From Anadara kagoshimensis (taxonomy: Eukaryota; Mollusca; Bivalvia; Arcoida; Arcidae), in the NCBI GenBank assembly GCA_021292105.1, contig CM037860.1, positions 12,728,698 to 12,792,697 of the forward strand: 64,000 nucleotides of DNA, given 5' to 3'. The position numbers and the translations under genes were made by a program. Positions 1 through 64,000 of this stretch are shown here, one piece after another (positions within the stretch are counted from its first letter, which is position 1; the number at the start of each line of letters is the position of its first letter). Below the pieces are notes generated by a model, which was given only the letters and a program-made list of their open reading frames with translations, was not told the DNA's origin and made no database searches.

Positions 1-160
1 GAATCGACAGCATGTCTCAGTCCCTCGTTACCTGTATCCCGACAGCTGTTCGACACCTGCTATCTATTTCTCGATAGCTTTCCATTCACTAGCTATCCAT
101 ATCTCTGCCACTTGGCAGCCTAGCTTCTACCTCTTTTTATTAGCTCAGTGTTAAATATTA
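1..160. mobile_element. Fragment related to the CCTGTCGAAAG MITE
   Basis: Shares CCATATCTCTGCC, CTTGGCAGCCTAGCTTC and CTCAGTGTTAAA with the element at 61353-61533. The left part lies outside the window. Confidence 0.6.
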
Positions 161-211
161 TACATTTTGTAAAGCAAATGGCCCACAGTCTCCTGCTTGA
201 TTGCAAATATC

Positions 212-612
212 CAATCAAAAACAAATATACCGATTCATGTCCAACTAACAACCCCAAAGCAAAGTAAAAACTTGAGAACTGATAAATTAGGTTAAACACG
301 TTAACCTCCACCAGGAAAGTACATGTAAGAACAGGTGCTTCGGAAAGATAAGCACCACCCATGTAGCTAGCTACACCCGTCATGTGTTTAATAAAATTGA
401 GAGTGAAATGAACATGGAACTATGGGACGTCAAACATATCCAGAGTAAATGAACATGGAACTATGGGGCGTCAAACATATCCAGAGTAAATGAACATGGA
501 ACTATGGGACGTCAAACATATCCAGAGCAATTCTAGACATCGTGCATATCCACAATACTGTGATTCCGGCCATTGAACTTTTTGAGGATCCTGATAAGCC
601 TAGGCAAATAAA
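212..612 (+). mobile_element. Dispersed repeat R1, with internal 41-42-bp triplication
   Basis: Carries the R1 blocks TAGCTAGCTACACCCGTCAT and GAACATGGAACTATGGGACG. The latter segment is repeated three times between about 400 and 525 with a period of 41-42 bases. No R1 copy elsewhere in the window shows this triplication. Confidence 0.8.
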
Positions 613-800
613 CGTTTTAGTAGGGATTTCGGTAATATTTATGACAAACAAAATGTAATGTCGAATATAGACTCAGTATGTTGTATGAAATATTAGGCCT
701 TAAAAGCAAATGTATTAACTCTGACTCAAAATACACCAGTGTGGCTCACAACCACAAGTTGTTTTGCATTATAAGTCGGCTCAATATGGACAAGGTATAC

Positions 801-929
801 CTTAATTGCATGTTGATCAAGTACTCTGAAATCAAATTCTGCTAGTGCTGCTTCCTTTGTGGTTTTACATGGAACTGGCGGAGGAACATCCTTTGGTTGT
901 AATGCGGTTCCATCAAAGTTGCGTGGACG
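801..929 (-). CDS. Paralogue C exon 2 (Pro-rich linker)
   Basis: 129 nt, 43 codons, phase 0-0. Acceptor TTTTTCGTAG, donor GTATAC. It encodes a Pro-rich stretch (PPPVP) followed by EFDFRVLDQHAIK, matching the DYQTVDNYVLN segment of paralogue A and DYDFEVFDE of paralogue B. There is no stop in this frame. Confidence 0.75.
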
Positions 930-1730
930 CTACGAAAAAGATCAAAATGAAAGTTAAACAGTTCCAATTGGTTTTCAGTGGAAGTCCGTAGAATCATAAA
1001 GATGTATTTCTCACAGATGTATTTTAGTTACACAGTTAAATAAATAGTAAATAGGATCAGAGTGAATCTTCAAGTTCGACGTCAGCCGTATAAATATAAT
1101 TATTATACCTCATTAGAAAAATATGATACTATCTGTAATTTGATTGGATCGTTGGATCATGTGATCAGGGTGGAGAAAACATCGTGTATCCCTCTGAAAA
1201 CATCATATCCCACCTCTTCGGAACACACCATGACGTCACAATGATATGACGTCATCGACGGAGAATCAGTGACGACGTTCTAGCGTTTGCCTCCGATGAG
1301 TTCCGATATGAAAAAAAGCAATGAATCGGAGAAGGACTGGTGTTTTCAAGATGTCTTTTTTGTAAATATTTTCTTCCTTTCTGTCTTTCTTATTACCATG
1401 GTTATCTTTCGGTATAATAAACAATTTATTGTCTTTGTGTGAGGGAGATATGAACATTTGTTCATATCTCCCTCACACAAAGGCAATAAATGTATAATAT
1501 TATACACATGTAATCGATATAATTTTAGCAGATTGAAAATTTGATGATAAGCATACCAAAATAACTCTGTCTTAGAGTGTGCCACTCAGCTCTTACGGTT
1601 TTGTCCCTTTTAATTGCTACGCGCTTTGTTTTAGATTTTAAAACAGATGAGACCATAGATGTGTCTATAAACTCCACACAGTCTAAGATAAACTTACCAA
1701 ATTTGATGGATTGTTTCCCATATTTCAGAA
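801..1730 (-). CDS. Paralogue C, KY/hillarin-like protein, 5' part only (exons 1-2)
   Basis: This is the start of a third family member, transcribed leftwards out of the window. Exon 1 (1698-1721) encodes MGNNPSNL and is followed by a consensus GTAAGT donor. Exon 2 (801-929) carries the Pro-rich linker (DVPPPVP) and an acidic-aromatic segment (EFDFRVLDQ) that aligns with exon 2 of paralogues A and B. Both junctions are phase 0. A TTATACAG acceptor nine bases upstream of the ATG implies a 5'UTR intron, as also seen in A. The transglutaminase-like and later domains would lie left of base 1, so function rests on the paralogues. Confident as a family member; nothing can be said about its C-terminus. 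Confidence 0.75.
1698..1721 (-). CDS. Paralogue C exon 1 (start codon, myristoylation-type N-terminus)
   Basis: Eight codons, M-G-N-N-P-S-N-L, end at a strong GTAAGTTT donor. Gly2 with Ser6 fits the N-myristoyltransferase pattern. The start was chosen because A and B begin with the same kind of very short Met-Gly exon, and because the phase (0) matches exon 2. The coding part is only 24 nt. Confidence 0.65.
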
Positions 1731-3502
1731 CTGTATAAAAGTTAGGTTTAAACTGTCTTTACTTTTATATCCTCATTTTCTGTAGAAAATAAATACATGT
1801 CTAATTCACTTAAATTTCAAGCAACATTATGATAACAGGACGCTGTTATTCAAAACACGTCTTGGCCAAAAACTTGAACCACATATCTCTAACGGGTTGG
1901 TTTGTGAAGATTTGTATTTTGTAAAGCATGGAAATGTTTTTGAAACATTTATTCAAAAGTTTTAAATACTATTGTTGTTACATAAAACGACTAGGTAAAA
2001 GTATATGTTTCTAATGAAAATATTCAAATCTAATGTAGTATTTTTAATTTTCCTTAAACATTTTGTTAAGCTGAGGAAGCTTTGGACAACCGAAGTCCAG
2101 TGTGCTAGCAGATGTTTTTCAAAAATAAATAAATAAGCAAGTGTAAAATTATGTAATCGGTCCAAAAACTAATTTCTATAATATCTAGTAATTATTATAG
2201 AACATTTATATCAAATATTGTATTGATGTTTTAAAATTTTACTATAAAATTTGGTTAAAAAACCCTGTTAGAACAATACTCTATCTAAACCTCATTTAAA
2301 ATGGCCATTTAATCATTGTTTCTAAAACATAAAACAAATAAATTCAATATTTGAAGAATAGTTACGAACATCACGAATTGACTTTTAAAAATCATAAAAT
2401 TAAAAACAAAATAATAAGCAGTACATTACAAATTTTTATAAGAAAATTAAGAAAGATTTTACCTCAAAATCTAGGTTTCCGTGTGAAATCTTCCAGGATT
2501 TGATTTTAAACATTTAAAGTTTATTATAGTGATCGATAAACTGTCTAAAATTCTGATCGATTGAGGATAAAGAGAAAATTACTTAAACTCGGTCGGAATT
2601 AAACTTTTAATTCATTAATCCACTTTGTTTAACAAAATGCATGCCCTAATTCTTTAAATTTGAAAATTAAGGCGATGGTTTATTTGATAATCCGTATGTT
2701 AATTTTAGTTAAAATTCTATTTCCACCATTATTTAGAGATTAAGGTTCGAACGTGCTAATAATCCTTATCCACTGTTTCTTTCTCTTCAAATCCTTCTTC
2801 TACAGACCCAGACATAGTGCAATAAACATTCTTTGTTAAAATCACAGGCAATATTTACTTCTGATGTAACTGGGTATTCGGAGTTATTTTTAATCTTTTG
2901 AAATGACGTGTATATGTGTGTAACATTGTTTTTAGAAGCTACCTATTATTCATAATTCTAAAGCTAAATGACTGATTCAAAGATAACCTTTCAGAACACC
3001 TGACCTCACTTACCTGGTGGTAGTTCAGGGTCAACATTCCTGCCACATTCACCTCGTCAAATTGTACGTTTCACATGTACACATATTCAGTGTTAGCGTA
3101 CTTCTTCTTTTAAACCTTTTGTCATACCTGTTGCTTTATGGATGTGTTCAGAAGAGTTTAAACCATGAGCAACTATGTTTATTGACAACAAACTGAATGC
3201 ATTCCAGACTGACTGACATGGATGCTGTATTCTTGTTCATCACCTTTTATTACAATGTCCATCGTTCATCACTGATGTTTTTGTTGGAAGTTACAAAGTT
3301 TTTCTGTAACCTATTTTCAGGGGTAGGAATGTGTTATTACAGATACCAAAAATAAGATAAAAAAACCTGACATTTACGCTTGATCCAGGGTGTATAATTT
3401 GATAGTCCTCTAAAGACATTCTGATTTTTACTTCTTGAAGCATTCATCACAGTAGTACTATTTATTATACAATATTTTTTTCCAAATTTTTCAGTTTTAA
3501 TA

Positions 3503-3672
3503 CCGTGGGGGTGTAGCTAGCTAGAAAAGGAGCTGCTTCCCCTTTCGGAGGAGCATGCACACAGCCTCACTTCCCTGGTGGAAGTTCACGTGTTCAACTA
3601 CATTTGCCAGTTCTTACTTTGCTTTTGGGATTGAGTTTTGGATATGAACCAGTATGATTGTTTTTTATTAGA
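3503..3672 (-). mobile_element. Dispersed repeat R1 fragment
   Basis: GTGTAGCTAGCTAG, CCTCACTTCCCTGGTGGAAG and TTGGATATGAACCAGTATG blocks in minus orientation, between paralogues C and B. Confidence 0.75.
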
Positions 3673-4264
3673 TGCCAATACGTTTGGTGTTATTTTCCAT
3701 TTACATTCAACTAGATTAAGTTATTAATTCAACAGCTTAAGCTCATTGTTGGAACCCGTGTACGATGTCCTACCGTAAAAAATCATCTACTAGCAAATAC
3801 GCCGTTGCAATGGCAGTCGCTGTCCATGCTAGACATCATTGCATATTTCAAATTCCATCAGCTGTAATGTGTTATCTCAACAATTGGCAGATAAACTTTT
3901 GACAAAATTCTAATGATTTTATAGGTTGAATGATAAAATGTTGATTTAGTTCACAATAGTGTCTTATGCAATAGATTTTTTACCGAAAAAATCTGTTTTG
4001 TGTTGAAGAAAACTGGTGTATCGGAGGAAGCCATCGACTTTAGGCAAGCGAACTGACAAACTTTCACGCTATGATCAGACCTTGTATTTAAACTTAGAAG
4101 TTGAGTGACTGTTACCAGTAAGCTGGCGCTTTAGACCACTGGACCACCGATGCCCCCATTTTACTGTATGCATGGGTTATGCACTGCATGTTTTGTTATA
4201 CTTCTAATAGACACTTTATACATGTACCTATGTTTAACTTTATAAGCGGAGCAATGGTGCTAAT

Positions 4265-4460
4265 GTGGCATTCAAAATTCATTCACTTATACCAAGGAAG
4301 CCAGTTCCGGAATGGTTGAGGAAACCATAGTACAAAGAGAAATCCACCGGTCTATGTCAAGCGAACTGTCTTGTGCTAGGGTCTGCTCGAGCTGATTCGA
4401 ACCTAGAATGTATGTGGCACTGTGATCTGTTCCCGCCACTTTAAGTCATTCTGTCACCTA
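4265..4460 (-). mobile_element. tRNA-Leu/Ser-type SINE, degenerate
   Basis: Contains CTGATTCGAACCTAG (B-box-like), TCAAGCGAACTG and GAAACCATAGTAC blocks shared with copies near 4020-4165, 12150-12340, 46310-46535 and 47630-47840. Confidence 0.55.
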
Positions 4461-5089
4461 CGTTCCTTCTCATGAGATAATTTGTTAACAGTTTGCAAGG
4501 ATTCGTCTCTGTGGAAAACATGGTTTGGTACAGTGAACATGGTAACTTGCGATTGAAGGCAAACACATTACTATCGATTTGGTATGATATTATAATTTAT
4601 TTCTAAAGCTATCTTGTTATGTGTTAGCATATGTTAACATATCTTGCTACAAGGTTTCTATGAAGTTTGTATAATTCTGGGGTTACAATGTTCTTAATTT
4701 ATATACCTTGCTACAATGTTTCTATAAATTTTGAAGGAAGCATGATAATAATTAACCCAGTAACATGTAGATATATAAAAGACTGAAAACCAGAAGCAAT
4801 CAACTTGCTTACACATCTGATATATCAATCTAAATCTAACAAATACTTCCGGGTGGTGATAAATAAATGTGACACCACCAAGTTCAACAGACTGTAAAAC
4901 TTTGAGAAACACTCATTTGACAGTATTTCACGTGATAAATGTGTAAATGATATACATCTATCAATGCGTTATCGATATGATTAAGCATGTTTGATGACGT
5001 CATAAAATCCTAACGATATGTCACCATGATTTCATTTTTATCTTCATGAGATCAAAAGACACCCAACATAATTATGAACATATCTAGTT

Positions 5090-5239
5090 TTATATTTTCA
5101 TCACGATGGTACTTTGACGTCTTGCTCGTATTTTCCACATGTTTGATGATCTAGGTATGGATGGCCGACTACCAAATGAACTCGTTTTCCTTAACGTAGA
5201 ATCATAATAGGATTCTATTTCACGAATCATGGCCTTTAC
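5090..5239 (-). CDS. Paralogue B exon 8 (terminal exon, basic tail, stop)
   Basis: 50 codons including TAA. Acceptor TTTTTCAG, phase 0. VKAMIREIES continues the stalk-like helix after the conserved Trp. The tail RKTSSFGSRPSIPRSS is Ser/Arg-rich and could be phosphorylated by basophilic kinases (inference). No nearby AATAAA was clear on the minus strand. Confidence 0.8.
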   Translation of the reverse strand, partial: VKAMIREIESYYDSTLRKTSSFGSRPSIPRSSNMWKIRARRQSTIVMKI

Positions 5240-8200
5240 CTGAAAAACAAACAAAACTAAACGTCAAACAGCACAGTACCACTAAGTAATACCAACAAGG
5301 AAATTCAGCGAAGTAGGACCCCCGCCAATAGGCACTTTTTGTAATTTGCACCTATGTTCAAATGGCCAATACTCCAGAAAAATTAGCAAACTAACTGGAT
5401 AATGATGAAGGATGGTGATATACACATCGCCTATTAATGTTGATGCTATGCAAATTAAGATTTTTGCCTAAAATACATTTATTTCGAATAACTAGTGAAG
5501 AATACATAGCGTAAAGTATTTTTCACCTACCAATATGCACCTAAAACACACACTTGGCAATAGCAAACACAATCAAATACAAACATACTAATCAGTGTCC
5601 AAATAACAACCGAGATTAAGAAAATAATGACAGAAACGAGCAAGCAAGACAAGAACAAGAAACAAACATTAGAACCACTGCTTCTAAAATTAGTGAGTTT
5701 GGACGTATTTAATGATAAAATTTCTTGTACTATTGAAGAGCCACAATTAACCAACTTACTCCATAACTAGATGCCCTTTAAAAATTAAAAATAACAAGAA
5801 ATATGTGAGCTACTTAGTATACCCCCACTTAACACTTCAACCATTGACCGTACATGTAAAGTTGAATTTTATTATGTCCTGTAACGTTGCTGAGGTCCAA
5901 CAAAAAATTGGTATCTTTTTATTCAATATGACCAGACGTAGATGTTTCAATGCCTTTTTATGATGTTTTAAGTGGTTACTGCAGTGTTACTTTTATCCAT
6001 GTCCAACTAAATTATATGATCAAGTGTTTTAGTTTATATGATCAAATGTTTTAATTTATATGATCAAATTTTTAATTTTTATGGACAAATTTGTGTTGTA
6101 TTTTTTTACATGCATGTATTTTAATTATAGATATAATATGTAGTGTCTCGTAGGCCATATGTGGCCGAATATAAAAATTTTATAATGTTTTTTATGTGTA
6201 TATAAACATTAAATTTTTATATAAAATAAAATAAATTATTATTATTATTATTATTATGTAAAAACAATAAGCAGGAAGTAGATGTCTGGCAGACTTGAAA
6301 TCGTTGCTTGTGCTATGGAACCTCATATTGAACTTTGTTTTTTCGGACGAAAGTTAAATCAGTGTAACCCATCTTCTTCGAAGCGGGGGTATAAAAACTA
6401 AGATTTAATTTACAATAACAATAATCCAACAATGATATCTTACCCAAACATAGAACACGGCTGCACCTCTGCTGACGTCACGTATCTCTGTGACTGTAAA
6501 TGACCTCATCAATGATTTGGCGGTAGAGACCACTTCCCTGTCAACTGACCGGGGGTCAAACTGGACGATTCTTCTCATAATGTTTTCTTTTCCTGTTTTA
6601 TATAAGAACTTCTTGCATGTTCGCCAATCCTGAAGATAAAAAATATACCATTTTTTTAAATGTATATGATTTGTCAGTTTATACATAAAACGCTAAGAAT
6701 AGTGACGTCACCATATAGTGTCGAATCATTCATTTTTGTGGTGTATAATTTTCGTGGTTTCAAGGAAAAGGCATTGCATACGATGTTGAATTCTTGGTTT
6801 GTTGTTACCATTTAAGGTAAGTTTGTAACGAACATTATTTCGTTGAATTGCAAAATTCGTGGGAAAGGGTGTCCGCCAAAATCTACGAAAAATGCGGCAC
6901 CATTAATTAATGATTTCACAGAACGGCACAATGATATCAAAGAAGTTCAGCGGCTTTAAAAATATACAGTTCTAGTTTGGGTTAAACTTGCTTCTTCCAC
7001 TAAAACAAGAACAAATTCGATGTAACAAGTTTAAAAAATGTGAATTTTTTGAGAACATATTTCCGATTGTCAAATTTGGGCAGTCCAGACTCTTTTCACT
7101 AATGCAGAATATAATGTCTATATCGGTATTAATACATCCATCAGAATGTGACTAAGTAAAGTACAATATAAACAACTGTTTACAACATATCCATGATCTA
7201 GAGTTGGTTATAAATAACCGTATTAAATTAAAAAAACATATCAGGCAGTATAGCTACTTGAATCTATCTAAATCTTGAAATAAAAACAATAAGCGTGTTA
7301 TTTCAAAATATATTTTAACAAACTGCGAAATTATTTATTTTTGTGGTTCTGAGAACAAATTTCGTAGGGTCGTAAATTAATGGCTTGCAATTGTTTCCGC
7401 TGAAGGGAAGTTTGTAATAGAACATATAAATTTGCGAGTGATAGTATCCACGAAAACAATAAAAATGGGGAGAAAATTCGAATGATTTGACACATGTAAC
7501 TGAAAACGTATTTTTCTGATTCGGGGTGAAAAGGTTCTAGATAACACGAAATCCCTAGTGATTTAACCTAGTTTGTAAACAGAGTAGAAATGACAAGTGA
7601 CTTTTATTCGTTTGTATCTAAATCACCAGTGAGTAGTATATAGATGCAACATATCTGCACACATTGTAGGTATGATGCATCTATATACTATTCCAGTGAA
7701 ACTATCCTTTGAAACAATTAAATTGGTGGAACAAATGTTATAATAATTGGTTCGTTTGTACATGCCTACCTTCAAATCACCTGTATCATCTCCCAATAAT
7801 AAAGCCGTGGCTGCTAACACTTGGTGTACACCTCTAGGTGGGGTAGGGTACTGTTTCATCTCTGTCAGAACATTCTGGTTCAGTTGTAGAACGTTCTTAG
7901 ATAAATGTTCTATTCTGTTAAGTCTGTTTAACACTCTTGTAGCCACCAGGATCTGCATATCAAGTTTCTTGTCAAAATTGACAAATCTAGCCCGTTTTAT
8001 TGCCTTGGCCAGTAACCCCTTTCTTCTGCAATGACATGCTGCTATTAGATCTGAAATGAAGAAAATTCATTCAATAGTAATACGGGCTAAAATGACAATG
8101 CTTAAGGTATTGATCCTCACACATCTTATAGATGTGGGTTTTAAGCGCAACTTCTTTCTTAATATAGCTTTTACGAATACATGTAATTAAAACAGAAATA

Positions 8201-8808
8201 AATCGCTAGAACAGCAAATTTTTTGCTGTTGGAATCCTGATTGAAATTATCTGCTAACGGACTAATACAAAAGAGAACCGAAACATTTGTACACATACAT
8301 TTTTGTATAGATTAATCCTTGAAATATTAAAAAATATTGTACGCACAATTTTTTTTTCAAAAATGGTTGAAAGCACTTGGTACCAAGCTATTGCAAAAAT
8401 GTTTGAATTGCATGTATTGTATTTTCAATTTATTTAGAAATCTAGAAAGTATTTCCCTAGCTAAATTTGATTAAATATATTTTGGTAAATTGGATATTTT
8501 TCAACCCTTTGAAGAAATATTTGTTTCACAATTTTAGTCCAAGCACTACTGATGGGGAATTGTATTCCGAAACGACCGTCTATTACTGTAAAATTAGCAC
8601 TGGTATAATATGTAATTTAAAGCACAGAGCCGGTACCTCTGCCGATGGATATTTCTCCATGGATATCACCAACTCAGTAGGCAAAACTTTTGTACTGTCC
8701 GGAATATACTATTTCTGCAATTTTCGACCAAGTACAACTGATGAGGAATTGTATTCCGAATCGGCCGTATATTGTTGTAAAATTAACACTGGTATAATAA
8801 TTATGTAA

Positions 8809-8886
<78 letters not shown>

Positions 8887-11800
8887 GACTTGTTTTATAT
8901 CCTTACATTGTTTGGCCTTGAGTAATTCTATGGCCCTGTTGGCTGCTGCCTCGAATGTTTTACCATCTTCATCTGAAGGTGCTGTAGACTTGTATATCTG
9001 TAGGTGCAGCACTAATGCGTGTAAATCATTCAGCTTCATTGCTTTCTTGACGTTCTTCTCAGCTTGTTTGTGTTTAACTGAAAGTATAGAGATTATTATC
9101 TGTCAGTAAAAAGACTTGTTTTTGATGTATGTGCTGCATGTTCAGATGCGTTTTGAAGAACGAGATTTAGAAAGTTACTCATTTGCTGTAAAGCTGAAAA
9201 AGTTTCTGAATACCGATATTGTGACTAGCTTAAACAAATTCGCAAGAGAACGGTAATATAGGTAAATTCCTAAAATAAAAAACTGGTGGTGTCATATACC
9301 ATTTTTTTAATGTATTTATGATTAAATTTAAAAAATATGGTATATGACAGTAGTATCGAAACTAGACGATGGTCATCATAGTACGTGTATAATCTTTGTA
9401 TCAATATATCAAACTCTAAATCAAAACAAAACGTTGTAAAATTGTCAATGACGGCACTCTTCATCCAAACTTGGAAGTTTTAACATCGGTCCCCTCTGTG
9501 AGTTCGTCTTGTCTTGATAGCTTGATGTTTTGTGTTCGAACAAGCTACCATGTCCATGTTTTTATAGACAATAAGTATTATTTTTTTATTTTAACAGAAA
9601 ATATAAATGACTTTCAAGAGTATTACAAACCTGATTAAAATCAATAATCAATATTAAAAACAAACATACCAGATCACAATATCTTAGAACAACTTACCTT
9701 GACGTTTATATGCCTCTCTTTGTATGGGTCATTTCTTCCAACACAGGACTTTTTACAGATTTTTTGTCATCCGATTCTGTCGGCTGGTCATCGCCTGTTC
9801 CATTGCTTTCATCAACGTCATCAGGATTAATCGTCATGTCTTTCCCTTCCACGTTATCCATGTCCCCATTTGTTATGTCCTCACTTTGGTTTTTATTGGA
9901 ACGATTTTTGTTCTCAATTATTTCATCTACAGTTTTGACTGGAATGATAATTTTGTTTGTGTCTTTGTTCTCTTGTATTTCATCTGGTTCTACTGGTGTT
10001 TTCATAGCATTTTCTTTGTTTTTCCTCTCGATATCGTCCTCTATTTCGTTATTATTATCCTCTATAACCTTATTTGTTTCTATAATCTTGTCTAGCTGCG
10101 AGACGGACACGTCGCGATAATCGTATATATTATCGTCAATGTTTTCATATTCGTTTTCCGAAATAGTACCATTCTGTGACTTGTTTTCGTTTTCACTTCT
10201 ATCCTTTACCTCTTCTTCTTCCTCTTCCTGTTTCTCCTCTTCCGGTTTGAGCATTTTCATGAGTGCTTTTATGTCTTCGTGATACGTATCCTGTGGGTCC
10301 CGTCTCTCTATTATATATCTACCTATACCAGTCATACTGTTGCCTTTATCCTTTCCGAAAACATCAACTAAATACTCTCCATAGTCTTCTACAGTTACTT
10401 CTAAGGAGGAATCTTTGCGTTCAATCTTGCTCATCTTTTTAACATTTGATCACAATCTCTCGCATCTCTCCTACAAATATTGGCAAACAAAAATTTGCAG
10501 TTATGACGAAGTGGTATTTTGACGTTTTCTCGGATGTATGTATGGACTCCGTAGGCATTTCGTCAATGATGTCGTCATCATCAAACTTTACCCGTTTTGA
10601 AGCATAGCCACTTGAGTTTATTAAGCCACTGTAAACGTCATATATGAGATCTGGATTCTCATCTTTTATACCGAAGACATTGATAGAGTATTCTCCCTTT
10701 ACAGGCATGTCAATGATGAACAAACAAAGCCCCTCTTCCTCGCGTTTGTCGAAACTCATTCTACTACTGGCATTTCGTCTGGCACTGAACACTTCACAAA
10801 TAACTTAACCCCGACATGTTTTACCTCAAATTCTAATCTAGCCTTGCCATCCCACCCTTTTATAAGTCCACTTGGGTGACTTAATGGATAAATGTCCAGT
10901 AACTTTGCACCCTCCTTTTGTCCAAGATGGTTTCCTATAATGTCTGGATATGGCGAAACGTCAACTGGGTCGTTTTTACACATGACCATAAAATTAAAAT
11001 ATTTGTATCTTCGACCAATTTGTCATGTTCATAAATGTCTGCATATATTTTTAAAGCATATTCACCGGATTTTGCTACCCTGACGTTCACAATGAATTCA
11101 TCATGGTCAAACCGTGAAAAAGAGTACCTTGATAATGCTGCGTTGTCGTGCTCTAATGATTTCAATGAATGGTAAATGTGATGATTTCCCGCCACTTTTA
11201 TTCGCACTTCCGCCTCGCCATTGTTTGTATGAATACATGAATCATTCGGAGTGATGGTAACAAATCCATATTTTTCTGCGTGTGGATTTGGTCCCCAACC
11301 AATTTCCGGACAATCAGGAAAAGGCATACAGTTCTCCATTGTTGCTGAACATTCAATGACATAGGTACATATAAGTTCGAATGAATCCGATGTTTCAAGG
11401 TCACACCCAAAAATATCCATTTGGAATTTTCCGGTAAACGGAAACCGTAAAACAAATCGGAGATATTTGTTTGTGTGTTCGAACCCAACAAACCTTTCAA
11501 GGAATATATCAACTTTTTTGTCAGTTTCCAATTCTGTCCTTGACTGAAACAGAGTATACATGAATTTGAAGTTATGACTTCTTTCCTCAGGCAAAGTAAA
11601 TTCCAATCCAATAGGTTTCCCCTCTGATTTCAGACTACAAAGCATTATTTTCTTGTTTTTGATTCCCATTTGCATTTTGGTAAACATTTCACGAACATAT
11701 AAGCGACTTTCAAATTCTTCTACATCCAAAGGATGTCTCAGCAATTGCCAGTCCTTGTCATTTGGTAAATGTGTCCATATAAACGCGTCTGGGTCTGTTA

Positions 11801-14800
11801 AGTAATAAAACTCATTGATGCGCAACTGTTTTTCTTCTCCTTCGCAAAATCTAGTTATCCCAGCATTTCCGTCAATTAAGATATATACTGGTTCATCATT
11901 CCCTTCAGCACAGTATATAGACCAGAAAACATCTATAAACCTCCACTGGCCCTCAATGAACACGGCGTTCCACTGACTTGCCATTTCAACTTTGTCCAAT
12001 TTCCCGCCAATTTTGTACGACCCACTCTTTGTAATGCCCTGTATCACCACACACGGTATGTCAGCAAGTCTGTAAATGAAACAGTGTAACTCATCATTAT
12101 CAAGTACCAGAAAAGTAAAGTGGAGTATTGTTTAAAGCATAAGTCAAACTTATTTCACTTATATCAAGGCGGTCAGTTTAGGGATGACAGAGGGAACCGG
12201 AGTACGTGGAGAAAACCACTGACACTTATCAAGCGAACTGAAATCCTATGGCATTATGATCTATTTCTCGTGGGAATAGAGCATATGCGGTGTTATCCGT
12301 AAAACGTGCGGTTTTGAACACTCGGCCACCGATGTCCCCATCAAATAAAAATATCAAGGGAAGACTATTCATTAACTTTCGACATGGCTTCGTTGTGCTG
12401 ATTTTAATCGTTATGTCCATCATGCGATAATACACGTGGCGGGTGTAGCTAGCTAAACAGCAAGTGCTTACCCTTCCGGAGCACCAGGCCTCACTTCCCT
12501 GGTGAAAGTTCACGTGTCTAACCTAACTTGTCAGTTCCAAAGTTTTTACTTTGCTTCTGGATTGTGATTTGGACATCGATTAGTATGTTTGTTTTTGATA
12601 TATTGTAAAATGCTGTTCCTCGCATAGGTGCTTAGAGAATGGATTTTAGGTATTTTATAATATATATGATAGGCTAATTTTTTTTTATAAAATACTTAAA
12701 ATCCATTCACCGAGAACCATTGATTTCTAAGTTTAAAATTTAAAATTTTAGAGTTAGATTACTGTGCCGTGATCAAAGGCATTCAATATATAGAATAGAA
12801 ATACATACAATTATAATTATACATTGCACTTACTCGCACAATATATACAACAGCTCAGCATGTGTGCCCTGGCCACATTGGATCTTCAGGAAATATTCCA
12901 GTGGTGAGTCCTGTGGTGGAATGAGTTCAGATTCTATGTTGTAGATGTCGAATGACGTCACCCAGCGATAGAGCGTTCTCATACGCAGCATCTCCTCCAA
13001 TAGGTCACCGTCTGGCGTGATTACCAAGTATTCCACAACTTGCCAAAATGTTCCCAAAAGTAAATCATTTGGTGCCTGCAATTAAGATTGACATTTTTTT
13101 AGCAAATTCATTTACAAAGGATGTGAATTTATTTATTATTTATTAAGCTTTTTAACTAAAAATACTTGAAATATAAGTAAAATAGAAGAAATCCGTTAAA
13201 AACTAAAAATGAACTTGGCAATAACAAATGTAACAAAAACACATAACAATTAAAATTTCTGGATATCTTTTTATTAAACTCTCGACTTTTTATGGACAAT
13301 GGCTTTGATGAAAAGATAATAGTTTATTTCTAGACTTCTGAACAAATTGTACATATTGTCATTTGACATTTGTTTATTAGATACATGATTATCATGTTAT
13401 CAATACATGTATACTAAAGCTCCAAAATTAAGTATGTTCCAGTATTTCTCAAACATTTACATATTTCAACAGTTATTAAATTCTTCAGAATCAATGTTCA
13501 TATGTATTTGTCATTTACTCATTTTAAGTACTTTGTTTCATGAAAATGATTACATTACACACTCATACCTCCGTGGCACACTCGTCAAAAACTTCAAAGT
13601 CATAATCGCTGATTAAATCATGTTTTCTAGCTCTGGTTGGTCTTGGTACTGGAAGTCCGTTCTTTCCGATCGTTACTGGTTGATCTAGTTCATATGAAGC
13701 CTAGAAAACAGAATAACATAATATCAGTGCTTTTGTTTTACGTTTCATGACACAGTGGTCGAGTGGACTAACAAGAAATCTGTGAACTACTGCTAACTTA
13801 GTATACTCCTGCTTTTAACTAAATCATTGACCGTAAATGTCGACAAATAAACTAAGTCGGCAAAAGGAAGTAGTTGCAGGCAAACTTGCGGCATGGGACG
13901 CATACACAATTTCAAGTGCCTGTCTTTAGTAGTTGCCGAGGAAGCTGTTACGATTTTTTTGTATCGAAAAGACGGAAGGACAGAGGTAAACCTGTATACC
14001 CTCTCTTCTTCGAGGCGGGTATACATAATTTATAAGGGCGGGTTCGAATTCCACTTGCACAGATCCTATTGTGCATGAATTTTCTTGTCATTTTAGGAAA
14101 GTGACCTTGCATTGAAATTGGGAAAAATCAATTGACAAAATACACATGTTGGGAAGAATGAAAAAAGAAGTTACTCTGATTTAGTCATTTTAACATTTCT
14201 TAATAATAATATTTTACTTCTGTGTGTACCTTGTAACAGACATACACTGAATACACATCACCGTATGTATAAATGCGGGCTGTTGTTCAGATTAATACAA
14301 TCTTACACCAGTAACAGGGTAAGACAGAGATATCTGCTCATGTAAGATAGGGGTTTTCCCTATGTGAGATACGCGTATCTCACATGGCCACGTGACCTTT
14401 AGTGACGTCACAATCAAAAGACAATTACATGACGTCATCATGTGGAGAACATGACGTCATCTTGCGGGAAAACGACATCAAATTCTTCAAAATTTAGAAA
14501 CTTTGAGTGCGTTTCAAACGATAAATATTGAATTTTTTAATGAACGATTTTGTTTTGTAGTTTATACATTTTGTATAAACCAAAATCCGGTACGATCTAT
14601 CCAATGGTCATATTTATTTTAAAGTAGAATGTCGAATTACAAAGTTAGATTTTACAAACATGGCGTCGATGTCTATGTTTATCGTACTTGAAGCCAAATA
14701 TTGGCACTAAAATGGAAGAAAAATAATCCATTATGAGTTTATCCATGTAGGATAGGGAAATCTCACCCTCGGGGTTGAACATTTCTGGTCAGAGACTCGG

Positions 14801-17800
14801 CAAGCCTCGTTTCTGACTGAAATGTTCCACCCCTCGGGTGAGAATTCCCTATCCTACATGGATACTCATAATGGATTCTTATAATCTCAAAAGCGGACGA
14901 ATATTTCCGCTTAAGCTCGTTCTGGACAGAGAAAATATTTATCCGAGTTTGAGATATCTCTGTCTTACCCTGTTACTGGTTAAAATGACTAAATCAGAGT
15001 TACTATTTTTCTCACACATTTGCAACATAAAACATGATTTGTAAACAAAAAATTGCATCAAATGTTCAGTTTTCATGTCGCCATCCATGCCTGCTGAAAA
15101 TGACGTAATCAATTTTTGTTGACGTTCTCACGTAAAATTTTTAAGACGTCATCAATTAAGCGTGTGTTGGTGATTGTGACGTTGAGAAATTGTTGGTTGA
15201 CTTCAGAACTTAGGGTGAGACAAGGAAATCCCACATGTGAAAAATCAAGGGATTTCCATGTCACAGTTGTGAGAAATTTTTGTCTCTTTTTCTTGGGTTT
15301 TTTCTTCTTCTATTTTTATGCAGTCTAATTGGGAATTTTTACCTACAACATTGGCGAAAATGTATGCCTTTTGGTATTACTTTTACCGGACCCTGTGAGT
15401 GACCAGAATTTTTCAGTTCGCTTACTGAAAGTCGGTGGTTTTCTCCCAGTACTCCGTCATCACATGACTAATTGCCTCAACATTGTGAAAGCATTTTGGC
15501 TGATGCGACAAAACATTACTCCTCTACACTCTCAATTATAAAGTTTTAATTTTGTTACGATGATGTTGAGTGCACAAATTGTAGTAGATACAATGTTAGT
15601 ATTGTTAAAATACATTGTTCACTGTTAAAACGTTGTAACTTTTAATGTTGCCGCATATTGTTAAAATACATTGTTCACTGTTAAAACGTTGTAACTTTTA
15701 ATGTTGCCGCATATTGTTAAAATACATTGTTCACTGTTAAAACGTTGTAACTTTTAATGTTGCCGCATATTGTTAAAATACATTGTTCACTGTTAAAACG
15801 TTGCAACTTTTAATGTTGCCGCATACTAAATACACTGTACTCTTCCAAAGCAAATAGGAGAAATAACTGATCGATTTAAAGTTTCATTTTGGAAAGTGTC
15901 ATTAACAAACTTGTTCGAGAAGAAATGACACGAGGACCATCAGTTGCTAATGGGTTCGCTTTTAGTGTAAACAATATTTTATTCTCTAAATTGTTATACA
16001 ATAACATACATAATTATAAATATATATGGATTCGGAAACAATGGTTAAATACCATTATATTAAGTCTCCAAGAATAATAAATTACAAATAGTAAGACCGA
16101 CAATAGATAATAATCAATATAAATAATAATGTAGATGATAATAATCAATACAGATAATAATGCAATGATATGCACTTATATAATGAAAGAACATAAATGG
16201 ATTGGAAAAAATCTTTAAATTGTTGTAAAGATGATAAATATTAACTAAAATTGTTACTAATTGCTTGTAATAATAAATTCTGAAAAATAACATCAATTTA
16301 TTTAAATCTTCTAGTGTCAATGATAAATTTTTGAAATTTTAAAAAGATTTCTGTGTTTTCAACATCAGATAAGTTTGGATTACCGTACAAAAGAGTATTT
16401 AAATTAAAATTTTGGTGGTTTAAGGAATTATATAGTTCAGTTCTTTGTCGATTAAATTTGGGCAATCAAATATATAGTGTTTGGTGGTTTCAGTTTTACC
16501 ACAGAGACAGTTGGGAGAATCAATTATCATTTTCTGGGACAGATGACTATTTAGCGAACTACAATTCATTCTTAGGCGTGGGTGAAGAATTTGTCCCAAT
16601 CGACTGCCTTTGGCAAAAAACTTTGGAATATTTAACTTATTTCTATTTAGATATGATTTGAACCTATATAAAGAAGAGTTTCTTATTTCCTCTGGAATTT
16701 CATTCCAATCTCTAACAACAGAGGGTAAAAATGAGTCGAAATAATGTTTGGTTTTAGAAGAGATGTGTACGAGATTATTCTGTTGTCGTGTATTGTACGA
16801 ATGGGTTTCAAAATTGTGAGGGGGCACTAAATTAGAAAGATAGTCAGGGTTCATATTGTGATACATCTTATAAAATAGAATAAGTTTGTGTTTTTTACGT
16901 CTGTCACTTAGCGTTTCCAAGCCAGATTCTTTTAAGAGAAGTGAAGTACTAGTTAGTTGTGTGGCACCGGTAACAATGCGAGCTGCTTCCAAATTGATTT
17001 TTTCAAGCGAATTACTATAAAACAATGTAGTATTATCCCATAGGACATCCCTGTATTCCAAAATGGGTCTGATCAATGTAAAATAGAGTTTTTGTAAAGT
17101 ATTTCTATCTAACTTGAATTTTAAAAGGCGCAGTAAAGAAAGTCGAGATCGAGCTTTACCTAATATAGAGTCTATGTGGGAAGACCAAGAGCCATCAGAT
17201 GAAAAGGTTATCCCTAGATGTTTGTGAGTGAAAACTTCTTTGAGCAGAATATCATTCATATATAATGGTTGGTGTTGGGTATTTCTTCTTTTTGAAAAGG
17301 TCATACATTCTGTTTTATTAGGCTTAAAGTCAACTAACCATCTTTGAGACCATGAATAAATAGCATCGATACTATTGGTAAGAGAAATACTGGCAGAGCT
17401 TGGATCTTCAACAATAACATATAGGGAAGTATCATCGGCAAAGAGTCTAATATTACACGTGATACTAGTAACAATGTCATTTATGTATATGAGAAATAGA
17501 TAAGGACCAAGTATAGAACCTTGGGAAACACCAGCAGAAATAGATTTCCAATTAGAAGAAGAATTTTTGATAACAACTCTTTGATTTCTATTTGATAAGT
17601 AACTGCAGAACCAAGAAAGTACAGAACCGGATATACCAATACTTTTAAGTTTAAGCAATAAGCCCTTGTGCCAGACTCTATCAAAAGCCTTACTAATATC
17701 TAAAAATACTGCACGGATTTCTTTGCCATCATCTAAGGCTTGAAATATTTGATTGGTTAGGTATGAAAGTTGGTTAATAGTAGAATCGCCATGGACAAAA

Positions 17801-18440
17801 CCAGATTGAAAAAGGGTCAATATGTGATTATGTAGTAAATAGTTGTTAAGATATTTAAGGACACACCTTTCAAAGACTTTCCCAAGTATGCTAATCAATG
17901 AAATAGGGCGATAATTACTAACATCGTCTGTTTTTTCCTTTCTTGTGTACTGGAACAACATTTGCTAATTTCCATAATGACGGAAAAGATGAGTTATTTA
18001 AAAGTTTATTAAAAATAAACAGAGAGGTGAACTGAGTTTGTCCGCACCTTCTTTCAGTAATCTAGGATGAATACCATCAGGTCCAACTGCTTTAGAAGTA
18101 TCCAATGAGAGAAGAATATCTCTGACATCACTTTCTAAGAGAGTAATGTTATCCAGGAGAGGATAATTAGGCTCTGGTTCTATAGACATTGGAAGAGATA
18201 CAGAATCATCGTCAATGTAAGACTGAGAGGAAAAATATTCATTAAAGATATTTGTTACATCATCAGGGTCATCATAAATTTGATTGTTGAATAACAGGGA
18301 ATGAGGAGTAGATTTGCTAGAACAGTCCATAAAATTTTTACTTCGCTTTTGGCTCATGAAAGGTGTTAATTTCCTATCAGATTACTTACCTGACTAGATG
18401 ATGTACTTGGTCGTGGTGTCTTAGAGGTGTTACTCCCCAT
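5090..18440 (-). CDS. Paralogue B, KY/hillarin-like pseudo-transglutaminase with dynein-stalk-like C-terminal module
   Basis: Eight-exon model: 18390-18440, 13569-13700, 12834-13075, 9698-12069, 8907-9077, 7770-8050, 6444-6629, 5090-5239. The total is 3,585 nt, or 1,194 aa. Domains: Met-Gly N-terminus (MGSNTSK); Pro-rich linker; transglutaminase-like core at about residues 62-190, with the catalytic Cys position occupied by Gln130 and the His position by Ser173, and Asp188 kept; KY-type beta-rich region; a long Asp/Glu/Asn-rich segment; helical repeats at 933-1083; a module resembling the dynein heavy chain microtubule-binding stalk domain at about 1060-1160; basic tail. The large exon is open only if four compensating single-base frame changes are accepted (two of each sign, net zero). 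It is therefore either a recent pseudogene or a locus with assembly indels. Probable role by family: a cytoskeleton-associated scaffold, not an enzyme. Confidence 0.75.
6235..6257. repeat. (ATT)n microsatellite
   Basis: Seven or eight ATT units in the last part of the intron between exons 7 and 8 of paralogue B. Confidence 0.9.
6444..6629 (-). CDS. Paralogue B exon 7 (dynein-stalk-like module)
   Basis: 186 nt, 62 codons, phase 0-0, same length as the paralogue A exon at 41268-41453. It encodes DWRTCKKFLYKTG, IVQFDPRSVD and GAAVFYVW. The order D-W-x(4)-K-L, F-D-x-x-x-V, F-T-V-x-x-I and S-x-A-A-x-x-x-x-W follows the core of dynein stalk domains (dWxxakkll, fDkdni, FtpevV, SkAaxglcxWv). Confidence 0.85.
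7770..8050 (-). CDS. Paralogue B exon 6 (helical repeats, start of dynein-stalk-like module)
   Basis: 281 nt, entry phase 1, exit phase 0, identical in length and phase to the paralogue A exon at 41793-42073. It encodes a Leu-rich helix (RVLNRLNRIEHLSKNVL) and then YPTPPRGVHQVLAATALLLG. The P-P-x-x-V/I-x-x-x-L-x-A-x-x-L-L-G pattern is the opening of the dynein heavy chain microtubule-binding stalk domain. Confidence 0.85.
8813..8883. repeat. (TA)n microsatellite beside a splice donor
   Basis: About 70 bases of pure TA. On the minus strand it begins about 22 bases after the donor of paralogue B exon 5. Reading frames across it encode only Tyr-Ile repeats and are not genes. Confidence 0.95.
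8907..9077 (-). CDS. Paralogue B exon 5 (helical repeat)
   Basis: 171 nt, enters in phase 1 and leaves in phase 1. Acceptor ATACTTTCAG, donor GTAAGGAT. It encodes HKQAEKNVKKAMKLNDLHAL and later ANRAIELLKAKQ, a two-helix repeat matching the end of the large exon of paralogue A. In A this part is not separated by an intron. A (TA)n tract begins about 22 bases inside the downstream intron. Confidence 0.8.
9698..12069 (-). CDS. Paralogue B exon 4 (core C-terminal half, KY-type beta-rich region, acidic region; four frame changes)
   Basis: This single 2,372-nt exon starts after ATTTACAG at 12070 and ends at CAAG|GTAAGTTG. Entry phase 2 and exit phase 1 are compatible with its length, but the reading frame changes four times: near 10,990, 10,770, 10,435-10,500 and 9,710-9,733. 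Each change is placed by alignment with paralogue A. It encodes ADIPCVVIQG, SQWNAVFIEGQWRFID (Ser replaces the catalytic His, Asp kept), then INEFYYLTDPDAFIW, and several beta-rich segments ending in GEYALKIYA and GEYSINVFG motifs like those of KY/hillarin proteins. Positions 9,710-10,260 encode about 180 residues of Asp/Glu/Asn-rich, probably disordered protein that paralogue A lacks. Confidence 0.75.
12150..12340 (-). mobile_element. tRNA-Leu/Ser-type SINE, degenerate
   Basis: Head GGGGACATCGGTGGCCGAGT lies at the high-coordinate end, with TATCAAGCGAACTG and ACTTATATCAAGG in the body. Lies in intron 3 of paralogue B, just upstream of the large exon. Confidence 0.6.
12432..12592 (-). mobile_element. 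Dispersed repeat R1 fragment
   Basis: CACGTGGCGGGTGTAGCTAG, then GCACCAGGCCTCACTTCCCT and GGACATCGATTAGTATGTTT. Lies in intron 3 of paralogue B. Confidence 0.8.
12834..13075 (-). CDS. Paralogue B exon 3 (transglutaminase-like core, N-terminal half)
   Basis: 242 nt, phase 0 in and phase 2 out. Acceptor TTAATTGCAG, donor GTAAGTGC. It encodes a helix typical of the KY core (MRTLYRWVTSFDIYN) and then CGQGTHAELLYILC. The usual transglutaminase-like pattern is G-x-C-x-x-Y-A-x-L. Anchored on A-E-L and I-L-C, the catalytic Cys column holds Gln (residue 130). Confidence 0.85.
13569..13700 (-). CDS. Paralogue B exon 2 (Pro-rich linker)
   Basis: 132 nt, 44 codons, phase 0-0. Acceptor TTTTCTAG, donor GTATGAGT. 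It encodes GLPVPRPTRARKH and then DYDFEVFDECATE, the counterpart of exon 2 in A and C. It is separated from exon 1 by a 4.7-kb intron holding the LINE and the foldback element. Confidence 0.75.
14170..15003. mobile_element. Foldback/MITE with terminal inverted repeats, left arm split by an insertion
   Basis: A perfect 25-bp inverted repeat joins 14170-14194 and 14979-15003. A second perfect 28-bp pair joins 14308-14335 and 14952-14979. On the right the two arms are contiguous (about 53 bp). On the left they are separated by 113 bases. The centre has a further pair of roughly 70-bp arms (about 14725-14795 and 14807-14878). No transposase is present. It lies in intron 1 of paralogue B. Confidence 0.8.
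15601..15824. repeat. 56-bp tandem repeat, four copies
   Basis: Unit beginning ATTGTTAAAATACATTGTTC repeats at 15601, 15657, 15713 and 15769 with almost no divergence, so the expansion is recent. Intron 1 of paralogue B. Confidence 0.95.
16080..18365 (-). mobile_element. 5'-truncated non-LTR retrotransposon (LINE) with reverse transcriptase
   Basis: The minus-strand reading frame covers most of a non-LTR reverse transcriptase. AVGPDGIHPRLLK opens the RT, then NYRPISLIS, FLDISKAFDRVWH, GVSQGSILGP, and the catalytic F-A-D-D (RLFADDTSLY). The C-terminal part holds CLCGKTETTKHYIFDCP, a Cys-Cys-His-Cys knuckle typical of Jockey/I/CR1-like elements. No endonuclease is present upstream, and frame changes between about 17,960 and 18,000 interrupt the RT. 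The element is therefore truncated and dead. It is inserted in the same orientation as paralogue B, within intron 1. Approximate 3' end at 16,080, in an A/T-rich stretch. Confidence 0.9.
16420..18357 (-). pseudogene. LINE reverse transcriptase reading frame, broken
   Basis: Two segments in the same nominal frame (17998-18357 and 16420-17961) are separated by stops. A conserved stretch in another frame (PSLWKLANVVPVHKKGK) bridges them, which implies two single-base indels. All the main RT motifs are visible downstream, from NYRPISL through FADD to the C-terminal Cys/His knuckle. It is not host coding sequence. Confidence 0.9.
18390..18440 (-). CDS. Paralogue B exon 1 (start codon)
   Basis: 17 codons beginning M-G-S-N-T-S-K and ending at a CAG|GTAAGTAA donor, phase 0. 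Gly2, Ser6 and Lys7 suit N-myristoylation. Upstream, TTTTAAG at 18472 could be a 5'UTR acceptor. A LINE remnant begins only about 20-30 bases inside the following intron. Confidence 0.75.
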
Positions 18441-20089
18441 GGTTTCATCAAATGTATCTATTGTTTTGCATCTTAAAAGTTAATTTATATCTTAATTTTC
18501 TACATCTCAGAACATGTCCTTTCCTCTGGCGGATTAAAAACTTGATAGACTATGTTTCATAATGACCGTAACTGTACTTTTAATATATATATATATAAAC
18601 TATAAGTTAAATTGTAAGTAGATCAAGATGTATAAATATTAAATAAAGACCTTAATTTTTAAATTGGCCTACTTTGAATCGACATTGTACATACTGAAAC
18701 AGAAGTAAGTTAAGAGGGATTACATATATAGAATAATAAAAGAAAAATATATAGGTCCCCTGGCTCAATGGTTTAGACAAATCATATTATATCTGTAATC
18801 TGATTAACACAATACATGTGTGAATGTTTATTTGGCTCTTACCATTTAAGTGGCTGACCTTATACTTATGTCTTACCAGTTGTTTTATAAAAAAGGATCA
18901 CCTAGTCATATAACACGTACCTGTAGTTGACAATATTCAGAGAAACCTATTTCGCGCCAACACAATAACGAATGAATCAAGGCCAAAGATATAAATATTG
19001 GAGACCAGTGATCACATAATCCTGACTTTGAACGGTCACTAAACATAATGACCACATGACATCCACAGATGTGCTTTACTTTTATAGGACTCTAACCATC
19101 TGGTTTTTATATAACCTGCCTCAAACTATACATAGTTTAAAAATAAAAACAAGATCTACTCAAAACATACAGAGAAAGAAAAGACAGTGATACAATTTTT
19201 TTGGAGACCACTGATGAAAACCCTTCCAACGGAATTGTAAATAATAATGAAAATGTAAATTATCAATCATAATTACAATACCATATATCCAACTAACCAA
19301 CTTCAAACATTCGAAGGATAAGCATTGCTGTTTTGCAAGAAGCACCTGTCATACAAAATTCTTATACAAAAGCAAAACAATGTTAGAAGCGGGCATTAAT
19401 AAGAAAGACTTCCATTTGTACCCTCCACTTTAATTTTAATCACGGTTGAAAAGCCTAACATGTGTTAAAAATTTCAAAAATGTTACATAGAATTCTATGG
19501 GTGGGGGATACAAAAGAAAGTCGTACCCATTTAATATTAATTGCAGTTTGTAGAAGATAATTGTGCGCTAAACTAATTGCTGATAGCTCGACGAATTTGT
19601 AAAAAAAAAGTCGAAAAAAAGAAAAGCTCATCTTCGCGATATGAGATAAAGATTTCCTGTCATTTTCAGTCTTTCTGTCGGTAGTTTAAGTATTTATTAT
19701 TTAAAGCCGTGTCTTGATGCTCTCCCGAGAGTCAGATATTTGGAAAACATTTTTTCTATTTCTCTAAATAATTAACTTTTATTAAATGTTTTTACGTTAT
19801 CATTTTATAAAACTTTATTAAATCGGCATTTTGTCCATTATCATAGACATCCATCTATTTTTAAATTTGTCTACTTCGAAGGGTAAAATATACAATAATT
19901 AATATAATAATGTCGGGTAGAGTGTGCGTATAATGGAGTATGCTAAATATTCCATTTACGTTACATCCGATGGTCTTTTCATTGGTAATCGTAACTTGTT
20001 AAATTTGTCGTGTTCTTTGATGATTTAGTTAGTATAGGTTTCTATATTCCGTGTGATATGACAACTTTACTTTCAATAATTTATATACC

Positions 20090-20394
20090 ACTGTGTTAGC
20101 TCAGTTCGTAGACTGCAAGTGGGGGTCGAGGGATCGAACCCCGACCGGGTCTGACCCAAGACTTGAAAGTGAGCAGTGATTCTTCTTTCGCCAAGCACTC
20201 GGCATTACAAAATGAAAGTCACGGTTCTTTCAAATAAGAACTTTAAGTAAACCAGGTCCCGTGTCACGGTAGGCGTGACACGGCAAAGAACCCGCGCACG
20301 CACAGGCAAAATTTCTGTACCTTCTGACGACGTTTCGATATAAGTGAAATATTTTTGACTGGAAAGTTAAACACGATGTTTCAACTCAACTCAA
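20090..20394 (+). mobile_element. tRNA-derived SINE
   Basis: A-box-like TTAGCTCAGTTCGTAGACTG and B-box-like GGATCGAACCCC lie 35 bases apart at the head. A conserved body follows (CAAGCACTCGGC, GTGACACGG, TTTCGATATAAGTG). The same body occurs at 21385, 48826 and 49200 in the opposite orientation. It is not a functional tRNA: the cloverleaf 3' half and acceptor stem are missing. Confidence 0.85.
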
Positions 20395-21384
20395 TAATTT
20401 ATACAAAATACAAATGGGAACGCGATTACCTTACATTATTGAGTGACAATCTACCCCGGTTGAAGTAGCAAAGGGATTGTTGATTACCGTAGGCTTCTCC
20501 TATTTCACTTATTACCAAGTTATCTGCGACATTGCGATGAAGTGTTTCAGCACTACAATGCCGATTTTAATGCACACTAATATAAAACAGTCAAGAAACA
20601 CCTGCACAAAAACCCACGAATTATATACTTTTATGTTTAGATTAATATGCCTTGTTGGTGCTCCGTAAAATATTATTCGACAACAAACAAATAGGTCACA
20701 GCACATACAACAACTTCATCTATTGGAAAACAAAACAGCTTATTAATCTTGCCAGTTTGTTCAATAAAAAACCAAGGCAACACTTCACAACAAAACATGC
20801 TATCACCACATTCATTTTCCAGTACGATTTATTCAGAAACCTACAAAGATGTTATCAAACACGTAAACGTGGTCTTTAATAATCAATAAACAAAACAAAC
20901 ACACCGACCAATGTTCAAAGCACAATTAAAAAAACCAAAGTAATAACTTTGAAAACCTGATAAATTAGTTGAAAACCAAAGCAGTGAGATCGGATGCTCT
21001 GTAAGGGTAAGCATTTCCTATTTACTAAGACGAGAACAAACATTTTATTAATGTGATTCTTACTGCTGACATGCAACTCAACACGAGTAAAATAATTAAA
21101 TGGCATGGATGATGATTTAACTGTCAACATCAAGTGTATCCTAAACACGAGCATATTAAGAAGTATTATGAACCCAAAAAGCAATTTAGGCGTCATTAAA
21201 TATTATACTCACCCGTTTACGTTTTACATACACCGATCATATGGCATAAGGTTAAACTTAAGTGTTAAAATCGCATTGTTTTCACGACGAATCTCATACT
21301 ACAGACAGAGAAATGCACATTTTCTGATATCTTGTTTAGATTGATTGATCATCCCTGTCAATGAACAAGAATATTTAAGTTATT

Positions 21385-21655
21385 TCGAGACGTCACACGT
21401 TACAGGTAAATTTTTAACCTTTGCAGTGCGCTCAGGACAATGTGTAGACGTGTCATGGTTACCGTGACATGGGATCGTTTTAAGACCTCTTCCAAAGGAC
21501 CTAATGACTTTCATTTCTAAATCCCCGAGTGCTTGGCAAAAGAGCATTCACTACAATTTTTCAAGTCTTGGCCAGATCCGGCCGGGATTTGTATCCACGA
21601 CATCCATCATACGAGGCGAGCACTCCACCAACTAAGCAACCGTAGTGGTTTTAGT
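21385..21655 (-). mobile_element. tRNA-derived SINE, degenerate copy
   Basis: Reverse orientation. The head is at the high-coordinate end (CCACTACGGTTGCTTAGTTG), with a decayed B box. The body matches the copy at 20090-20394. Confidence 0.8.
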
Positions 21656-22386
21656 TTATAGAACCTGAACAATTTTTATTCATAATCGAGAATACTAGTT
21701 ATTCCCCTTTGGTCGAAATTCCATTGTTAACCATACTAAAGTGGTATGTTTTAATAGTTTAAACTTCTCAACGCTATAAATAATCTAAACCCATTTTAAA
21801 AATATAATATTTAACATTTTATTTCTTGATATATACATTATATACAAACAAAATATTATAATATCATTAATATTTTAAATATTTAAATCATAGAACGTTT
21901 ATTTAATTCATATAAACTCATGGATTCACGAAAGGCTGGTATATCCAGGGTGGTTAAGCAACTTCATGAGCTAATAAGAGTCGAAGAGCTTTTTTAAGCA
22001 AGCATGTTTGTATCTTTCGACAGTTATCGCTGTTTTAATTAACGAAGACTGTTTCCTCAAGTCCATTCATCGAAATTATCGAAAGTGTAATTGATCCCAT
22101 TTTCACAATCATTTCTCAATTAAGATTTCCTTAACTTTAATCTTGCAAATTTGGTATCTCAATAGTTGTAAGATACATGTATTTGGAAATTAAAGGCGTT
22201 ATTTTGAAGATCAAAGTATTTGTCTTAAGTTTTGTCAAGCATGTTTATTCTTAATTTTCAAAAGTACTGCCAAAATGCTAACTTTAAGTTTAGGAAAAAT
22301 CTTAGTTAAGAAAAAAGTCTCATAGCCTTCACACTAGACAGTTCACTGATTTAAGAGTTTTGTGTATTAAATGAAAATCCATTTCA

Positions 22387-22515
22387 TCAAATTGTCTTGT
22401 AGCTTCGGAAACTTTTGCGCGAAGTTCTGGAGTTTGCCTTAGGTTTGAATGGGTTTGGTATCTTTAACTTTTTAAATATATGCATCCATGGTCCGACTCT
22501 CTGTACTGCCTTGTG
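22387..22515 (-). CDS. Tail exon 10 (terminal, stop)
   Basis: 43 codons including TGA, phase 0 entry after a strong TTTTACTTCAG acceptor. Contains HKAVQRVGPWMHIFKK, IPNPFKPK, and a Ser/Arg-rich end (NSRTSRKSFRSYKT) similar to the end of paralogue A's own terminal exon (SRSSKTRESDKTFWRSYSK). This similarity is the best evidence that the array belongs to the same gene family. Confidence 0.65.
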   Translation of the reverse strand, partial: HKAVQRVGPWMHIFKKLKIPNPFKPKANSRTSRKSFRSYKTI

Positions 22516-25500
22516 CTGAAGTAAAAATAAAAAGGAAAATATTAATAATACTCGGCTTAACTAATTGAAACAGTAGTTCAATTCACGACGAAAGGTCGCG
22601 AAACAAGACTAATAGCCACCTATACTATACAATTATGGACTTTTTAGTGGTTGTTTATGGTGTTATATTCACCGAAAAAATAAATATTGACCGAGGCGAT
22701 TAAATATAATAAAGTGTATGATGCAATTTAATTAACGTATTACAATATGTCTGTTCATTATATAATCTTCCTAATATTTCATACATTAAAGCCATGCAAT
22801 AAAAATCGTATTACACACGTGCAATATCGTTTTCGCTACCTTGGTAACCAGGCGTGACATTCCAATATGCGCGCTAAAACTATCAACTGTCGGCGTCATA
22901 GCGAGCGCACATTGGAATGCCACGCGTTGTTTGCCAAGGTCTTCTATGTCCATCTGCTCTTTTCTTATGGCGAAGACGGGTTTTTTTCACGAAAAAATAT
23001 TTTTCCTACATAACATAATAAAGAGAATCTCGCATTCGTGTTTATGTAATACTGAATTTATTGAACTCGTTGAAAAATTTAATTATGCAACGAACCTTAA
23101 TAAAATATTCAACTCGTTTAATAAATTCAATGTTTCTGCAACACCAAAGAGTCTCTTTGTATGTATTACATGTAACAGACAACAATCAAAGTAACCAAGA
23201 ATATTAACAACACATTGTGTGTTCAAAATGCACATGTATACGTTTAGTTCAAAACTTGAGTTTTATGAATAAGACAAAATTTATATAAAACACAAGTCAA
23301 AATTTTTTGAAAGTGACGGGATGTTACATAAAACACAACAATAAGAACGAAGCACTTACTACACACACTGGATCATGTCACAGAGGCAAGAGCTAATTAT
23401 TTACAGATATCGAAATAGGAAGGTTCTGCAATAATGTTGACAGAACAGGATATTAAGGTTTACAATCTATGGTTTTATCTGAGATTTTCAAATAATAACT
23501 TTTGTTTGCTAATTGTCCATCCAGTTTGCAAACAACGAATTTCATTCAACACAAATTGAATGAAAATGACATTATTGTCCATATCTTAAGTGAACAGAAC
23601 CTTTCTATTGTAAACATAACAAGATATTGACGTAAACATACAAACACAATAACGAACACAGACGTTTCCTTAGTTACCAATCCATGGTATTATGTCTGAC
23701 CTGGCGTTCTGATTGTTTGTATATAGCTGTTGCCCAGTCTTCTAATCTAACAGGGTTTGGTGTTTCTACAATAACTTCACTCTGTAAACTCCTAATGCTC
23801 ATAGCTTTCTTTATCTAAAATTTATAAAAATATTTTATATTCGTAAGACAATGAATCGCCAATTAGTAATTCTTTACATTCTCAATTGTGATTTCACACG
23901 TGACGGGTGTAGTTGATGCTTTGCACCAAGTTTCGTAACATAGTGCTTCATAGTTTTGGAGAATCAGAGAATCACTATGGATTAGAAGTTCCTAAACGGA
24001 CGAAATTTTATGTACCTTTTTTTAAAATGCATTTTATGATTAATTTTTCTAAAAATGGTATTTGACAAAATGACAGATACTCATAAGGAACGATGACAAA
24101 GAAAAGGGAACGGTAATCAAATTATATACAGGTCCAACTCAAAAGATGTTTGAAGCTCTTATAAAATGAAAGTAGTTTATAGCTTCACACAGATTGTCAA
24201 CTATAGCACATATGCTTTTAATATTAATTTGCATCACATTATTGTTGATAAGTATTATGTCACTGTATCCAAAATTTACATGGATATATTTGACGTCCCA
24301 CAGCTCCATGCTTCTTTCATTCCCTTTTTTATAACACACGTGGTGTATGTAACTAGCTAAACAGGATGTACTTAGCCTTCCAAAGCATCCAGCCTCACTT
24401 CCATGGTTGACGTTTGCGTGCTTAATCTACTTTGCCAGCTTCAAAGTTGTTATTTAGCTTTGAGATTGCGGTTTGGCATGGATTATTATGGTGTTTGTTT
24501 GGATTACATGTGTTATGTCAAACGGTCACAAGTTTTGGTTAAAATTGCAATTATCTCCCTTTATACATTTAATGCACAAAAGGTTTCATGCTTTAGCAAA
24601 CAATGTTTTCAGAGACCGAGAACAAATCAATTGTTTCAAACCACACGAAACGTTCTTTTTCTAAGTTAAATGATACTATCAAACATCTTTTGTTAGTGAA
24701 GTTACACGGAAAATAATTCTTCTTAAAATATGCTCAAAAATTATCAGATTTTGCGCAGAATGAAATTTATCTGATGAAATGGTATGTCATTATTCTGAAG
24801 TTTTTGTTAACTATACGGTATACAGTTTGTATAGCCTTTTAACATTAAGGCCATATATCAAGAAATGGATTTTTTCGCAATGATGTTTTCATTTTTTTTA
24901 AAGTAGTAGTTTACCTGAATTAAAATTGAAATTGAAAGTTATCAATTATGTCATGATATAAAAGATAAAAATGGCCCTTTGACAAATATAAGCTAGTAAA
25001 ACATAAAGTAGAAAGACCGTCAAATCAGCTGCTTTACAAAGCATATCGATCGGCCTTCAAACTTTCGAGTTGGACCCGGAATGTCTTGCGTTCATAATGC
25101 CTTAGTATCATTTATATGCATAAGAATACGCACCTTCGGTGGTTTAAAATTTTTCTTTGAGTTCACGGTCTGTCCTCCTATTCTTACAATAATAGAATTT
25201 TCCCGTTCAACCGGAGCTATTTGATTTATTGCTGGTGGATCCTTCTGCAAAGAAAGAAATAATGTCTTGTGTGTACAAAAAGAATTCAATGAATGAATAT
25301 AATGATATTTCGCCAAGTTAAATGTTTTCTTTACCCTGCTTTTAAATTTATAGTAAGTTCTTATTTTACACTTTGTTCTGAAACCGTTTCTTTTCCAATA
25401 ATTGACATTAGTCATATATCCTAATGGGGATGAAAAGTTTATGGCGCGAGCCTCTCTGACACATGTTTGATACACCATTGCGCTACAATCAAAATGGTAG

Positions 25501-28257
25501 AGTAGACGTCTAATGTCAGGTTCTAGTTGATTGAATTTACTTACCTAAAGATATACAAACACAAAATGGTAGTTTTAAAACAATTTGTCGCTACTTTAGT
25601 GTGAAATGTAGGGTAAGAAAAACAAAAACCAAAAGGATAAAATGGAGATAGAAAATTAAGATGGATCAGCAACACCATTTTTAAACAAAAAATATGCATT
25701 GCACATGCTTAAGCATTACTGTAGAATCCATGAGAGAAACAAAAAAGGACGACCAAATAGTACGCAAAGAAGTGTCGGATCAGAAGTAGAAAGAGGTGAA
25801 CACAGGAAGCAACAACTTGAAAGCATATCACAGAACTAACAATTAACAAAGCGTGGTGAAGATCAACTATCTACGACCTCTGCTCCACTCATGACGTAAA
25901 GTTTTCAGCAAAATAGCAAAGTAGCAACATATGAACCGTTTACATTTTTGCAGTAGACGGACCAGACAATAAAGAATTGTGTGTATTTTACCGTATGTTT
26001 CTGTTTTTGCTTTTTGCTTTTCCTTCTGTGATCATTAAGATTTAATTCAGATGCTTGTCTTTCTAAAGCTGGTTGAGTATTGAGTCTAGAGTGTTCCTAC
26101 AAAAATACGTTTTAACAACATTAGTCTAAGTCCGGCTATAAAATGCATTTCTAGTGAATAAGTTCCGTCTATTACATTTTATTCTATAATTGAATATTTG
26201 TGTGATTTTGATAGCTGAGAAGCAGCTTGGTCCTTAGAATGCAAAGTTATATTCACCTTGATATACCTATGTTCACTCATTTTAGTACCCATAAATAGTT
26301 TAGGGACTTTCCATGTCGTCAACTGACATAATCTGTTATTTGCTATGCCCCATTCGGTTAGCTTTATAATTCATGCAATAAAACATTTTTATTTCAGTTG
26401 AGGATGATAGAGGATTATATCCACCCGATGAAAGAGATTCACTGAAGCCTAAGACAAATCATACCAACCCTCTTCAGAGTGAGGCCTATGGTATCGGTGA
26501 TTATCTCTCGATGGGTGGATATAATGTTATATCCATCCTCAACAGAAATTAATAATTGTATAATGTCAGTGCTGCAAATAGTCGTCATCAGAAGTAGTCA
26601 TGGTTACAGTCGACATGGTTACACCGTCTATGCATAGCCGTCATCGAAATGTTTACCAGTTTCAAATTCCTTTATTTTGTATTAAATAGCAATAAAACTT
26701 TTCATCAGCAATATCACGTTTTTATTTATATAGCGTGATTATTAATTCTGCATCGATACAATTACAGTTTTGAGATTTATATTACAAGATTTTATAGATT
26801 TTCAATAAAATTTGTAATATGATTTGTGAAAACAATTGAACAGAACAAATAATTTCCTTCCTTAGTAACAGCCTCTGTAAAATTCATGTATATTCCAATA
26901 AAATTTGATAGTATTAGTTGATTAATGCATTTTCAATAATACGCATTACGCTTAAGTGAAAAATAAACCGTTGCAATTTACAGTACATGCCGAAAGTTTA
27001 ACACGAAGCTAACGAACTTGTGCCGAATCGTTAGCTTATCTTGGCCATCGTTAGCTATATCTCGGAAGATTTTCAGCATATGCGACACATTTCTGGACAG
27101 TCACTAGTTATCCATATTTCGGCTAATCAACAGTCGAGCTTCGACTCCTTGTTGTTAGTTTATTGTTAAACTTTCGACAGGTTTGTTAGTTTATTTATTA
27201 GATACCCTTTGTAGTCTTTGTTTTTCTTTTGGGACATTATTAGCTACATTATTCGCTCCGTTGTGTTTCGCTAATACAGAATTTTGCCTTTCCAAAGCTG
27301 TATCAGGTTTTAACGTTGAGTTTTCCTAAAACATACACATACTTTTGTTTAAATCTAACAATCTATACTAAATTTCCCCTTGCACTTATCAGAAAAAACA
27401 TAAAAGCGTTATATTTCATCATCAATGATTACGTGTTTTGCTCTTTGTGCTATTTGCTCTCTATTCCGTGCCAATATGTTATTAGTAAAAAATTACTAAA
27501 ATATACATCATCTTTGTATATAGACAACCTCTTTATCCAATTTATTTTTACTTTAAATTATGTTTCAATTCCAAGTAAAATCAATGCTAAAATCAATATC
27601 AATCCAATTGCTTTTCTGGTTGCAGAATTTTGCAATATCGACCTTTGTCTTTGTGGTGTATTTGTTTCCCAATTAATACGGTATGGTAGAGCTTGTTCCC
27701 AATACGGGGACTTTGTACAACGAAATAGGCTGCTTGCAAATAAATTGTTGACTCAGGGATATTGCAAGCCTAGGCTTATCAAGGCCCTCAAAAAGTTTTA
27801 TGGTCGTCATCACAGTATTGTTGATAAGTTTGATGTCTCTGTGTCCAGAATTGCCCTGGATATATTTGACGTCTCATAGTTCCATGCACCTTTCACAAAT
27901 TTTGATTACACACGTGGCGGATGTAACTAGCTAAATAGGAGGTGCTTACCCTTCCGGAGCACCCGGCTTTACTTCCCTGGTGGAAGTTCACGTGTCTAAC
28001 CTAACGTGTCAGTTCCAAAGTTTTTATTTTGCTTCTGGATTGTGATTCGGACATGGATTAGTATGTTTGTTTTTTATCACAATATCTGAATATCATTTTG
28101 AATTAACGAACTTTTCTTCACTATGGTGTCATCATTTTCCCCAACTATATCAAAACTATTTATCGGCAAAATGAGTGACAAAAATTCAGGAACATATACT
28201 ACGTTTATGTTAAATGTACACTTTTGTTACGTTGTTTCTCTTTCAACATTTTATTTG

Positions 28258-28288
<31 letters not shown>

Positions 28289-31200
28289 TCAACCCTGTTC
28301 TGTCAATAAAACAGTTTTAGGTCTTTAAATAGCTATATGTTCCGATGTTTTCTGTTCTGTTTAGAATAAAAATATATAATTCATTTTGATTATTACTTAT
28401 GTTTTTATATTTCAAATGTACATTACCATTACTAGCTTGAATAAGGATTTTTTTCAAAAGGAAATAGAATAATATTCGAAATTATCAAGAGAATAATAAT
28501 GGCTTTGCAAACAAATAAAGATTACAAAAATTGATCTTTTGAATGATAATAATGTTTCTATTTCTATTGCATTCTCCACACCATTCCATGCCAATGTGAT
28601 ATTAGTCACAGCAGGCAATCCTTTTTAGTATTCATCCATTTATATCTCAAAGCGCTTTGTTACAAATTATAGTTTGATGCAAAATAGATGTGCTATTTTT
28701 GGTAGTAAAAAGTGTTCTTTGTCTGTAAATGTATCTGAACATAATTTGAAATTAAACATTTACTAATGTAAAGTAATGTTTTGTTAAAATACGCCCATGG
28801 AAATTGATAAATTGATGCCATTAACTAACTCAAGTCAAAACTATATGTTAAAATCTACCCTTTGTAATCTTTGTTTCTCTTTCACAGGTTATCACCTTCA
28901 CTGTTTTTCGCAAATACCGAGTTTTGTCTCTCCAGACGTGTTTCAGATTTTAAAGTTGATTGATCCTAAATCAACGAATAATTACTTTATTTAAACTTTA
29001 AATTTTCGTTATGTTATTTTGATGCAGAATTTATAATATTTATCTTTGTCTTCGTCATTGTATCAGTATATCATTTTGATTTAAACGATTTTTTTCCTCA
29101 TTTTGGTGTCATTAATTTGGTGACTAATCAGTACATAAACTAAACAAAATTTAAGAACATTTACAATTTTTATCTTAAATGTATACTTTTGTTTCTCTGT
29201 CAATTTTATTTGCAGTATTGTTTCACCTCCGTTTGTGTATTTTACAATTTTGAAATAGAGGTGTTGTTTGGATATTTTCGGGTACATATTAGGAAATGGA
29301 ATTCATTTTTTAATTATTATTTTTTAGTTTTTATATCTGCGATGTATATTACCAAGCTCGCTTGAATAAGGATTTTTTTCGATAGTAATTGAATAACATT
29401 CGAAAAACAAGTTTTATCATGTGAATAATAATGTTTTGCAACTAAATACGTTTACGGACATTGATCGTTTGATTCTATTGTAATCTCCATGCCCTTCCGT
29501 CCCTTCATTCATTGATTGTGGTAAATGCTTTGTTACAAATTATGTACTGATGCACAATAGATACGCTATGTTGGAAGTAGATAAATCGATTCCGGCGTAA
29601 TAACGTTTCTGAATTGAATTCAGATATTTAAAATAGTGTTCTTTGTCTGTAATTGTATCTGAACATCATTTTAAGTAATCAAACATTTACTAATATAAAG
29701 TCAATTTTTGTTAAAATACGCCCATGGAAATTGATGAATTGACGCCATTAACTAACTCAAGTTAAAACTATATATTAAAATATACCCTTTGTAATCTTTG
29801 TTTCTCTTTCATGGGTTTATTTGCAATACTATCCCCTCCACTGTTTTTCGCCAATACTGAGTTTTGTCTCTCCAGAGCTGTTTCGGATTTTAAAGTTGAT
29901 TGTTCCTAAAAACAAACAAAAACTTAATTTATTTAAACTTAACAATTTCGTTATGTTGTTTTGATGCTTTCATTTATTAATTAAGATTTAAATTTATTTT
30001 TACATCAATGTTTTTGTTAACTTGTAATCAATATATCTATTTGTCACATGTTTAATCTAAAATGTCTCGATATCTGGCCTGGTTTACTTTATAATAGAAA
30101 AATAATATGCAACCGAAAACGTGTACTTAGCAACCTTTGTATCACAACCGAGAAGACAACACATCTTTCATTTGTACTGATTTGGTATTGATTCATTCCA
30201 AAGATTATGTGCTTTTTGTCATTTGATGCATTTATAATACTACCTAGTAAAAAGAAATTTTATGTCCCAGCATCTTATTTGATCTATGTCTTCAAACGGC
30301 ATTATGACACATATATCTGTTGTAAAAGTTTGGCCCATTAATTATGACCAACTAAAAAAAAACATGACTCACCCTTGTCTTTAGATTTTTACGATTTTCA
30401 TGTCCATGTTGTGTCGACATTGGTGTTGATGTTACCATATTTCCTCCTCTTGACTTTAACATTGAAGGTTCCTGTTAAATACAGTATATCAACTAAATCA
30501 ATCACAAACATACTGTGATCAAATCACAAACACAAAGTAAAGCAATTTTTTTAAAACTGACAAATTAAGTTTAACACGTAAACCTTATCTGTGCTTCGTA
30601 AGAGTAAGCACCTTTTGTTTAGCCAGCTACAAGTACTTTGTGTGGAATTAAAATTGAGACTCAAAGAAACATGGACCTATGTCACGTCAAACAAACATCA
30701 GGCTATTAATTTATTCTAAACTTTTTGGCTCTTTGAACAGCTGTTTTGTTTATTTTATAGTGATAGAATACATGGAACATCTCAAATAAAAACCGAGAAT
30801 GGAACTGCATTAACTGCATTAATCATTTTGCAAAACCTTTTTATTTTGGAATATATTTTAAAAATTGCCAGCTATAGGTGTATTGGATCTGTTCGTATTG
30901 AAAACAAAAGAATATGAATCGTGTATGAACTATTTCATATAATAGGCTATATAACATCTTAATACTGATTGGATAAATATTGAGTACAAAGTTGCTAATG
31001 AATTAATCGTATATCTTTACATGTTACAAAATATACAGATCACTTTCGGATGAAAAGTTTCAAATATTTTAGATAAATTTTGGTTGTGATACCAATGTTT
31101 GTATCATTTCTTTGGATAGCGTGCGTTCACATGTCATTATTTTGTCGCTATAACATAAAGGCTTCTTTATCAAGTTGGTATCAAAGATTGGTTTTTTCGG

Positions 31201-32145
31201 TTATATTTTTCAAATTGGTCACCAGTGTTTCATTTTTATTTTGGTTATATTGATGTTTCTTGATTGTTCTGCGTATTCGCCAATTAAATTTCCTGTTTTT
31301 TATTTCAAAATCGAGTATTGCTTCTTTAACATAAATTTCGTTTTCAGGCAAATACGTTACGAGATAAAAATTAACAAGAGTTTAATCACCAATAAAAGCA
31401 CCCCTCCATAACGTTGAGTACTATTATGTTTTGTGTTTAATTTCTTTTTCATAAGTATTGTCGTCAAGTCTTTTGAGGCTCTTGCAATTGCCATGTGCAT
31501 TGCATTTAACTCTTTTACTTTTTTCAATTCAAATTTTAAAAACCTTGTAGCAAAATGTTTTGTCAAGTTCACCAAATCTGTTGTGATTGCAATGGGACAT
31601 TTCAGAATAATCTTTTACATACAGGTATTGTGTAATGAGAATAGGCTCAAATGAACTGACGCTGTACATATCATGAAACAATTATATTGCAAATGAGATT
31701 ATCCAACACAAACATACATGTTCAAATCACAAAAGCAAAGTACAAAAACGGCAAATGAAATAAAATACGCGAACTTCCACAAGAGAAGTGAAACCTGGTG
31801 CCTTGGGAGGGTATAAATCTTCTGCTAGATGGCTACATCTGTCATGCATCAAATAAAAATTGAGAATGAAGGAACGTTGAACAATGAATCGTCAAATATA
31901 CGAAGTATAATTTTGGATAAGGAGACATCATATTTATATGAATATACAACATACCCTTGAAAGGCTTAGTTTCTTGTTATTCCTGTGACCTGCTACTATA
32001 GAATTCTGTCTTTCAAGTCCTCCCATTTGGAATATACGGTTAAATGCTTGCTTTTCCTGTTAAAAAATCAGAATTTTATAAATTATACTATGTATTGCAG
32101 TTTGGATTTAATTTATCATGCTACATTGTATCACCATGATTGGTA

Positions 32146-32185
<40 letters not shown>

Positions 32186-33399
32186 CACTGAATCTTCTTT
32201 CTGCGTGTGTGTATGTGTGTGTGTTTGTGTATGTTTACCGAATATTCTTTTTACGTGTGTGTGTGCGAGTGTGTGTGTGTTTGTTATTTGCATATTTTGT
32301 TTACGTGTGTATGCAATTTCACTCACTGAAGTTTGTTTACGCGTGCATGTGTACGTGTGTGTGTATATATTCTCACTGGATCTTCTGTTTACTTATGCAG
32401 TGCATATTATAACATAATCCGTTTTACAATATTTAGACGTTTCTATTAATTGTGATTTATTCCTACTTATTGTATAAAGTTAAGATTATCAAAGGTGTGT
32501 ATAATTGCTTTTAATTCTATTTTATTTATATTAATATATTCAATCTTATAATCTCATGACGTCTATGCACTGTGTAGAATATTGAATGCTTGTATCGTTA
32601 TTTCCACTTACTTTAGAGTTCAGATTATTAAAGGTATTCTTCTTTGTAGTTTCATCTTCGTCCATCTGAGCAGTTGGGATTATTATTGAGTTCTCACGAT
32701 TAAACTATAAAATGAAGAATTTGAATCATATACTAGGATTTATTATACCCCCCCCCCCGCAAACTAGTTTGTGGGGGTATATAGGAATCATCATGTCCGT
32801 CTGTCCGTGTAACATCATGACCGGGCCTTATCCATCAATTTTTTGGACGACTCTCATGAAAGTTCACATGAATAATTTCCATGGTCTAAAGGTGTGTCAT
32901 AACATTGAACCAAGGTCATATAGGAAAGGTCAAGGTCACGGGGAAACTGTAAATGTTGGGGCGGGGTTATTTGGCTCTCAAAAGACAGTTTTTATTTTTT
33001 TAGTATTACATTTGTTATAATCAACCCCTATTTTTGGTCAAATGGACTTACATAACCCTCAGTTTTACCATTTTCTTCACCCTAACTACCCTTTATAAAG
33101 ATGGTTTTGTGATAAACATGATCATACATTGTGTATAGGTTAAAATTTTGTTTACTTCGAAAATGTAATACGTAGTAAAAGCTTTCAAAAATCACACAGT
33201 ATATGTTCAACTATTCAATAATGGGTTTTCATCTATTTCAGATTTTTTTAGGTATTGTTTAATCCATCTTCGACATAGACAACAATAAAATGTAACAAGC
33301 TGCTGCAGAAGAAACAGGTATGATTTTACTTAGATTTTTCAAAATGTTTAGTTTTACCTTCTGTTTTCCCTGCTTTGTTTTGTTTCCGTGTCTTTCATC
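22387..33399 (-). CDS. Array of phase 0-0 exons encoding basic, Ser-rich tail segments; probable alternative C-terminus of paralogue A
   Basis: Ten intact exons (33358-33399, 32612-32704, 31955-32056, 30373-30471, 29786-29905, 27206-27325, 25992-26096, 25134-25244, 23701-23814, 22387-22515) plus a broken one (28859-28965). Each has AG and GT splice signals and a length divisible by three. Any subset can therefore be joined without changing frame. If all are used they give 344 residues. Several share an E-R-[QE]-[NA]-S core and a Lys/Arg/Gln-rich end (KEKQRLQR). No initiating exon was found between here and 39.5 kb. Exon 40747-40869 of paralogue A also ends in phase 0 with a similar KKRKGKQK end, so splicing from A is the simplest explanation. 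A separate gene remains possible. Confidence 0.65.
22838..22940. repeat. Inverted repeat (foldback)
   Basis: ACCTTGGTAACCAGGCGTGA at the left is mirrored by CACGCGTTGTTTGCCAAGGT at the right, and ACATTCCAATATGCGCGCT mirrors AGCGAGCGCACATTGGAATG inside. Imperfect arms of about 40 bp. It lies between tail exons 9 and 10. Confidence 0.75.
23674..23814 (-). CDS. Tail exon 9, with internal donor or alternative stop
   Basis: It begins after AAATTTTAG with IKKAMSIRSLQSEVIVETP and continues RLEDWATAIYKQSERQ. At 23701 a CAG|GTCAGA donor in phase 0 would join it to the exon at 22387-22515. If the donor is ignored, the frame runs eight more codons to a TAA at 23674. Both ends are plausible. Confidence 0.65.
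   Translation of the reverse strand: MKKAMSIRSLQSEVIVETPNPVRLEDWATAIYKQSERQVRHNTMDW
24225..24500 (-). mobile_element. Dispersed repeat R1, minus orientation
   Basis: Shares CACGTGG...GTAACTAGCTAAACAGG, the TCACTTCC block and the GATTA-rich end with other R1 copies. Lies in the intron between tail exons 8 and 9. Confidence 0.75.
25134..25244 (-). CDS. Tail exon 8
   Basis: 111 nt, 37 codons, phase 0-0. Acceptor TTTGCAG, donor GTGCGTAT. Contains APVERENSIIVRIGG and ends KNFKPPK. Confidence 0.7.
25992..26096 (-). CDS. Tail exon 7
   Basis: 105 nt, 35 codons, phase 0-0. Acceptor TTTTTGTAG, donor GTAAAATA. EHSRLNTQPALERQASELNL, then a strongly basic end (RRKSKKQKQKHT) that resembles a nuclear-localisation or phosphoinositide-binding patch (inference). 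Confidence 0.7.
26391..26550. mobile_element. Foldback element
   Basis: ATTTCAGTTGAGGATGATAG and ATATCCACCCGATG at the left are mirrored by CATCGGGTGGATAT-type sequence and CATCCTCAACAGAAAT at the right. Arms about 45-50 bp, with a spacer of about 65 bases. No coding content. Confidence 0.85.
26980..27183. mobile_element. MITE with GTTAAACTTTCGACAGG-type terminal repeats
   Basis: CCGAAAGTTTAACA at the left and TGTTAAACTTTCGACAGG at the right are inverted copies. The same termini enclose 61353-61533, and a related fragment occupies 1-160. Interior carries TAGC-rich sub-repeats. Confidence 0.75.
27206..27325 (-). CDS. Tail exon 6
   Basis: 120 nt, 40 codons, phase 0-0. Acceptor ATGTTTTAG, donor GTATCTAA. 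ENSTLKPDTALERQNSVLAK, ending KEKQRLQR. Same length as exon 29786, so they arose by tandem exon duplication. A MITE (26980-27183) ends 22 bases downstream of the donor. Confidence 0.75.
27645..28075 (-). mobile_element. Dispersed repeat R1, long copy
   Basis: One of the longest R1 copies. From right to left it contains the CATACTAATCCATGTCC end, a GAACTTCCACCAGGGAAGTG block, GTGCTCCGGAAGGGTAAGCA, TAGCTAGTTACATCCGCCAC, the GACGTCAAATATATCC block and an end ACAAATACACCA. No open frame of its own. Confidence 0.8.
28259..28288. repeat. (TTA)n microsatellite
   Basis: About ten TTA units, directly after an R1 copy. Confidence 0.95.
28859..28965 (-). pseudogene. Broken tail-exon copy (or poison exon)
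   Basis: It has the same acceptor and donor as exon 29786-29905, and the first 24 codons align (DQSTLKSETRLERQNSVFAK). Thirteen bases are missing after G-E-G-D, so the frame shifts and a TGA follows at once. Length 107 nt, not divisible by three. Inclusion would truncate the protein or trigger nonsense-mediated decay. Confidence 0.75.
29786..29905 (-). CDS. Tail exon 5
   Basis: 120 nt, 40 codons, phase 0-0. Acceptor TTTTTAG, donor GTATATTT. EQSTLKSETALERQNSVLAK, then a Lys/Arg-rich end. It is a near twin of the exon at 27206 and the parent type of the broken exon at 28859. Confidence 0.75.
30373..30471 (-). CDS. Tail exon 4
   Basis: 99 nt, 33 codons, phase 0-0. Acceptor ATTTAACAG, donor GTGAGTCA. 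It starts EPSMLKS like the neighbouring exons but lacks the E-R-Q-N-S core, and ends RKNLKTR. Confidence 0.65.
30500..30705 (+). mobile_element. Dispersed repeat R1, degenerate copy
   Basis: CAAACATACTGTGATC-type end, AAAACTGACAAATTAAG, then TAGCCAGCTACAAG and ACATGGACCTATGTCACGTC. Lies just upstream of tail exon 4. Confidence 0.7.
31705..31910 (+). mobile_element. Dispersed repeat R1, degenerate copy
   Basis: Starts ACACAAACATACATGTTC and includes a degenerate GAACTTCCACAAGAGAAGTG block and GCTAGATGGCTACATCTGTC. Ends about 45 bases short of tail exon 3. Confidence 0.7.
31955..32056 (-). CDS. Tail exon 3
   Basis: 102 nt, 34 codons, phase 0-0. Acceptor TTTTAACAG, donor GTATGTTG. Contains MGGLERQNSIVAGH and ends KKLSLSR. 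Confidence 0.7.
32149..32282. repeat. (GT)n microsatellite, interrupted
   Basis: A pure GT run at 32149-32184, followed by GT-rich segments to about 32282. The cysteine-valine or threonine-histidine frames across it are artefacts of the repeat. Confidence 0.95.
32612..32704 (-). CDS. Tail exon 2
   Basis: 93 nt, 31 codons, phase 0-0. Acceptor TTTTATAG, donor GTAAGTGG. Contains FNRENSIIIPTAQMDEDE; R-E-N-S-I is the shared motif. Confidence 0.65.
32742..33005. mobile_element. Dispersed repeat R2
   Basis: Begins with a short palindrome (CCCCGCAAACTAGTTTGTGGGG), followed by TATATAGGAATCATCATGTC, CATGACCGGGCC and GGTCCAAAGGTGTGTCAT-like blocks, and ends CTCAAAAGACAGTTTTTA. A second copy is at 46955-47210. 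Confidence 0.8.
33358..33399 (-). CDS. Tail exon 1 (42 nt)
   Basis: 14 codons, DERHGNKTKQGKQK, phase 0-0. Acceptor GTTATTACAG, donor GTAAAACT. Its end resembles KKRKGKQK of the paralogue A exon at 40747. Short, so the call depends on context. Confidence 0.5.
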
Positions 33400-35309
33400 C
33401 TGTAATAACACATACCTCAATATACAATAACCAATATTAATAAACAAACAAAGAGCAAACAATGCAGTCAAGGGAACCGCATTATACAAAGTCGTGCTTG
33501 AGAAAATATGAATGATAATGTGTTGAATTGGAGATCAAAAATTAAAGATCTAGATGCTTAAAATAGGCATAAAGAGCGCCGATATGCGGAGCAAGATATG
33601 CCCGTAACATTTTTGCCATAAAACTGTTGGTTGAAATTTCAATAATGACAAAGAACAAAAATAAACGTAAAATGCCGTGCTTTTAATTTTACCCATTATA
33701 ATAAGTTGTGTATTTGAGTAAAATTGCAAGCATCATTTCACTCCCAGCCTTGGGCTTTACAATAACTGACATCGGATGTTTTTGGAATATGAAATTTCCA
33801 TGCGTTATTAAGCATGTCCGTGTCAGTTAATCAGAACACAAATGTGGAAAAATTATCTAAGAGTGGAAGCTGAAGGCGTGTGCCCACTACGCCCCTATTT
33901 AAGCCCCTACTGAGGCAAAAATACATTGTAACTGAGCCATTTAGACATTGTGAAAACTTTTTGGAAACACCTTTTCACACTATGGTTCAGGATGTCAGAT
34001 TAACAGATTGTTAATGCAGCTTAATTGCACTTGAATACAGAATTTTGGCCCATGTTTCAATTGTCCGGGAAGCATGTCGCCAGACCCTTTAGAAGGTGTA
34101 TCGAACTTTCACCTTATATTTTCTCCTTATTCGAAACATTAATCAGTCTCTGAAAATTGCTAATTTTTTGTTTTATAACATTGTTCAGCTTCTCAATGCC
34201 GCTCAACTAACATTTCCATTATTTTTCTTGAAACTGCAGCTTATTATGCAAAAATGATTTTTTTTAAATTCCACGTTTTCTGCATGTTTGTAGATTGATC
34301 AGTTAAATGTCGTACATTACACTCCCTTTCTGGAGAAATATTTCAATTACCAACTTGACCAACTACGTTCAAGTATTTGCCAGTTGTAAAGCAATAAACA
34401 TTCTATGTATTGTATTCAAAATTGGTTTTTTAATTGATGTTGTCACATAACAACCTTTCTTCCTTTAAAAAATTCTTACTTTTGTCGTATATATGATTCA
34501 GAATAGGTTTTTGTTTGGTTGACATTTTATAAGTGACCTATTATATCAGGTCTTTTTTTTTCTTTCTTTGTTCCGAACTTTTTGAAAACATTTTAAGGAC
34601 TCTTCAATATATACTGATAGCATGGATTATATTCATTGTTTTAATGTTTTATCCGCGGCTCTGTCAATCACCAAGTACAAAATATACACCTGAAATCTTC
34701 AGGCTTCCTTTCAAGACCAAAATATTTCAATTCGACGGGTTGACAAATGTTTGTTGACTGGTTGATAAATATGTTTTGTTGTCAATAAGTATATTATAAT
34801 TTAATCTTATCATGCACTACAGTCAGGAGCAAACTATATATGTCATCCCTATAAAGAGCAAAGGACACATTTATACACAGTTCCGTAAGTATTTTGATGA
34901 TGAAGTGACAGAAATATCATATGTATAAACAGTAAATTTAGGTCATAAACTATATATTTTCATATATGTTTTGATAGCATGTTTTATTCCGAAACGGCCG
35001 TGTAGTACTGGTGTAATATGTAAATAAACTGAACCTTGTTAAACCTGAAGATAAGACTATCGTAAAATCATTTAACCTCATATAAATATATAAATGCTTT
35101 CATTTCTAAATCTGGAAAAAATGTGAATGATATATATCCTAGTGAGCTCAAAATATAGAATACTACTCATTCTTCTGCTTCATATTTGGACTTATACATC
35201 AGTTGTGTCACCTACGAAAGGCTACATATGAAGCCATATGACAAACAGTATGACTTTCATTTTTAAATAATTTTCAATGAAGCAATACACCTGCTTCTCA
35301 TGATTATGT

Positions 35310-35640
35310 GCTTATGGTGTATTTACTTCACGGTTAATACGTTATGGTAGAGAATGTTCGAACAACGGGAACTTTATACAACAAATCAAGGTGCTTATAA
35401 ATACATTGTAGACTAAGGGATTCTGCAAGCCTAGACTTATTAAGTCCTTAAAATGTTTATTGTCGTCATCACAAGATTCTTGTCTCTAACCAAAATTATT
35501 TTAGATATTTTTGATAAACCATAGTTCCATGTTTCTTTCATAATCAATTTTGATTGAACACATAGCAGTTATAGCTAGTTAAATAGGAGATGGTTTCCCT
35601 TCCATAGGAGCAGCTTGTTTTGTTGTATAATGTTCCCTTA
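35310..35640 (-). mobile_element. Dispersed repeat R1, minus orientation
   Basis: TGGTGTATTTACTTCACGG end, GTCGTCATCACAAGATTC, then GTTCCATGTTTCTTTCATAA and a TAGCTAGTTAAATAGGAGA block. Truncated on its right side. Confidence 0.75.
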
Positions 35641-37727
35641 GTTAAGACAAGTTCTACAATGGCGTGATGTGGAACAAATACACCATTAGCAGGAGAAGCA
35701 CATTTTTCATATAATGTGTCAACGTACTTTATTATGTATTATCAGTATATTACTTTATTGAATGTTGGAATATCATATTGAAATCATAATAAATTAATCG
35801 GTTTAGAGGTGTATTTGTTTTGTGTCATCAACTGTATACCCCATCGATAACAATGTTGTCATATAAATTGTATTTTCACGTCCTTTAAAGATAGATGATG
35901 TAGTGTCGTGCACTTGCATTTAATAAACCATTAAATCATTGTTTGTAATGTTAGTAATTTCCTTAAGGAAACAGTTTTCTGAGGCAACGTATCCTTTTAT
36001 CCTTTAATTGGCAGATACTCCAAAATACGTCATTTTGATTTTCGTCGTATCAGGTGTAACGTTACTGTTTTCGGTGTAGAAATGTGATTTTGGGCGAATA
36101 TTTTAACCTTTTGTATCAAAATCAACTACAGAAAATTTCCTATAAACTTTGTTCTTTATGTTTTTCTTTACAAACACTCTGATCTACATATTTTTTAATT
36201 AAAAACTAAGGACGCAATTGAAATTTCAATTTTCGTAAAAAAAAAATTCTACATTATTTTTCTACACGATTTTTTTTCTAATATGTATTGGTTGGTTATT
36301 AGCATTTCTACTGCAAATACCCTTAAAGCATTGAAAATAGGGTACAATATTTGCTTTTTTCTTAGTTTCTCTGCCAATTAAAGGGTTAAGTTGCGAGTAA
36401 TTGATCTGAAGAATGAACCTGATATTGCAATTTCTGGTAATATTCGGTATTCATTACTCCAGGTACGAATGGGTAAGTTTAATTTCATTTTGCTAGGCTA
36501 CCTGTGCTTGAAACATTTTGACCCTTAGGCTATCGATGAAGAATTGATCTCTGAAACCTTGATACATAACAGTTTAGTCAGTTTTTGTTAATTGAAATAT
36601 TATACTCGCTGGTATAGTATAGCTGCTAGTAAACGATGTTCTCAGTGGCAAACGGGGTTTGCATAATTGTGTTTGTCAAACACAGTTTGACAAACTGATA
36701 AACGTATTGTTGTTTCTGGACGAAGTAGCATTTATATTCATAATCAAACCACGTGGTCAATGGAAATTATAGCTCAAATAAATGCAGTTGCTTTCAAATA
36801 ATTTTATAGAACAATAAAACACAAACATACCAGTATATGCCGAAACCTAAATCCCAAAAGCAAAGGAAACATTTGAGAAGTGAGGCTGGGTGCTCCGGGA
36901 GGGCAAGGAATCGTTTCAAATAAAGGTATATATCACCTTATGGGTCTTTATCGCATCTCAATAACGTTTTCATTTTTCTGGCTTTATATTATTTCAATAT
37001 TTTATGGTAATTGACAATTACATCGATTGCGTGGTACACACATACAAAATGACAATGTTAATTGCTTACTTTAGCATGTATTTGTGCTAGGTTTGAAACA
37101 CCAACAACTGTGCTTGAGGATTGATGCAACATTTATTTCATTTTGTGCAAGGTTTGTGCATACTTGTAAATCAGGTTTAAAATTGCTTCTTGGGGAGAAA
37201 TTTTGAGGGAAGATTCATACTATTGAAAATTTCAGCTCCAAACACACTTTACAAAAAAACTGTTAACCAATGAAGTGTCTAGAAAAGGCTTTTATAGTGT
37301 TATAATAAAAAACAAACATACTAATCTATGTCCGAATCACAATCCAGAAGCAAAGTAAAAACTTTGGAACTGACAAGTTAGGTTAGAGACGTGAACTTCC
37401 ACTAGGGAAGTGAGGCCGGGTGCTCCGGAAGGGTAAGCACCTCCTGTTTAGCTAGATACTAATGTGATTCCAAAGCAATCTGAATAACGATACTCCAGGG
37501 CTATATGGTTATAAGAATATAAACTTCATTTCTAGAGGGCCCAATGGTTACAATTACTTCTCGGGTATTTGAATATCATTTTGTGTCTTGTATCCTCCAA
37601 GAAGATTTAAAACGATTCCGCTAACTACACGCATGTCCAGTCAGATCAATAAAGTCGCATGCGTTAATGACATATACTAGTATATCTCATATAAACACCA
37701 ATAAAATTGGTCTTAAAAGACGTTATA

Positions 37728-38018
37728 TTCAAAAACAAACATACTTATCCATTTCCGAATCACAATCCAGAAGCAAAGTAAAAACTTTGGAACTGACAAG
37801 TTAGGTTAGACACGTCAACTTCCACCAGGTAAGTGAGGCCGGGTGCTCCTGTTTAGCTAGCTACACCCGCCACGTGTGTAATCAAAATTGTGTGAAAGGA
37901 ACATGGAACTACGAGACGTCAAATATATCCAAGGCAATCCTGGACACAGAGACATCGTAGAAGAAAAAAAATTATTGCAGTTGGAAACATGGATTAGTAT
38001 GTTTGTTTCTGATTACAA
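37728..38018 (+). mobile_element. Dispersed repeat R1, copy with inverted ends
   Basis: Starts AAAAACAAACATACTTATCC and ends GGATTAGTATGTTTGTTTC, which are inverted versions of each other. Interior has GAACTGACAAGTTAGGTTAG, a GGGTGCTCC block, TAGCTAGCTACACCCGCCAC and the GACGTCAAATATATCC block. Other R1 copies or fragments: 3503-3672, 12432-12592, 20890-21030, 36815-36930, 37308-37460, 40918-41030, 46548-46600, 47335-47460, 47848-47990, 50700-50845. The inverted end may be genuine or a rearranged fragment. Confidence 0.75.
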
Positions 38019-39494
38019 ACTGTTATTTAACGATATTTTGTTTGAATACTGAAAACCTTTATCAATGGGAATAAATATGGTGAAACATGATGACAGAAAC
38101 ATAACAACTCACTGTGATAATTAATCATTTTAATAAAAGGAAATAAGTGCAACATTAATTGAAATCACAAAATGTCATCAAATACAAGTTAAAACATCAA
38201 TGGATTAAACAATTTTAGGTCTGCATATCCATAGGAACAATCATCAAAGGGTGTGAAAGAAATCAAAAGATGCCATAAATAGTTAAAATATGACATTATT
38301 ATATATCTATAGATAGTAAACGGAAAAAAACTATTTATGGTATATTCTGATTTTCATGTATTAGGATAAAAAGGCACAAATAATTTCTGATGAACATTTT
38401 TTCAAATTTCTCCTGACATGATAAAACAAAATTATAGTGAATGGAATATACTTTCTCTTTAACGAAAACTGAAAAATGTAAATATGAGTAAGCCTTTTTG
38501 TAATTGAATATTATCTGTGCTAATGCGTAGATTAAAACTTATACGTGATATATTATTTATTTTATGTAAACAAATTCAGGTGCAAAATGTGGTTTTCAAT
38601 ATGAAAAATATTTTGTATTAGGAATATAGAAAATAAAAAATATCAATTTTCTATATTTTTTCTCATAATTTCTCATGTAGTTAAATAAGACAAACTTATC
38701 ATATTAATTCACAGATTTTCATTTTCACAAATTTTGATGCATAATAAATTACCAACAAATGCATGGTACAACAAGCGTCCATCGTCAGGTCCACGTATTG
38801 AGCCCCACGTTGTAAACATTGGAAATCAAAAACAATTAGTTCAGAGTCATACATGTGATACATCAGTTCAAGAACGTAACAAGTGAGCCATATAACAAAC
38901 ACATATTGTGCATACTGTTAAACATATATATTATATTTGTGCAAATACACATATACATATATACATACGTACACTTATAGAACAACATACTTATTAAACA
39001 TTACAATTTTGGAAAATATACTTTTTCAGAACTACAGAAGTCCAGCAATTATAAATACAACTTTAAGAGGTTCGTAACATTTTTGAAAATATATAAGTAT
39101 ACACAATATATATTGGATTTTTGTAGGACTGAATAAATAAATATTTTCAAAATGGTAATGTCTATATTTTTGTTTATATTTCTTATGTAAAATTCATAGC
39201 TTCCTCAGAAAATCAATATATAATAGTCGAAAGCGATACTTTTCAAATGTGAAAATATTTTATTAATCACATAGCTCTCTCTTAAGCAGAACAAATGAGG
39301 AATATTTACATTGCTACTAAATAGAGAATTAAGAAAATTTAAATGGCAATAATCAGCACAAACGTATAACATTATTTACAATGCTCAGAAGTTACGTTCT
39401 CAAAATGACAGTTTCAGTTCTGTATCACACTTCTGTAATTTTATATCTAAAATAGCCATTTATCGTCTAAAAGTTAGCGTTTAGTGATATGGAT

Positions 39495-39659
39495 TCAAAA
39501 AAGTCTATCTTTGGAGTATGAACGCCAAAACGTTTTATCACTCTCCCTTGTTTTGCTACTACGACTACTACGAGGGCTCAATACGGTGGCTTGACGAGTA
39601 ACTGGACGTGGAGTGTTGTCGCTTTCATGCTTCAAAATGCCTTTTTGATTAGGAGTTTC
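39495..39659 (-). CDS. Paralogue A exon 8 (terminal exon, stop)
   Basis: 55 codons including TGA. Acceptor TTTTATTTCAG, phase 0. Contains TPRPVTRQATVLSPRSSRSS and ends FWRSYSKDRLF. The R-Q-A-T-V core echoes R-Q-N-S-V of the downstream array exons, and the Ser/Arg end echoes exon 22387-22515. Confidence 0.75.
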   Translation of the reverse strand, partial: ETPNQKGILKHESDNTPRPVTRQATVLSPRSSRSSKTRESDKTFWRSYSKDRLF

Positions 39660-42600
39660 CTGAAATAAAAATTTCCTTCATTTGTCATACTGAAAATGTT
39701 TCATGAATATTAGAGCAGTGTGCTTATAAAGGAAATGATGCAATTGGTGCTTCAGTTTGTTCTTTATGCTAACAATTTTTCATCTCAGCGAAAGACATGA
39801 AAGAAAAAACTTCAATCATTGTTTGCACATTCCGTATATATTTCATAAGTAACAAAACATTCCACGAGAACAAATTTCGTTTAAAATGAATACTGACATC
39901 AGGGTATGCAGTTGTCTGATCCGATTAAAGCATAATTGCATAATTTCCTTGTTTTTGTATCACTCAACACGAGCGACGAAGTGAATTTGTATAACAGAAC
40001 TATCTTATTACAGATTACAACAAATATCGTAAACACAGGGTATAAGTTAAGTTGCCATGCTACAAGCACGGTATCAACCATATATCCATTGTGAAAATAA
40101 AGTATTTTTTGGTTTACAAACGAGTCATGTTATCTTTGTCTCTAGTTCGTTAGGTTCATTGTATTTCAACAGCGAATTTTGATATATATAAAAAAATATT
40201 TTTCAAATGATGTACCAAATACCGATTTTAGTAACCTTGCCGTTTGACATTTCAGATATTTGAGGCACTTGTGCCAATTATGCTGTATACTGACAATATG
40301 ACTGATGTTTTGGGGATAATATGATTCATGCAATGTCGCAAGAGTAATTTAAGTATTTAAAATGAAACGTGTAAAATATCACATGACAAATAATGTAAAA
40401 TTAAAAAAATTATGCCGCTGAGATTTCTGAGGATCACATTCAGCAGTGAATAATGGACGGACTATTAACAATGACAATAAAATATTAATATCTAAGAAAA
40501 AAGGCTATGAAAAATAATAAACTTATGCTTATCGTTTAAAAAAGCTTAGTGCATATCTTTATCGAAGATTTTGATTGACTCTGAATGGGACAAAGAATCA
40601 TTTCTATGTTACGACACCAATTATATACATTAGCTCAACATTAATGCAATGATATTAATAATTCCATTCCCTTTTACTCCAGGCTTCAATTATGATCTTA
40701 CAAACAATACCACTAATCTGTTTACTCTACGTAAATATCACTATACTTTTTGTTTTCCTTTTCTCTTTTTCTGTAGAGCACCGCCTCCACCTCCAGCACC
40801 ACCAGCCATTCCAAACTCATCTTTAACGGCACCTCCTGTTGATTCCACCATATCAATCATACCCTTTGCCTAATTAATTGGACATACAAATAAAATAAGT
40901 TTATTTAGTTATTTAAGACACCTGACATAGCTTCCCTGGTTGAAGGTCGCGTGTTTAACCTAATTTGTCAGCTTGAAAGTTTTTACTTTAATTTGGGATT
41001 GTAGTTTGGTTGGTATTTTTGTTTCTGATTTAGTATCACAACTGATCTTGTGTTTGATTTTGAGCAGAAATAATGGTTCTTAACAAATAGCTTACACTCA
41101 ACTTTTTGAATGGAATTGTTCATCTAATCATTCACTCGTAAAATTTTCAATGGCATTAGCATTGAGCAATTACAGGAATAATAATAAACTAATAAGTTCT
41201 TAATTATTATGGTTCATTAATTTACAAATCATTACACAAAAAATTAAGGTTTAGACAATAAACATACCCAAACGTAAAACGTGGCAGCCCCAGCACTAGA
41301 ATCTCTTATCACTTCAAATGAAAATGGTTCCAGGATCTTCTTGGCAACCATGGCGTCTTCTAGATAAACGTCCTTGGGATCAAATGCGGATATCTTTCTC
41401 ATGGTGGATTCTCGTCCCATTCTTCCAAGTATATTCGCACAACATTTCCAGTCCTTGAAAAAATATTTATATATAAAGAATTCTTAAAACATTGCGAACG
41501 AACCCTAATATATATAATAAGAAGGATTTACATCGAAATCGACGTCATTTGTACGGAAACCAATATATTACGGGCAGACAGATCATACAATCAAATAGGT
41601 CCTAAATTGTATTTATTTTTGTATGAATATTGTACTGCTGCACGTCAAGTGGTTTTAAAAACCAAAACGGTAACAAAAAATTATCAATATAATAGTCATA
41701 CCTAGTGTAGTTTTAAATTAAAAAAACAAACATTCTAGTGATGAAAATATATTTCATTTCTTCGTTTGTAATTAAGTGATGTTCTGTCCTACCTTCACTT
41801 CTTTCTTTGTAAATCCTAACAACACAAACGCTGCTTGTAGCGTTTGATGGATCCCTAATGGTGGACTGATGTATTTCTTCAATTCGGCGATCGTCTTGCT
41901 GTCCATATTTAAAACCGAGCTTTTTAATTTTTCTATTCGTTTTAGTTGGTCTCTCAAACGACAAGCTAAGGCAATAGGAAGATCAAGCTGGTTGTCATAA
42001 TTGACTTCTTGTGCTTTCTTTATTGCAGCTTCAAGGGCTTTTAATTCCCTTCGCCTAGAAGTATCCTCCAAATCTACAATAAGATACGATGTGTCAATAA
42101 TATATTTAAGTTGTAGCGGAAAAAACATGGCAATAATCACATGTTATACCAGTGCTTATTTTACAGCACTAGACGGCAGATTTAGGGATGCAATTCATCA
42201 TCAGTAGTACTTGGACCAAAATTGTGGTACCACTACCAGAACCAAGTAGTTGAAAAAAATATCTAAAGGACGAAAATATATTAACAAACCCAATTCGGCT
42301 AGGGAAATACAGTTTGCTTTGAGATAACAAACAAAAAAAATATACACGAACCAAATATACGAATATGAACCAAATGATAAATATAAACTGAAACTATAAC
42401 TGATTGTGTAATGAAGATGTAACCGCCAGTGAAATTGATCCAAACGAATGTTTTCACTTTTTTGTTTGTTCTGAATGGAATAAATCTAGAAGGATTTCTA
42501 GTCTGTATACAGATTAGGTCAAAGTTAATACGTAAATTATTTTTTGGAAAAACTACAATAGAAGTTTTTCCTTTTATATTTACAGTCAGAAAATTGACAA

Positions 42601-45600
42601 ATGAATTGTCGCTTAAATTTGTATCCAGGGAAAATTTAATCAAAACATGTGAATCAAGTATTTTAGGGACCTGATTACCTGACCTATGGTACAATCAAAA
42701 CTTTTGACGCATGTTTGGAGATATAAGTCTAAAACTTAAGAATATTACAATTCCTCATTTAATTATTCTTTAATTATTTGAACATTAGATAATAGCTAAC
42801 ATGCTTACAAACATTACAAAACCTGAAACTTAGTATTTAATAAAAAAACTAAAGGGGAATCAAGAAGTTTTGTGAAAGTTTAACAGTAATATTTTGAATT
42901 TAGAAACTACGAACGATATATCGCAAAATACATAGTTCAGGCTTATCGCATTGACCCCCAGCAGTGTAAGTGTGATCGTGTAATCATTAAAGCGATGGTA
43001 ATCCTAATATATCTTCCAAAACAAAATATTTTGACTATTTTTAAATCTTTATTTTGATTTTGCCGAATTCTGTCATATATATATTTCAACATTATTAAGT
43101 AAAATTAGGTCGCTTTCCAAAATTTAACGAAAATACTAATTTTATATAAAATGCATTCATTTTTAGGCCCACAATCGATAATAATCAATATAAAATGTCA
43201 GATTAAAAAAACAGAGTACACATTTTCTGGCAACATGAAAACAGTCTCTACATTTAATCATAAGCTGACATATCTTTGAAGAAACACCTATAAGCATGGG
43301 TCAGTATCAACGAAATATTAAAATATACATATTTCTTACCTTGTTTTGCCTTTAGGATTTGTAACATTTTCCTGCCTTTCATTAATAAGTCGTCATGTGA
43401 CTCTGGATTTAATGCCTCGTACTGGAGTATTCCTTTCTCCAACATATCTGTGTCTTTCAAAACCAATCCTCTCTGAATGAGCTTTCGAGCCGCTTTCTTC
43501 CTTTTGTCGTCGTCAACTGCCTCTGGTGCAAAATTAGCTTCATCATCCTCTACTAACGTAAGTTCATCCTCTTCCGTTTCGGTCGAAGTGCCTCAATGAC
43601 CTGCTGTGTATCATCTTCGTAAAGTTCTCCAGCCGTTCGTCTATTGACCTGATATCTAGCTATGTTTGTTAAAACATTTTTATCATCCTTTGTATACATA
43701 TCAACCATGTACTCTCCAAAGTCTTTCAACATCACTTGTAAGAACTTCCTTCCTTCCTGTTGCAAGGTTTGCACTTCATCGTCTTTAGGCGGATCTGACG
43801 CATGACGTTTGGCCACGCATGCCAAAACTTCCTCATGACCTTTAGGAATAGGTATTACTATCTCGTTATCAGAGGTGCGGACGGTTTCTGTCCTTGCATC
43901 AACTGTATTGTCAATGTCACTGTTTTCACTTTTTGTGTCATCAATCTTTTCAGACCCATTAATCGAATGACCTTTCGAATGCAGCAAATACGAATGAACA
44001 TTGTAAATTCTACAACTGTCTTTCTTACGTCTTGCAAAAACATTCAAAGAATATTCACCAGCTATGGGCATATCGACATAAAACACCCACTGTCCATTTT
44101 CCTCGGAGGGGACAACTTTCATATATCTTGAAGCTACAGGGTCATTTGAATGAAGTTCACAGAATAATTCTACGTTGTTTTTAGCACTGAAAACAATTTT
44201 TTCGACTCCAATTTTAGGATCTATCGTGTGGCCCGGATGTGATATGGCCTTGACACCAAGTTTATCACTAATAGTACTTTTCCCAATAAATCCATCTGTT
44301 ACATTGGGGAAAGACGAATTTTGTCCATCTTTCTGATCCCATTTGATGAGATAGTTAAGAACATTTGGGGCATCACCTTCTTCACCTAAATCATTAGCAT
44401 ATAGTTTTAAGGCATATTCGCCTGCTTGTGGCAGACGGATGTTCACTACATATTCGCCATTTTCCTCTCGTATGACAGCATATTTACTCAAAGTAGCCTC
44501 ATCAACTACGGCATTTTTCAGAAGTTGAAACAGCCTAATGTCTTTATTTGTTCCCAGTTTAATTTCGACATCGCCGTCTTTTGTGACAATTACAGCTCCA
44601 TCATGTGTTTTTGTAATAATACCAGCTTCCTTTGCATCCATACCCGGACCCCAACCGATATCAGGACAGTCGGGTAAGGGCATACAGTTAGGCATCGCTT
44701 CACTACAGTTTATGACATAAGTACATGTTAAATCAAAAATGTCCGATTCTCTTACATCCAAACCGAAAACGTCCATCTTGAATTTACCAGCTCTTGGAAA
44801 TCTCAACGTAAACCGAAGCATATCGGTTGTATGTTCAAACAAACAGAATCGTTCGAGTGCTATCTCTGGTGCTTGGTCCTCGTCAGACGCCTTTGCTAAA
44901 TAAAGCATGTATTTATAACGCAAATGTTCACTTGTTTCCTTTGGCAACGTAAAAGGTAACTGTATTTCACCACCTTTGGCATACAAAACACATTTATCCT
45001 GACTCTTATTATTGAAGCTCATATTCAGATAGTGGAATCTCTCACGAACATATACACGTGATTCAAAGTCCTTCACACTCACAGTTTTAGGAAGTAATTG
45101 CCACTGAGGCTCGTCCGGAAAATGGGTCCAAATGAACTTATCAGGATCCGGTAAAAAGTAGAATTCGTTTATTCTGTGTTGTGTTTCACCTTCCGATGTT
45201 TCATCTTCGTCCAGTGACACGTTCCCGTCTGTATCGACAAGCTTCCATTCGCCAGATTTCTTTCCGACTACACAAGCTGATGCCCAAAATGCATCGATAA
45301 ACCTCCACTCGTCTTTAATGAAGACACCGTTCCACTGTGCTCCCATGGCTTTGCGGTCAACTTTTACTCCGATTTCGTATGCCGCACTTTTGTTCATGCC
45401 ACTGATAATAACACAAGGGATCCCAGCCATTCTGGAAAAAATATTTTAAAAAGTGTCAAATCAATGCTGAATCAGTAGAACAGCCAAACGCTGATTATTA
45501 ATTTTCGGAATAGATGTGGTTAGTTGTTCTGAAATAATTAAATTCCTGCATAGCACATTAAACAACAATGGGTTTTCTTTCATTTCAAGAGAAGTTAATG

Positions 45601-48600
45601 AGGCAAATATTTCTAACTTAGTCCATGTTTGCTGTCTTTTTGTAATCCTTACTACATGTTTAAAATATAAAACAAAATATCTTATTATCAAATTAAAATG
45701 GCTCATTTATTCATTTGGAGCCCTAAAAGAAAAAGAAGAACAAAATTGAGCAAAATTTGTATGTGAGGCAACCAGGTTTGTGATAATTTTTGCTGACATA
45801 CAATTTTATTTTAAAACTGGATGCTGTAACGAGTATAAAATTAAAAAAATATTGTCTTGGTGTAACAATGTAAGATACTTACTGACAAAGACCGGATATT
45901 AGATGCGCATGGTTACCCATGTTTCTTTGTATTTTAAAGAAATATTCCAATGGTGAGTGAACTGGAGGTTCTATATCTGTTCTCAAGCTGTAGACATCTA
46001 CAGCAGTCACCCATCGAAAGATTGCACGAAGCTTTGACAACTCATCCCATTCGGAATTCTTTGTTAGGTATGCTATGAGATCCTTGAAAGATCCCAGCAA
46101 TAGTCTTTTTGGTCCCTAAAATGCATAAATAGAAATACTTAGTGATTTTTAACATCTGTGAGTATCGATGTAGTTGTTATGCACCTAATGGTGTTATTCA
46201 TGCATGTAGCATTTAAAATAACGGAAAAATGTCTTATTCTGCTGAACAAAATATCACTTTGATGTTCTTTGTGATAAAGAAATGTCTTATTTTTTATAAT
46301 TCAAAACAATTAATCAAGATTTTGTGGAGTGAAATGAAGTTTTACGCTCCAATCAAGATTATGTCACTTATGTAAAGGTTCGTAAATGGCGTAGAAAATG
46401 GGAGATTCTTTGGAAAACACAGACTTTGATCCGACAAATTTTCTCACACTAGAATCTGACTGAGTGGGATTCGAACTTAAGTGGTAAGATGCACTGTGAT
46501 CCGGAAGTCGGTGCTTTAGACAACTCGGCTCCTTAAAGTATGAAACACAAAACCAAACATACCAATCTATGTCCAAATCACCAAATACCAAAAACCAAAT
46601 TTTTTGAAAAATAACAAAATTATTGCAATTTCAATGTTGCTAAATTTAAGGTAAGGAAAAGCTAAACTACGGAATGATTGTGTAACCGGACCCTGGTGTT
46701 TAATAAGGGTATGTGTTAAAACTATATGTACAATCTTTTTTAAATTATATTTCATTACATATTACATTTAGTTATAATAACATGCATTACATGCAATACG
46801 AACATCTTATAGTAGCATCATGCAGCTGTATATAATAACTACTACTGGCTATAGAATTCTGTAGTACTGATTTCTACATGCAAGTACTTACGTCAGTTTC
46901 CCCTTCATCTGACTAATTAAAAAATAAAACCCATATATATATATACTACTAGTAGTATTATACCCCCGCAAACTAGTTTGAGGGGGTATATAGGAATCAC
47001 TGTCCATCTGTCGGTCTGTGTAAAATCGTGTCCGGGCCACATCTCATTATTGCTTTAGATGACTCATAAAACTTCATATGAATAATCTTCATGGTCCAAA
47101 GGTGTGTCATGACCTTGAAACAATGTCATGTCGGAAAAGTCAAGGTTGGGGTAAAACAGTTAATGTTGGGGTGGGGGTATTTGACTCTCAAGAGACAGTT
47201 CTAGTTTAATTCAGCGATAACCTTGACCTTTGAATTTTACCACTTTACTTTCTTTTGATTTAAATATAAACAAAGCAAAAATAGCTTCAACTTAATGACG
47301 GATTCCATCACCCTACGTATTTATAATGTTATATTCTGCACCAGTTCATATTCAAAACACAATCCAAAAATCGAAACTAGTAAATTTGGTTAAACACCTG
47401 AACTTCTACCAGTGGAGTGAGGTCGGTTCGTAGAAACAAGGTTTAACTACATAACCAAATCAAAAGAGCCTTTCCCAAATCACCTGAACATTGCATATGT
47501 AATGACCTTTAAATATACCGGTGGTAGGGGACCTCATGAAAACACAAAATGTAACAATAAGTACAAAAATATCATGACTTCAATCTGCCTGCTTCTGGTG
47601 CCAAAACACAGCTATGATTCATATAACAATTGATCAAGATTTTGTTGAATGAAATGAAGTTCAACGCTCCAATCAAGATTATTTCACTTATGTCAAGGTA
47701 CGTCAATGGCGTAGTAAATTTTGAGAAAACACAGACTTTGCCTAGCGAACTGACAAATTTTCTCACACTAGGATCTGACTGAGTGGGATTTGAACTTAAG
47801 TGTGATCCGGAAGTCGGTGGTTTAGACAACTCGGCTCCTGAAAGTATGAAACTCAAAACCAAACATACCCGCCCATGTCCAAATCACAATCCAAAAGTAC
47901 AATGAAAAGTTTAAAAGTGGCAAATTAACACATTAACGTCAACGCAGGAAGTGAGGTCGGGTGCTCCGGAAAAGTATTCTTTTGTGCATGTTTCAAATCG
48001 TTAAACCATTCAACCAATCACTGACATATAGTACTTATTTAAACCACTTCCTAAGAGTTCCAATAACTTACGTTAAGGACATAGTTATCGACAGTCTGGT
48101 AGTCGGCTTCATTAAAGATGTCTGCCTTTTTCTTCTTTGGAGGTACTGGTGGTGGTAACTGTTTTCGTTGATATTCTGTTGATGGTCTCGGTGTGGTATT
48201 GTCAACTTGTCGTGGACCCTAGTACAAAAGAAAATATATAGTGTTAAGATTTGAAATAACGTTTGAAATTAATCCCAACAGTCCCTTGCCAATTCTGACA
48301 TTTAATAATTATACATAAATTGAGGTGTTAGCAGCTAGTACTTGCGTACTTGAAGGAAATATATCAATACGACATACTTTTTCGTACCCACGGTAAGCAT
48401 TACTATTAAGTTTGAGGACTCATTTCAAATTTTTTTTAAGTATTTGGTCAATTCCTTATACTCTATGACAAAGACGCCTACATAATAATATGGTCTCGTT
48501 TGAGCTGTAAATGCTATAAGTGGTGTACCAAAATGACGACCAAATCGCTATTTGGGGTCATATGTACAAGAGGTAAAATTCTAATCGAATATTAAAACAG

Positions 48601-51600
48601 AAAAAATTCAATTTTATAATATGAAACAAGTTTCTCTTGTTTGAATTTAGGAGTTTATTACTAACTAAAGACTTTTTACTAGATACATAAATATAAAATT
48701 ATAAAACCAACACAATTATTATTCGTCCTCGTATCTATATTTCTGTTATGTATATTCTGTTATTCTGTAATATGATTGTCAGATTTGCTACTTTTTACTG
48801 TGTTCAATAATCATAGAAAGAGTTGGGTTGAGTTGCGTTTTGGTCAAGAATATTTTACTTTTATCGAGACGCCGCCAGCTATAGGCGAAAGTGCAGAAAT
48901 TTTGCCTGTGCGTTGCGCTTATGGCATTATACAGCAGGGTTCTTTAAATAGCGTGCCAAGCCCATCGTGACACGGAACCTCGTTTAAGTTCCCATCCGAA
49001 AGAATCGCGACTTTCATTTCGTAATCCCGAATGCTTGGCAGAAGAACAGTTACTACCCACTTTCAAATCTTGGGTCAGACCCGGACGGGGTTCGAACCCA
49101 CGACCTCCCACTTATAATCATAGAAAGAAAGTCTGTATAAAGTAGATTTTAGTGAATGAGTTTGTTTCTTGATAAAAAGTAAGAGGTAGAAAAGTTGCTT
49201 GATTAAACGGGGTTCTACGTCCAAGTCAAGAATAGTTCATCTATATCGAGATGTCACCAGTTATAGGTGAACTTTGCAGTGCCCTCAGGGCAATGTGCAG
49301 GGCCACACCTGTCGTGGCACTGAGCATCAGTTTTTAAACTCTCTTCCGAAGGAGCTCGTGACTTTCATTCCTAAATGCTGAGTTCTTAGCGAAAGAACGG
49401 TCACTACCTATTTTCAAGTCTTGGTCAGACCCAGCCGGGGTTCGAACCCACGACCCCATATACGGAGCGAGCACTCTACGAACTGAGCTACCGTGATGGT
49501 AAATAAAAAGAGATAGAAAGAACAACATTAATAACAACACCAATGTAAAAAAGCTCTTTTGAATTGAATAGATTTGCGCTCTTATTCCAACAAATCAAAA
49601 CAACAAAAAGAACAAAGCGACAGTACACAATCTCAATCGACATCAAAAGAAGCACAGAAATTAAAATTCCTTGTACCATAATAGTAATATTTTGTATTAT
49701 TTGCAAGCTATAACCCACACTTATCTGTGAGTAAATAAGCTAAAAAGCGTACCCACATATGTAACCACATACTATTAACATTCACCATCTTTGTACTCTC
49801 CAATGTAACCCCAAACCATTACCCTCACTTTATAAACCAAACCTTCTGTAACCGGTGACACACTATGCAATGAGATTGAATTTACCCCATCCATGCCCCA
49901 GTTTCACAATCATTCCTTAGTTAAGATTTTCATTAACTTATATATAGCTAATATTTGCAATCTTTTATAGAATTCAAAATACAATTTTGATAAAAACTAG
50001 AAAACAGGTGTTATAAGTTTGAAGCCATCTTCAAAAAGGAACCTTATAATAACAAATATCTTGAAAAATAACAAAATTATTGCGATTCTTATGTTGCTAA
50101 ATTTAGTTTAAGGAAAAATTTAAACTAAGAAGTTGTTGTGAAACCGTGACAAGATGTTAAAAAGCGGTATGTCTGCAATAAGTTTTAAATTGCATTTCAA
50201 TACATACAACATTTATTTCAATAGCATGCAGTACGTCTATACAAAAACTAGCAACATGCAGCTGTATATAATACTTCTACTGATTATATAATTCTGTAGT
50301 ACTGATTTCTACATACTTACGTTATTTTGTTCTTCGTTTGACTAATTAAAAAATAAAACCTATGTATATATATACTACTAGTATGATTTACTGCAGCAAT
50401 AACCTTGACCTTTGAATTCTACAACTACCTTTAATTTGAAAAAAAAAACCATCGATGTAAAACTGGACAGACCAAACATGACTTCAACATAAAGACGGAT
50501 TCAATCACCCCGTGTATTTAAAATGTTATATTCTGTGCCGAATGTTATGTATATACTTCTAGTATTATTCGGCGATAACCTTGACCTTTGAACTCTCTTT
50601 TGAGAACAATAATTGATGCAAACTGGACAAACCAAAAACTTCAACATAAAGATGGATTCTGTCACCTTGTGTATTTATCCTGCATCGAATGTCGAATATG
50701 GAAATCAAAAACAAACATACCGTTACATGTTCAAATCACAATCCAAAAATCAAAATAAAAAAAGCTTTGAAAACAGTTTACGTTAGTTAAACACGTGAAC
50801 TCCCTCCAGGGCATTGAGATGGGTTTAAAGAAACAAAGTTCAACTACAAAAAGAACTTTCTTTCAGAATTTACCTTCACCGTGTATATGTAATGACCTTG
50901 ATATATGCCAGGGATAAGGACACTAAGAAAACACAAAATTTAACATTGAGTACAAATAATAATGACTTAGATCTATCAGCCACTGGAACTTAAACAGCAA
51001 GACGAACCTTCAATAAAAACACAATTTCACTGAAACATCTATTGATTCTACCACATGGTCGCTTCTTTCTTAACTTTACATATTATATCTTTTCTTTTAA
51101 CTTCTCTTAATATACCTGCATTACACAAATCCACAAACGAATGGCACAATGACAAGTTCTGTGTGTATAATGGCTTGGACTAAAACTTTTTTAAATTAAA
51201 AGTAATAATTCAAGTATACTAGTATATACAGCAGTAAGAATTTCAAAGATCAATATGTCGCGCCTAGCTCCTAAGTCGCCATAAGGTTAATTTTAATGCC
51301 ACAATGCATTGAGGGACAAAAACTAAACCTGACGAAACCAAATGAATGCTTAATGGCATATTTATGCATTGACATTATCTTCAAACAAAACTGGAATTAC
51401 CAAACCAAAAACACCAATATGATATATCTAGTGAACAGTTGAACTTTGTTTTTGAAGTCTGAAGCTCGTCCAGTTGTATAACTTAACCTCGGTACTTAGT
51501 GGTAGATAACTAAAAATAAAATAAGCTAATTCATGCTCACAGGTGCAGCGGATCTAGGTGCTACTCTAACAGTCGTAGCGGTTACCCCACTACTAGGCGT

Positions 51601-51696
51601 GCCATTCAGTGTTGTTTTGCCTACATTAGGTGTTGTCTGTGGTCGACTGCTGGTGCCAGCAATCGGTTGAGCTTGTGTACTGGATGCTGATCCCAT
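39495..51696 (-). CDS. Paralogue A, KY/hillarin-like pseudo-transglutaminase with dynein-stalk-like C-terminal module
   Basis: Ten coding exons: 51541-51696, 50321-50341, 48072-48218, 46892-46912, 45883-46115, 43340-45431, 41793-42073, 41268-41453, 40747-40869, 39495-39659. The sum plus one missing base is 1,142 codons including stop. Domains: Met-Gly Ser/Thr-rich N-terminus; Pro-rich linker; transglutaminase-like core (residues about 116-245) with Met181 at the catalytic Cys column, Ala224 at the His column and Asp239 kept; KY-type beta-rich region with GEYALKLYA and GEYSLNVFA repeats; acidic stretch; helical repeats; dynein-stalk-like module (about 965-1060); Gly-rich and basic tail. One frame change lies at 43,553-43,598. 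By family it should be a non-enzymatic cytoskeletal scaffold. The microtubule link is inferred from the stalk-like module. Confidence 0.85.
40747..40869 (-). CDS. Paralogue A exon 7 (Gly-rich and basic segment)
   Basis: 123 nt, 41 codons, phase 0-0, after TTAATTAG. AKGMIDMVES continues the stalk helix, followed by GMAGGAGGGGGA and KKRKGKQK. The donor is weak (GTATAG). If not used, the next codons are Val and TAG, giving a protein that ends here. Confidence 0.75.
41268..41453 (-). CDS. Paralogue A exon 6 (dynein-stalk-like module)
   Basis: 186 nt, 62 codons, phase 0-0. Encodes DWKCCANILGRMG, ISAFDPKDVY, AKKILEPFSFEVIRD and GAATFYVW. The landmark order (D-W, F-D-x-x-x-V, K-K-I-L, F-x-x-x-V/I, S-A-G-A-A, W) follows the dynein heavy chain microtubule-binding stalk domain. 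Confidence 0.9.
41793..42073 (-). CDS. Paralogue A exon 5 (helical repeats, start of dynein-stalk-like module)
   Basis: 281 nt, entry phase 1, exit phase 0. Acceptor CTTATTGTAG, donor GTAGGACA. RRRELKALEAAIKKAQEVN is a two-helix repeat. KKYISPPLGIHQTLQAAFVL then opens the stalk-like module. Same size and phases as paralogue B exon 6. Confidence 0.9.
43340..45431 (-). CDS. Paralogue A exon 4 (core C-terminal half, KY-type region, acidic and helical segments; one frame change)
   Basis: 2,092 nt after TTTTTTCCAG, ending CAAG|GTAAGAAA. It encodes MAGIPCVIISG, AQWNGVFIKDEWRFID (Ala replaces the catalytic His, Asp kept), INEFYFLPDPDKFIWTHFP, CPDIGWGPG and the GEYALKLYA, GEYSLNVFA and DFGEYMVDMY repeats. 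The main frame stops at 43553. A second frame begins by 43,590 and runs without stop to the donor, encoding EDELTLVEDDEAN and a helical repeat (KKAARKLIQRGLVLKD) that matches paralogue B exon 5. One base is missing relative to the phases on both sides. Confidence 0.9.
45883..46115 (-). CDS. Paralogue A exon 3 (transglutaminase-like core, N-terminal half)
   Basis: 233 nt, phase 0 in, phase 2 out. Acceptor ATGCATTTTAG, donor GTAAGTAT. KLRAIFRWVTAVDVYS is the KY-core helix. RNMGNHAHLISGLC is the catalytic-loop region, and Met takes the place of the nucleophilic Cys when A-H-L and G-L-C are aligned with typical members. Confidence 0.9.
46310..46535 (-). mobile_element. tRNA-Leu/Ser-type SINE
   Basis: At the high-coordinate end, GAGCCGAGTTGTCTAAAGCA looks like an A box of a long-variable-arm tRNA, and AAGTTCGAATCCCACTCAG like a B box. 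A nearly identical copy is at 47630-47840. It lies in the intron between exon 3 and microexon 2. Confidence 0.75.
46892..46912 (-). CDS. Paralogue A 21-nt microexon, copy 2
   Basis: Encodes SDEGETD with acceptor TTTTTTAATTAG and donor GTAAGTAC, phase 0-0. Acidic, inserted between the Pro-rich linker and the transglutaminase-like core. Confidence 0.65.
46955..47210. mobile_element. Dispersed repeat R2 inserted in one arm of a segmental duplication
   Basis: CCCCGCAAACTAGTTTGAGG palindromic start, GGGTATATAGGAATCACTG and GACTCTCAAGAGACAGTTC end. The sister segment at 50.39 kb lacks it, so the insertion followed the duplication or was lost from the other arm. Confidence 0.75.
47630..47840 (-). 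mobile_element. tRNA-Leu/Ser-type SINE
   Basis: Same blocks as the copy at 46310-46535 (GTCAGATCCTAGTGTGAGAA, TTGATTGGAGCGTTGAACTT), adjacent to an R1 copy. Confidence 0.75.
48072..48218 (-). CDS. Paralogue A exon 2 (Pro-rich linker)
   Basis: 147 nt, 49 codons, phase 0-0. Acceptor TTGTACTAG, donor GTAAGTTA. RKQLPPPVPPKKKKADIF could bind SH3 or EVH1-type domains (inference). It is followed by EADYQTVDNYVLN, the segment conserved in B and C. Confidence 0.85.
48826..49110 (-). mobile_element. tRNA-derived SINE
   Basis: B-box-like GGGGTTCGAACCCACGACC, then TCTGACCCAAGATTTGAAAG on the minus strand and the GTGACACG-type body. The A-box end is truncated. Same family as 20090-20394. Between paralogue A exon 2 and microexon 1. 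Confidence 0.85.
49200..49497 (-). mobile_element. tRNA-derived SINE, best-preserved head
   Basis: On the minus strand CGGTAGCTCAGTTCGTAGAG (A box) and GTGGGTTCGAACCCCGGC (B box) are both clear, followed by TGGGTCTGACCAAGACTTG. Body as in the other three copies. Confidence 0.9.
50030..51000. repeat. Segmental duplication, right arm
   Basis: Collinear with 46600-47640 including microexon 50321-50341. The CTTGACCTTTGAA block occurs twice within this arm (about 50400 and 50578), so a smaller local duplication also happened here. Confidence 0.8.
50321..50341 (-). CDS. Paralogue A 21-nt microexon, copy 1
   Basis: Encodes SNEEQNN between TTTTTTAATTAG and GTAAGTATG, phase 0-0. It lies in a segment duplicated at 46.6-47.6 kb, where the partner microexon encodes SDEGETD. 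Splice sites of both copies are intact. Paralogue B has no counterpart. Confidence 0.6.
51541..51696 (-). CDS. Paralogue A exon 1 (start codon)
   Basis: 52 codons starting M-G-S-A-S-S-T-Q and ending at CCT|GTGAGC, phase 0. Thr/Ser/Pro-rich and probably disordered. Gly2 with Ser6 fits N-myristoylation. The frame stays open five codons past the donor before a stop. Start chosen because it is the only Met in an open frame after the 5'UTR acceptor, and because B and C begin alike. Confidence 0.75.
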
Positions 51697-51742
51697 TTTT
51701 TGGTTATTCTATTGTGTTCTCCATCTTAGTTCTTTCTAATCA
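51697..51742 (-). other. 5'UTR segment of paralogue A with upstream acceptor
   Basis: TATTTTACAG at 51743 is a good acceptor, so an untranslated upstream exon is likely. The segment contains one short upstream frame (ATG at 51722-51724, six codons and then a stop) before the main start. Confidence 0.5.
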
Positions 51743-53049
51743 CTGTAAAATATAAAAGAAAAATTTTCAACAAGCTAAAAATTTCATAGTGAGTGATCCA
51801 TATTGTTCTTTACTCAATGCTGATTATCATGGACATGTTGCATTGTCAACAAACGGGGAAACGTGTATGATGTAGGTTTACAGAACATTTTACATACGGC
51901 TATGTATCCATTGTATTCAATAAAAACAGGCTAGATGGCCTGAACATGTATGTATCAATATAGTTGTAAGTGTATTCAAATGCTACTATACTCGGTTTTA
52001 TTGGAGATGTTCATCTCTTTCGCCAGGATTTGCCACGAGTAACTAAATATGGAAATGTTTACCGAAATAATGAATTACACTACACACTAACAACATATGC
52101 TGCACAAATTACTATAAACAATGACCACGTTTGATTAAAACACATCAGTGCTGAAAATACCCAACAGATAAAATATTTATAACAACAATTTATACTACTA
52201 TACTAATTAAATTCTTAATGATGGATGTTATTTAGTTTGACATACATTGTCGGTAATGTCTTACAAACCATATATTTCAGGTATTTTTAATAAGATTGTT
52301 CATTTTGTAAGTTTTATAAATATCTGTAAAAAGTAGCAGACAAAATGTTTGCGAAAACAAATGAAGTAAACACTAAATCCGCCCACTTCGTTTGGGGAAT
52401 ATAATTATCTATTCTGACGGTGAACTAGCTATAAAAGTAGCTTTCTGTAACTTCCTATGCTTTTTGTTATCTGGCATTTTAGTAACAGTGTTCAAAGAGT
52501 GCTCTACTTCATTACTCCATGTAAGATAGAGTGTTCTATACTCTATGAAAGGAATCAGAAAGAAATCAATCAATTCAAAACATATTATTCCATACAGATT
52601 TTCACATATAAATGATAATGTATTATGACACTTACCCCTACCTTCTCGTATACATGCCTTACCTCGTATTTAAATCAACCACAGACAGGTCAAAACTTTA
52701 TACTGTACATATTAAATAAGGTCTCAATTTAAGTGGTTTTGTTTTTGTTTACAACTTTCTGATTTTAGACAAGTCGTCACAGGTATGAGACAATGCCGAC
52801 AGCTAACACTATTATTATCATAAGATCTTAACTTTGACGCGATCAACTTTACATTTCCAGTTAAATCTTATACAGTATAATACACCTAATCAAAATAAAA
52901 TGACAACGTGGATATTTATTTGGATAATTATTTAACGGATCTGAATAATATTTACTTATAATCGTGTGTCTCAAGTTTTTGACGTTTGTCTTGTGACATG
53001 ATACTATGTTCGTGACAATGGGATTGCTATACCAGAATAATTACTGTGA

Positions 53050-53160
53050 TTTACTAGCATTTCTTCATGTGCTACTTTTGATTTTTTTTATGAAATAATG
53101 CATTCAAAAGTAGCACATGACAATTGAAATAATGCATTCAAAAGTAGCACATGACATTTT
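53050..53160. repeat. Inverted and direct repeats of a 16-bp motif
   Basis: CATGTGCTACTTTTGA occurs once on the plus strand. Its reverse complement, TCAAAAGTAGCACATG, follows twice within a 36-bp direct repeat (AATAATGCATTCAAAAGTAG). Confidence 0.9.
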
Positions 53161-53169
53161 GATCATTCC

Positions 53170-53190
53170 CCTCTCTCTCTCTCTCTCTCT
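53170..53190. repeat. (CT)n microsatellite
   Basis: About ten CT units. Confidence 0.95.
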
Positions 53191-53290
53191 TTCGACATAA
53201 ATATACAATACAAACGCTATTAAATTAACACATTTATTTGTTATTTTTAATGTTGAATATTTATTCATGAGTATTTAGGATTATTTTAAC

Positions 53291-53330
<40 letters not shown>
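53291..53330. repeat. (GT)n microsatellite
   Basis: Nineteen or so uninterrupted GT units. Confidence 0.95.
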
Positions 53331-53923
53331 CAGTGAAAATAGACGTGTATGTATTTATTTCTATATATAATTTTACTTACGGAAAAACAGAACCCATAAG
53401 AATACAGTAATCAAACACTGTTCCAACATTTATTTTAAATTTCAGATATGCTATATCGATTTTATTAATTGCCCATTCAAATCAATATTTAAATGTTTAT
53501 TTATCGTCGCCATACAAAGACATATTACGTTTGTTTTTTGTTTGGACTTGTACAATACAAAATATAATACAAACACATACTTTTATTGCGTTCATTAAGA
53601 TCATTATGTAAGATTTATTTCTGTTAGCCGTTCGATAGAGAGATAATTAAAGTGTTATATTGCGCAACAGTGTCAATTACCGGGACACGGTGTATTTATT
53701 TTAAATAAGCACAGTTTAGAAATATTTCCAGTACTTTTCTCATATAATATTTCTTTCAGTATAATATCAAAGTAAGAGTGGTTTATTACCAAAACAATTA
53801 TCGTGACTGGCGCATATTTGTTGTCGCATATTCAAAATTAGGTAAAAATAGTATTGCTCAAGCTGAAAACTATAGGTTGTCGTACTGAAAAATATATTAA
53901 CAAATTCCAAGTCACGAAATTGA

Positions 53924-53926
<3 letters not shown>

Positions 53927-53961
<35 letters not shown>
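53927..53961. repeat. (TC)n microsatellite
   Basis: About 17 TC units. Confidence 0.95.
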
Positions 53962-53964
<3 letters not shown>

Positions 53965-54314
53965 CTGTGATTACAAAACGGCAATAAATGAATTAACCCT
54001 TTGTTTGAATCCAATTTTCTACACCTGGATCAATGCTAACCCAACTAAGCTAACGACATAAATTTAATAAATATATACGTCTCTTTAAAACCGAACGATT
54101 TAAAGATCAAATTCCCCAATACTGACCTTCTAACAGATCAATTCCGGGTGACTGATTCTATTTGTTATTTCGATATATAATCCTATTGTGTTTATGGATT
54201 CGTTATTTCTTGCCACTAAGTAATGGTCTGATAACAAACCCTCCTTCAAGAATATAAAATAAAAAGAAACTGCCCAAGATTTATCGATTGATTGATTACT
54301 TGGTTTCAAATCAA

Positions 54315-54700
54315 AGACAAACAAAGCAGTTCATGTCCAAATGACCATCACAAGGCAATATAAAAACTTTAAAACTGGCAAGTTAAGTTAAATATGTGTA
54401 CTTCCACCAGGGAAGTGAGGCCGGGTGCTCCAGGAGGTTAAGCATCTCCTGTTGAGCTAGCTACACCTGTTACGTGGGAAAGAGGAACTATGGGACGTCA
54501 AAAATATCCAAGGTAATTTTAGATATAGAGACATCATACTTATCAACAAGTGTGATGCCGGTAATAAAAATAATTTTTTAAGACCCTGCAATATCCCTTC
54601 GTCAACAAGTTATTTGTCAGCAGTTTGCTTCGTTGTATAAAGTTCCCGTAGTGGACACGAGCTGCACCATAGCGTATTAAATGTGAAACAAATACACCAT
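54315..54700 (+). mobile_element. Dispersed repeat R1, long copy
   Basis: ACTTCCACCAGGGAAGTGAG, GGGTGCTCCAGGAGGTTAAG, AGCTAGCTACACCTGTTACG and ACAAATACACCATAAAC end. Collinear with the copy at 27645-28075. Confidence 0.8.
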
Positions 54701-56311
54701 AAACTGAAAAATTGTTCCATTGATACTGTTGATTTGACAATCAGCTGAATGTGAATATGTAGAAATATTGCTGAAAACAGATCTATTCAGTTTTCAAATA
54801 AACTCCGGTTTCCTCTACTATTTCAGCAATTGCTTGCTTAATATATGCATTTTATTATATTTGATTAGCAAGAAGCAACACGGCTTATTATTTACTCAAC
54901 TTTCTTTTTTTTTCTTAAACTTGCATAACATTTTAAAGATTGTAGTTGTAACGCATGTTTACACCTAACAAAATCGACCAAAGAACAGATATAAAATTTA
55001 CCGTATACAAACCAATTTAACCTTTCAACACTGAATCCGAGTACAGTCAGATAGTTTTGAAAGCAATATCCCACGATGGTATTTACACAACATTGAGCCA
55101 TTGTCAGACTTATACTTCATGTTAAATGGATTGATTAAAAATATATCCGGAGATATCAGATCGACATCATAAAAGGGCTTCGACATTCTGAATTACACAA
55201 CGATTTAATACGGAAATTAAAATGTGGACCATAATATATTCCCATAGATAGATAGATTAAATTCTGATAAAACTATCATATAATTTCAATGTCTCTTTCA
55301 TGAATGGATGCTCTCTTTCTGCAAAAAATGTCTATATTATATTTGTGTATATGCAGAAAAATATAATAGCATTTATAGGGGTGTCTTCCCTCTATTTCTT
55401 CATTTTAAAAACAGTATTCCCTCTATTCATACATGCAAACAAGAGAAATTTCTTCAGAAATAAATACTCCCCGTTCCCAATATCGCTTTCCTAAAGTTTT
55501 GCCCATCTCTCAGGTTTATCTTCACACCTTAATTTGGTATGCAGCACATCGTCTAATGTCGGTATATATTTGTGACTAGTGAATAAAATCTTTTCATAGA
55601 TGTGCAATTAAAAAAGAAGACACCATATTTGGACGAACTGCGACAGAATTACACCCCTAAACTTGGTTTACGGGGGTAAAGAAACAGTATAACAGAGTTC
55701 ATAGAACAGATAAATAACACCAATCTACTCTAACAAACAAACAAATAGCAACAATCTGTACTGATAAAATATCAACAAAATAGAACATCTACAAACAATA
55801 TCTATATGACAGCACATAACAGACAAATCAAACGGACAGTGATGATTATGATACCTGGTGCTACAGAAGAGAGAGTTAAGTAGTTTTCAATGTAACCAGA
55901 GGTCAGATTAGTTGACAATCACAGATTCTCTACTGGAATTTCCCAGACTGTTTGACCTGTTGCAGCTGGGATGTATAAGACCGCATGGTGACCTGTTGCA
56001 ACTGGGATTTTTTAGATTGTATGACGCGTTGCAACGAGGATTATTAAGACGTATGACCTGCTGAGATTTTCAGACCGTTTGACTTATTTCACTTTATTAT
56101 GATTGCCGCTGTTTAACGTCTACATGTATGTGACCTTTCAGCCAATGTGCAGACCGTTGACTTAATTTTTTTAAGTTGTGCGCTTGACGTGATAAAGTTG
56201 AAAAGGGACAAAAGAAGAATCTTGAAAAATAAAAAAAGATTGGGGTTATTTGAAACCAGAGTAGAATGGGTGACATATGGTGAGTTGCAGAAAAGAGAAG
56301 TTACAAATATT

Positions 56312-56332
56312 GGGGGGGGGGGGGGGGGGGGG
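56312..56332. repeat. 21-base G run
   Basis: Uninterrupted guanines on the plus strand, able to form a G-quadruplex and hard to sequence accurately. Proline/glycine frames through it are artefacts. Confidence 0.95.
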
Positions 56333-56850
56333 TCCATGCCAACGACAATGCTTGTTCTGTATACGATAAACAATATAGAGGATCTTTAACACGTCCAAAT
56401 GGGCCTGCTTATTTACACAATATTTCACCAAGGAGTTTCAGACCTTTTTTATCAATTATGTCAGAAAGATAAACCCGCTTACTGTTTATGAAATGCGCCG
56501 AGCTTCCTGTTCATTACCAGAAAAAAAGTAAATTAACTTGAAAATCAATTTATTTTCAAATAAAAATATTAAATCTGTTTCAGCATACAATGTGAAATAA
56601 TTGATTACAGTAAACTTTTATTCAATTGCTATGTTTAACTTAAATGAATTAACATCAATAAAGTGATGCTATTTTAATTAAAATTTATAAGCTGGTTTTA
56701 ATGAAAATTTGTATACCTGTATACGGATCACAATCAATAATGTATGTGAATTATTTTACGGTAAAATCAGTTACAGACATGAAAAAGAAAACGCAACTTG
56801 AGGGCCATTAGATAATACATGATACATTGTATCATCAGGTGAAGTAATAA

Positions 56851-57414
56851 TGGTGTCAATGGTGGTAACCAAGTGTCAATGATGGTAACCAAGTGTCAAT
56901 GGTGGTTACCAAGTGTCAATTATGGTAACCAAGTGTCAATGATGGTGACCAACTGTCAATGGTGGTAACGAACTGTCAATGATGGTAACCAAATGTCAAT
57001 GATGGTAACCAAGTGTCAATGATGGTAACCAAGTGTCAATGGTGGTAACCAAGTGTCAATGGTGGTAACCAACTGTCAATGATGGTAACAAACTGTCAAT
57101 GATGGTAACCAAATGTCAATGATGGTAACCAAGTGTCAATGATGGTAACCAAGTGTCAATTATGGTAACCAAGTGTCAATGATGGTGACCAACTGTCAAT
57201 GGTGGTAACAAACTGTCAATGATGGTAACGAACTGTCAATTATGGTAACGAAGTGTAAATGATAGTAACCAAATGTCAATGATGGTAACCAAGTGCCAAT
57301 GATGGTAACCAAGTGTCAATGGTGGTAACCAAGTGTCAATGATGGTAACCAAGTGTCAATAATGGTAACCAAGTGTCAGTGGTGGTAACCAAGTGTCAAT
57401 GATGGTAACCAAGC
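56851..57414. repeat. 20-bp satellite array, about 28 units, inside inverted flanks
   Basis: Unit TGGTAACCAAGTGTCAATGA with common A/G/T and C/G variants. Left flank ATCATCAGGTGAAGTAAT and right flank ATTACTTCACCAGATGAT are inverted copies, so the array sits inside a small foldback element. Confidence 0.95.
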
Positions 57415-59544
57415 GTTTCACTTGGATACCGTCATTACTTCACCAGATGATTCTTATGAAACATTAAAGCAAGTGAGTGATTGTAAATGCAACATATTTT
57501 CAGTCATGTTTAAAGTTTTGATCTGTGCACTAAGTATACCACAAATTACCTCACTAATGTGCCTAGTTTGAAACGTCTTGAATACATGACGTCATTAATA
57601 TAATGACGACGTAACGAAAAACACCACCTGTCATTATTCATCGTTATCTACAAACCATTAAAAATTCAAAACGTTTCATTAGAGATTATATGTTACCTGT
57701 ATCGGTGGCAGCAGGTAGTTGTTGTAGATATCTTCCTGGTTAGATAAAGGTTAAAATGAATCAATAGCTATAGACTCGAATCGAAAAAGGCAGCAATGAT
57801 ATTTTTCGGTCATAATGACTAAATAAAACTGAGTTATGATTGAATTACTTTGTGACGAAGCCTTTCCACCCAATTTCATTTTGTACTTCAATACATTAAA
57901 AGCCAGATATTAAATTATGCGTCAACGATCCATCACGTATATGATAGATCGACATGGATAATGATGTTCTTTAAAACCACGATATTTTACACTTTATTCA
58001 TTACATCCTATAGTCGTATGAACGTCTTTACATACAATCACGCTTGCTTTAATGGCCAACTCTATATAAAGGTCATCTGCTTATAAAGACCAGTAAAATC
58101 GTATCCAAATTGTTCTTTATTCTTATTATTTGAACATATACCGGTATATAAAGGCCACCTGCCCATAAAGGTCACTGTTACTGGTTACTTTGGATGCCTT
58201 TTACAGACAGGTTTGACTGTATATCCAAATGCATGCGATAACTCGATGCGCAGGGGGGACTTCGGTGATGACTTTCAAGTTATCGGGGTGTTCGGGATAT
58301 CGAAGTTCTACTGTAGTAAGAAAATCTTTTCTATTTTTACAGGAAGTAAAAATCAAGTTATCTAGAACAACATCTAGGCTTTGAAATGTGTTACGTAACT
58401 AAGATACTGGGGACAAAGAGAATACACACTGAGTAAAATTAATTAATAATGTCACAGCATGACTGTCTGGTATACTTGTAAAGTATTGTTTTAAAGAAGG
58501 TTTAAAGTGTTCGATAAAATATCGAATATTTTAGAAACTAATCGATTGTGAATAGACTTTACTAAATCATCTAAAGAGATTTTCACACTACTTACGTTTT
58601 TGTATTTCTCAAAACAGCCGGAACATTAGCCTACCCAATATACATATTAGCATTTTTAAAATTATTACTTTCTACTTTTTTATTTAAAATCGTGACTTAA
58701 CCAGTCGTTTGTGAGAACACTTATAAAACTTATTTATATATTATCTATTGGAAACTAATTTAGAAACTGTTACCCTTGAGAGGATTTCAATTCTTAAATT
58801 AAAAAATAAAAATCGGTGCAGTCATGTTAAATGGCCTGTTTCAGGACTTGCTTTCAGTACACATAGACTAACCCACTGTTCAATTGACAGTATTCTTATC
58901 ACCATGAAGTATCTGAATTATTAAAATGGAATAGCTATTTCATAGATGAAACACTGTTGTAAATGTCTTCACTACATTGATTAAAGTCAGAATCCCATTG
59001 ATAAAATGTCTTATACCGTGATCATTTATTAAAATTTACATTTTACCGTGACACATTGGTACAGAAACACCAACAGTGTCATAATACGTGTATTTAATTT
59101 ATATAATGAAAATTATTAAATATGTGTGGTAAATGATGCTGTTCGGCTCCGAGTTGTGAGTGATAGTCGTGGGTGGAACAGCACATCATCAAAATACAAT
59201 CTACACGTACATGTTTTTAACCCTAATGATCTTGATTATAATATCATCATCTGTTAATTATTTTATTGGGGGATATGTATATTATTACCCTGTTAGGTTG
59301 TACATTCTGACATTATATTGTTTAAGCAAAATTGTTCCTACGTTGATTATGACATGTCAGAAATCAAGTACATGTACTTCTTCACACAAGGGATAATAAT
59401 TATCACATCAACTTAAGACACTGTTTGTGAAACAAAAAGAACTAAAATGGCTAAATACTACTTACAGCTTACAGTAAAACCTCTCACATCCTATGGGCTT
59501 CTTTTTATCAAAATTGTTCGTTAGAAAACTGTTTTTTTTTCAAA

Positions 59545-59830
59545 CAAACATACTGATTCAATTCCAAAGCAAAGTAAACAAAACTTTGTAGACTGACAAA
59601 TTCAGTTAAACACGCGAACTTTCACCAAGGAAGTAAAGTCGGTGGTCTGGAAGGGTAGCTACTCCCGTCCCATGTGAAATCAAAACTGGGAACGAAAGGA
59701 ACATATAACCTTGCGACGACAAATAAATATATCCAGGATGATCTTGGATACAGAGACGTGTTTGTTAACAATAAGGTGACGAAGGCCATAATATAACTTT
59801 TTGAAGGCCTTGATAAGACTAGCATTGTAA
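59545..59830 (+). mobile_element. Dispersed repeat R1
   Basis: CAAACAAACATACTGATTC end, GACTGACAAATTCAGTTAAA, TTTCACCAAGGAAGTAAAG and TATATCCAGGATGATCTTGG blocks. The TAGCTAGC part is partly deleted. Confidence 0.75.
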
Positions 59831-60280
59831 TATACATGCATGCATTTTAGAATCTTTTCAAACCTGATTTATTCAATATTGAAAGAAAACAGATACAGAC
59901 TAGGAAGTTATAATTGTAAAAATGTTTTCATTAACTGAATTTAAGTGCGAAAATCATTGTGAAAGTGTCATGTATTTTCATGGACATTTATTTAACATTG
60001 TATATTTTAAAATATTTGGGGCGTTGTATATAGCTATAGAAACATGACAATGTCTAATAATCATTTATAAACAACCTGTATATGGCGTGTTGTTATTGCA
60101 CCGTTAGTTGCAATAAGTTTATTCAATTTTAAGACAGTCTATTATGAAATAAAGGTAAAATGTAAATGACCTAAAAGTACTTAAATCACAGCCCGTTATG
60201 GTTACTGTTGTGATGTTGTTTATATTGCATCAGAAAGCTTTCAACTATTCGCGATGACAGCAAGTCCATTAACATATAAG

Positions 60281-60650
60281 GATAAGTTCAAGAACAAGTT
60301 CGTGTATGCGTGAGCCCGTAAGAATAAGTTCAAGAACGAGATCGTGTATGCGTGAGCCCGTACAGATAAGTTCAAGAACAAGTTCGTGTATGCGTGAACC
60401 CGTACAGATAAGTTCTAGAACAAGTTCCTGTATGCGTGATCCCGTAGCGATAAGTTCAAGAACAAGTTCGTGTATGCGTGAGCCCGTACAAATAAGTTCA
60501 AGAACGAGTTCGTGTATGCGTGAGCCCGTAAGGATAAGTTCAAGAACGAGTTCGTGTATGCGTGAGCCCGTAAGGATAAGTACAAGAACAAGTTCGTGTA
60601 TGCGTGAGCCGTAGGGTTAAGTTCAAGAACAAGTTCGTGTATGCGTGACC
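60281..60650. repeat. 42-bp minisatellite, about nine units
   Basis: Unit GATAAGTTCAAGAACAAGTT followed by CGTGTATGCGTGAGCCCGTA. Because 42 is divisible by three, frames stay open on both strands (14-residue repeats such as SSRTSSCMREPVQI). There is no start context, splice site or flanking exon to make it a gene. Confidence 0.95.
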
Positions 60651-60891
60651 CCTTGAGTATGTGTTCCGTGGTCTGTCTTATACTCGTCAAACGCGATTGG
60701 TACATTACCAATAAAAATGAGTATCGTAGGTGCTCGGTGAATGGATTTTAGCAGTTTATAAAAATATAGCGTATCACATATTATATATTCTTGAATTTAA
60801 TATATATTCACCGAACATCTATGTTATATATCATTTTGTCATAATATCAAGTGCCAGTCCAAAGAAGTAAGCTTTATAATAAGTGTGTGTG

Positions 60892-60929
60892 TGTGTGTGT
60901 GTGTGTTGTGTGTGTGTGTGTGTGTGTGC
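60892..60929. repeat. (GT)n microsatellite
   Basis: Two GT runs separated by one TT. Confidence 0.95.
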
Positions 60930-61352
60930 TATCTTGTCCCGTGTAATTCTTTTACTTGAAGTATGGCTATTCGCCTAAGTACATAATTTTTCATCTACCC
61001 CAGTCTTAAGTTTTTGGCAAGAACAGGATGAACTGTTATAAAGTACATCAAAATCGAACAACAACTTTTTTCAGCACAATGTTAGTACACATTCACATTA
61101 AACTAGTATCTTAAAAATTAAAAATGTAATTTAATTACTGTATGTCCGACAGACCTACATTGTAATTCTAAACCAAAAATGCTCAGATTTTAAGAACTTT
61201 ATCAATTGTAATTTCAAATAAAACTCAATATTAATTTAATTTGTTTGTTTGCCTCCCTATGTAAACGTTATATAAAACCATTAATGTTTTATTGTGTTTG
61301 GGTTTAGTATAGTTTAAGCAATATGTTAGAGCTTTTTAACATACAGTACAGG

Positions 61353-61533
61353 CCTGTCGAAAGTTTAACATTAAGAAGAAAATGGAGAGTTCACTTCAGT
61401 CCTTCGTAAGCTTCTAGTATATATCGACATGTTGTCGATCGGCAGCTGTTGTCCATATCTCTGCCGCTTTACGGACACTTGGTAGCCAAGCTTCGAGTCT
61501 TTTCCGTTCGTTCAGTGTTAAACTTTCGACAGG
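61353..61533. mobile_element. MITE with inverted CCTGTCGAAAGTTTAACA ends
   Basis: An 18-bp left end CCTGTCGAAAGTTTAACA and its exact reverse complement TGTTAAACTTTCGACAGG at the right. Related to 26980-27183. No coding content. Confidence 0.85.
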
Positions 61534-61972
61534 TCTGTAATGTATTGAAGTTTTATTAAGGGTTATTTTAATTATTGTCCCCTCTAGTTTAGAGCGTCCT
61601 TAGCAAACATGGAACCACGGACCGATATCAATAAAATTATTTGGAATTCATTTTAACAAATACAGATTAGAGCACTTAAATTTGTTTTAACGATTTTTCC
61701 CTTTTTATGAGGATTTTTACAAAAGGAGATGTCATAACTAAGAGTTATGTATAGAACTAAAACTTCTTATTAAAGTTATTTACAAACTTTCATGTGTAAA
61801 TTTACACGACCTTGTTACCTATAAAATTCTCATTATTACTTCACATGTGTAAATATTGCAGAAATAGCAATGAAACACAAAGTATGTTAAAAACCAATTA
61901 CGTGGAGGCTTTAATAAAGTGAAACATTCTCCAAAAATAATTTTAAAAAATCTCAGGTCCCAGTGTTTCAGC

Positions 61973-62018
61973 ATTTTTTTTTTATTTTTTTTTTATTTTT
62001 TTTTTTTTTTTTTTTTTT
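61973..62018. repeat. T-rich homopolymer tract
   Basis: About 46 bases, almost all T with two A interruptions. Confidence 0.95.
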
Positions 62019-63089
62019 GCAATCTTCTTTGATATTGTGACTAAATGTTTTTGTAAAAACTGTCATGGTAATGTGCTGATTTTAAATTCAAGTTTTCAAA
62101 TTTACCAACAAAAAATTATGGATTGATTATGAAACTGGGGCCTTCAGCAGAACAAACATTTTATGCGTTCCTACAAATACCAGTTGACGCAGATAACTTC
62201 TAATATTTCAATTATTTTTTTTATATATTTTGTCGCTCCATGTGCACGAAACACGGCGGAAATTTCTAAAATATGAGTACAAAAAACTACATGATGCAAA
62301 AATAATACTCGTATACGAACCTTATGATTACCATAATGACGAGACTGTCCCTTCCCATGGAAAAATAACAAACAGAACAGCTGTACGCATCTTTCAAATC
62401 CAAGTACATTTGATACGAAGACAACCCGATATAGAAAGTGAGAATGTTATTTATGTTTCTGTTTGTGAAATGAATGTATTATTAAGTATCGGATTTTACT
62501 AGAAGCGGGCACACATAAAACCAACGATAATAAGTGACGCAATATATTTGGCAAGATTAGTAACACATTGGTGGTAAGTTGCCCAATGCACCAAATATTT
62601 AAGATATTATTATTATCTTATCTCGACATAAAACTTAGTTCTTTTGACCTTAAAACGCACTTGTTCTGTGTTGAATATGCGCTTAACTTAACTAAATCTA
62701 AATAAGCAAATCAGTTTCAATGATTTTTTTTTCGATTTAACGGCTGGCTTGCTGCTGTCGGTTCAAACGTCCTCTTCCAACTCCTTATAGATGGTAAACC
62801 TAGAATGGATGGCTTCCAGCTTACGGTGTCATATTCACTCCTTAATCCAGACAAATGATTTAACACCGCACTCCGATATTGTTATGCAAACAGTAAATTA
62901 ATAATTAAATTTAGTTCAAGTAATATAATATGGTAAATATCGATAATAAATTAAGCCCCTTTTAAGGCATTGAATTTCAATTTATATTCGATATCATTAA
63001 TTAATGTTGCATATTAAAAAGTCAAATTATTTAACCAAAGTCCAAACTGAATAAATACTGTCAAAATATCTTTATTACTCTATTCTTAG

Positions 63090-63730
63090 TTTAAATGACG
63101 ATAAGAACTGCCATGTTGTGGGGTAAAGTTTGAACCAAATTGTTGGTAAGTCCCTTAATACAGCAAGTAGCTATGGTATGCGATAGGAACCGGGATGTTA
63201 TAGGACAAAGATTAGTGCCAAATTGGTGGCAAAACTTACTTTTCTAAATCACCAAGAAGGTAATTTGACGGGTACTGACATATGAGACAAAGGTAGTGCC
63301 CAATCGCTGACATGTTTCTCAATGCATCAAGCAGCAAGGTATGCGATAGGAACTTGCATGTTTTTGGACAAAGGTAGTGCCAAATTGGTGGCAAAACTTA
63401 CTTGTCTAAATCATCAAGCGATAGGAACTTGCATTTTGTGGGTACAAAATAGGTGGTAAGTGCCTTATAATATCAAGCAGATAATACATATGATAGGAAC
63501 TGGCATGTTATGGGGCAATGCTATTACCCAATTAGTGGCAAGTCCCTCAATGCATTCAGCAGCTAATGAACACGAAAGAAAATGATTTGTTACTAGTATA
63601 AGGCAGTACCCAATTGGCGACAAGACTTGCTTCTTTACTTAATCTATCAGCTAGGGTATACGATATGAGCTGGCATGTTATGAAGCAAAGTTAGTACCCC
63701 TGGGTAACAAGTCCTTTAATGCTTAAATAT
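63090..63730. repeat. Degenerate tandem repeat, period roughly 100-120 bp
   Basis: The phrase GCGATAGGAACTTGCATGTT and the phrase AGTGCCAAATTGGTGGCAA recur five to six times with substitutions and indels. AT-rich, no coding signal. Confidence 0.75.
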
Positions 63731-64000
63731 ATACCAAGCAGGTTTACTTATACTATAATTTGTCTTAAAGTTCCATTTTGTTATAATTATTTCAAAATCT
63801 AAGGGCAATCACATCTCCCCTTCGGTGACAACCGGGTTACGAATCACAGTCCCGCTCAACACGTAAGTTTGATGCCTACTAGTATTGGACAGTTTGCCAA
63901 TTTGTTTGCCCAAACTCGTTGCTTTTCTCCGTGGTACTACTGTTTCCTTACACATTCAAGAACTGACAAGGGAAATACTCTTAACTGGACCGTAAATGGT

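Follow-up and report, generated by a model that had tools for sequence, protein, structure and literature searches.

Sequence profile comparisons demonstrate that the C-terminal module of muscle-type KY/hillarin-like scaffold proteins encoded by Anadara kagoshimensis is homologous to the microtubule-binding domain (MTBD) of dynein heavy chains. With a probability of roughly 0.55, we interpret these proteins as a tandem-duplicated, genome-wide KY/hillarin-like family which would have gained a dynein MTBD and may serve as non-motor linkers, possibly anchored to membranes. The gain of the MTBD by a KY/hillarin-like ancestor was probably a single event. To our knowledge, vertebrate KY and classic hillarin possess no dynein-type module and the dynein MTBD has been described only inside dynein heavy chains.

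The window analyzed here comprises 64,000 nt of A. kagoshimensis DNA (GCA_021292105.1, CM037860.1:12,728,698-12,792,697, forward strand). It carries gene A (51696-40741) and gene B (18440-5090), both on the minus strand (Table 1). In their products a transglutaminase-like KY core precedes KY Ig-like repeats, after which come a helical linker and, at the C-terminus, a dynein-MTBD-like module. A third tandem copy, gene C, lies mostly to the left of the window (locus L039). Sequence identity between A and B amounts to 42-46% in the module exons and 44% in the KY part. The exons possess AG acceptors and GT donors where these are due, and the module exons have matching phases. The dynein landmark motifs were found exactly where the earlier note had placed them, in exons 5 and 6 of A and exons 6 and 7 of B.

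Table 1. Exons of genes A, B and C located in the window.
Exon	Position	Strand	Features
A exon 1	51541..51696	-	Starts MGSASS..., N-myristoylation-type; GT donor after CCT, phase 0
A exon 2	48072..48218	-	Proline/lysine-rich PPPVPPKKKK, then YQTVDNYVLN; AG/GT, phase 0-0
A exon 3	45883..46115	-	Transglutaminase-like core, first half; Transglut_core when joined with part of exon 4
A exon 4	43340..45431	-	Core second half, three KY Ig-like stretches, helical linker; Ig-like_KY E 3.8e-56
A exon 5	41793..42073	-	Helical repeat/CC1-like helix and MTBD helix 1 (..TIAELKKYISPPLGIHQTLQAAFVLLG..)
A exon 6	41268..41453	-	MTBD helices 2-6 (DWKCC...SSAGAATFYVW)
A exon 7	40741..40869	-	Short tail past final W (truncated CC2), stop
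B candidate exon 1	18390..18440	-	MGSNTSKTPRPSTSSSQ; located via MGxxxS/T motif search
B candidate exon 2	13569..13700	-	
B exon 3	12834..13075	-	Transglutaminase-like core, first half; 42% identical to A
B exon 4	9698..12069	-	Core second half and KY Ig-like repeats; Ig-like_KY E 6.3e-38
B exon 5	8907..9077	-	Helical linker
B exon 6	7770..8050	-	CC1-like helix and MTBD helix 1
B exon 7	6444..6629	-	MTBD helices 2-6
B exon 8	5090..5239	-	Short CC2-like tail, basic C-terminus, stop
C candidate exon 1	1698..1721	-	MGNNPSNL; weak, located via motif search
C candidate exon 2	801..929	-	PPPVP...FRVLDQHAIK

The relationship of the module to dynein was analyzed using sequence and profile searches. 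Searched against the Pfam family PF12777 (MT, dynein stalk), B scored 24.8 bits (cut-off 24, E 1.3e-5), and no MT match was obtained for A or C in the Pfam scan. The Pfam comparison by which the dynein stalk claim was to be checked came out positive for B and negative for A. Among 10 further modules in the Pfam scan MT was matched by four, none of which passed the cut-off, and an exon-by-exon search of the genome with PF12777 at E <= 0.001 left A, B and C unmatched. Against the PDB sequences the best match was a dynein MTBD for both A (E 8.9e-4) and B (E 1.9e-4). The 14-row family profile found a dynein heavy chain as its best PDB match with an E-value of 4.7e-13, and among the 60 matches listed of 74 all 60 were dynein heavy chains, judging from the title, the entry, or the length together with the alignment. 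Alignment of this profile with six dynein MTBDs using hhalign yielded a probability of 99.2%. The same comparison gave at most 2% for 60 column shuffles and 11% for the reversed profile. Apparently, the landmark order recognized from the letters is indeed that of the dynein MTBD. The core from PP to W alone reached 98.6% and the row of A alone 95.7%. A chance or coiled-coil origin of the similarity, which would agree with single members falling mostly under the Pfam cut-off, is exceedingly improbable in view of the family profile, the hhalign result and its controls; moreover, the upstream helical part alone remained unmatched (0.3% for the first 50 columns). Likewise, a Pfam scan of the linker and CC1 of A and C revealed no MT match.

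Across the 14 diverged module rows six columns are invariant and six nearly invariant, and these occupy fold-marking positions. A structural model of the 62-residue module exon, calculated with two rows and covering one part of an MTBD that is split over two exons, had a mean pLDDT of 55, too low to compare folds. The CC1-like helix is present, and the last W is followed by only a short stretch in A and B and by about 25 residues in C. The low scores of single members, mostly under the Pfam cut-off, together with the split of the domain over two exons suggest how such an architecture could be missed.

Transglut_core (cut-off 23) matched A with 35.4 bits (exon 3 and part of exon 4) and C with 26.9 bits, and the KY Ig-like domain PF23265 is present in A and B. 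By eye, we take the catalytic Cys to be replaced by M, Q and M and the catalytic His by A, S and A in A, B and C, respectively, with the Asp kept. These matches and replacements bear out the description of the core as a pseudo-transglutaminase. A sequence comparison of the KY exon of A with the PDB gave no match under E 0.8. MGxxxS/T is a known type of N-myristoylation start. This motif occurs eight times on the minus strand, including the start of A and the candidate starts of B and C, and once on the plus strand. A feature of hillarin is an N-terminal LIM domain.

In exon 4 of gene A the KY frame (ORF 45445-43553) and the one that continues into the module (ORF 43592-43254) are not the same. 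Consequently, this exon contains a frame break near 43557-43523. Three origins are conceivable: an erroneous base, a genuine frameshift, or a 35-nt mini-intron (43557-43523) that is spliced out. Leaving out these 35 nt opens the whole frame. In exon 4 of gene B the frame changes no fewer than three times, and probably four. The breaks, one in A and three or four in B, would fit A and B being decaying pseudogenes, with working proteins produced from C and other loci only. We consider this rather unlikely since no module exon of either gene is interrupted, their splice sites are intact, and silent differences outnumber non-silent ones, pointing to constraint (pN 0.39-0.43 vs pS 0.73-0.74, with pS saturated). 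In addition, the possible 35-nt intron would bridge the break in A, and base errors in the assembly are possible.

Gene C is free of frame breaks of this sort. It forms a single open spliced frame of 1218 codons in five exons, which runs from the KY exon through the linker and the module to the stop. Read over this whole stretch, gene C shows KY, the linker, the module and then a tail of low complexity, and no AAA+ ring. Since this one open frame (with predicted splicing) passes through both linker and module, the fusion is real: KY and module are joined in one frame in gene C. The possibility that the module exons belong to a different gene had been raised in the earlier note; the single spliced frame of C places them in the KY gene.

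Genome-wide, a KY domain precedes the module on the same strand, at a distance of 1.1-4.3 kb, at 22 of 28 module loci, and the module is carried by 22 of 64 KY loci. The adjacency expected is about 0.0004 per locus; the copies are related by descent and the loci are thus not independent. In the subset with E <= 0.01 KY lies upstream at 20/22 module loci (hand count, query loci included), and a KY Ig match is absent at the other two, C15:3.12M and C4:29.0M. These two strong loci, and the fact that the loci are known here from genomic sequence alone, would leave room for separate module genes adjoining KY genes. Such an arrangement is nevertheless very improbable, given the continuous frame of gene C with its matching phases and the repetition of the same order at 22 loci. 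The acceptor of the second module exon is located one codon ahead of the first W (14/14 loci) and its GT donor immediately after the last W (13/13 loci). In a tree of 12 of the 14 modules and 6 dyneins the KY modules form a group of their own, fully apart from the dyneins (100/100 branch). That the exon was taken from dynein together with its intron was considered and dropped, as a shared intron was not supported by comparison of five dynein loci by eye: in two of them an intron of another phase directly precedes the corresponding W, and in a third an intron lies slightly further upstream.

The KY module resembles the dynein heavy chain MTBD (PF12777; 6rzb, 6kio, 8glv, DNAH6, DNAH2) in the order of helices and landmarks, from EIKS..PP in helix 1 via W, FD and S.A to the final W. 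In contrast to dynein it occurs without an AAA+ motor, CC2 is only a stub in A and B, a few extra residues precede helix 2, helix 6 is less basic, and A-C have a more basic helix 2-3. The helix 2-3 segment has a charge of +3 in A and +5 in B and C, compared with -3 to +3 in six dyneins. A net positive charge of helix 6, which lies at the tubulin face, is a dynein MTBD trait that most KY modules do not display: this segment is 0 or negative in 12/14 copies and +1 in two, C among them, compared with +1 or +2 in all six dyneins. Between PP and W, the core carries a net negative charge in 7/14 KY copies and 2/6 dyneins. The charges of helix 6 and of the core, together with the CC2 stub of A and B, are compatible with a module that kept the MTBD fold, lost tubulin binding and now mediates protein-protein docking or dimerisation. 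We regard this as possible but doubtful, because the fold-marking positions are retained over 14 diverged rows and helix 2-3 of A, B and C is more basic than in the six dyneins.

For these proteins we infer N-terminal myristoylation, microtubule binding and a linker role. The proposed polypeptide would begin with a glycine (possibly myristoylated), a proline/lysine-rich stretch and a catalytically dead transglutaminase-like core, followed by KY Ig-like repeats, a linker ending in the CC1-like helix, the six-helix MTBD, a CC2 stub and a basic tail. KY core and Ig repeats may bind a membrane- or actin-side partner. The grip of the dynein MTBD is switched by stalk and ATPase ring; the KY-borne MTBD would most likely hold tubulin without ATP-driven release, as a passive linker. 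Since an AAA+ ring is absent and the stalk is only a stub, the protein cannot be a motor. More tentatively, and with somewhat less than even confidence, we suggest that a KY gene captured the dynein MTBD once and gave rise, within one genome, to about twenty linkers that are not motors, each with one end anchored to a membrane and the other bound to microtubules.

The transglutaminase-like core and the KY Ig-like domains are shared with KY (kyphoscoliosis peptidase) and hillarin, which differ by the added C-terminal helical linker and dynein-type MTBD of the proteins described here and by the absence of the catalytic Cys and His (by eye). KY has been proposed to belong to a Z-disc network with filamin C, and the role of the KY/hillarin family is unsettled (PMC6078408). 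In the titles and abstract beginnings of open PMC texts the KY-MTBD architecture was not found among the matches listed. If our reading is true, the KY/hillarin family gains a direct, testable link to microtubules, and a class of microtubule-associated proteins has been made from a motor's foot. Such a motor-free MTBD family would be a natural experiment on the unswitched domain.

The locus at C18:43.32M (L066) was rejected as a further KY gene, as a neighbouring ORF matches a 1509-aa axonemal chain (2.5e-16). We presume from the chain length that this is EFCAB5; the chain's own title differs. The dynein similarity of this locus is not significant (E 0.14), and it shares with the module a weak helix-1-like stretch, AELRSYNDPP...

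The earlier note had likened the C-terminal module of genes A and B, which is encoded by two exons, to the microtubule-binding domain (MTBD) of the dynein stalk. A Pfam scan of single sequences confirmed the expected match to the stalk family MT (PF12777) for B (24.8 bits, cut-off 24) but not for A, and gave none for the third tandem gene C (L039). Four of ten further modules matched MT, all under the cut-off and at profile positions of approximately 95–203. When the exons of the whole genome were searched with PF12777 (E ≤ 0.001), 40 matches were obtained, and A, B and C were not among them. The best matches among PDB sequences were two different dynein MTBDs (E 8.9e-4 for A and 1.9e-4 for B). 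With a two-row profile the best E value was 1.1e-5, and 44 of the 45 matches with E ≤ 10 were dynein heavy chains, identified from the title or from length plus position; the remaining one was DRC2. A 14-row profile with rows from this genome reached 4.7e-13, and the best 60 of 74 matches were all dynein heavy chains, the assignment being based on title, on entry or on length together with alignment; one of them carries another protein's title. A profile-profile comparison of the module with the dynein MTBD gave 99.2% (E 3.6e-19), against 11% for the reversed control and at most 1.9% for 60 shuffles. The first 50 columns alone gave 0.3%, the PP-to-W core alone 98.6%, the rows of A, B and C only 98.0% and the A row alone 95.7%. 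Thus, the 14-row profile and the profile-profile comparison bear out the dynein-stalk-like character of the module.

Gene A comprises seven exons and gene B eight, both on the minus strand with AG/GT borders where due. Their common domain order is short N-terminal exons, a transglutaminase-like core, KY Ig-like repeats, a helical linker and the module. Transglut_core was matched by A (35.4 bits) and C (26.9 bits; Pfam cut-off 23), and Ig-like_KY by A (E 3.8e-56) and B (E 6.3e-38). By eye, other residues stand at the Cys and His positions of the triad in all three cores, so that enzymatic activity of the core is improbable. The first exons start with MGSASS (A), MGSNTS (B) and MGNNPS (C). Protein starts of this type can be myristoylated. 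The starts of B and C were located via a motif search, and the motif occurs eight times on the minus strand, these three included; the indication of myristoylation is therefore suggestive only. A reverse transcriptase reading frame in gene B is likely an inserted LINE-type element. Two tandem arrays, of 28 20-bp units and nine 42-bp units, were also observed (see table).

In gene A the KY part and the linker are separated by a frame break, the KY frame stopping at 43553 and the second frame starting at 43592. Omission of a 35-nt GT...AG stretch in the large exon leaves the frame unbroken between exon 3 and the stop. This stretch is possibly a mini-intron; 35 nt is short for an animal intron. 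The large exon of B contains at least three frame changes (three or four). These breaks reflect either genuine decay or mistakes in the assembly. Whether KY part and module make one protein is settled, at the level of the gene model, by gene C, most of which is situated left of the window: it stays open for 1218 codons in five exons with AG/GT borders, beginning in the exon of the second core half and continuing through the linker and the two module exons as far as the stop. Because this frame is open throughout, KY core, linker and module would form one protein, and the proposal that the module exons belong to the KY gene holds. The C-terminal tail of C is basic (324 residues, 55 K/R, 26 D/E). 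Past the last W the sequence of C reads AKQKLNQIEEEVGPLESAASDLD; compared by eye with the dynein rows of the PDB-sequence search, it stays in register with the second stalk strand (CC2).

Features and loci in the assembly (G000)
Feature	Location	Strand	Remarks
Window	C4:12728698-12792697		64,000 bases, G+C 33%, zero N; genome 1.115 Gb, 36 contigs
35-nt stretch, gene A	window 43557-43523	-	
Large exon, gene B	window 12069-9698	-	
Reverse transcriptase ORF	window 16423-17964	-	RVT_1 E 2.2e-29; 514 aa open; intron 1 of gene B model
20-bp array	window 56853-57413		
42-bp array	window 60277-60652		
Module locus without nearby KY Ig match	C15:3.12M		L072, L051
Module locus without nearby KY Ig match	C4:29.0M		L071, L050
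Non-KY gene L066	C18:43323937-43324104		stretch resembling helix 1 of the dynein MTBD, E 0.14

The whole genome was searched with the modules of C and of the C4:29.0M copy (E ≤ 10). After merging, at least 28 module loci were obtained; as only the best candidates are scored, locus counts are lower bounds. At 22 of the 28 a KY Ig-like match lies 1.1–4.3 kb upstream on the same strand, where about 0.0004 KY neighbours are expected per locus, although the copies share descent and are not independent. At E ≤ 0.01 the proportion, counted by hand with the query loci among them, was 20 of 22. The two exceptions are listed in the table; the other four KY-less loci have E values of 0.25 or above. L072, at C15:3.12M, holds an ORF resembling exon 2 of gene A, which is rich in proline and lysine; this locus is therefore possibly a KY gene whose core has been lost. 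The family of KY Ig-like sequences is much enlarged (at least 127 matches in 64 clustered loci), and the module is present at 22 of these 64 loci; at the sensitivity used none was found at the other 42. Some of the 64 are perhaps haplotype copies. Among the module-bearing loci five near-identical pairs were recognized by eye, which may represent two haplotypes and would leave about 17 distinct genes.

The acceptor of the second module exon precedes the first W by one codon in 14/14 loci tested, and the donor lies directly after the last W in 13/13; the exon phase is thus 0-0. A tree was built from six dynein stretches and 12 of the 14 modules; its root could not be placed, and a 100/100 branch separates the KY modules from the dyneins. 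Exon borders and tree both fit a single capture of the module followed by duplication. In two of five dynein loci examined an intron sits just before the same W, but in a different phase; a source exon is thus not indicated. Between A and B silent differences are saturated (0.73–0.79), and non-silent differences amount to 0.39–0.43 for the module against 0.36 for the KY part. By this measure conservation of the module is almost as strong as that of the KY part.

Dynein has a full stalk and a motor, whereas A and B have a stub as second stalk strand and no motor. Any putative microtubule binding would consequently not be ATP-switched. The dynein MTBD contacts the microtubule via helices 1, 3 and 6; on binding, it is chiefly helix 1 that shifts, together with the stalk (PMC6629372). 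For vertebrate KY, membership in a Z-disc network with filamin C has been proposed, whose enzymatic activity was not demonstrated for KY itself (PMC6078408). On the best reading, the KY-module proteins would be passive linkers that tie microtubules to a membrane or actin partner. In the chief rival reading the module is a docking domain in which tubulin binding has been lost. Such a loss would agree with the helix 6 segment, whose charge does not exceed 0 in 12 of 14 copies (+1 in two, including C) and +1 or +2 in all six dyneins, and with a net negative core in 7/14 copies versus 2/6 dyneins. The helix 2-3 segment pulls the opposite way, being more basic in A, B and C (+3, +5 and +5) than in the six dyneins (-3 to +3).

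To our knowledge, the module is absent from vertebrate KY and from classic hillarin. Among the papers listed from open PMC text, no title or opening of an abstract described a KY protein with a dynein-type module; an unremarked domain-database entry is possible. The gene at L066 is possibly, from its sequence, a second non-dynein carrier of an MTBD-like stretch. The adjoining ORF matches the 1509-aa axonemal chain 9fqr_Xl (E 2.5e-16), which is titled A-kinase anchoring protein 14 and by its length is perhaps EFCAB5.
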